DNA from: Massilia sp.
Lineage (GTDB): Bacteria; Pseudomonadota; Gammaproteobacteria; Burkholderiales; Burkholderiaceae_D
Direction of reading: 5' to 3'
Length of the DNA stretch: 33,806 bases
Assembly (NCBI GenBank): GCA_025359245.1
Contig: JANYGW010000096.1
Span: forward strand, 1-33,806
The notes below the pieces were generated by a model that worked only from the letters and a program-made list of their open reading frames with translations, was not told the DNA's origin and ran no database searches. This document shows positions 1 to 33,806 of the stretch, piece after piece. How positions within the stretch are numbered: the stretch's first letter is position 1; the number at the start of each line of letters is the position of its first letter. The position numbers and the translations under genes are program-made.

Positions 1-112
1 CAGCACCGAACAGGGCAGTAGCCCGCTTGCCGGCCCGGCGATTCGCGTTGACCAGCCATTTGTGACAAGTCCTTGCCCGGCCCGTGAACGGCCGGCGGGA
101 GATCGGATTGAT

Positions 113-772
113 ATGCTGTCGATCGCAAACAAAGTCGAGCAGTTGGTGTCGGAGTCGCCGTTCCTGACGGAGGGAATCGCGCTTGGGCTGATCAACCTGT
201 CGGAGCTGGCGCGCCAGTTGCGCCCGCAGCTCGAATCGGACCTGTGGAAGCCGGTGGGGCAGGCGGCGGTGGTGATGGCGCTGCGGCGCCTGTCGGAGCG
301 CTTGCCGCAGCCGGGCGAGTCGGCGCCGATCATGCTGGCGCCGCGGATGGGCGAGCTGACCACGCGCACCGAGCTGACACTGGCGACCTACCGGTTGTCC
401 GAGCACAGCAACGAATGCCAGCGCAAGCTGCTGGCGCTGGCCGAACGGCACCTGGGCAGTTTCGTGTCGGTCACGCGCGGCGTGCACGAAATGCTGGTCG
501 TATGCAGCCGGCCGCTGATCCAGATCGTCGAATCGGCCTTCATCACCGAGCGCCACTTGGCGCGGGTGGAGAACCTGACCGCGCTGACCTTGCGCCTGAA
601 TCCGGAGACGCTGAAGACGCCGGGGATCTACCATGGCGTGCTCAAGAAGCTAGCCTGGAACAAGATCAGCGTCGTCACGATGATGTGCACCTTCACCGAA
701 CTGACGATCTTGCTCGAGCAGCCGCAGACCGGACCGGCGTACGCCATCCTGTCGCAAATCGTTTCCCATTGA
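113..772 (+). CDS. Hypothetical protein, possibly ACT-like
   Basis: A 219-residue soluble protein with no signal peptide or membrane segment. The ATG at 113 is preferred over the GTG at 62 because a GGGAG element lies about 11 bases upstream and because the extra N-terminal residues (PCPARERPAGD) look non-coding. The N-terminal half (LTEGIALGLINLSELARQL) is a helical segment of the kind found in small proteins annotated as aspartate-kinase-like or ACT-domain proteins. The C-terminal half has two beta-rich stretches ending LEQPQTGPAYAIL that could be paired ACT-like units. That resemblance is from memory and weak, so no function is assigned. It converges on the LD-carboxypeptidase gene, with only 46 bases between the two stops, and appears to be a single-gene unit within this window. 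Confidence 0.6.
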   Translation: MLSIANKVEQLVSESPFLTEGIALGLINLSELARQLRPQLESDLWKPVGQAAVVMALRRLSERLPQPGESAPIMLAPRMGELTTRTELTLATYRLSEHSNECQRKLLALAERHLGSFVSVTRGVHEMLVVCSRPLIQIVESAFITERHLARVENLTALTLRLNPETLKTPGIYHGVLKKLAWNKISVVTMMCTFTELTILLEQPQTGPAYAILSQIVSH

Positions 773-785
773 TGTAAGAGACTAC

Positions 786-814
786 CCGTCGGCCGGCACA
801 GCTGCCCCCGACGG
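786..814. terminator. Stem-loop between convergent genes
   Basis: Arms CCGTCGG (786-792) and CCGACGG (808-814) can form a 7-bp GC stem with a 15-base loop in the 46-base gap between two convergent stop codons. There is no T tract on either side, so it could act as a weak bidirectional terminator or merely a stabilising hairpin. Confidence 0.35.
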
Positions 815-818
815 CCCC

Positions 819-1874
819 TCAGGAAACGGCGGCTTCGAGCAGCGTCAGCGTTTCGCTGGCGGTGTCGAGCCGGGCATGGATGCCGATCGGCAGCGTGAAC
901 TGGTTGCGGATGTGGCCGAACGAGTAGCCGCTCACCGCCGGGATCGCCAGCGGCGCCAGGTGCTGGTCCAGCGTGTCATCCAGGCTCAGCGACAATTCCT
1001 CGTCCTTCGGCCCGCAGTTCTCGCACACGCCGATCATCAGCGCCGCCGCATGCCGGAATCCCAGCGCCAGGTCGAGCTGGGTCATCCAGCGGTCGATCCG
1101 GTACGGTTCTTCGTTCACTTCTTCCAGGAACAGGATCGCCTTGCGGAAGTCGGCCGCGTACGGCGTGCCGGTCAGCGCGCTGACCAGGCTCAGGTTGCCG
1201 CCGATCAGGCGCCCGCTGGCCTGGCCCTGACGCACCGTGCGCAGCGCGTACTGCGCGTCGCTCTGCGCGCGCACCCGGTTTTCCAGCGCCATCGCGATCG
1301 TGTACACCGGCTGCGGATCCATCAGCACCGCCAGCATGTGCTGCGTCGTGTAGTCGGAACTGCCGGAACTGGCCACCGGTCCGTGGAACGTCACCAGCCC
1401 CGCATGCCGGTAGATTGCCAGGTGCAGCGCGGTGATGTCGGAATAGCCCAGCAAAATCTTCGGATGCGCGCGGATCAGGCCATAGTCGAGCGTGGCCAGC
1501 AGCGAGATGCAGCCCGATCCGCCCCGGATGCACCAGATCGCCTTGACCTCGGGCGCGCCAAACATCGCGTGCAGGTCGGCGCGCCGCTGCTGCACCGTGC
1601 CGCCGTAGTTGCCGTGCACGGCGCGCAGGTTGGCGCCTTCGCGCACCCGGAATCCGAGCTGCTCGATCCTGGCCACGGCCTTTTCGATCGCTTCGTCATT
1701 GGTATGGCCGCCCGGCGCAATCAGGCCGATGGTGTCGCCGAAGCGCAGCCGCGGCGGCTTGATCAATCGACGTTGCATGGTGTGCGAAGGCGGGCGCGCC
1801 GCAGCCGGCAACATGACGGCCGCCGCCGCCAGGGAGGCGAAGACGCGCCTGCTGATCTTCTCGCTGCTCGACAT
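819..1874 (-). CDS. ldcA: LD-carboxypeptidase (peptidase S66), exported
   Basis: 351 residues. S66 enzymes cut the L,D bond before the terminal D-Ala of murein tetrapeptides. The N-terminus has SRRVFASLAAAAVMLPAAA, a twin-arginine-like signal (twin Arg at 9-10), so an extracytoplasmic location is likely, unlike the cytoplasmic LdcA of enterics. Catalytic residues are visible: nucleophile Ser145 in GYSD, Glu251/252 in FLEEVNEE and His321 in FGHIRNQF, plus the IRGGSG loop at 116-121. The gene follows the peptide-binding protein gene by 48 bases on the same strand, so the two are probably co-transcribed and may serve murein-peptide handling. A GAGG element lies just upstream of the ATG. Family assignment is firm; the exact substrate is inferred. 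Confidence 0.9.
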   Translation of the reverse strand: MSSSEKISRRVFASLAAAAVMLPAAARPPSHTMQRRLIKPPRLRFGDTIGLIAPGGHTNDEAIEKAVARIEQLGFRVREGANLRAVHGNYGGTVQQRRADLHAMFGAPEVKAIWCIRGGSGCISLLATLDYGLIRAHPKILLGYSDITALHLAIYRHAGLVTFHGPVASSGSSDYTTQHMLAVLMDPQPVYTIAMALENRVRAQSDAQYALRTVRQGQASGRLIGGNLSLVSALTGTPYAADFRKAILFLEEVNEEPYRIDRWMTQLDLALGFRHAAALMIGVCENCGPKDEELSLSLDDTLDQHLAPLAIPAVSGYSFGHIRNQFTLPIGIHARLDTASETLTLLEAAVS

Positions 1875-1922
1875 TGCATCCTCATTGAATTGGTACTCGC
1901 CAGAGTACAGGAACGCGCGCCG

Positions 1923-3644
1923 CTAGCGCGACCGTGCACCGCCGCGCTCGCCAAGGTCGAGATCGAGGTAGCGCCACGTGGTCAGTTCCACCGGGTGGCG
2001 CGTGTAGTTTTTTAGCCACGGCTGGCGGATATCGGCTGAAATCGGATGGGTCAGCGGCACCCACGGGTTATAGGCGTGCAGCAGCTGGTTCATCTCGCCA
2101 TACAACTTTCGCCGCGCCGGCGTATCGCCCAGCGCGCGCGCCTGTTCGTAGCGCTGGTTATAGGCCGGCAGGTTGAAGCGCGCATAGTTGGCGCGCCCGC
2201 TGTTGGGACCGTACAGCAGCTGGTAGAAGTTTTCACCGTCCGGGAAGTCGGCGATCCAGTTGGTTTCGAACATCTGCACCTTGCCCAGCCGCGAAGCCTT
2301 GATGATTTCGGGCTTCTTGTCGGTCTTGAAGACGATCCGCAGCCCCACCGCATTGATGTTCTTGCGCCACAGCTCGTCGCGCAAGCGCCCGCCGACGGTC
2401 GCCTCGCTGTGCATCACCAGCGTCAGCGGCTGGCCATCCGGGCCGCGCCGAAAGCCGTCCGGGTCGCGCTGCTTGTAGCCGAAGCGGTCCAGCAGCGCCT
2501 CGGCCAGCGCCGGGTCGTAGCCAACCGGACTGCGGTAAGCCGGGTCATATCCCAGCACATTCGGCGGCAGCGGCGATTCGGCATGGATCGCGAAACCCTT
2601 CTTGAGCAGCTTGATGTCCTCGGCGCTGTTATAGCTGAGCGCGATGGCGCGCCGCAGCGCCACTTTCTCCTTGCTGTAGCCGCCGATGACCGGGTCTTCC
2701 AGGTTCATCCACATGTAATAGGTCTGCAGCACGGGAAAGCGGGTCAGCTCCATGCCGCGCGCGGCCAGTTCCGGTTTCAGCCGGTCGTTCTTGATCACCA
2801 TGTCGGTCATCGATTCGGGCACCTGCTCCAGGTAATCGAATTCGCCGCGCAAGAAACCGAGCACGCGGCCCTGGAATTCCTCGGCGATCTTGACCTCGAC
2901 CTTGTCCAGCAGCGGCAGGCGCTTGCCGTCGGCGCCCGTCGCGTGGCTGTTGCGGTTAGCCAGCAGCACGATCTTGTCGCTGCGCTTCCATTCGCCGACC
3001 ACGAACGGCCCGGTGCCAACCGGATGGTTGCCGGCCTGGCCGGGGTAGGCCTCGATCACTTCGCGCGCGACCACGCCCGAGGCCGGCGTGGCCAGGTAGA
3101 ACAGGAAATTGCTGTCGGGCGCAGTCAGGCCGATGCGCAGCGTGTAGCGGCCGGTCGCCTGCAGGCCGTCGATCTTGCTGTCGTAGCCGAACGCTTGCTT
3201 GAGCGCGCCGTCGCCGGCGATCTTGCCTTCGAACAGGGACAACCACGGCGACTTGAGCGCGGGGTCGTACAGGCGCTTGAGGCTGTATACATAGTCGGCC
3301 GCGGTCAGTTCGCGCGGCTGGCCCTTGAAGGCGGGGTCCGGCGAAAAGTAGATGCCGGGCCGGATCTGGAAAGTATAGCTCAGGCCCTGGTCGGCGATGA
3401 CCGGCAGGGCTGTCGCGGTATTGCCGCGCAGCTTGAGCGGACGCGCCAGGTAGTCATAGCCGAGCAGCGGATCGAACAGGTTTTCGAGCAGGCTGAGCGA
3501 AGCGATATCGGACGCCACGGCCGGGTCGAGCCCGGTTTCCGGCGTCGTCACGTAGGTGTGCAAGACTTTCTCGGCCGCCTGCGCGGGCGCGATCCACGGC
3601 GCGGTGGCGAGCAGCAAGGCGGCAATGAGGCGCGATATCGTCAT
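1923..3644 (-). CDS. ABC transporter substrate-binding protein, family 5
   Basis: 573 residues with a clear Sec signal peptide (cleavage near AQA-AEK, residue 23) and no lipobox, so a soluble periplasmic binding protein of the SBP_bac_5 family, which binds oligopeptides, dipeptides or murein peptides. Family landmarks are the N-terminal TYVTTPETGLDPA segment, the FSPDPAFKG-ELTAADYVYSLKR region (about 100-130) and HPVGTGPFVVGEWKRSD (about 207-223), followed by a long C-terminal lobe. No permease or ATPase gene is adjacent, so it must share a transporter elsewhere, as the murein tripeptide binder MppA does with Opp. The downstream LD-carboxypeptidase supports, without proving, a murein-peptide ligand. 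A GGGGA element sits 5 bases before the ATG. Specific ligand unknown. Confidence 0.88.
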   Translation of the reverse strand: MTISRLIAALLLATAPWIAPAQAAEKVLHTYVTTPETGLDPAVASDIASLSLLENLFDPLLGYDYLARPLKLRGNTATALPVIADQGLSYTFQIRPGIYFSPDPAFKGQPRELTAADYVYSLKRLYDPALKSPWLSLFEGKIAGDGALKQAFGYDSKIDGLQATGRYTLRIGLTAPDSNFLFYLATPASGVVAREVIEAYPGQAGNHPVGTGPFVVGEWKRSDKIVLLANRNSHATGADGKRLPLLDKVEVKIAEEFQGRVLGFLRGEFDYLEQVPESMTDMVIKNDRLKPELAARGMELTRFPVLQTYYMWMNLEDPVIGGYSKEKVALRRAIALSYNSAEDIKLLKKGFAIHAESPLPPNVLGYDPAYRSPVGYDPALAEALLDRFGYKQRDPDGFRRGPDGQPLTLVMHSEATVGGRLRDELWRKNINAVGLRIVFKTDKKPEIIKASRLGKVQMFETNWIADFPDGENFYQLLYGPNSGRANYARFNLPAYNQRYEQARALGDTPARRKLYGEMNQLLHAYNPWVPLTHPISADIRQPWLKNYTRHPVELTTWRYLDLDLGERGGARSR

Positions 3645-3799
3645 GAATTCCCCGTTTGGTCGGCTCCCATCATATGCGAGCGAGCTTCAATTGTGCCGTT
3701 CGGGGCATAACTTTTTACATATGGGAACAGCATACTCTGGCAAGCTGCGCCTATACTCTCGCTGCACAATCCGCTTTCACCGCGAATAGATAAGACAAC

Positions 3800-5038
3800 A
3801 TGGCACTCAATTACATCTGGTCTGGCTTCTTCCTGGTCGGTTTCCTGGCGGCGCTGGCGCAATGGATCTTCCTGGGCGACACCGAGATCTTCAAGAAGAT
3901 CATCGACGGCACCTTCGACACGGCCAAGTCGGGCGTGATGGATATCGCCCTGCCGCTGGCTGGCGTGATGACCTTATGGCTGGGTATCATGAACATCGGC
4001 GAAAAGGCCGGCGCGGTGGGCTGGCTGGCGCGCCTGATCGCGCCCTTCTTCTCGCGCATCTTCCCCGACGTGCCGAAGGACCACCCGGCCACCGGCCACA
4101 TGGTGATGAATTTCTCCGCCAACCTGCTCGGCCTGGACAACGCGGCCACGCCGTTCGGCCTGAAGGCGATGGAAAGCCTGCAGACGCTAAACCCGAACAA
4201 GGAAGAGGCGAGCAACGCGCAGATCATGTTCCTGGTGCTGCACACCTCGGGCCTGACACTGATCCCGCTGGCGATCATGGCCCAGCGCGCGATCCTGGGC
4301 GCCAAGGACCCGTCCGACATTTTCATCCCGTGCATGATCGCGACCTATGTCGCCACCGTGACCGGCATCATCGTGGTGTCGATCAAGCAGCGCATCAACC
4401 TGCTCAACCGCGTGGTGCTGGGCTGGCTGGGCGGCATGACGGCCGCCATCGGCGCGCTGATTTTTTACTTCACCCACTACCTGACCAAGCCCGAAATCGA
4501 GCTGGTGTCGAAGGTGTCGTCCAACCTGATCCTGCTGTCGATCATCATCATCTTCATCGTCGGCGCGCTGCGCAAGGGCGAAAACGTGTACGACGCCTTC
4601 ATCGAGGGCGCCAAGGGCGGCATCCAGACCTCGCTGACCATCATTCCCTACCTGGTCGGGATGCTGGTGGCGATCAGCGTGATCCGCAATTCAGGCGTGC
4701 TCGGTTTTGTCGTGCGGGGGCTGGAGTGGCTATTCGTCCACATGGGCATGAACACCGACTTCACGCCGGCGCTGCCGACCGCACTGATGAAACCACTGTC
4801 GGGCAGCGGCTCGAAGGCGATGATGATCGACGCCATGCAGACCTACGGCGTCGACTCGTTCGTGGGGCGCCTGGCCTGCATCTTCCAGGGATCGGCCGAC
4901 ACCACCTTCTATATCGTGGCGCTGTATTTCGGTTCTGTGGGCATCCGCCGCACGCGCTATGCGATTTCGGCCGGCCTGTGCGCGGACTTCGCCGGCATCT
5001 GCGCGGCCATCGCGGTCGCCTATATGTTCTTCGGTTGA
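3800..5038 (+). CDS. SpmA/SpmB-type nucleoside-recognition (Gate) membrane protein
   Basis: 412 residues, strongly hydrophobic, with about eight to ten membrane segments. The N-terminal half carries SGVMDIALPLAGVMTLWLGIMNIGEKAG and the NFSANLLGLDNAATPFGLKAM signature of spore maturation protein A. The C-terminal half carries EGAKGGIQTSLTIIPYLVGMLVAI and the SGSGSKAMMIDAM and GSADTTFYIVALYFGSVGI stretches of SpmB. The protein is therefore a natural SpmA-SpmB fusion with two Gate domains. The host shows no other sporulation gene here, so the name does not imply sporulation; the molecular function of this family is unsettled. The next gene, a DD-carboxypeptidase, starts 9 bases after the stop, indicating co-expression. 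The Shine-Dalgarno before the ATG is weak. Confidence 0.88.
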   Translation: MALNYIWSGFFLVGFLAALAQWIFLGDTEIFKKIIDGTFDTAKSGVMDIALPLAGVMTLWLGIMNIGEKAGAVGWLARLIAPFFSRIFPDVPKDHPATGHMVMNFSANLLGLDNAATPFGLKAMESLQTLNPNKEEASNAQIMFLVLHTSGLTLIPLAIMAQRAILGAKDPSDIFIPCMIATYVATVTGIIVVSIKQRINLLNRVVLGWLGGMTAAIGALIFYFTHYLTKPEIELVSKVSSNLILLSIIIIFIVGALRKGENVYDAFIEGAKGGIQTSLTIIPYLVGMLVAISVIRNSGVLGFVVRGLEWLFVHMGMNTDFTPALPTALMKPLSGSGSKAMMIDAMQTYGVDSFVGRLACIFQGSADTTFYIVALYFGSVGIRRTRYAISAGLCADFAGICAAIAVAYMFFG

Positions 5039-5047
5039 GGCGACGAC

Positions 5048-6496
5048 ATGTTGCGACCGATCGCATTCGCACTGCTGCTGGCCTTCGCTGCGGCCGCCAG
5101 CGCCCAGCTGCCGCAGCCGGTTTTGCAGTTGATGGCGGCGGCGCATATTCCCGAGGACGCGATCGGGGTCGTGGTGCTGCGCGGCGACGCGACGCTGGTA
5201 TCGCACCTGGCCGAACGCCCGATGCAGCCCGCGTCGACCATGAAACTGGTGACCACGTTGATCGGGCTGGAGCAGCTGGGGCCTGTCTTCCGCGGCCGCA
5301 CCGAGCTGCGCACAGCCGGCGTTTTGTTCGGCGACACGCTGACCGGCGACCTGGTGCTGCGCGGCGGCGCCGACGCCGACCTGACCGGCGAGGTATTGCA
5401 GAACATGCTGCAGGCGCTGCGTAACCAGGGCGTGCGCAAGATCGACGGGCGCCTGCTGCTCGACCGCCAGCTATTCAACCCGGCCCGCGCCGACACCGGC
5501 CTGGAGCCGTTCGATGAATCACCCGACGCCTACTACAACGTGATTCCCGACGCGCTGCTGGTCAACAAGAACATGCTGCTGCTGGAGATGCGTTCGAACG
5601 GCAGGGCGGTGCAAGTGGCGGCGCAGCCCGCGCTGGACCGGCTGACGGTGGAGTCGGGCATGACCTTGATCGACGCGCCGTGCGCGCGCTGGGAAGACGG
5701 CTGGAAGCAGCCGCTCGTGCTGCGCGAGGCCAGCGGCGCGATCCGGGTCCTGCTGCAAGGGACGTATCCGCGCAACTGCATCGCCTCGAACAGCATCAAC
5801 GTGGTGGACCGCCAGGATTACGTGGACCGCCTGTTCCGCGACATCTGGAAGCGGCTCGGCGGCATTTTCGATGGCGCCACCATCGACGGCAGCGCAACGC
5901 CCGACATGCGCCTGCTGGCCGAACACGTGTCGCGCGCGCTGCCCGAAGTGGTCCGCGACATCAACAAGCCGTCCGACAATGCGCTGGCGCGTACGCTGTT
6001 CCTGAGCCTGGGCAGCCTGGAGACCGATGCGGTGCACGGCAGCCATCCGATGGCGGGCAGCGGCCCGACTGCGCTGCGCGCCGACCTGGTGGTGCGCGAC
6101 TGGATGCGGCGCAAGGGCATCAACGACGCCGGCCTGGTGATCGACAACGGGTCGGGCCTGTCGCGCATGGAGAAGATCAGTCCGGCGCAGATGGCGGGGC
6201 TGCTCAATGCGGGCCTGCGCAGCAAATGGGCGCCGGAGTTCATGGCCAGCTTGCCGATCGTGGGGGTGGACGGCACGATGCGCCGGCGCCTGAAGGACAG
6301 CCCGGCGGCCGAGCGCGCGCGCATGAAGACGGGAACGCTGCGCAATGTGACAGCGGTGGCGGGGTACGTGCCGGACGCGAATGGCCAGCAATGCGTGGTG
6401 GTGGCGATGATCAATACCGAGCGTTCCACCGAAGCCAAAGGCCGCGCGGTGCTTGATGCGCTGGTCGACTGGGTCGCCCGCTCAAACACCCCATAA
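5048..6496 (+). CDS. dacB: D-alanyl-D-alanine carboxypeptidase/endopeptidase, PBP4 type (S13)
   Basis: 482 residues with a signal peptide (cleavage after about residue 19), so periplasmic. All three penicillin-binding motifs are present: SxxK at 63-66 (STMK), SxN at 309-311 (SDN) and KTG at 427-429. The long insertion between SxxK and SxN is typical of peptidase S13, as in E. coli PBP4, which removes terminal D-Ala and cuts DD crosslinks in peptidoglycan. The ATG lies 9 bases after the SpmAB-like stop, and its GAGG ribosome site overlaps that stop, so translation is probably coupled. The gene ends just before a palindromic repeat facing the convergent glucanase gene. Confidence 0.93.
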   Translation: MLRPIAFALLLAFAAAASAQLPQPVLQLMAAAHIPEDAIGVVVLRGDATLVSHLAERPMQPASTMKLVTTLIGLEQLGPVFRGRTELRTAGVLFGDTLTGDLVLRGGADADLTGEVLQNMLQALRNQGVRKIDGRLLLDRQLFNPARADTGLEPFDESPDAYYNVIPDALLVNKNMLLLEMRSNGRAVQVAAQPALDRLTVESGMTLIDAPCARWEDGWKQPLVLREASGAIRVLLQGTYPRNCIASNSINVVDRQDYVDRLFRDIWKRLGGIFDGATIDGSATPDMRLLAEHVSRALPEVVRDINKPSDNALARTLFLSLGSLETDAVHGSHPMAGSGPTALRADLVVRDWMRRKGINDAGLVIDNGSGLSRMEKISPAQMAGLLNAGLRSKWAPEFMASLPIVGVDGTMRRRLKDSPAAERARMKTGTLRNVTAVAGYVPDANGQQCVVVAMINTERSTEAKGRAVLDALVDWVARSNTP

Positions 6497-6498
6497 CC

Positions 6499-6582
6499 CG
6501 TCGTCCTCGCGAACGGGAAACGCATGCGTTTCCCCCATCCTGCGCGTGCTCAGCATGGATCCCCGCTTTCGCGAGGATGACG
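6499..6582. repeat. Palindromic REP-like element between convergent genes
   Basis: Outer arms at 6499-6513 (cgtcgtcctcgcgaa) and 6568-6582 (ttcgcgaggatgacg) are complementary with one G-T-type mismatch. A perfect 20-base palindrome, gggaaacgcatgcgtttccc, sits inside at 6515-6534. The right arm plus ATGGATCCCCGCTTTCGCGA resembles dispersed intergenic repeats common in proteobacterial genomes. It fills the 89-base gap between the stops of dacB and the glucanase gene, so it may also serve as a bidirectional terminator. Confidence 0.65.
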
Positions 6583-6585
6583 AAG

Positions 6586-9500
6586 TTACTTGCCGATGGT
6601 GTACGTCACCGACACCGGTGACGGCGTATATATCGACGGGCTGTGTCCACCCACGTCATCATACGAAAACCCATACGCCAGCCCGTTATAACTGTGCTGG
6701 TGCCAGAACTTCGTGAAGAAATTGGCTGGCTTGCCGGCCGGGTAAAAGTAATCCGCGTTGTACCAGCGATCCGACGGCTGATCGGCCACATGCCGGTTAA
6801 GCGCCGCGCACAACTGCGCCTGCAACTGCAGCTGCTTGTCGTGCTTGGGCGTATTCGGCGAAGTGCCCGTTGCATCATCGAGCACGCCGTTGCCGAGCAT
6901 GACTTCGGTGGTGGTCGGCTTGCCGTAGATCTTGTACGAGTCGACGCCATCGGTGAAGGTGAACACATCGTCCAGCCCGACCCGCCCGGTGAAGGTCGGC
7001 CAGTCGCCCACTTTGAGCACCAGGTTCTCGTTGCGGTACTTGTTCCAGATGTCGCTGATATAGGCATCGAGATAAGCGGCATTCTCGCCGCGCGGCTTGT
7101 CCTGCGCGCCGGTCGTGACGTTCAGGCCATCGTTGAAGGTGCCGTGCGCCGGCGCCATGATGCGGTACGGCGCATACGGTGCCTTGGCCAGCCCGCCGAA
7201 TTCGGACGGCGTCTCCAGCGTGAAGCGCGCGAACAATTCATCACGTGTTTCGGCCAGCGTTTCGCCAACCGTCGCATCGTAGCCATCAAGCCCGGTCACC
7301 CGCAGCTTCAGCGGAAAGCCGAAAATGTCGACCCGGCTGGTGTTGACGAAGATGCCCGGATAGTCGCTGCCCGGACGCGGCCGGTTGATGTTGAATTCAC
7401 CGAAGTCGAACGTCGTATTCAGGTTCGGATCGGTGCTGTTTTCCAAATCCGGACCCGCATAGCCTGTCCTGCCGTTGATGTCGCGGTTGATCTGCACCAG
7501 CACCGGTTTGCCGACGCTCATGTAGATGCGCGCCGACTCGATTGCCGGTATCGTCACCGTCTTCGCCTGGGCAAGGCTGACCGCATAGTTGGCATAACCC
7601 TTGTCGCGGCCAGGCACCGGAATCGTGTTGTCTGCTTCGGTGACCGGGATCAAGCGGCCCGTCGCATCGGCGCGCACGTACTCGTGGGTGATCCAGTCCT
7701 TGCCGATGATGAGCCAATAGACCTTGTCGTCCGTGTACTTGCCTGCCGTGCCGTTGACTACCGTGAAGCTGGTCATGCCGTTCCACGCCGACTCCGCATT
7801 ATTCGAAATCGAGTACGTGCGCGACACGATGGATGAGTCCTTGCCGTCCTTGGTCGCCAGTGCCTTGAGCGTGAACGTGTCGCCGAACTCCGGCGATTTG
7901 GCCAGCCATACGGCGCCGTTGAACTGCGGCGAAGTGCGGGTTGGCGTGCTGCCGTCCTTGGTGTAGTGCACGGTCGCGCCGGGCGTGGCGGTCAGCATGT
8001 TGACGCCGATCTTGGTGGCGTAGGTGCCGGCCGCATGCGACAGCGTTGGCACCGCAACCGTACAGCCACCTGCGGTCTGGGTGCAAGCCGCTTCAATGTC
8101 GTAGGTGGCGCTGGCGCGGCGCGACTGCTGCAGGTCCGGCCGCACGGCAATGGCGTTGATCGTCGTCGCGCTCTGGACCAGCAGCGCCGATCCATACTGC
8201 GCCGAGTTGACAGTCGGCGCGCTGCCGTCGATCGTGTAGTAGATCCTGGTGCCGGCAAGCGACCCCGATGGCAGCGCCAGGGTCACGCTTTGCTGGGTCG
8301 GATACAGGCCGCCGGCGGGCGCGAACACCGGCTTGGCGACAGGGCTCGGACAGGCCGGCGAATCCGGCGCGTCGTCACCGCAAATCACGTAGTTGTACCA
8401 GGCGCTGTCCTTGTTGCCGCCGGTCGGCGCGGAGTAGGTGAACATGTACGAAATCGTGGAGCCCGTTGCGACAGGGCTGATGGCCGACGCGAACCAGCGC
8501 TTTAGCGTCCCGTCAAACGTCATGTTTTCGTCGCGCTGCGCACCCTTCGCGCCATCCTTGCCGGTGACGTAGGAATGGGCGATGGCCGTGGTCGGCGTCC
8601 AGGCCGGCGCGAACCAGATGCGCGCCGTGGCGCCGTCTTCGGAAACGCCCTGGGTGAAGGTGTCGCCGCTGACGATGGTGATCGTGTAGCTGACCGACGC
8701 GGACGCCGAATCGCTCATGCCGCTCTTTTTCGCCACGGCCGTCAGTGTGCCGGTGGCGGCCACCGAAATCGGCGTTGCGTCCGAATACAGCTGCTGCGCC
8801 GCGCCGTTGACCGTGTAGTAGATCGCGGCGCCGGCGGTGGCGCTCGACAGCCGCACCGATTGCGCCGACGCGTATGTACCGCCGGCCGGCGAAAACACCG
8901 GCGTGGCCACTGCCTGCACCTGGGTGATCGTGAACACGGCCGATGCCACCGCCGAATTGTTCATGCCGCTCTTGAGCGCGATCGCCTTGACCGTCGCACC
9001 CGGCGCGGCCACGCTGAACGCGCCGCCATACAAACTCGATACGGCTGCAGGGGTCGATCCGTCCAGGGTGTATCGAATCTCGGCGCCCGCCGTGCTGCTG
9101 GCCAGCGTGACATTCTGCGCGCTGGTAAACGCGCCACCTGCGGGCGAAATGGTCGGCGTGGCCACGGTGCCGGTGTTGACACTGCGGTTCCAGCTCAAGC
9201 CGGTCGCGTCGCGTGCGCCGGTCGATGTCATATAGGTGAAGCTGTAGGCCAATGCCACGGCCGCCCCGGGCGCCACCGGAACAACCACTTCGTAGCGGGT
9301 GCCGTTATAGGCCATGGCGACATTCTGCTGGCCGCCGCCATTGAGCGTGTAGTGGATGTCGACCCAGTCCGACTTGGGCGTGCGCGCAAACCAGACGGTG
9401 ACGGAACTGCCGTTGTCGGCCACGCCCTGCGTGAAGCCGCTGTCGATGGCGCCGATGGTATAGCTGGCGCTGGCCGTGTCGGAATTGGTCAGACCCGCCT

Positions 9501-10047
9501 TGGTGCCGTAAGCCGTGATGGTGGCAGTCGCGGCAACCGTGATCGGGTTCGCGCAGACGGCCTGCGCGCCGCCGTTGACGGAACACTGCAGCGTGGCGCC
9601 GGCGGTCGCGCTGCTGACCGTCACTTGCTGGGTGCCGCTGTAGGACCCGGACGGCAGCGAGAACACCGGCGTGGCGACCTTGCCCGGATCGACCGCCGAC
9701 GGCACCAGCGCGGAGCCGGCCGGCGAGTCGTAGGCCAGCCCGCTCTTGGTATACGTGAACGAAAAATTGACGGTCTGGCCGACCGCCGCCGGCACGCCCA
9801 GTTCATAGCGCGCGCGGCCCGTGTTGTAGACCATGACGACGTTCTGCTGCGCGCCGCCGTTGACGTTGTAATGGGCGATGCTCTGCGTGATCGACGCACC
9901 CTGGAACCAGAGCGTGGCGGCGCCGTTGATATTGTCGATGCCTGCCGTGTAATCAGCCGCGCGTGCCGACTGGCCCAGGGCCAGCATCAGCATCGCGGCG
10001 AAGGTGAACAGCAGCCTTCGGTAGTGATCCTTGAAATTGCTAAACAT
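6586..10047 (-). CDS. Secreted multidomain beta-1,3-glucanase (GH64 with CBM56-like and chitobiase-C-like modules)
   Basis: 1153 residues. Signal peptide 1-31 (SARA-ADY). Three CBM56-like beta-glucan-binding modules are recognisable at about 32-117, 203-290 and 462-556, each with a WF-YNVNGG/YTLNGG-QQNVxM core in the first two and a more divergent third. Five chitobiase-C-like (CHB_HEX_C) repeats lie at about 122-198, 295-376, 379-457, 568-651 and 664-748, with the repeated patterns ATPxFSPAGGxY and YTxDGSTP. The catalytic part, 757-1153, looks like GH64, a laminaripentaose-producing type beta-1,3-glucanase. Candidate catalytic residues are Glu884 (DFGEFNI) and Asp907 (TSRVDIFG). The likely role is degradation of fungal or algal beta-1,3-glucan outside the cell. 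GGAG lies 8 bases before the ATG. A LacI-family gene lies upstream on the same strand. Domain limits are by eye. Confidence 0.85.
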   Translation of the reverse strand: MFSNFKDHYRRLLFTFAAMLMLALGQSARAADYTAGIDNINGAATLWFQGASITQSIAHYNVNGGAQQNVVMVYNTGRARYELGVPAAVGQTVNFSFTYTKSGLAYDSPAGSALVPSAVDPGKVATPVFSLPSGSYSGTQQVTVSSATAGATLQCSVNGGAQAVCANPITVAATATITAYGTKAGLTNSDTASASYTIGAIDSGFTQGVADNGSSVTVWFARTPKSDWVDIHYTLNGGGQQNVAMAYNGTRYEVVVPVAPGAAVALAYSFTYMTSTGARDATGLSWNRSVNTGTVATPTISPAGGAFTSAQNVTLASSTAGAEIRYTLDGSTPAAVSSLYGGAFSVAAPGATVKAIALKSGMNNSAVASAVFTITQVQAVATPVFSPAGGTYASAQSVRLSSATAGAAIYYTVNGAAQQLYSDATPISVAATGTLTAVAKKSGMSDSASASVSYTITIVSGDTFTQGVSEDGATARIWFAPAWTPTTAIAHSYVTGKDGAKGAQRDENMTFDGTLKRWFASAISPVATGSTISYMFTYSAPTGGNKDSAWYNYVICGDDAPDSPACPSPVAKPVFAPAGGLYPTQQSVTLALPSGSLAGTRIYYTIDGSAPTVNSAQYGSALLVQSATTINAIAVRPDLQQSRRASATYDIEAACTQTAGGCTVAVPTLSHAAGTYATKIGVNMLTATPGATVHYTKDGSTPTRTSPQFNGAVWLAKSPEFGDTFTLKALATKDGKDSSIVSRTYSISNNAESAWNGMTSFTVVNGTAGKYTDDKVYWLIIGKDWITHEYVRADATGRLIPVTEADNTIPVPGRDKGYANYAVSLAQAKTVTIPAIESARIYMSVGKPVLVQINRDINGRTGYAGPDLENSTDPNLNTTFDFGEFNINRPRPGSDYPGIFVNTSRVDIFGFPLKLRVTGLDGYDATVGETLAETRDELFARFTLETPSEFGGLAKAPYAPYRIMAPAHGTFNDGLNVTTGAQDKPRGENAAYLDAYISDIWNKYRNENLVLKVGDWPTFTGRVGLDDVFTFTDGVDSYKIYGKPTTTEVMLGNGVLDDATGTSPNTPKHDKQLQLQAQLCAALNRHVADQPSDRWYNADYFYPAGKPANFFTKFWHQHSYNGLAYGFSYDDVGGHSPSIYTPSPVSVTYTIGK

Positions 10048-10225
10048 GTTTTTGTCTCCGTATTTTTACTGTTATTGGATGATTGTCCTGACTGGCGTGC
10101 GTAAGGTCTGCGTGATGGACTCCTTGTTCATGTGGCGGGCGATTGGCCAAGGCGCGGCCTGGCCTGCCGTGATGGCATGCGAAAAAAAGCGTGTGAAACG
10201 CGAACGGACCAACGAAGGAGTGGCG

Positions 10226-11251
10226 TTAGCGGCGCACGCGCCGCGTCGACTCCCGGACTACAAGTTCAAGCGGCGGCGCGGCGATATCGGCCGCTTCGCC
10301 CGCGATCAGTTTGAGCATGGCCAGCGCCGCCAGCCTGCCGATGTCGTACACCGGCTGCCGGACGGTGGTCAGCGGTGGCATCGAGTACGTGGAATTGGGG
10401 AGGTCGTCATAGCCGACCAGCGAAATGTCTTCGGGCACGCGGATATTGCGGCGGTATAGCGCCAGCCGGGCGCCGTACGCCATCTGGTCGTTGGCCGCAA
10501 ACACCGCGGTGAAATTCTGGCGCGATTCGAGCAGCCGGTGCATCGCCAGCATGCCGCCGGACTCGAGGAAATCGGCAGGCAGGATCAGCTCCGGCACCCA
10601 TTCGAGTCCGGCGTCGTGCAACGCGGTCTGGTAGCCGCGCAGCCGTTCGATGGCGTCCGGATGGTCGTCCGGGCCGGTGATGAAGGCGATGCGGGTATGG
10701 CCAAGATCGATCAGGTGCTTGGTCGCATCGTACGCGCCACCGTAGTCGTCGATGGCGACGCTGGCCAGCTTCGGTGCGCTCAGGTTGCGCCCGGTGACCA
10801 CGATCGGCAGCCGCTGCGCGTATTTGAGCAGCTGCTGGTCCGACAATCGCCCGGTGAGGATGATGACGCCGTCGACGCGGCGCGCCTGCAGCAGGCGCAT
10901 GCGCGCTTCTTCCTTCTTCAGGTTCCAATGGCCGCTGACGAACAGCGGCGAGTAGGGCGTGCCGGCCAGCGCATCCTCAATGCCGCGCAGCGCCTCGCCA
11001 TAGAACGGGCTTTCGATGAACTGGGTCAGCACGCCGATGGTGTAGGTCTGGCCCATCGCCAGGCTGCGCGCCATCAGGTTGGGCTGGAAATTGAAGCGCG
11101 CGATTGTGTCCTCGACCGCCACCCGCTTGGTGTCGCTGACCCTGGCGCTGCCGTTGAGGATGCGCGACACGGTGCTCGGCGACACGCCGGCCTCGCGCGC
11201 AATCAGGTCGAGGGTGACGTGCTCTTCAGATAATTGTGGGAACGCTTCCAT
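10226..11251 (-). CDS. LacI-family transcriptional regulator
   Basis: 341 residues. The N-terminal helix-turn-helix reads VTLDLIAREAGVSPSTVSRILNGSARVSDTKR (about 13-44), followed by a periplasmic-binding-like sugar-sensing domain (YTIGVLTQFIESPFYGEALRGIE onward) ending in the usual ESTRR tail. The ATG at 11251 is chosen rather than the in-frame TTG at 11287, because the TTG lies inside the -35 hexamer of a strong promoter whose predicted transcription start is at the 11251 ATG. A LacI-type operator overlaps that promoter, so autorepression is likely. It is followed on the same strand by the glucanase gene 178 bases downstream, making beta-glucan or another sugar a reasonable effector, but no clear operator is visible in front of the glucanase. 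Confidence 0.9.
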   Translation of the reverse strand: MEAFPQLSEEHVTLDLIAREAGVSPSTVSRILNGSARVSDTKRVAVEDTIARFNFQPNLMARSLAMGQTYTIGVLTQFIESPFYGEALRGIEDALAGTPYSPLFVSGHWNLKKEEARMRLLQARRVDGVIILTGRLSDQQLLKYAQRLPIVVTGRNLSAPKLASVAIDDYGGAYDATKHLIDLGHTRIAFITGPDDHPDAIERLRGYQTALHDAGLEWVPELILPADFLESGGMLAMHRLLESRQNFTAVFAANDQMAYGARLALYRRNIRVPEDISLVGYDDLPNSTYSMPPLTTVRQPVYDIGRLAALAMLKLIAGEAADIAAPPLELVVRESTRRVRR

Positions 11252-11257
11252 TTTGTA

Positions 11258-11287
11258 AATATACGCGCCTTGTGAAAGCGCTGTCAA
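11258..11287 (-). promoter_or_regulatory. Sigma-70 promoter of the lacI-type gene, leaderless
   Basis: Read on the minus strand: TTGACA (11287-11282), an 18-base spacer, then TATATT (11263-11258), followed by six bases and the ATG at 11251. Transcription would start at about the A of the ATG, giving an mRNA without a 5' leader. No Shine-Dalgarno is placed suitably in front of that ATG. Confidence 0.7.
11273..11286. promoter_or_regulatory. LacI-type operator O1
   Basis: tgaaagcgctgtca, a near-palindrome with one mismatch to the perfect site at 11365-11378. It overlaps the -35 hexamer and upstream spacer of the lacI-type promoter, so binding would block its transcription. The central GCGC is typical of LacI-family operators. 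Confidence 0.7.
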
Positions 11288-11364
11288 CCGTTTACTTGCG
11301 TGGTTTTCCCTCTACCATGCCGCTGGAATAACGTTCGTTTGGCGGCGGCAACTTGACGCGTTCT

Positions 11365-11378
11365 TGAAAGCGCTTTCA
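11365..11378. promoter_or_regulatory. LacI-type operator O2
   Basis: tgaaagcgctttca, a perfect 14-base palindrome, 92 bases centre to centre from O1. It lies 7 bases after a TTGACG hexamer (11353-11358) on the plus strand and before a poor -10 candidate (CACATT, 11377-11382), so it probably controls the divergent VOC gene or acts with O1 through looping. Confidence 0.7.
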
Positions 11379-11439
11379 CATTCATGCATGACGAACTTTG
11401 CGCGATAGTCATGTCCAACAGTGATCAAAGGAGCACGCC

Positions 11440-11850
11440 ATGAGCATCAAACTCGACCATGTGATGATTCCCGCGCGCGACAAGATCGCGTCGGCAAAAC
11501 TGCTGGCGCAGCTGCTCGACGTGCCCTGGTCCGAGTCCGGCATCGGCCCGTTCGCGCCGGTGTATGTTAACGACGGCCTGACGCTCGATTTCGATACGTG
11601 GAGCGAGCCGCTGCCGGCGATCCATTACGCCTTCCGGGTCGGACAGGAGGAATTCGATGCGATCCTCGCGCGCATCAAGGCGGCCGGGATAGCGTTTCGC
11701 GGCAATGTACACGGCCCGGTTGATGCGCTGGTCAACACGCAACACGGCGGCAGCATTGTCTACTTCAATGAACCGGATGGGCACCAGTGGGAACTGCTGA
11801 CGGTCAGTTACGACCGCGGCCTACGCGCCTTTGCGTCCAGTTCACAATAG
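11440..11850 (+). CDS. VOC-superfamily (glyoxalase-like) protein
   Basis: 136 residues, cytoplasmic. It has the paired beta-alpha-beta-beta-beta fold pattern of the vicinal-oxygen-chelate superfamily: KLDHVMIPARD at the start, IHYAFRV in the middle and SIVYFNEPDGHQWELLTV near the end. Candidate metal ligands are His7, His62 and Glu118. Members include glyoxalase I, dioxygenases and resistance proteins, and nothing here fixes the reaction. AAAGGAG lies 7 bases before the ATG. The gene diverges from the LacI-type regulator with a perfect operator in its upstream region, so it is probably part of that regulon. Confidence 0.82.
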   Translation: MSIKLDHVMIPARDKIASAKLLAQLLDVPWSESGIGPFAPVYVNDGLTLDFDTWSEPLPAIHYAFRVGQEEFDAILARIKAAGIAFRGNVHGPVDALVNTQHGGSIVYFNEPDGHQWELLTVSYDRGLRAFASSSQ

Positions 11851-11969
11851 CACTGGCATTCGCGCGCCAGTTGGGCTTTCACTCCTTGAAGGGGCCTTCC
11901 GAAAAGGCGAGCTCCCCATTTGAAAATTATCGCACCCACACATCCCGGGTTTCTTCGTCGGGTGGGAAG

Positions 11970-12245
11970 CTACGTCGCCTGCTGTTGCGCCACATACTCG
12001 CGCAAAGCTTCATCCATGCGGGTTTGCCAGCCCGCGCCAGTAGCCCGGAAATAGGCAAGCACCTCAGGACTGTATCGCACTGCGACTTGCTCTTTGGTTG
12101 GACGTTTGTTTGGCCCACGAGCGCGACGCGCGGCAACCACTTTGCGCAGTTCGTCTGCTGAATGGGTGACAAAAGCATCATTCCAATCGTCCTGTTTAAT
12201 AGTCGGAGCATCATTTACAGAAACGTGCCCACGCTTCGTGTTCAT
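11970..12245 (-). CDS. brnA: BrnA-type antitoxin
   Basis: 91 residues. The C-terminal half (KEQVAVRYSPEVLAYFRATGAGWQTRMDEALREYV) matches the ribbon-helix-helix pattern of BrnA/DUF4415 antitoxins, and the middle RGPNKRPTKEQ is also typical. The ATG at 12245 is chosen because the upstream extension of the reading frame lies wholly inside the toxin gene. The start overlaps the toxin gene end by 35 bases, the standard toxin-first order of brnT-brnA. AAGG lies about 10 bases upstream. It neutralises BrnT and, by family precedent, represses the shared promoter. Confidence 0.88.
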   Translation of the reverse strand: MNTKRGHVSVNDAPTIKQDDWNDAFVTHSADELRKVVAARRARGPNKRPTKEQVAVRYSPEVLAYFRATGAGWQTRMDEALREYVAQQQAT

Positions 12246-12483
12246 GTTTTTTCGCCTTTCGTGCCGAAATAATATGGGGCCAGTCGTTGTCGCCGGACGT
12301 CCAGACAACAAACAGCATTTCATCCATGTGCCAGCCAATGCTTTGGAAACGCAACTCGCCATAAGCCTCGCGCGCATCTTCACGGGTCAGCAAGTCACCA
12401 TCAAAGAAACCAGTCAGTACCGCCAGATCAATGCCGTGTTTGACAATGTTCGCCTGGCGCTTGGTTTCGTCGAAGGTCACCAT
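12211..12483 (-). CDS. brnT: BrnT-type ribonuclease toxin
   Basis: 90 residues (ATG at 12483; an in-frame TTG at 12489 is less likely). DETKRQANIVKHGIDL at the start and PHIISARKAKKHEHEAW at the end are hallmarks of BrnT (DUF497), a RelE-like mRNA interferase that inhibits translation. No frameshift or stop interrupts it, and the partner antitoxin gene overlaps its 3' end, so the module looks intact. The promoter -10 element lies six bases before the ATG, so the transcript is predicted to be leaderless, and no Shine-Dalgarno is visible. Confidence 0.9.
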   Translation of the reverse strand: MVTFDETKRQANIVKHGIDLAVLTGFFDGDLLTREDAREAYGELRFQSIGWHMDEMLFVVWTSGDNDWPHIISARKAKKHEHEAWARFCK

Positions 12484-12489
12484 AAGCAA

Positions 12490-12518
12490 ATTGTAGGTGC
12501 ATTATGATTGAAAATCAA
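12490..12518 (-). promoter_or_regulatory. Promoter of brnT-brnA
   Basis: Minus strand: TTGATT (12518-12513), a 17-base spacer, TACAAT (12495-12490), then six bases to the ATG at 12483. Spacing and -10 match sigma-70 well. The first base of the transcript is predicted at or next to the start codon. Confidence 0.6.
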
Positions 12519-12535
12519 GGCAAACTGTAGATGCA
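12492..12535. promoter_or_regulatory. Twin direct repeats, probable BrnA operator
   Basis: tgtaggtgca (12492-12501) and tgtagatgca (12526-12535) are direct repeats with one mismatch, 34 bases apart (about three helical turns). One overlaps the -10 element and the other lies upstream of the -35 element. This arrangement suits a ribbon-helix-helix antitoxin repressing its own operon. Confidence 0.5.
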
Positions 12536-12615
12536 CTTGGAGCTCTGCCTGAGGCAGCGAACGCCTGAGATTGGGGCCGAGGATCTGTGCCGACAAAGTC
12601 CTTGCGGTGCTGGCG

Positions 12616-12933
12616 CTAGCGTAAAACGTGCCCACTAAAGAAGGCCCAATGCAAGGCGCCAAACACGACACCGAGAAGTATCAGCACCTTCTGGCCCATC
12701 GGAATGTGCGCCCACGGGATCTGCTCGGAGCCATATTTTGCAAGGCTTTCGGCCTTACTTAACGGATAGATCATCATCGACAAACCGAGGCAAGCAAAAA
12801 ACGGAAAGAGAAAGCTGGCCTTCTCGGAGTAGCGGCCCTCAACAAGAACGGAATACCAGTTAAGCGCCGTGCCGCCGGCGCCAATTGCGAAGATCAGAAG
12901 GCCAAGAAGTCGTGATTTGGTGTTGGGAGACAC
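12616..12933 (-). CDS. Small hypothetical membrane protein
   Basis: 105 residues with three likely membrane segments: about 9-27 (LLGLLIFAIGAGGTALNW), 40-58 (ASFLFPFFACLGLSMMIYPL) and 82-100 (VLILLGVVFGALHWAFF). I do not recognise the family. No domain or catalytic motif is apparent. It lies between the BrnTA promoter and another orphan gene, in a patch of small unrelated genes. The charged MSPNTKSR start followed at once by a membrane helix is consistent with a real integral membrane protein. Confidence 0.6.
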   Translation of the reverse strand: MSPNTKSRLLGLLIFAIGAGGTALNWYSVLVEGRYSEKASFLFPFFACLGLSMMIYPLSKAESLAKYGSEQIPWAHIPMGQKVLILLGVVFGALHWAFFSGHVLR

Positions 12934-12975
12934 AGCGGCCTTTCAAGTTATAACGAGCCTGCGGTCCACTGAGAA

Positions 12976-13356
12976 CTACAGTTCGCCTTGACGCTTAAGC
13001 ACCACGCTGGGCGATTGAACCTCGACCGCCGGCCCCGTGCAAACGCGGACGCATTTCATGTATTTGTCTTCGCAGACGCGGGTGCGCTCCATCCGCCGGC
13101 TCTCGAAATCGCGCCGTTCAGCGGCCCGCACGTCGATTGAACGGCCCCTGGCATCGCCTGAATAGCGTATGTGGGGAAGTGCTTCATTCATCATCGCGAG
13201 CGGACTGTTTTCTTTTTTGTCCTCACGCTGCGCAAAGTCGCGGCATTCGCGCTTGTCGTCCGCGCAGCCGGGCTGGCAGGTGCTTGCGGCAGCACTGCAT
13301 GTGCCACTCGCAAGGAATCCCAACAACAGTGAAAAAAGAACCGTGAAATTTTTCAT
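12976..13356 (-). CDS. Small exported cysteine-containing hypothetical protein
   Basis: 126 residues. A Sec signal peptide (MKNFTVLFSLLLGFLASGTCSAAA) is followed by a mature part with cysteines in CQPGCADDKRECRDF and VCEDKYMKCVRVC, which could form two or three disulphides in the periplasm. The LASGTC stretch is not a proper lipobox because Thr precedes Cys. The middle is charged and helical (ERRDFESRRMERTRVCEDKYMKC). I do not recognise it and assign no function. It follows no operon partner closely. Confidence 0.6.
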   Translation of the reverse strand: MKNFTVLFSLLLGFLASGTCSAAASTCQPGCADDKRECRDFAQREDKKENSPLAMMNEALPHIRYSGDARGRSIDVRAAERRDFESRRMERTRVCEDKYMKCVRVCTGPAVEVQSPSVVLKRQGEL

Positions 13357-13724
13357 AAACTAAAATTGAACAGAGTCGCCTCTTCATGCGTTAACAAATT
13401 GTTGCTACCTAAGCGAGAGTTTTCCCACCCGCTGCCATATTTTCATCCGTATTCAAGCGCCTACGCTGCGGTGCCGTTACGGATCACTACACTGGCAGAA
13501 GGCAAGCTGGCGCTGGCCGGCACTGACGCTCTGGTGAGCGGCTGCCCCGGCGGTTCACTGGCGTTGCCTTTTACGTAAGGATGTTCATAGTGCCAGAGGA
13601 GGGGGAAGAGTGCCACCATTTTCGGATGGCGGAAGTTGCGCATGCGCACTAGCAACAGGCTTTTGATCTGGAAAGAACATGACGTGAGCGGCTGGCCGCG
13701 CGAAAATTTTGATGGGGCCGAGGC
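13357..13724. other. Gene-poor stretch with possible gene remnant
   Basis: No convincing complete gene in 368 bases. A minus-strand frame ending at 13461 has GC-rich third positions over its last 33 or so codons (ASEPPGQPLTRASVPASA), which could be the tail of a decayed gene, but it has no credible start, no recognised domain and no neighbour to support it. Confidence 0.3.
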
Positions 13725-14006
13725 TCAGCGCGAGTTGCGAGACTTTCCTGGAGGTCGCAGCACGTGCTCTCGAGTGGCGAGTGCTCCCTTCACTTCGACA
13801 ATCGCTCTTGACCATTCGGAACTCGACTTGAAGAGAATGCCAACGACGTGCTCTACCTCTCCCGGAGACAGATCGGACGCGCCTAAGGACTCCTCGCACA
13901 TCCGCAGACGCTCGAGCCTTGCCAGAAGTGCCCTGGTTGGCATTGCGTGCAGGTCGACGCTCGTCAATTGGGCTACGGCGCGAACAATTCCAGTACGTTT
14001 CTTCAT
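13725..14006 (-). CDS. Conserved small hypothetical protein
   Basis: 93 residues, no signal peptide or membrane segment. The segment DLHAMPTRALLARLERLRMCEESL followed by EVEHVVGILFKSSSEWSRAIVEVKGALATREHV looks, from memory, like a family of short helical bacterial proteins of unknown function. The MPTRALLARL core and the REHV end are the recognisable parts. The overlapping plus-strand frame and other minus-strand frames lack such character. No ribosome site is obvious before the ATG. Function unknown. Confidence 0.5.
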   Translation of the reverse strand: MKKRTGIVRAVAQLTSVDLHAMPTRALLARLERLRMCEESLGASDLSPGEVEHVVGILFKSSSEWSRAIVEVKGALATREHVLRPPGKSRNSR

Positions 14007-14111
14007 GCGATGGTCAACGATGAATTCTTGTGCGAACGTAGCGCGGCGTATGGGACGGCGCCTCGCCGGGCCATGCTGCTTTACCTTGCTCGGAGAGCCC
14101 GGATGCCAACT

Positions 14112-14594
14112 TCATTGCGGGTCCCGCACACCCACTCGTGACATCAAATCCAACGTCGAGTTGAGCGTCAGACCTTCTGTCGCCGACGCGCACGCGAAGC
14201 CCCCGATCGATTTTCCCTGCTTCTCCACATCAATGCTCGCCGGACCGGCGAGTGGCTCATAAAGGGTGTATTGGTATTCACCGTTTCGAAAGCTCAACGA
14301 CGCAGAACTTCCAAAGGTTTTCAAAGAAAACAGCCCTTTCGGATGGCTAGGTTTGGCAGGATAGATCAACTCCAGATGCCCCCCCTTCATGACGCGATAC
14401 TGCATGTAGCCGGCGGAAGCACTGAGATCGTTCGACGCGCAAACCGCATAGCGCTTGTGCCCCGCAGAGCAAGCCCATATCTCCTGCTCCGATTTAGTAC
14501 AGAGCGAGCCTTCAGCAAATGCCGCATTGCTGAGCAATAGAGCGAAAGTAAATGGGAGAACATAGTTCAACGCGGTAGTGACAAATGACGTCAT
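14112..14594 (-). CDS. Exported hypothetical protein
   Basis: 160 residues starting at the ATG at 14594, where AAGGG lies about 7 bases upstream; an earlier in-frame ATG at 14627 would put a hydrophilic leader before the signal peptide. The signal peptide ends near SNAAFA-EGS. The mature part is beta-rich (YMQYRVMKGGHLELIY, LFSLKTFGSSASLSFRNGEYQYTLYEP) with four cysteines, including LCTKSEQEIWACSAGHKRYAVCAS. Its pattern resembles small periplasmic proteins annotated only as hypothetical. No catalytic motif was recognised. Confidence 0.6.
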   Translation of the reverse strand: MTSFVTTALNYVLPFTFALLLSNAAFAEGSLCTKSEQEIWACSAGHKRYAVCASNDLSASAGYMQYRVMKGGHLELIYPAKPSHPKGLFSLKTFGSSASLSFRNGEYQYTLYEPLAGPASIDVEKQGKSIGGFACASATEGLTLNSTLDLMSRVGVRDPQ

Positions 14595-14746
14595 ACAGGA
14601 ACCCTTTTTGTGCGGCCCAACGTTCAAAATAACTGCCTGCCTGAGCGCGCAACAAAGCTACAGGCCTGTTGGCTACAGGTAGGGCCAAGACAGAAGCCTG
14701 CACCGCACACCGGCCGGTCCGCTTGAGTGCTGGGTTGGACGAACCG

Positions 14747-15061
14747 TCATTGCCGTACTACCTGTGACGCCAGCACGAGAAAACATGATATCCCAGCGAT
14801 AGATTCGATGGACCAAGGCTTCATTGTATTCACTCGAAACAAATTGCGCCCAAGTTCGTCGGTCAATTCGGCTTCAACCTCGCACCTGATAGCGCCCAGC
14901 TGGGGATATTCACTATTTGAACAGAGGTCATCAGAGCTGACGATAGGCACTTTTTCGATGAAAACGTGTGCCTCCCCCAGTGCATCGACTAGGCGGCATT
15001 CAACCAACCCAGGAAAATGGTCGTCGACGAATCGCTCAATTCGAACGGAAATGATGGTCAA
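14747..15061 (-). CDS. Conserved hypothetical protein
   Basis: 104 residues, soluble. The run VECRLVDALGEAHVFIEKVPIVSSDDL with SEYPQLGAIRCEVEAE and PWSIESIAG looks, from memory, like a widespread family of about 100-residue proteins of unknown function. The only available start is a TTG at 15061 with no good Shine-Dalgarno, so translation may be weak or start differently. It stands alone, with gaps of over 100 bases on both sides. Confidence 0.55.
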   Translation of the reverse strand: MTIISVRIERFVDDHFPGLVECRLVDALGEAHVFIEKVPIVSSDDLCSNSEYPQLGAIRCEVEAELTDELGRNLFRVNTMKPWSIESIAGISCFLVLASQVVRQ

Positions 15062-15395
15062 GATTTTAAGAGGCTCAACGTTAAGTGTGCGTTACTTTCA
15101 ACGCAATATTCGGACAAAGTATGACGCATGACCCGGCGCCCATCAAAAAACTTCCCTGGCAAAGTCCCCATGTTTTCCAATATCACTTCTTAAAAAGGAG
15201 AAGAAGCGTTGCGTCTGACAGACCACGGAAGTTGCTCGAACAGGTACACGATCAGGTGCCCGTATTCAACTACAGAATCGGAACTGGCGCTCCTCGATCA
15301 AAGAGAACGCGCACTTACACGACCGCATGAGCAGACCGCGCGGCACACTCAAGTACGTGGCGCGCCTGACGCAAAATCCCAGCAGCACCTGCGAA
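15062..15395. other. Intergenic stretch without a supported gene
   Basis: 334 bases. Short overlapping frames exist on both strands but none has a domain, consistent codon bias and start signal together. AAAAAGGAGAAGAAG at about 15193-15207 resembles a ribosome site before a TTG at 15209, yet the 64-codon frame that follows looks random. I see no hairpin terminator or promoter I would defend. Confidence 0.4.
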
Positions 15396-16016
15396 TTACA
15401 TAACGCGCTTGTAACCGCGGCGCACCTGCTCGCGGTCGCCGAAATCGTAGTGCCACCATTCGCTGCTGATGCCGGCAAATCCAGCCTGCGCCATCGCATC
15501 TCTCAGCAGCTGGCGATGGCCGATCTGCATCTGCGTGATCTCGCCGCGCACGAGCAACTCCTGCTCCATGCCCGGCTGCGAACGCTCGGTCAGGTCGTCA
15601 AAGCCGGTACCCATGTCGAGCTCATTGCCGCGTTCATCGAGCAGCGTGATATCGAGTGCCATGCCGAACGAATGGATCGAGCCGCGCACCGGTTCGGCCA
15701 GGTACATCTGCAGTCCGGTCCCTTCCAGCGCAGCCCACAATTGTTCCTGCACCCGCTGCGGACGCACCGCGTCGAGGATCAGCGCCGTGCAACCTGGCCG
15801 CCGCAGCGCCAGCCACGCCACCACCTGTTCCAGCGCGGCGGCCGCGTCGCGGTGCAGCCAGGCGCAGTCGAATGGCGAATACAAATCACGTCCGACAAAA
15901 TTATGCGGCGTCGCGTAACGCAAATCGATGGCAATCCCGGCGATCGTCGACAAGTGCCGGAAGTCTGCGCACGCGCCGATATTCTCGCTGGTCAGCACCT
16001 GGCTCACGCGAGGCAT
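15396..16016 (-). CDS. ddpX: D-alanyl-D-alanine dipeptidase (VanX/DdpX type)
   Basis: 206 residues counted from the ATG at 16016. Peptidase M15D zinc enzyme that hydrolyses the dipeptide D-Ala-D-Ala. The zinc motif SIHSFGMALD gives His115 and Asp122; EWWHYDF gives the catalytic Glu186 and third ligand His189; Arg85 (DAVRPQ) matches the conserved arginine. Spacing agrees with VanX. No signal peptide, so cytoplasmic. The start overlaps the end of the lysR gene by 13 bases, indicating coupled translation; the longer frame upstream lies entirely within lysR. As the last gene of a peptidoglycan-salvage operon it would use D-Ala-D-Ala as a nutrient; vancomycin resistance is not implied because vanA/vanH partners are absent here. 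Confidence 0.9.
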   Translation of the reverse strand: MPRVSQVLTSENIGACADFRHLSTIAGIAIDLRYATPHNFVGRDLYSPFDCAWLHRDAAAALEQVVAWLALRRPGCTALILDAVRPQRVQEQLWAALEGTGLQMYLAEPVRGSIHSFGMALDITLLDERGNELDMGTGFDDLTERSQPGMEQELLVRGEITQMQIGHRQLLRDAMAQAGFAGISSEWWHYDFGDREQVRRGYKRVM

Positions 16017-16897
16017 CTCCTGGCCACCTGGCCGATGCTGCTGGCCAGCACGCGCGCTCCGTGCGACAGCGGCGCGTGGTTCGCCGTCAGCGGGAACAGC
16101 TGAACCGGAATGGCAGGCGCCCATGGACGGCGCTGCACCTTGTCGTCCTGCGCCGCCGACGCGCTGAACGGATCGACCACCGCCATCCCGATCCCCGCTT
16201 CGACCAGCGCGCGGGCGATCTGGCAGGTCTGCACCACCGTGCCAAACATCGGATGCACGCCTTGCTCTTCGCAGGCGGCCACCACCAGCTCGCCCAGCGC
16301 GTCATCGTCGGCTTGGCCGATCAGCGCGCCGCTCAAACCGTCCGCGCCGACCGGCTGCCCGGCTTCGGCATCGCTCCAGCTGCCGCGCGGCGCCAGCACC
16401 GTCATGACGCCCTCGGCGATCGGCTCGGCCAGGATGCCAGGATGGCGCGGGTCCTGCAGCGACAGCGCCAGGTCGGCTTCGCCAAGGCGCAGCGTGTTGA
16501 CGATTTCGCTGGTGTGGTGGGTCGCCAGTTCACAGCGCGTCTGCGGAAAGTCGCGTCGCCACAGGCTCATTGCGGCGGGCATCACGTTGACGGCAATGGT
16601 CGGCGTCGCCACCAGCCGCACAGTTTCCACCGCGCGTTCCTTGAGGCTGGCGGCCAGGCGCCGGATGCCCTGCAAGTCGCGATTGAGTTTTTCGGTTTCA
16701 ATGAACAGGCGGTGCGCCTCGGGGCGCGGAACCAGCTTGCCGCGCACCCGTTCAAACAGCAGCATCCCCAGTTGCAGTTCGGCGTGCTGCAGCACCTTGG
16801 TCACCGCCGGCTGCGAAATGTGCAGCACCTGGGCGGCGCCGCTGATTGTCCCTACCTGCATGACCGCGTGGAATACCTCGATATGGCGCAGGCGCAT
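16004..16897 (-). CDS. LysR-family transcriptional regulator
   Basis: 297 residues from the ATG at 16897, which has AAGGAG 8 bases upstream (an in-frame start at 16918 lies before this site). The N-terminal winged helix-turn-helix is MRLRHIEVFHAVMQVGTISGAAQVLHISQPAVTKVLQHAE, followed by a LysR effector domain (VRLVATPTIAVNVMPAAM to the end). It starts 4 bases after the amidase stop and overlaps ddpX, so it is embedded inside the operon rather than divergent, which is unusual for a LysR gene. It could control ddpX, the operon or D-amino-acid genes elsewhere. AmpR identity was considered but not supported. Confidence 0.88.
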   Translation of the reverse strand: MRLRHIEVFHAVMQVGTISGAAQVLHISQPAVTKVLQHAELQLGMLLFERVRGKLVPRPEAHRLFIETEKLNRDLQGIRRLAASLKERAVETVRLVATPTIAVNVMPAAMSLWRRDFPQTRCELATHHTSEIVNTLRLGEADLALSLQDPRHPGILAEPIAEGVMTVLAPRGSWSDAEAGQPVGADGLSGALIGQADDDALGELVVAACEEQGVHPMFGTVVQTCQIARALVEAGIGMAVVDPFSASAAQDDKVQRRPWAPAIPVQLFPLTANHAPLSHGARVLASSIGQVARRCLA

Positions 16898-16901
16898 CGC
16901 C

Positions 16902-17699
16902 TCACTCCTTCTTGACAACGGCGGTCAGCGCGTCCAGCAGGGCCGCGCTCTCGGCGTCGGGTGTTCCATCGATGGTGGCGGGGCGGTACTTCATCTGGAA
17001 CGCAGCGAGCACCGAGCGGGTGGGCGTATCGAGCTCGCCGTTCAGCGGCACCAGGTAGCCGATCAGCGCCAGCTTCTGCTGGAACCAGGTCACATCGGGC
17101 AGCTGCAGATCGTACTGCGGCCGCGCCGCAGCGACCTTGGCGCCGTCCGGCCACAGCACCAGTCCTTGCTGCGCCAGCTGGATCCACGGGAACATCGGCC
17201 CCGGATCCTGCTTGCGGATTGGCGCCACATCGACGTGGCCAACCACGTTCTCGGGCGGGATGTGGTGGCGCGCCACGATGTCCTTGATTAGCACGATCAG
17301 GCGGTCGATCTGGGCCTGCGGGAACGGATACCAGATGCGCCCATCCGGCCCGTTGGTGAAGCCGGGGTTGACGATTTCGATGCCGATCGAGCTGGCGTTC
17401 AACTGCGTATAGCCCTTCCAGTACGATACGCCGGCGTGGTTGGCCTGTTGCGTTTCATCGACCAGGCCATACACCACCGGCACCGCGTCGTCGGTCAGCA
17501 GGTAGTGCGCGCTGACGACCTGCTCGGTCAGTATCTTGAGCGATGACGGCTTGTCGCTGACGGTGTAGTGCAGCACCAGGAACTTGACCCGGCTGCTCTG
17601 CCCCTTGGCCGTATACGTGCGGTCGATCTGTGGCGTGGTGTCGACGGTGGCGCAGCCGCTCAGCAACGCGATCAGCAAGGTGGCAAACAGGATTTTCAT
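16902..17699 (-). CDS. amiD: N-acetylmuramoyl-L-alanine amidase, AmiD-type lipoprotein
   Basis: 265 residues. Lipobox LSGC puts the acylated Cys at 16, so it is a lipoprotein, probably of the outer membrane (Ala follows Cys, no Asp retention signal). The Amidase_2 domain has zinc ligands His44 (VLHYT), His155 (VGHVDVAP) and Asp165 (KQDPGP), plus Glu108 (GIEIV). A C-terminal peptidoglycan-binding-like domain (about 205-260) has the FQQKLALIGYLVPLNGELD and FQMKYRP helices, as in E. coli AmiD. The enzyme cleaves stem peptides from MurNAc, including 1,6-anhydro-MurNAc. It is 14 bases downstream of the kinase gene and 4 bases upstream of lysR. Assignment firm. Confidence 0.92.
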   Translation of the reverse strand: MKILFATLLIALLSGCATVDTTPQIDRTYTAKGQSSRVKFLVLHYTVSDKPSSLKILTEQVVSAHYLLTDDAVPVVYGLVDETQQANHAGVSYWKGYTQLNASSIGIEIVNPGFTNGPDGRIWYPFPQAQIDRLIVLIKDIVARHHIPPENVVGHVDVAPIRKQDPGPMFPWIQLAQQGLVLWPDGAKVAAARPQYDLQLPDVTWFQQKLALIGYLVPLNGELDTPTRSVLAAFQMKYRPATIDGTPDAESAALLDALTAVVKKE

Positions 17700-17713
17700 G
17701 GTCGTGGGTCGTT

Positions 17714-18646
17714 TCAGTTGGGTGCGCGCGCGGCGATCCGTGCCGCTGCATGATGGGCCTGACCGGTCGCTTGCGTCAAGCTAGTCGCGTCCGGCAGCGC
17801 GGCACGCATCGCGGCACGCATCGCGGCAAGGATGGCCGGATGCAGTTCGGCGGCGCGCCCGGCCAGCACCACCGGCCGCGCGCCGAAGCGCTCGACCAGC
17901 GCCCGCGCCAGCCGCGCCAGCTCGCGTCCGGCCTCGGCCAGGATGGCGGCAGCGACCGGATCGGCAGCGGCGCTGGCCGCGACCGCCAGCGCCAGCTTGC
18001 CCACCGCGCCTCGTTCCTGGCCGTAGATGAACTGGCGCGACAGGGCCCAGTCGTCGCCGCCGATCTGCGCGAACACCGCATGCGCCATCGGCGAAGCGCG
18101 CCAGCGCCCCGGCTCTTCATCCTCGTTGCGCCAAATGTGGCGCAACGCCTCGCGCGCGATCCAGAATCCGCCGCCGCCATCGTCGAGCATGACGCCGCGC
18201 CCGCCGGCCCGGTGGAACTGGCCGGCGGCGTCGATGTAAGCGCCGATCGAGCCGGTGCCGGCATAGACCAGGTAGCCCTGGCCCGGTGCGAAGCTGGCCA
18301 GGTAGGAGATCTCGATGTCATTGCACAGCGTGACCGCGCGCAGCGGCACGGACAACAATCCGGCCAGCCAGCGCTGCAACTGGTCGCCGTCGCCGCCGAA
18401 GCCGGTCAGGCCGGCCTGGATGCGCTGCGGCTGCCCGTGTCCGAGCACGGCCCGGGCCAGCGCGCGGAAGGTCGCATGCACGCTGTCGCGCCCGGCCGCG
18501 CTGCCCATCTGCAGCACCGACATGCCGCCCACCGCGCCCTCGGCGTGAATCTGGCCGTCGCCTGACGCGAGCGCCCAGCGCGTGGACGTGCCGCCGGCAT
18601 CGATGCCGAGCCCGAGGCAGGCGCCAGGTTCTGCGTGCGGATCCAC
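17714..18646 (-). CDS. BadF/BadG-family amino-sugar kinase (GlcNAc/MurNAc kinase candidate)
   Basis: 310 residues from a GTG at 18646 that shares one base with the upstream stop codon (TAGTG), with AAGG 7 bases before it. The ASKHA ATPase fold shows phosphate-1 DAGGT (16-20), an ND pair with probable base Asp110, phosphate-2 GTGS (131-133 region) and GGRGVMLDDGGGGFWIARE (148-166). This is the GlcNAc-kinase branch of the BadF family. That branch includes MurK of Clostridium, which phosphorylates both MurNAc and GlcNAc. With murQ in the same operon and no other kinase here, a MurNAc-6-kinase role is attractive but is inference. A 12-base tandem repeat near the 3' end encodes a duplicated MRAA. 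Confidence 0.82.
   Translation of the reverse strand: MDPHAEPGACLGLGIDAGGTSTRWALASGDGQIHAEGAVGGMSVLQMGSAAGRDSVHATFRALARAVLGHGQPQRIQAGLTGFGGDGDQLQRWLAGLLSVPLRAVTLCNDIEISYLASFAPGQGYLVYAGTGSIGAYIDAAGQFHRAGGRGVMLDDGGGGFWIAREALRHIWRNEDEEPGRWRASPMAHAVFAQIGGDDWALSRQFIYGQERGAVGKLALAVAASAAADPVAAAILAEAGRELARLARALVERFGARPVVLAGRAAELHPAILAAMRAAMRAALPDATSLTQATGQAHHAAARIAARAPN
17801..17824. repeat. 12-base tandem repeat inside the kinase gene
   Basis: ggcacgcatcgc occurs twice in immediate succession, in frame, giving a duplicated Ala-Met-Arg-Ala stretch near the kinase C-terminus. Probably replication slippage; length may vary between strains. Confidence 0.8.
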
Positions 18647-20274
18647 TATTTGACCTTGGCGACCACCGGATCGGCCGCCTTCCAGACGGACACCCGTTCG
18701 CCTTCGTTGCCGAGCCGGTCGACCGCGCTCAGCACGACCGCGCTGACGTCGTCGGACACGCTCCAGTCGGTCCGGCTGGCCGGGATCACGGCGAAGCGCC
18801 ATTCGGCGCCATGGCGCGACCAGATCGCGTAGTGGACGTTGTCGCGGCCTGGCGTAATCTTAATGTTCAGTACGTTTACGCCATGCTTGGCGCTGACCGT
18901 CGGCGTGCCGGGGGCTTCGCTGCCCAGCCACGGCGTGGCCGGCACCAGCGCCGGCACGGCGTAATGGCCGGCCTTGAGCTGGTCGCTGATGCCCTGGCGG
19001 TTATCCATCAGGGCCGCGATACTGAAGTGCACGTGGCCGTCGGCCTTGGGCCGGCTGCGCGTCAAGCCGATCTGCTGCACGATCTCGTCGGCCGCGTAGG
19101 CCTTGGTCGGCGCGCCGATGCGACTGGTGTACAGCCCCGGCCAGATATGTCGGCCCTGGCGATTCTGCGCCAGCCAGTAGTCGAGCAGCACGCCGTAGGC
19201 TTGCGGCGCCTGGGCGATCGGCCAGTACAGCTGCGGCGACAGATAATCGAGCCAGCCGTTTTCGAGCCAGGTCTCGGCGTCGGCGTACAGCTTGTCGTAC
19301 TGGCTGAAACCGACGATGCCGGCCGGGCGCCGGTCGGGCCGGCCCAGGCCGAACGGGCTGATGCCGAAGCGCACCCAGCTTTTTTCGGCGTGGATGCCCT
19401 TGTACAGCGCTTCGATCAGCTGGTTGACGTTCTGGCGGCGCCAGTCGGCCTTGGCCAGTTTGCCGCCGCCGAACTGATAGCGCTGCCAGGACGGCTGGTC
19501 CGGAAAATCGAGTTCCGGCTTGCCGCCGCCCGCGCCATCGAGCGCGCCTTCCGGTCCGCCGCCCGCTTCGATCGGATACGGATAAAAATAATCGTCGATG
19601 TGGACGCCGTCGATGTCGTAGCGCTTGACGACATCGAGGATCACGGCCAGCGTCTGTTTCGACGCCGCTTCCTCGCCCGGATCCATCCACAGGAAGCGCC
19701 CGTAGGCCTTGACCGCCGACGGGTTGGTCTTCGAAATATGCGACGCCGACACGGGCGACTTGGCCGTCGCGTGGCGCGCCCGGTACGGATTGAACCAGGC
19801 GTGCAGCTCCAGCCCGCGCGCGTGCGCCTGGGCGATCCAGAACTTGAGCGGGTCATACCACGGCTGCGGCGCGCGGCCCTGCGCGCCGCTCAGGTATTCG
19901 GACCACGGTTCGATCTCGGACGCATAGATCGCGTCGGCGCTCGGGCGCACCTGCAGCACGATCGCGTTCAGGTTCATCGCCTTGGCACGGTCGAGGATGG
20001 CGATCGCCTCGGCCTGTTGCTGGGCCGCGCTCAGGTTCGATTTGCTGGGCCAGTCGATATTGGCCACGGTCGATACCCACGCGGCGCGAAACTCGCGCGG
20101 GGCGGGCGGCGGCGTCAGCTCGGTGCCGCCCGGCGTCGGCGGGGTATGCGGCAGCGGTGGCTTGTTGGCCACCGGCACGACCAGCGGCGCGACCGGGGTG
20201 CAACTGGCGACCAGGCCACCGAGCGTCAACACAGCGGCCAGCGCGAAGGCGCGTTTCTTCAAATTAGGCTGCAA
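18646..20274 (-). CDS. GHL10-type glycoside hydrolase lipoprotein (DigH/YngK-like)
   Basis: About 542 residues from a TTG at 20274, chosen because GAGGA stands six bases in front of it, whereas the in-frame TTG at 20280 abuts that ribosome site. Lipobox VASC places the acylated Cys at residue 25, followed by a Pro-rich linker (to about 60). The catalytic barrel has EFRAAWVSTVANIDWPS, NAIVLQVRPSADAIYAS, GLELHAWFNPYRA and DGVHIDDYFYPYP, all hallmarks of the glycosyl-hydrolase-like 10 family. E. coli DigH of this family cleaves peptide-free (denuded) peptidoglycan glycans. A small C-terminal Fn3-like segment ends the protein. It starts 13 bases after the nagX-like stop and overlaps the kinase start. 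Substrate here is inferred. Confidence 0.87.
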   Translation of the reverse strand: MQPNLKKRAFALAAVLTLGGLVASCTPVAPLVVPVANKPPLPHTPPTPGGTELTPPPAPREFRAAWVSTVANIDWPSKSNLSAAQQQAEAIAILDRAKAMNLNAIVLQVRPSADAIYASEIEPWSEYLSGAQGRAPQPWYDPLKFWIAQAHARGLELHAWFNPYRARHATAKSPVSASHISKTNPSAVKAYGRFLWMDPGEEAASKQTLAVILDVVKRYDIDGVHIDDYFYPYPIEAGGGPEGALDGAGGGKPELDFPDQPSWQRYQFGGGKLAKADWRRQNVNQLIEALYKGIHAEKSWVRFGISPFGLGRPDRRPAGIVGFSQYDKLYADAETWLENGWLDYLSPQLYWPIAQAPQAYGVLLDYWLAQNRQGRHIWPGLYTSRIGAPTKAYAADEIVQQIGLTRSRPKADGHVHFSIAALMDNRQGISDQLKAGHYAVPALVPATPWLGSEAPGTPTVSAKHGVNVLNIKITPGRDNVHYAIWSRHGAEWRFAVIPASRTDWSVSDDVSAVVLSAVDRLGNEGERVSVWKAADPVVAKVK

Positions 20275-20287
20275 AACCAATCCTCAA

Positions 20288-21430
20288 TTAAACTTTGACG
20301 ACCCATTTATTGCGCCACATAAACCATGCGACGGCGAACATGGCCGCGTTGAACAACAGAGCATAAAGCAAAGAGCTGTTCACTGGGCCGATGTCCAGTG
20401 CGCGCAGCGGCGCATACGACAATGCGCCGAGCGAGATGGTACTGCCATCCGCCTGGGAAAATTTGATAAATCCGAGCATTTTTGCCACTAGCGCGGAGAA
20501 GGCGAAGATGAACAGCGCATTCATGCCGTAGATGATGAACGGCAAGCTCCAGCGCGCCGCGATAGCCCGCACCTGCGCATGGGGATTGGCGTCCAGCAGC
20601 CAGTAAAACGCCGCAAACAGCAGCAGCGCCCAGCCGCTCATGAACAGGCAGAACGAGGGCGTCCACAGGCTCTTGTTGATCGGCATGAGGATCACGTCGA
20701 GGATGGCGCCCAGCCACAGCAGCAGCAAACCGGCCAGCAGCATCCACACGGTTTTTTCCGCCTGGCCATGGCCCGACAGCAGCCAGCGCCCGGCCAGCAC
20801 GCCGATCAACTGGCTGCACACGGCCGGCAGGCTGCTGACCAGGCCTTCCGGATCCCAGGTCTTCGAATGCGACCACAGGTGGCCGTCAAGCAGCAACCGG
20901 TCGATATAAGCGCCAAAGTCCTTGCCCGGTTCGAGCACGCCGGCGCCGATGCCCGGCACCGGTACCCACAGCATCAGCACGCTGTAGAGGGCCAGCAGGG
21001 CGGCGATCCACGCCACTTGCGCGCGCCACGCGCAATACACGACGATGGGCGCAGCCAGCAGGGTGCACAGGGCAATGCGCTGCAGCACGCCCGGTATGCG
21101 CACCGCGCCAAAATTAAAGTGGGGAATCAGGTTCAGCGCGTAGCCGACCAGGAAGATCAGCCCGGCCCGCCTGGCCAGCTTGGCCAGCAGCGCCGGCTTG
21201 TGGGCGCCGGCCTCGGCCAGCCGCCCCAGCGACAACGCCATCGACACGCCGCCGATGAACAGGAAGAACGGAAAGATCCAGTCGGTGAAGGTCCAGCCGT
21301 TCCACTCTGCGTGTTCCAGCTGGCGGTACAGATGGGACCAGTCGCCCGGATTATTCACCAGCACCATGGCGGCGATGGTGAACCCGCGGAACGCGTCCAG
21401 CGACGAGAGGCGCACTGGGATGCTGCTCAT
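20288..21430 (-). CDS. nagX: NagX-like membrane acyltransferase (HGSNAT/DUF5009 family)
   Basis: 380 residues, about ten membrane segments. The N-terminus RLSSLDAFRGFTIAAMVLVNNPG and the loop HAEWNGWTFTDWIFPFFLFIGGVSMAL are diagnostic of the bacterial relatives of heparan-alpha-glucosaminide N-acetyltransferase, with His40 equivalent to the histidine used in acetyl transfer. Proteins of this type, called NagX in Xanthomonas and Shewanella, occur in GlcNAc or chitin gene clusters. It would modify amino sugars across the inner membrane using cytoplasmic acetyl-CoA, but its true substrate is unknown. The ATG overlaps the stop of the transporter gene by four bases (ATGA). Confidence 0.85.
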   Translation of the reverse strand: MSSIPVRLSSLDAFRGFTIAAMVLVNNPGDWSHLYRQLEHAEWNGWTFTDWIFPFFLFIGGVSMALSLGRLAEAGAHKPALLAKLARRAGLIFLVGYALNLIPHFNFGAVRIPGVLQRIALCTLLAAPIVVYCAWRAQVAWIAALLALYSVLMLWVPVPGIGAGVLEPGKDFGAYIDRLLLDGHLWSHSKTWDPEGLVSSLPAVCSQLIGVLAGRWLLSGHGQAEKTVWMLLAGLLLLWLGAILDVILMPINKSLWTPSFCLFMSGWALLLFAAFYWLLDANPHAQVRAIAARWSLPFIIYGMNALFIFAFSALVAKMLGFIKFSQADGSTISLGALSYAPLRALDIGPVNSSLLYALLFNAAMFAVAWFMWRNKWVVKV

Positions 21431-22770
21431 TTGGCGGGCTTTTTCCCGAATTCCGGATCAATCTTGATCAGTGCGGCCATCCCAAATGCGGGCAAGGTCA
21501 TCAGGCAGACGTAGACGAAGAAATTCTCATAGCCCAAGTATTCCTGGATGCGTCCGCTGTACATACCCGGCACCATCATTCCCAAGGCCATCAAGCCGGT
21601 GCAGATCGCGTAATGGGCGGTCTTGTGTTCACCGTCGGCGAGCATGATCATGTACATCAGCAGCGCGGCAAAGCCGAAGCCGTAGCCGAACTGTTCAAGA
21701 GCAATGCAGCCTGAGATCACGGCAATGCCGTGTGTCAGATGGATGGACAGGAACGAAAGCGGACCCTGCACTTCCCATGTGAATATCGGCTCGATGTTGT
21801 GCGGCAGCTGGTGAGACAGGAACACGAATACCAGGTCCGGCACGTGCACCGCAAATACCATCAGCCACAAGGCGCGCTTGAGGCCAATTTTCGAAATCAC
21901 GTAGCCGCCTAGCAAGCCGCCCAAGGTCAGGAACAACACCCCGACCCCGCCATATACCTGGCCCACTTGCGCCGTCGACAGGCCCAGGCCGCCTTGCGCG
22001 AGCGGATCCTTCATGAAGGGGATCACCATCTTGATCAGCTGCGATTCACCGAGGCGGAAGGTCAGGATGAAAGCGAGCGCCACCAGGATGTCCTTGCGCT
22101 TGAAAAACGACCAGATAGTCGCGAAGTATTCCTGGATGTAGTTGTCACCCTGAACCACGGCGTGGTCAGCTGCGGGCCTGGGCAGGATGAAGAAGTGATA
22201 CGCCCACATCGACAGGAACATGCCGCCGGCCACGACCATTACCACGGACCAGGCGTAGCCAACATCGTGGGTGCGCTCCGTCAGCTTGCCGGCCAGGTAG
22301 ACCAGGCCGCCCTGGCCGGCAATATTGGCAAGGCGATAGAAGGTACTGCGCACGCCCACGAACGCGGCCTGTTCGTGCTGCGGAAGGGCCAGCATGTAGA
22401 AGCCGTCAGCCGCAATATCATGCGTGGCTGAACTGAACGCCATCAGCCAGAATATGGCCAGGCTGATCTGAAAAAACGAGGGCAACTGGGTCGTCAGTGC
22501 CACGGAAGCGAGCGCCGCGCCGATGATGAACTGCATGCTCACCGTCCACCAGCGCTTGGTACGGAACATGTCGATGAAAGGCGACCAGAAGGGCTTGATC
22601 ACCCACGGCAAATACAACCAGCTGGTATAGAAGGCGAAGTTATCATTGCTGATACCGAAGTCCTTGTACATGACGCTGGCCAGCACCATGACAGCGACGT
22701 ACGGAATAGCCTGGGCAAAGTACAGGGTGGGGATCCACGACCACGGATTGCTTGCGTTCGGTTTTTGCAT
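21427..22770 (-). CDS. MFS transporter, AmpG-like
   Basis: 447 residues from the ATG at 22770 (the in-frame TTG at 22788 lacks a ribosome site). About 12 membrane segments; SWIPTLYFAQAIPYVAVMVLASVMYKD at the start, WLMAFSSATHDIAADGFYM (about 115-133) and EQFGYGFGFAALLMYMI near the C-terminus are characteristic of the AmpG/acetyl-CoA-transporter branch. AmpG imports GlcNAc-anhydro-MurNAc muropeptides. Given murQ upstream and nagX downstream, the cargo could be muropeptide, GlcNAc-MurNAc disaccharide or free amino sugar. The 40-base gap after murQ is short. Family good, cargo inferred. Confidence 0.85.
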   Translation of the reverse strand: MQKPNASNPWSWIPTLYFAQAIPYVAVMVLASVMYKDFGISNDNFAFYTSWLYLPWVIKPFWSPFIDMFRTKRWWTVSMQFIIGAALASVALTTQLPSFFQISLAIFWLMAFSSATHDIAADGFYMLALPQHEQAAFVGVRSTFYRLANIAGQGGLVYLAGKLTERTHDVGYAWSVVMVVAGGMFLSMWAYHFFILPRPAADHAVVQGDNYIQEYFATIWSFFKRKDILVALAFILTFRLGESQLIKMVIPFMKDPLAQGGLGLSTAQVGQVYGGVGVLFLTLGGLLGGYVISKIGLKRALWLMVFAVHVPDLVFVFLSHQLPHNIEPIFTWEVQGPLSFLSIHLTHGIAVISGCIALEQFGYGFGFAALLMYMIMLADGEHKTAHYAICTGLMALGMMVPGMYSGRIQEYLGYENFFVYVCLMTLPAFGMAALIKIDPEFGKKPAK

Positions 22771-22810
22771 TGATACTTTCGCACTCAACGCAGTACCGGG
22801 AACTGTTCCG

Positions 22811-23692
22811 CTATGTCGCTAGCGCCTGGCGCACGCTGCCGCGCGACGCCTCGAGCAGCCCCCTGGCCTGGTCGATACTGGTTTTTTTGGTCAGGGCCAC
22901 GATGGCGACCTTGACGTGGAAATCGCATTGTTCCAGCACGTCGCGCGCTGCTTGTTCATCGGCGCCCGTGGCAAACATCGTCAGGCGGACCGCGCGCAGC
23001 ACCAGCTTGGCGTTGGTTGGCTTCAAGTCTACCATCAGGTTGCCATAAACCTTGTTCAAACGCACCATCAACGCGCTCGAAAAGGCATTCAGTGCAATTT
23101 TCTGCGAGGTGCCCGCTTTCAGGCGCGTGCTGCCCGAGATCACTTCGGAACCGGTGTCGAGGGTGATGCCGATATCGGCCTCGGCCACCACCGGCGCGTC
23201 GACATTGTTGGCGAAGCCGATCGCCAGCGCGCCGGCCTCGCGCGCGGCGCGCAGGGCGCCCAGCACATACGGTGTGGCGCCCGACGCGGCCAGCAGCAGC
23301 ACCACGTCGTTGGCGCCGGGATTGTACTGGCGCAGGTCGGCCGCGCCTTGGGCGGCATCGTCCTCGGCGCCTTCGACGGCGGTGAACATGGCGTCGTTGC
23401 CCCCGGCCAGCAGGGCCAGCGCGCGCTCATGCGGCCAGGAAAACGTGGGGTACAGTTCGACGCTGTCGAGCACGCCGAGCCGGCCCGAGGTGCCGGCACC
23501 GACATAGATCAGGCGCCCGCCCGCCTCGATGCGCGCCAGTGCGGCGCCGACCGCGCGTGCGATGGCCGGCGCGGCGGCGCGAACGGCGTTGACGGCATTG
23601 ACCTGGTCATCGATCAGCACGGCGACCAGTTCTGCGGTCGGGTACAGGTCGAGATCGGCGTGGCGTTGGTCTGGCGTTTCGGTTTTTAACAT
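22811..23692 (-). CDS. murQ: N-acetylmuramic acid 6-phosphate etherase
   Basis: 293 residues, cytoplasmic. MurQ cleaves the D-lactyl ether of MurNAc-6-P to yield GlcNAc-6-P and D-lactate. The SIS-domain signature VGAGTSGRLGVLDSVEL holds catalytic Glu79; the VEGAEDD segment gives Glu110; STRLKAGTSQKIALNAFSSALMVRLNKVYGNLMVDLKPTNAKL is the conserved second half. The C-terminal helical part (DEQAARDVLEQCDFHVKVAIVAL) is complete. The gene follows gntR by 44 bases on the same strand. The Shine-Dalgarno is weak. Identification is firm. Confidence 0.96.
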   Translation of the reverse strand: MLKTETPDQRHADLDLYPTAELVAVLIDDQVNAVNAVRAAAPAIARAVGAALARIEAGGRLIYVGAGTSGRLGVLDSVELYPTFSWPHERALALLAGGNDAMFTAVEGAEDDAAQGAADLRQYNPGANDVVLLLAASGATPYVLGALRAAREAGALAIGFANNVDAPVVAEADIGITLDTGSEVISGSTRLKAGTSQKIALNAFSSALMVRLNKVYGNLMVDLKPTNAKLVLRAVRLTMFATGADEQAARDVLEQCDFHVKVAIVALTKKTSIDQARGLLEASRGSVRQALAT

Positions 23693-23736
23693 CGCTGTCT
23701 GCTTTGTTCCGATACCACCAGTGTACTGCTAAAGCA

Positions 23737-24477
23737 TCAAGTGACGCGGCGCATCTCTGCAACGAAATCGTAATGATCGCTGCGGCAATACGAATGGGTC
23801 AGCTCAACCGCCTGGCCCGACTCGAGGTAGCCAACGCGGGTGATGAACAGGACTGCCTGTCCGACCGGCACGCCAAGCTGGCCGGCCAGGGTCGCCGAGG
23901 CATTCATCGCACGGATATGCTGCAGCGCGCGCACCGGCATGTGACCGCTCAGGGCCAGGTGTTCATACAGGGAATTGCCGACCGCTTCGGGACGCGCCAG
24001 CACGGCGGCCGGGATCACGCTGACCTCGTAGGCCATGACGATGTCGTCGGCCATGCGCAGCCGTTCCAGGCGCGCCACACGGGTATTCGGCGACAGGCCC
24101 AGGCTCAGCTGTTCATCGGCGGATGCCACCACCAGCGAGCGGCTGAGCCACTGCGAGCCGGGCTTGTAGCCGCGCTGCTGCAATTGTTCGGAGAAGCTGG
24201 ACAGGTTCGACAGGGGCTGCTCGATGCGCGGCGCCACATAGTTGCCCGAGCCGCGGCGGCGCACCACCAGGCCCTGTTCGACCAGCTGGTCGATGGCCTT
24301 GCGGGCGGTTACGCGCGACACGTCGAGCTGCTCGGACAGCAGCCGCTCGGACGGCAGCGCCTGATCAACCTGGTAGCGGCCTTCGCGCACATCCAGGATC
24401 AGCTTGCGCGCCACCTGCATGTAGAGTGGTGAATTATCGTTCAAATCGGCTTTGAATTCGGTGCTGGTATCGCTCAT
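23737..24477 (-). CDS. GntR-family (HutC/UTRA) regulator, NagR-like
   Basis: 246 residues from the ATG at 24477. The winged helix-turn-helix (SPLYMQVARKLILDVREGRYQVDQALPSERLLSEQLDVSRVTARKAIDQL, about 16-65, with RRRGSGNYV wing at 73-81) is followed by a UTRA effector domain (about 95-240: LSNLSSFSEQLQQRGYKPGSQWL... ITRVGYLESGQAVELTHSYCRSDHYDF). This is the NagR/DasR/MurR-like architecture that senses phosphorylated amino sugars. As the first gene of the salvage operon it is the likely repressor, released by GlcNAc-6-P or MurNAc-6-P. The longer frame upstream has no supporting ribosome site. Confidence 0.9.
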   Translation of the reverse strand: MSDTSTEFKADLNDNSPLYMQVARKLILDVREGRYQVDQALPSERLLSEQLDVSRVTARKAIDQLVEQGLVVRRRGSGNYVAPRIEQPLSNLSSFSEQLQQRGYKPGSQWLSRSLVVASADEQLSLGLSPNTRVARLERLRMADDIVMAYEVSVIPAAVLARPEAVGNSLYEHLALSGHMPVRALQHIRAMNASATLAGQLGVPVGQAVLFITRVGYLESGQAVELTHSYCRSDHYDFVAEMRRVT

Positions 24478-24777
24478 TCCGTTCCGCTCTGGTTCATTGT
24501 GCTGCACTGTCCCGCTCTGCGGGCGACAGGTTGGAGTGTAATCTGAATGGGGCGCCGCACGGGACATGCGGCCATCAAATTCACGGAAACCGTGCCCGCA
24601 TTCTACTGCGCGGCTTGGCCTTGAAAGCCGTGTTTTTGGTCAATCCTGCAAAAAAGAGTGCTTTTGGGGCGATGAAACCGTTCCAAACACCGGTTCACAG
24701 GCCGCGCTGGCACGCAGGCGGTATGCTGCTGATAGGGGCCAAGTTCAAAGGGAACACATGAATATGGAAAGCGCATC
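24478..24777. promoter_or_regulatory. Divergent control region between the salvage operon and the DadA-like gene
   Basis: 300 bases between divergent starts. It holds inverted repeats ctgtcccgc/gcgggcgacag (24507-24529, imperfect, within the gntR leader), cacggaaaccgtg (24582-24594) and aaccg/cggtt (24676-24680 and 24691-24695). Any of these could be a regulator site or an RNA hairpin. I could not match a textbook sigma-70 promoter or a clean GntR/UTRA operator on either strand. Confidence 0.45.
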
Positions 24778-25995
24778 GTGCGCCAGGTAATCGTCATCGG
24801 CGGCGGCGTGATCGGCCTGGCGTCGGCCTGGTGGCTGCTCGAAGCCGGCTTCGGCGTGACGCTGCTCGAAAGCGCGCCGGACGTGGCCACCGGGGCCAGT
24901 TTTTGCAACGGCGGGCAGCTCAGCTACCGCTATGTGGCGCCGCTGGCCGACGCCGGCGTGCCGTTCAAGGCGCTGCAGTGGATGCTGCAATCGAATGGAC
25001 CGCTGCGCTTCCGGCCCGAGGCCGACCTGCGCCAGTGGCGCTGGCTGGCCCAGTTCCTGGCGCACTGCCGCGCCGATATCAACCGCAAGACCACCATCCA
25101 ACTGCTTGAACTGGGCGAATTGAGCCGGGTCGCGATGGCGCAGCTGGACATGCCGAAGGCGCTGTTTGCATGGCGCGAGGCCGGCAAGCTGGTGGTGTAC
25201 CGCTCGCAAAAAAGCCTCGATGCGGCCCTGGCGCGGCCCGATGCCCGCAATGCGCGCGAGGTGCTGTCGGCGGCCGGGTGCGTGGCGCTCGAGCCTGCGC
25301 TGGCCGCGGCCGAAGACGCCCTCGCCGGCGGCATCTTCAACGGCGGCGAGGCGGTGGCCGACTGCCACGCCTTCTGCGAAGCGCTGGCGGTGCGGCTGGC
25401 CGCGCATGCGCGCTTCAACGGCATCGTCCATGCCGAGGCCAGCGGCTTCGTTTGCGCGGGCGGACAGATACGGGGCCTGGCCACCAGCGCCGGCGTGATG
25501 AACGCGGACGCCTTCGTGCTGGCGGCTGGCATCCAGAGCCGCACGCTGGCGGCCAGCGCCGGCATCTATCTGCCGCTGTATCCGATCAAGGGCTACAGCC
25601 TGTCCGCGCCGATCCGCGCCACCGACCTGGGGCCCGAGATCAGCGTGACCGATTTCGAGCGCAAGGTGCTGTATGCGCGCATCGGCGACCAGTTGCGGGT
25701 CGCCGCGATGGCCGATATCGTCGGCGAGGATACCCGCATCGATCCGCAAAGGGTGGCCGCGCTGCTGCGCCAGGTGCGCGCGACCATGCCGCGCGCGGCC
25801 GACTATGATCAGCTTTCCACCTGGGCCGGGCTGCGGCCGGCCACGCCGGGCGGCGCGCCGATCATCGGCGCCACGCGCTATCCCAAGCTGTGGCTGAACG
25901 TGGGGCATGGCGCGCTCGGCTTCACGCTGGCGTGCGGCTCGGCGCGCATGCTGGCCGATGCAATGAGCGGCAAGCCGGCGCCGCCACGATCGTAA
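24778..25995 (+). CDS. FAD-dependent D-amino acid dehydrogenase-like (DadA family)
   Basis: 405 residues from a GTG at 24778 with GGAAAG six bases upstream; nearby ATGs at 24758 and 24764 are out of frame. The N-terminal FAD fold is VIVIGGGVIGLASAWWLLEAG with Gly8/Gly10/Gly13 and acidic Glu31. FCNGGQLSYRYVAPLADAG and the C-terminal STWAGLRPATPGGAPIIGATRYPKLWLNVGHGALGFTLACGSARML are typical of DadA, which oxidises D-Ala and other D-amino acids to keto acids, feeding electrons to quinone. It diverges from the salvage operon, whose DdpX would release D-Ala, giving a plausible metabolic link. Other D-amino acids or opine-like substrates cannot be excluded. Confidence 0.85.
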   Translation: MRQVIVIGGGVIGLASAWWLLEAGFGVTLLESAPDVATGASFCNGGQLSYRYVAPLADAGVPFKALQWMLQSNGPLRFRPEADLRQWRWLAQFLAHCRADINRKTTIQLLELGELSRVAMAQLDMPKALFAWREAGKLVVYRSQKSLDAALARPDARNAREVLSAAGCVALEPALAAAEDALAGGIFNGGEAVADCHAFCEALAVRLAAHARFNGIVHAEASGFVCAGGQIRGLATSAGVMNADAFVLAAGIQSRTLAASAGIYLPLYPIKGYSLSAPIRATDLGPEISVTDFERKVLYARIGDQLRVAAMADIVGEDTRIDPQRVAALLRQVRATMPRAADYDQLSTWAGLRPATPGGAPIIGATRYPKLWLNVGHGALGFTLACGSARMLADAMSGKPAPPRS

Positions 25996-26052
25996 TTCGG
26001 TCACTCGGCCCGGCTGGCGGTATCATTGCATTTTTCCCGTCAAGAAAAACGC

Positions 26053-26829
26053 ATGTTTAAAAAATACGCAGCACGCCTCCTTCTGTGCTCCCTGTTTGGG
26101 TGGAGCGCGGCCCAGGCCGCCATGCCGGTCTACGGCTTCGTCGTCAAGAACAGTTATCCGCATGACGCGACCGCGTTCACGGAGGGCCTGGTTTACAAGG
26201 ATGGCTTCCTGTACGAGAGCACCGGCATGAAAGGCCAGTCCAGCATCCGCAAGGTCGAGCTGGCCACCGGCAAAATCCTGCAGAAGAAGGACCTCCCGGC
26301 CGAGCTGTTCGGCGAGGGCATCGCCGACATCGATGGCAACCTGATCGGGCTGACCTGGACCACGGAGCTGGGCTTCGTGTTCGACCTCAAGACATTCCAG
26401 CTGAAAAAGCGCTTCAGCTACACCGGCGAAGGGTGGGGGCTGACCAGCCACGACCGCCAGCTGTATATGAGCGACGGCACGTCCTTCATCCGCGTGCTGA
26501 ATCCGGCATTGAAGGAAGTGCGGCGCTTCCAGGTGACGGCCGACGGCACGCCGATCGACCGCCTCAACGAGCTCGAATGGGTCGACGGCGAATTGTTCGC
26601 CAATGTATGGGGCACCGATGTGATCGCCCGGATCGACCCGGCGTCCGGCCACGTGACCGGCTGGATCGACCTGCGCACGCTGCTGGTGCCGGCATTGCGC
26701 GGCACCACCAACGTCGACGCGGTCCTGAACGGCATCGCCTACGACAGCAAGCAGCACCGGCTGTTTGTGACCGGCAAGCTCTGGCCAAAGCTGTTCGAGA
26801 TCGAGCTGGTCAGGCTGCAGCCGCGCTGA
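26053..26829 (+). CDS. Glutaminyl-peptide cyclotransferase, plant/bacterial type
   Basis: 258 residues from the ATG at 26053; an in-frame TTG at 26026 would add a charged leader. Signal peptide to about residue 22 (SAAQA-AMPVY), so exported. The five-bladed propeller family (glutamine cyclotransferase) is recognised by YPHDATAFTEGLVYKDGFLYESTGMKGQSSIRKVEL, FGEGIADI, LTWTTELGFVFD, LNELEWVDGELFANVWGTDVIARIDP and LNGIAYDSKQHRLFVTGKLWPKLFEI. It converts N-terminal glutamine of peptides to pyroglutamate. It seems to be a single-gene unit. Confidence in the family is high; the physiological substrate is unknown. Confidence 0.92.
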   Translation: MFKKYAARLLLCSLFGWSAAQAAMPVYGFVVKNSYPHDATAFTEGLVYKDGFLYESTGMKGQSSIRKVELATGKILQKKDLPAELFGEGIADIDGNLIGLTWTTELGFVFDLKTFQLKKRFSYTGEGWGLTSHDRQLYMSDGTSFIRVLNPALKEVRRFQVTADGTPIDRLNELEWVDGELFANVWGTDVIARIDPASGHVTGWIDLRTLLVPALRGTTNVDAVLNGIAYDSKQHRLFVTGKLWPKLFEIELVRLQPR

Positions 26830-26911
26830 CCTGGGCGGCTGCCTCGAAAACAGGCAACCCGCTCCATGCTCCCCCGCATCGCGATATGGCGGATAATTGC
26901 AAGATTCCACC

Positions 26912-27349
26912 ATGAACCAGCCCATGCCCCAACCATCCACCTGCCCCTGTGGCGGCCCGTCATTGGCCACCTGCTGCGGCCCCTACCTGTCGGGCGCGGC
27001 AGTGCCGCCCACGGCCGAAGCGCTGATGCGCTCGCGCTACACCGCCTACACCCAGCGCAACGAGGCCTACCTGCGCGCCACCTGGGACCCGCGCACCCTC
27101 CCGGCCGAGCCCATCGTGCAGGAAAACGAAAGATTACAGTGGCTGGGACTTCAGGTAGAATCTACTTTACGTTTACGTCAACGTAAAGCAGAATTGCAAG
27201 AATCACAAGACGCCGATACCGTAGAATTCGTCGCGCGCTACAAGATCAACGGCCGTGCCCACCGCATCCACGAAATCAGCCGCTTCGTGCGCGCGCAGGC
27301 CGACGGCGTGGCGCGCTGGTTTTACGTGGACGGCAGTTTCCCGGACTAA
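26912..27349 (+). CDS. YchJ-family (UPF0225) protein
   Basis: 145 residues from the ATG at 26912. The N-terminal CPCGG...CCGPYL (about 11-26) is a SEC-C-like zinc-binding site, followed by [25 protein letters not shown] and the C-terminal [24 protein letters not shown]...WFYVDGSF, typical of YchJ proteins of unknown function. Between them (about residues 73-106) the codons become AT-rich and include a perfect 9-bp palindromic hairpin, unlike the rest of the gene. It precedes liuB by 14 bases on the same strand and could be the head of that operon. Confidence 0.88.
27165..27188. repeat. Hairpin inside the YchJ-family gene
   Basis: ctttacgtt (27165-27173) and aacgtaaag (27180-27188) form a perfect 9-bp stem with a 6-base loop, in frame and coding for Leu-Arg-Leu-Arg-Gln-Arg-Lys. 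It lies in an AT-rich run (27131-27229) inside an otherwise GC-rich gene. Confidence 0.75.
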
Positions 27350-27363
27350 TAAGAAGGATCGCA

Positions 27364-28971
27364 ATGCCTCAAATCGACAGCAAACTCAATCCGCGCAGCG
27401 ATGACTTCAAAGCCAACGCGGCGGCCATGCAAGCCATCGTCGACGACCTGCGCGCCAAAGTGTCGGCGATGGCGGCCGGCGGCGGCGCCGCTGCCAGCGC
27501 CAAGCACGTCGCGCGCGGCAAGCTGCTGCCGCGCGACCGCGTGCAGATGCTGCTCGATCCGGGCACCCCTTTCCTCGAATTTTCCCAGCTGGCCGCCTAC
27601 GAAATGTACGACGGCGCGGCCCCCGCGGCCGGCATCATCACCGGCATTGGCCGCGTGTCGGGCCAGGAATGCGTGATCGTCTGTAACGACGCCACCGTCA
27701 AGGGCGGCACCTATTACCCGATCACGGTCAAGAAGCACTTGCGCGCGCAGGAAATCGCCGACCAGAACAATCTGCCATGCATTTACCTGGTCGATTCGGG
27801 CGGCGCCAACCTGCCCAACCAGGACGACGTGTTCCCCGACCGCGACCATTTCGGGCGCATCTTCTTCAACCAGGCCAACCTGTCGGCCAAGGGCATCCCG
27901 CAGATCGCCGTGGTGATGGGTTCGTGCACCGCCGGCGGCGCCTACGTGCCGGCCATGAGCGACGAATCGATCATCGTGAAAGAGCAGGGCACGATTTTCC
28001 TGGGCGGCCCGCCGCTGGTGAAAGCGGCCACCGGTGAAGTCGTCACCGCCGAAGACCTGGGCGGCGGCGACGTGCACACCCGTTTGTCGGGCGTGGTCGA
28101 CCACCTGGCGCAGAACGATTTGCATGCGCTGTCGCTGGCGCGCACCATCGTGTCGAACCTGAACCGCACCAAGCCCCAGCAAATGGCCTTGCGCGAGTCT
28201 AGCGAGCCGAAATACCCGTCCGAAGAACTGTACGGCGTGATCCCGGTCGACACCCGCAAGCCGTTCGATGTGCGCGAAGTGATCGCGCGCATTGTCGACG
28301 GCAGCGATTTCGACGAATTCAAGGCGCGCTACGGCACCACGCTGATCTGCGGCTTCGCCCACATCTACGGCGTCAAGGTTGGCATCATCGCCAACAACGG
28401 CATCTTGTTCTCGGAGTCGGCGCTCAAGGGCACCCACTTCATCGAACTGTGCTGCCAGCGCAAGATCCCGCTGGTATTCCTGCAAAATATCACCGGCTTC
28501 ATGGTCGGACGCAAGTACGAAAACGAGGGCATCGCCCGCAACGGCGCCAAGATGGTCACGGCCGTGGCCACTGCCGCGGTGCCGAAGTTCACGGTCATCA
28601 TCGGCGGCAGCTTCGGCGCCGGCAACTACGGCATGTGCGGGCGCGCTTTCTCGCCGCGCTTCCTGTGGATGTGGCCGAACGCGCGCATCTCGGTGATGGG
28701 CGGCGACCAGGCCGCGTCGGTGCTGGCCACGGTCAAGCGCGACGGCATCGAAGGCAAGGGTGGCCAGTGGTCGGCGGACGAAGAAGCCGCCTTCAAGCAG
28801 CCGATCAAGGAACAATACGAACACCAGGGCCACCCCTACTACGCCAGCGCGCGGCTGTGGGACGATGGCGTGATCGACCCGGCCGACACCCGCATGGTGC
28901 TGGGGCTGGGCCTGTCGGCGGCGCTGAACGCCGAAATCGAAGACACGAAGTTCGGTGTCTTCCGCATGTAA
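27364..28971 (+). CDS. liuB: Methylcrotonyl-CoA carboxylase, carboxyltransferase (beta) subunit
   Basis: 535 residues. It transfers CO2 from biotin to 3-methylcrotonyl-CoA in leucine and isovalerate breakdown. Carboxyltransferase landmarks are [23 protein letters not shown] (50-72), [28 protein letters not shown] (143-170), the acyl-CoA oxyanion site [16 protein letters not shown] (186-201) and [16 protein letters not shown] (414-429). These match the methylcrotonyl-CoA type rather than propionyl-CoA. AAGGA lies a few bases before the ATG. The biotin-carrying alpha subunit (liuD) is not adjacent, so the partner must lie elsewhere. liuC follows after 13 bases. Confidence 0.93.
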
Positions 28972-28984
28972 GGACTGACTGCAC

Positions 28985-29770
28985 ATGAACTACGAAACCC
29001 TCGACGTCTCGATCGCCGGCAAGGTCGCCACCGTGACCTTGAACCGCCCCGACGTGCGCAACGCCTTCAATGAATTCACGATCGCCGAGCTGTCGCTGGC
29101 TTTTAATGAACTGGGGCGTAACGACGAGGTGCGCGCCATCGTACTGGCCGCCAACGGCCCGGCCTTCTGCGCCGGCGCCGACCTGAACTGGATGAAGAAA
29201 ATGGCGGGCTACTCGCACGCCGAAAACGCCGAAGATGCCGGCAAGCTGGCCGACATGCTGCGCACCATTTACCTGTGCCCGAAGCCGGTGGTGGCCAAGA
29301 TCCAGGGCGACTGCTATGCCGGCGGCATGGGCCTGGTCGCCGCCTGCGATATCGCGGTCGCAACCAGCGCCGCTTGCTTCTGCCTCAGTGAAGTCAAGCT
29401 GGGCCTGATCCCAGCCACCATCTCGCCGTATGTGATCAAGGCGATGGGCGAAAACGCCGCGCGGCGCTACTTCCTGACCGCTGAAAAATTCACGGCCCAG
29501 GAAGCGCACCGGATCGGCTTCGTGCACGATGTCGTCGGCGCCGACGCGCTCGACGCCCACGTCGAGGCGATCGTCAAGGCGCTCGTCACCAGCAGCCCGA
29601 ACGCGGTGCGCGAAGCCAAGGTGCTGGTGCGCGACGTGACCGGCAAGACGGTCGACAGCGCGCTGCTGGTCGATACCGCCGAACGCATCGCCCACATCCG
29701 CGCCTCAAGCGAAGGACGCGAAGGCGTCGCGTCCTTCCTCGAAAAACGCAAGCCTTCCTGGCTGAACTGA
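28985..29770 (+). CDS. liuC: Enoyl-CoA hydratase family, probable methylglutaconyl-CoA hydratase
   Basis: 261 residues of the crotonase superfamily. The oxyanion-hole motif GADLNWMKKMAGYS (64-76) and YAGGMGLVAACDIAVA are present. One catalytic glutamate, Glu136 (LSEVKLGLIP), is retained; the position of the first crotonase glutamate is Gly116 by my alignment. Position directly after liuB points to hydration of 3-methylglutaconyl-CoA to HMG-CoA, the next leucine-degradation step. AAGGA lies 9 bases before the ATG. bioA starts 12 bases after the stop. Confidence 0.88.
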   Translation: MNYETLDVSIAGKVATVTLNRPDVRNAFNEFTIAELSLAFNELGRNDEVRAIVLAANGPAFCAGADLNWMKKMAGYSHAENAEDAGKLADMLRTIYLCPKPVVAKIQGDCYAGGMGLVAACDIAVATSAACFCLSEVKLGLIPATISPYVIKAMGENAARRYFLTAEKFTAQEAHRIGFVHDVVGADALDAHVEAIVKALVTSSPNAVREAKVLVRDVTGKTVDSALLVDTAERIAHIRASSEGREGVASFLEKRKPSWLN

Positions 29771-29782
29771 TTGAGCCCGGAC

Positions 29783-31108
29783 ATGCCACAAGACCTGGTC
29801 AACCGCAGCCTGCGCAGCGTATGGCATCCCTGCACGCAGATGCAGCACCACGAGACCGTGCCGCTGATTCCGGTCAGCCACGGACGCGGCCCCTGGCTGT
29901 ACGACCATGACGGAAAACGCTACCTCGATGCGATCAGCTCGTGGTGGGTCAACCTGTTCGGCCACGCCAATCCGCGCATCAACGCGGCATTGAAGGACCA
30001 GCTGGACCGGCTCGAGCACGCGATGCTGGCCGGTTTTACCCATGAACCGGTGGTGCGCCTGTCGGAGCAGCTGTCCGACATGACCGGCCGCGTTCTCGGC
30101 CACGCCTTCTACGCGTCCGACGGCGCCTCGGCGGTCGAAATCGCGCTGAAAATGAGCTTCCACGCCTGGCGCAACGCCGGCCTGGTAAACAAGCAGGAAT
30201 TCGTCTGCCTGCAGGGCAGCTACCACGGCGAGACTATCGGCGCGCTGGCGGTGACCGACGTGGCGCTGTTCAAGGACGCCTACGGGCCGCTGCTGCGCGC
30301 CTCGCGCGTGGTCACTTCGCCCGACGCCCGCAACGCGCAAGAGGGCGAGACCGCGCAGGACGTGGCGCGCCGCGCCGCAAAAGATGTCGAGACCCTGTTC
30401 ATGGAGCGGGCCGACAAGATCGCCGCCATCATCATCGAACCGCTGGTCCAGTGCGCGACCGGCATGGCGATGCACGACCCGCTGTACCTGACGCTGGTGC
30501 GCGAACTGTGCGACCGCTATTCGGTGCACATGATCCTCGATGAAATCGCGGTCGGCTGCGGACGCACCGGCACCTTCTTCGCCTGCGAACAGGCCGCCAT
30601 CTGGCCCGACTTCCTGTGCCTGTCGAAGGGTATCAGCGGCGGCTACCTGCCGTTGTCGCTGGTGCTCACGCGCGACGAGGTGTACGACGCCTTCTACAGC
30701 ACCGACGTCACGCGCGGCTTCCTGCATTCGCATTCGTACACCGGTAATCCGCTGGCTTGCCGCGCCGCGCTGGCGACGCTGGAAATCTTCAAGGACGACA
30801 ACGTCCTGGCCAATAACAAGGTGCGCGCCGCGCGCCTGAGCGCCGCGCTGGCGCCGCTCAAGGACCACGAGCGGGTGCGCCATTTCCGCCAGGCCGGCAT
30901 GATCTGGGCCTTCGATGCGGTCGAGCCGGATGCCGCGCGCGCGTCGACTTTCTCGCGCCGTTTTTTTGCCAAGGCACTGGAAAGCGAACTGCTGCTGCGC
31001 CCGATCGGACGCACCGTGTACCTGATGCCGCCGTATATCCTGAGCGACGAAGAGAATGACGGCCTGGCCGACCGCACCCGCAGCGTGTTCGAGGCGGTGA
31101 TCGCATGA
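29783..31108 (+). CDS. bioA: Adenosylmethionine-8-amino-7-oxononanoate aminotransferase
   Basis: 441 residues from the ATG at 29783; an in-frame TTG at 29771 would abut the liuC stop. Class III PLP aminotransferase that makes 7,8-diaminopelargonate using SAM as amino donor. N-terminal [13 protein letters not shown] is the BioA signature, [16 protein letters not shown] binds substrate, GSYHGET lies at 145-151, Asp253 ([13 protein letters not shown]) contacts PLP and Lys282 ([13 protein letters not shown]) forms the Schiff base. Its last four bases overlap the start of bioF (ATGA). It is the first biotin gene after liuC. Confidence 0.95.
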
Positions 31109-32289
31109 ACATGATCGATTCCCTGCTGCTGAAACTGGCGAAGCTCGACGAGCAAAGCCTGACGCGCCACCGGCGCGTGGTCGAAACCCCTTGCGCGCCG
31201 CGCGTGGTGGTGGGCGGGCGCCCGCTGCTGGCATTCTGCAGCAATGACTACCTGGGCCTGGCCGCGCATCCGCGCGTGGTGGCGGCGCTACGCGAAGGCG
31301 CCGAACTGTATGGCGCCGGCAGCGGCGCTTCGCACCTGATCAGCGGCCACGGCCTGGCGCATCAGCTGCTCGAGGACCGGCTCGCCGAATTCGTCGGCCC
31401 GCACCTGGAGTCGGCGCGCGCGCTGACTTTTTCAACTGGCTACATGGCCAATCTGGCGATCCTGACGACGCTGGGCATGGATGCCGACGCCGAGATTTTT
31501 TCCGAATTCCTGAACCACGCCTCGCTGATCGACGGCGCCCGCCTGGCGCGCGCGCAGGTCAAGGTGTATCCGCACGCCGACCTGGCTGCGCTGTCCGCGC
31601 TGCTTGAAGCATCGACCTCGGCCAACAAGCTGGTCGTCACCGACAGCGTGTTTTCCATGGACGGCAACATGGCGCCGCTGCCGGAGCTGCTGGCCCTGTG
31701 CGAACGGCACGATGCCTGGCTGGTCATCGACGACGCCCACGGCTTCGGCACCATCGGCGCCAACGGCCGCGGCGCGCTCGAGCACTTCAATCTGCGTTCG
31801 CCCAACCTGGTCTACATGGGCACCCTGGGCAAGGCCGCCGGCGTGGGTGGCGCCTTCGTCGCCGCGCATGCCAGCGTGATCGAACTGATGATCCAGCGTG
31901 CCCGCCCCTACATCTACACCACCGCCGCGCCGCCGGCGCTGGCGCATGCGCTGCTGGCCAGCCTCGACATCATCGGTGGCGACGAGGGCGCCTCGCGCCG
32001 CGCCCACCTGCAGGCCCTGATCGCGCAATTGAACGGCACATTAAAGCTAAAGCGCTGGCAGCGCATCGCATCGCAGACCGCGATCCAGCCGATCGTCATC
32101 GGCAGCAACGAGGAAGCGCTGCGCATCGGCGCCGCGCTGTACGGCAAGGGCATCTGGGTGCCGGCGATCCGTCCGCCGACGGTGCCGGTCGGCACCGCGC
32201 GCCTGCGCGTGACGCTGTCGGCCGCGCACACGCAGGAGGAAGTCGCGCAGCTGGCCGCTGCGCTTAACGAACTGGAGGAGTTGCGATGA
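31105..32289 (+). CDS. bioF: 8-amino-7-oxononanoate synthase
   Basis: 394 residues. PLP enzyme condensing pimeloyl-ACP or -CoA with L-alanine in biotin synthesis. Signature parts: [13 protein letters not shown] (44-56), [14 protein letters not shown] (70-83), [22 protein letters not shown] (209-218) and the PLP lysine Lys243 in [15 protein letters not shown]. The start overlaps bioA by four bases and the stop overlaps bioD by four bases, so translation of the three genes is coupled. The ATG at 31105 is used; a second in-frame ATG at 31111 is close by. Confidence 0.95.
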
Positions 32290-33101
32290 GCCTCAACGAT
32301 CCTGTCGATCCCGTCCTCGCCGCCGAACCGGTATTGGCGCCGGAACTGGGGCCCGAACTGGAGCCCGAACTGCAGCCGGTGCTGGCCGCGGAAGGCATGC
32401 CGTCGCATATCTCGCTGTTCGTCACCGGCACCGACACCGAAATCGGCAAGACGCTGGTGTCGTGCGCGATCCTGCACACGCTGGTCGCCGCCGGCGTGCG
32501 CGCCTGCGGCATGAAGCCGGTGGCCGCCGGCGCCGAGCTGCGCGACGGCGTACTGCACAATGAAGATGCGGACATGCTGATCGCCGCCAGCAACGTGCAC
32601 CTGCCGCGCAACATCACCACGCCGTACATGCTGCGCGACGCCTGCGCCCCGCACATCGCCGCCGCGCGCGATGGCGTCAAGATCGAAGCCGTTCCGATCA
32701 TCGCCGCCTACACCGAAGTGGCCGCGGCGTCGGACGCGGTCGTGGTCGAAGGCGTGGGCGGTTTCCGGGTGCCGTTTTCGGACGACTTCGACAGCGCCCA
32801 GATGGCCGAGCAGCTCAACCTGCCGGTGATCCTGGTGGTCGGGCTGCGCCTGGGCTGCCTCAGTCATGCGCTGCTGACGATCGAAGCGATCGTACGGCGC
32901 GACCTGGTGCTGGCCGGCTGGGTGGTCAACGAAATCGACCCGGAAATGAACTTTGCCGACGAAAATATCGCCGCCCTGGCCGCGCGCATCCCGGCGCCGA
33001 TGCTGGGCCGCATCCCTTACCTTGAACACGCAACGGCCGAAGAAGCCGCCAAATTTATTAATCTCGCTGGACTGCCAGGCTGGCCGTCCAGGCGCGACTG
33101 A
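32286..33101 (+). CDS. bioD: Dethiobiotin synthetase with N-terminal extension
   Basis: 271 residues. ATP-dependent closure of the ureido ring of dethiobiotin. P-loop GTDTEIGKT at 48-56 with Lys55, MKPVAAGAE (76-84) and [16 protein letters not shown] are family hallmarks. The first 37 residues are an acidic, Pro- and Glu-rich extension ([18 protein letters not shown]) absent from typical BioD. The early ATG at 32286 is supported by a strong GGAGGAG site seven bases upstream and by the 4-base overlap with bioF; the ATG at 32397 lacks a comparable site. So the extension is probably translated. bioB follows after 25 bases. Confidence 0.92.
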
Positions 33102-33126
33102 ACGATAGCAACCAGAAGGAATCCCC

Positions 33127-33806
33127 ATGTCCCAAATTACCGCCGTCTCTTTCCACCCACCCGCAGCGGCGATCACGCTGCCGGACGCCGCCACCTGGCC
33201 GCTGGCCGACGTGCTGGCGCTGTTCGACCTGCCGTTCAATGACCTGATGTTCAAGGCGCAGACCACGCATCGCGCCAACTTCCCGGCCGGCGACGTCGAA
33301 CTGGCGACCCTGCTGTCGATCAAGACCGGCGGCTGCGAAGAAGACTGCGGCTACTGCCCGCAGGCGGCCCGCTACGACACCGGCGTCGAAGCCAAGAAGC
33401 TGCTCGGCATCGACACCGTGCGGGACGCCGCGCGCCAGGCCAAGGCCAACGGCGCCACGCGCTTCTGCATGGGCGCCGCTTGGCGCAGCCCGAAGGAACG
33501 CGACATGGAAAAAGTCGAAGAGATGGTGCGCGAAGTGAAGGCCCTGGGCCTGGAAACCTGCGCCACGCTGGGCATGCTGGAGGAAGGCCAGGCCGACCGC
33601 CTGAAAAATGCCGGCCTCGATTACTACAACCACAACCTCGACACCGCGCCCGAGTTCTACAACAACGTCATCTCGACGCGCGAATACCAGGACCGCCTCG
33701 ACACGCTCGGCAAGATCCGCAACGCCGGCCTGAAGGTCTGCTGCGGCGGCATCGTCGGCATGGGCGAAACGCGCATGCAGCGCGCCGGCCTGATCGCGCA
33801 GCTGGC
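33127..33806 (+). CDS. bioB: Biotin synthase, 3'-truncated by window end
   Basis: The first 226 residues are visible and the frame is open to the last base. Radical-SAM enzyme that inserts sulfur into dethiobiotin. The cluster motif is Cys70-Cys74-Cys77 ([12 protein letters not shown]), followed by [41 protein letters not shown] and [11 protein letters not shown], all standard for BioB. AAGGA stands seven bases before the ATG. It is the last visible gene of the liu-bio run. Confidence 0.96.

Follow-up and report, generated by a model that had tools for sequence, protein, structure and literature searches.

Does a compact group of cell-wall genes in a relative of Massilia only return the organism's own wall to use, or does it open peptidoglycan as food? 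We analysed the 33,806-nucleotide stretch that carries these genes (the window), in which nine minus-strand genes, gntR-murQ-MFS-nagX-GHL10-kinase-amiD-lysR-ddpX, lie beside a divergent plus-strand dadA. Open reading frame and family checks found this layout as a preliminary description had given it, and the theme of cell-wall salvage proposed there was supported. With a probability of roughly 0.7, we read the group as a muropeptide catabolic locus, in which wall fragments would be trimmed, imported, phosphorylated and used through NagA and NagB; its substrates, direction of transport, regulation and use as food are what we infer.

From gntR to ddpX, the junction gaps are 44, 40, −4, 13, −1, 14, 4 and −13 bases, and the overlaps of one (GHL10/kinase), four (MFS/nagX) and thirteen bases (lysR/ddpX) reported earlier are thus real. 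A consensus scan of positions 15100–26100 for promoter-like (1 versus 1.4 expected) and terminator-like sites (7 versus 7.6 expected) returned chance levels, and no Rfam element in the window exceeded its gathering score. A single nine-gene operon had been suggested: one transcript is likely from murQ to ddpX, whereas gntR is probably a separate transcription unit in most relatives scanned, because a NagQ-type direct repeat lies between gntR and murQ, with an exact 16-base copy in 14 of the 22 loci scanned (window included).

The regulator itself (gntR/UTRA, 23737..24477, minus strand; PF00392 and PF07702) is NagQ-like and shares 59% identity with the nag-cluster GntR on contig C107. The repeat, found at murQ in relatives and also in the nag cluster, is likely to be an operator/promoter at gntR/murQ. 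The window holds a putative, eroded NagQ-type operator (23717..23732, minus strand) with three mismatches to the repeat kept in relatives; among the 22 loci, no repeat was present in L045, a near relative of the window, or in L057. Near-matches across eight genomes numbered 72 versus 40 in a reversed control, a modest excess from which a genome-wide NagQ regulon is not established; the window's genome has nine, none within the window.

The MurNAc-6-phosphate etherase MurQ (22811..23692, minus strand) exceeds the cut-offs of NF003915 (361 over 168 bits) and NF009222 (316.6 over 255), scores just under that of TIGR00274 (294.5 against 302) and matches solved MurQ structures (best E 4.2e-74); E79 and E110, which we take to be the catalytic Glu pair, are invariant in 22 rows. 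AmiD (16902..17699, minus strand; PF01510 and PF01471), an AmpDh2-like N-acetylmuramoyl-L-alanine amidase and lipoprotein with a peptidoglycan-binding domain, matches the AmpDh2 structure 4bpa (E 2.8e-90). It combines an Amidase_2 domain with H44, H155 and D165, invariant in 20 rows and presumably the zinc ligands, and with the lipobox LLSGC, a lipobox being present in all seven N-termini printed (signal sequences and lipoboxes were read by eye throughout). The GHL10 gene (18646..20274, minus strand; PF02638, 195 bits) encodes a predicted DigH/Cwp19-like glycan-cleaving lipoprotein, which matches the Cwp19 structure 5oq2 (E 1.2e-74) and has a lipobox in 7/7 N-termini; its D227/D228-Y229, invariant in 22 rows, was matched to Asp195/Asp196-Tyr197 of Cwp19 by motif, without a printed alignment.

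The M15 D-Ala-D-Ala dipeptidase DdpX (15396..16016, minus strand; PF01427, 104.5 bits) is predicted to be cytoplasmic, no signal peptide being seen at its N-terminus, and scores below the NF007557 equivalog cut-off (143.2 against 176 bits). Both M15 family membership and the zinc/catalytic residues were present: H115, D122, E186 and H189, aligned to the D-Ala-D-Ala dipeptidase 1r44 and invariant in 16 rows, are presumably those of VanX. The lysR regulator (16004..16897, minus strand; PF00126 and PF03466), which overlaps ddpX in the window, adjoins it in 17 loci measured. The D-amino-acid dehydrogenase gene dadA (24778..25995, plus strand; NF001933, 425.8 bits, over the cut-off of 383) lies on the strand opposite to the cluster in 18 of the 19 loci holding it, the window included.

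As an observation the nine-gene set was confirmed but proved incomplete, as ldcA, a family-5 solute-binding protein and PBP4 are also in the window. The S66 LD-carboxypeptidase LdcA (819..1874, minus strand; PF02016, PF17676 and synteny) is predicted to be periplasmic because of its Tat-like signal (SRRVF), a twin-arginine N-terminus being present in 9/9 orthologues printed. Next to it lie the genes for a family-5, oligopeptide-type periplasmic binding protein (1923..3644, minus strand; PF00496, 204 bits, and synteny; signal peptide in 5/6), for a Gate-domain membrane protein that adjoins PBP4 in relatives (3800..5038, plus strand; PF07670) and for PBP4, an S13 D-Ala-D-Ala carboxypeptidase (5048..6496, plus strand; PF02113, 255 bits; signal peptide in 5/5), convergent with ddpX in relatives. 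We saw no gene in the window for an ABC permease to go with the binding protein. We compared the far side of the locus in the 12 relatives fetched: this block adjoins ddpX in all of them (ldcA in 11, the twelfth stretch being cut), and a TonB-dependent receptor gene lies between those for the binding protein and LdcA. The receptor is absent from the window, whose assembly is 81.66% complete.

In the catabolic scheme, PBP4 and the Tat-exported LdcA would trim and free stem peptides in the periplasm, the AmpDh2-like lipoprotein AmiD would remove peptides from the glycan there and the GHL10 lipoprotein would cleave the denuded glycan to GlcNAc-(anhydro)MurNAc disaccharides; both peptide and glycan trimming are predicted to be periplasmic because of the signal sequences. 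The AmpG-like MFS permease would import the disaccharides, and the products of genes elsewhere in the genome, NagZ, AnmK and a NagK-like kinase, would split and phosphorylate them; free MurNAc would be phosphorylated by the BadF kinase of the locus. MurQ would turn MurNAc-6-P into D-lactate and GlcNAc-6-P, which would pass to NagA/NagB, encoded in the separate nag cluster. At the inner membrane, NagX may re-acetylate sugars that have lost their N-acetyl group, or it may help with import; the binding protein would serve peptide uptake, DdpX would split D-Ala-D-Ala, DadA would oxidise the D-Ala and the NagQ-like GntR would control murQ onwards. This pathway is not self-contained, as had been proposed, because the GlcNAc-6-P made by MurQ needs NagA/NagB, encoded on other contigs: nagA, a nagB-like SIS gene, nagZ, a nagK-like kinase and anmK lie on C107 and C213, and it was correctly noted that nagZ, anmK and nagA are outside the window. 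A PF22198 profile search of the window's genome gave no match, the family being poorly suited as a probe.

The same genes might do housekeeping recycling only, passing the cell's own turnover products to wall synthesis and signalling with no growth on external peptidoglycan, a reading to which we give rather less than even odds. The key enzymes do have recycling homologues, yet MurQ, DdpX and DadA are degradative by family. Caulobacter is reported to recycle its own wall with AmpG, AmiR and NagZ (PMC13046382). Absence of the TonB receptor from the window would suit such a role, but in 12/12 relatives fetched the receptor adjoins the block; moreover, the presence of two regulators, and of a nag cluster elsewhere, points to catabolism that is induced, and the locus is patchy, with a strong NagX match in 16 of 145 family genomes.

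The MFS permease (21427..22770, minus strand) scores 172.6 bits against TIGR00901, below the cut-off of 350, as do the operon MFS proteins of the relatives compared, and all four solved relatives found for it are AmpG/muropeptide permeases. We consider it AmpG-like in function because of its genomic context and these relatives, and not because of a curated score. In G075, a genome rated 100% complete, the operon MFS is the sole AmpG-family match; the window's genome has three such proteins, two besides the operon MFS, and G070 and G181 each have another AmpG, over the cut-off, elsewhere in the genome. Beside it, nagX (20288..21430, minus strand; PF07786) encodes a NagX/HGSNAT-family membrane protein, either a transmembrane amino-sugar acetyltransferase or a MurT-like transporter, with 181.1 bits against NF046061 (cut-off 480).

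Were NagX a MurT-like sugar transporter and no acetyltransferase, the MFS would carry muropeptides or disaccharides and the unit would be the equivalent of murTKQ plus ampG. TfMurT is described as distantly related to NagX (PMC9007349), NagF of S. maltophilia, 35% identical to MurT, as contributing to GlcNAc uptake (PMC13055268), and murT, murK and murQ as clustered in Tannerella forsythia. Against this, H40 of NagX aligns with the catalytic, acetyl-carrying H297 of HGSNAT and is invariant in 21/21 rows, published NagX fitness data are said to fit transacetylation, and one paper places MurT in the sodium symporter superfamily, which sits badly with kinship to NagX. NagX seems dispensable in G018 because that genome keeps murQ, the MFS and the kinase with no NagX match genome-wide, a point in favour of the transporter. 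We hold a transport role to be a tentative possibility.

The BadF-family sugar kinase (17714..18646, minus strand; PF01869), whose GTG start overlaps the GHL10 stop by one base, is our proposed MurNAc kinase. It scores 76 bits against the NagK model NF046058 (cut-off 370) and separates from the nag-cluster kinases in a tree, as a clade of its own (support 100/100); a putative NagK structure matches the genome's own nag-cluster kinase at E 6.4e-83 versus 9e-14 for the operon kinase. Foldseek matched it to S. tokodaii hexokinase, NagK and MurK, and this structure search did not separate a NagK from a MurK identity. For MurK we looked for Thr94 and for space at MurK 133-135 to take the lactyl group. 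The operon kinase has Asn109 at the Thr94 position, before the catalytic Asp, as in GlcNAc kinases, and, where MurK has P134, a Gly next to Arg150 (aligned through NagK; the model loop 150-155 has pLDDT < 50). Arg150 is not diagnostic for MurK, because S. tokodaii hexokinase also has GGRG.

That Asn would suit a second GlcNAc kinase, in which case free MurNAc would never arise and MurQ would be fed through AnmK from anhydro-MurNAc. Cwp19, a relative of the GHL10 protein, has been termed a lytic transglycosylase, and AnmK matches occur in 12/12 genomes searched. We think this unlikely: a NagK-like kinase is already encoded in the genome's nag cluster, and wherever relatives carry the operon kinase, it keeps its place in the locus with the muramate genes. 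Points counted against the catabolic reading as a whole are the scores of MFS, NagX, DdpX and the kinase (versus NagK) below curated cut-offs, the extra AmpG-family genes, the kinase Asn, the eroded operator, the modest repeat excess, the lack of an ABC permease gene and patchiness.

Chance grouping or mis-called open reading frames can be dismissed, as 14 of the 34 further loci in our table keep the nine genes in the same order, which also bears out the expectation of a conserved order in Oxalobacteraceae. That table left out L071, L073 and L084 (copies, identical in length, of G108, G125 and G075 contigs), L047-L050 and L063-L066 (where NagX or MurQ was accompanied by a GntR-like match at best), L118 and NagX-alone loci; it kept L037 and L043, which contig ends truncate, and L039, where a second NagX copy stands alone. 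All six core genes, murQ-MFS-nagX-GHL10-kinase-amiD, are in L054, L057 and L058 (another family, f22) and in L075, and parts of the core also occur in f38 and f21; much of the core is also present in other Burkholderiales families. Beside it lie nagA with a nagB-like SIS gene (L054, L059), AnmK (L057), and PF00144 and binding-protein genes.

A spread beyond Burkholderiales was considered and rejected: among 51 loci with a NagX relative, other operon genes were confined to records of Massilia/Telluria, Roseateles and Mitsuaria and to two MAGs (L071, L075). Loci from Acidobacteria, Gemmatimonadota, Bacteroidota and others had NagX without MurQ, MFS, GHL10, BadF or AmiD at E 1e-5, some of the sequences being short. 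In L110 there was a weak GntR-like fragment.

A bolder proposal is a dedicated Gram-negative locus for peptidoglycan utilisation and life on other bacteria's walls. It would combine a wall-fragment TonB receptor, fully periplasmic stripping of peptide and glycan that includes a Tat-exported LD-carboxypeptidase, NagX re-acetylation that opens N-deacetylated (for example, Gram-positive) walls and a NagQ-paralogue regulator, the window's organism having a reduced form with the receptor lost; we regard this as doubtful. Peptidoglycan is a large dead-cell pool of carbon and nitrogen in soil. If the catabolic reading is true, the Massilia group has an inducible pathway for eating it, with candidates for steps that have no assigned enzyme in this setting: the wall-fragment TonB receptor, the periplasmic LD-carboxypeptidase and NagX in muramate metabolism.

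Among the matches listed we found no published operon of precisely these genes, as the preliminary description had supposed, although it did not name the closest described system, which is the co-transcribed nine-gene operon of T. forsythia that includes ampG-murT-murK-murQ (PMC5388701, PMC7670621) and whose AmpG is reported to import both disaccharides (PMC7670621). That operon (Tanf_08345-08385, ampG-ybbC-murT-murK-murQ) likewise has an AmpG permease, a NagX-related MurT, a BadF-family kinase and MurQ; it is described as serving external muropeptides. It also has a xanthan-lyase-like gene, two glycosyltransferases and a LytB-like gene, its figure legend names no GHL10, AmiD, DdpX, DadA, GntR or LysR, and it is described as GppX-regulated in a MurNAc auxotroph.

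Murein recycling in E. coli (AmpG, AmpD/AmiD, NagZ, AnmK, MurQ, LdcA and DdpX) covers the same reaction set, but here the genes are clustered, LdcA is Tat-type, there are lipoprotein enzymes and peptide trimming is predicted to be periplasmic. DigH of E. coli is a GHL10 member, and it and C. difficile Cwp19 belong to the same family by sequence as our protein, which differs in being a lipoprotein encoded beside an amidase that would make its denuded-glycan substrate; DigH is reported to degrade denuded glycans. The NagX transacetylase of Shewanella and others shares family and catalytic His, but our NagX falls below the curated cut-off and lies beside murQ, not chitin genes. The NagQ-controlled nag regulon described in alpha- and betaproteobacteria has a GntR/HutC-type regulator and TGGTATT direct repeats, and its nagA-nagB core is found in the genome's own nag cluster; here, in contrast, a paralogous regulator stands beside muramate and peptide genes, not chitin/GlcNAc genes. 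Most components of the cluster in this Massilia relative are known ones; their arrangement is new.

The nine genes gntR, murQ, an AmpG-like MFS gene, nagX, a GHL10 gene, a BadF-family kinase gene, amiD, lysR and ddpX (15396–24477) all lie on the − strand, with dadA divergent on the + strand; the run that the preliminary description had called a nine-gene peptidoglycan salvage operon is real. Successive intergenic gaps from gntR to ddpX are 44, 40, −4, 13, −1, 14, 4 and −13 bases, and consensus promoter (1 found, 1.4 expected) and terminator (7 found, 7.6 expected) matches in the region were at chance level. The gene order recurs in relatives: all nine genes, on one strand, were present in 14 of the 34 other loci tabulated, 11 from genomes of the same family and 3 from Massilia and Telluria records (loci L070, L074 and L076). 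A strong NagX match (E 7e-159 or better) was found in 16 of 145 family genomes, its own included, and some match in 40 of 145; at the level of the order, a murQ match (E 1e-3) was seen in 41 of 250 genomes, in many cases weak and partial. The locus is real and conserved in the Massilia group, with a predicted role in muropeptide catabolism, and is a new arrangement of mostly known parts.

Six core genes (murQ, MFS, nagX, GHL10, kinase and amiD) occur together in three loci of Burkholderiales family f22 (L054, L057 and L058) and in the Burkholderiales MAG locus L075; loci of family f38 lack amiD or the MFS gene, and L055 (family f21) has murQ and GHL10 with dadA, lysR and ddpX. Additions include nagA with a nagB-like SIS gene (L054, L059), a NagA-like amidohydrolase (L060), AnmK (L057), PF00144 serine hydrolases (L053, L054, L059) and family-5 binding proteins (L046, L053, L054, L055). 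A PF00144 gene lies between dadA and gntR in L036, and a gene there in L031 resembles it by eye; other relatives have a dadA–gntR gap of similar size, the space is too small for such a gene in the window, L034, L040 and L045, and L051 lacks gntR at this place.

MurQ passes the curated cut-off of NF003915, scoring just below that of TIGR00274, and DadA is over that of NF001933. The AmpG-like MFS protein (172.6 bits versus a cut-off of 350), NagX (181 versus 480), DdpX (143 versus 176) and the kinase against the NagK model (76 versus 370) fall below theirs and are therefore wider-family members rather than equivalogs. AmiD has its closest match in AmpDh2 (E 2.8e-90), and GHL10 in Cwp19 (E 1.2e-74). 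In alignments of operon relatives (16 to 22 rows), the amidase residues kept by AmiD, the dipeptidase site kept by DdpX, the GHL10 Asp pair and the HGSNAT His kept by NagX were invariant. NagX may restore acetyl groups on sugars (PMC9007349), or else its kin may act in sugar transport (PMC13055268). A second NagX copy, 74% identical, was seen in L039 (genome G070), with the other operon genes absent from the surrounding 19.5 kb.

The 19 operon kinases formed a clade apart from four kinases of nag (amino-sugar) clusters (support 100/100, with the bootstrap not quite settled), and carry HRAGGRG or QRAGGRG versus REVGGWG in the latter; GGRG is also found in Sulfolobus tokodaii hexokinase. The kinase model (pLDDT 77.9) best matched this hexokinase (E 1.3e-16), followed by NagK (1.7e-13) and MurK (1.5e-9) structures. 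Passages of the MurK paper (PMC10465942) link residues 133–135 and 94 to MurNAc binding and describe MurK as not identifiable by sequence analysis; in the operon kinase, the place of residues 133–135 looks open and that of residue 94 does not. From the gene context, we infer that MurNAc is the substrate.

The locus had also been called self-contained, a claim that did not hold. Another contig of the genome, C107, carries a nag cluster with a NagK-like kinase, GntR (59% identical to the window GntR), NagA, a NagB-like SIS protein and ABC transporter parts, as well as a GH3/NagZ protein (208.5 bits versus a cut-off of 207) and another AmpG-like MFS gene, and AnmK is encoded on contig C213; the window locus therefore feeds a pathway that continues elsewhere. 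Of the 22 loci scanned, the window among them, 14 have an exact copy of the 16-base repeat TTGGTATTACACTGGT in the gntR–murQ gap; it agrees with the TGGTATT direct repeats described for the GntR/HutC-type regulator NagQ (PMC4494728). Similar repeats, with one mismatch, occur in the nag cluster; the window gntR–murQ site has three mismatches, and the repeat was not found between these genes in L045. Near-matches to the repeat across eight genomes numbered 72 versus 40 in a reversed control, a modest excess that does not establish a regulon beyond window-type and nag loci.

The cluster extends beyond the nine-gene run, taking in ldcA (819–1874), a family-5 solute-binding protein gene (1923–3644), a Gate-domain (PF07670) gene (3800–5038) and PBP4 (5048–6496). 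Among 12 relatives compared, the binding protein, PBP4 and, with neighbouring stretches counted, the Gate gene were present in all, and ldcA in 11, the twelfth locus ending before its place. The Gate gene adjoins PBP4 in relatives as in the window (3800–6496), an arrangement that parallels the dacB–spmA–spmB genes of Bacillus subtilis. A TonB-dependent receptor match separates the binding protein gene from ldcA in all 12 relatives (two of the receptors, of 931 and 947 residues, were confirmed by Pfam). Identity to the L135 receptor is 68–100% in eight relatives (L132 partial) and 43–44% in four (L126, L127, L136 and L137), so the receptors may be of two types. No such gene was found at this place in the window, where ldcA directly follows the binding protein, and the best receptor match in the rest of its incomplete genome was 35% identical. 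L053 belongs to a different genus of the family; there, a 72% identical receptor adjoins GHL10 and is thereby tied to the glycan genes independently. The peptidoglycan passages of a TonB receptor review (PMC11658791) do not describe peptidoglycan import.

Both relatives examined encode an M4 thermolysin-like protease with an Ig-like domain 1.4–2.3 kb past ldcA (L126, 15751–18381; L135, 16159–18702), which could serve prey lysis or be unrelated to the locus. Between ddpX and PBP4, the window holds a GH64 beta-1,3-glucanase with CBM56 and CHB_HEX_C repeats (6586–10047) and an adjoining LacI regulator (10226–11287), a pair also present in genome G094 (L045, L135) and absent from the other relatives checked. 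Between LacI and ddpX lie ~4 kb of lower GC (52–61%) with few ORFs (11300–15390), among them a BrnA-type antitoxin ORF (11970–12383, − strand); this distance is just ~560 bp in L045. A glutamine cyclotransferase gene (PF05096; 26026–26829) adjoins dadA and was not found in the loci of 21 relatives searched.

N-terminal signals, judged by eye, comprised a twin-arginine N-terminus in LdcA (9 of 9 orthologues), a lipobox in AmiD and in GHL10 (7 of 7 each) and an apparent signal peptide in all five PBP4 and in five of six binding-protein N-termini; none was seen in six DdpX N-termini. On these signals, stem-peptide and glycan trimming are predicted to be periplasmic, and sugar phosphorylation, MurQ, DdpX and DadA to act inside the cell. 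AmiD would yield denuded glycan, the material on which DigH is reported to act (PMC12288456). AmpG of T. forsythia is reported to import GlcNAc-MurNAc and GlcNAc-anhMurNAc (PMC7670621).

Titles and abstract openings among the literature matches listed, which included few subscription papers, did not mention this gene set in Burkholderiales. The nearest described system, as portrayed in PMC5388701, is the nine-gene ampG-murTKQ operon of T. forsythia, which shares with the window an AmpG-like permease, a NagX/MurT-related protein, a BadF kinase and MurQ.
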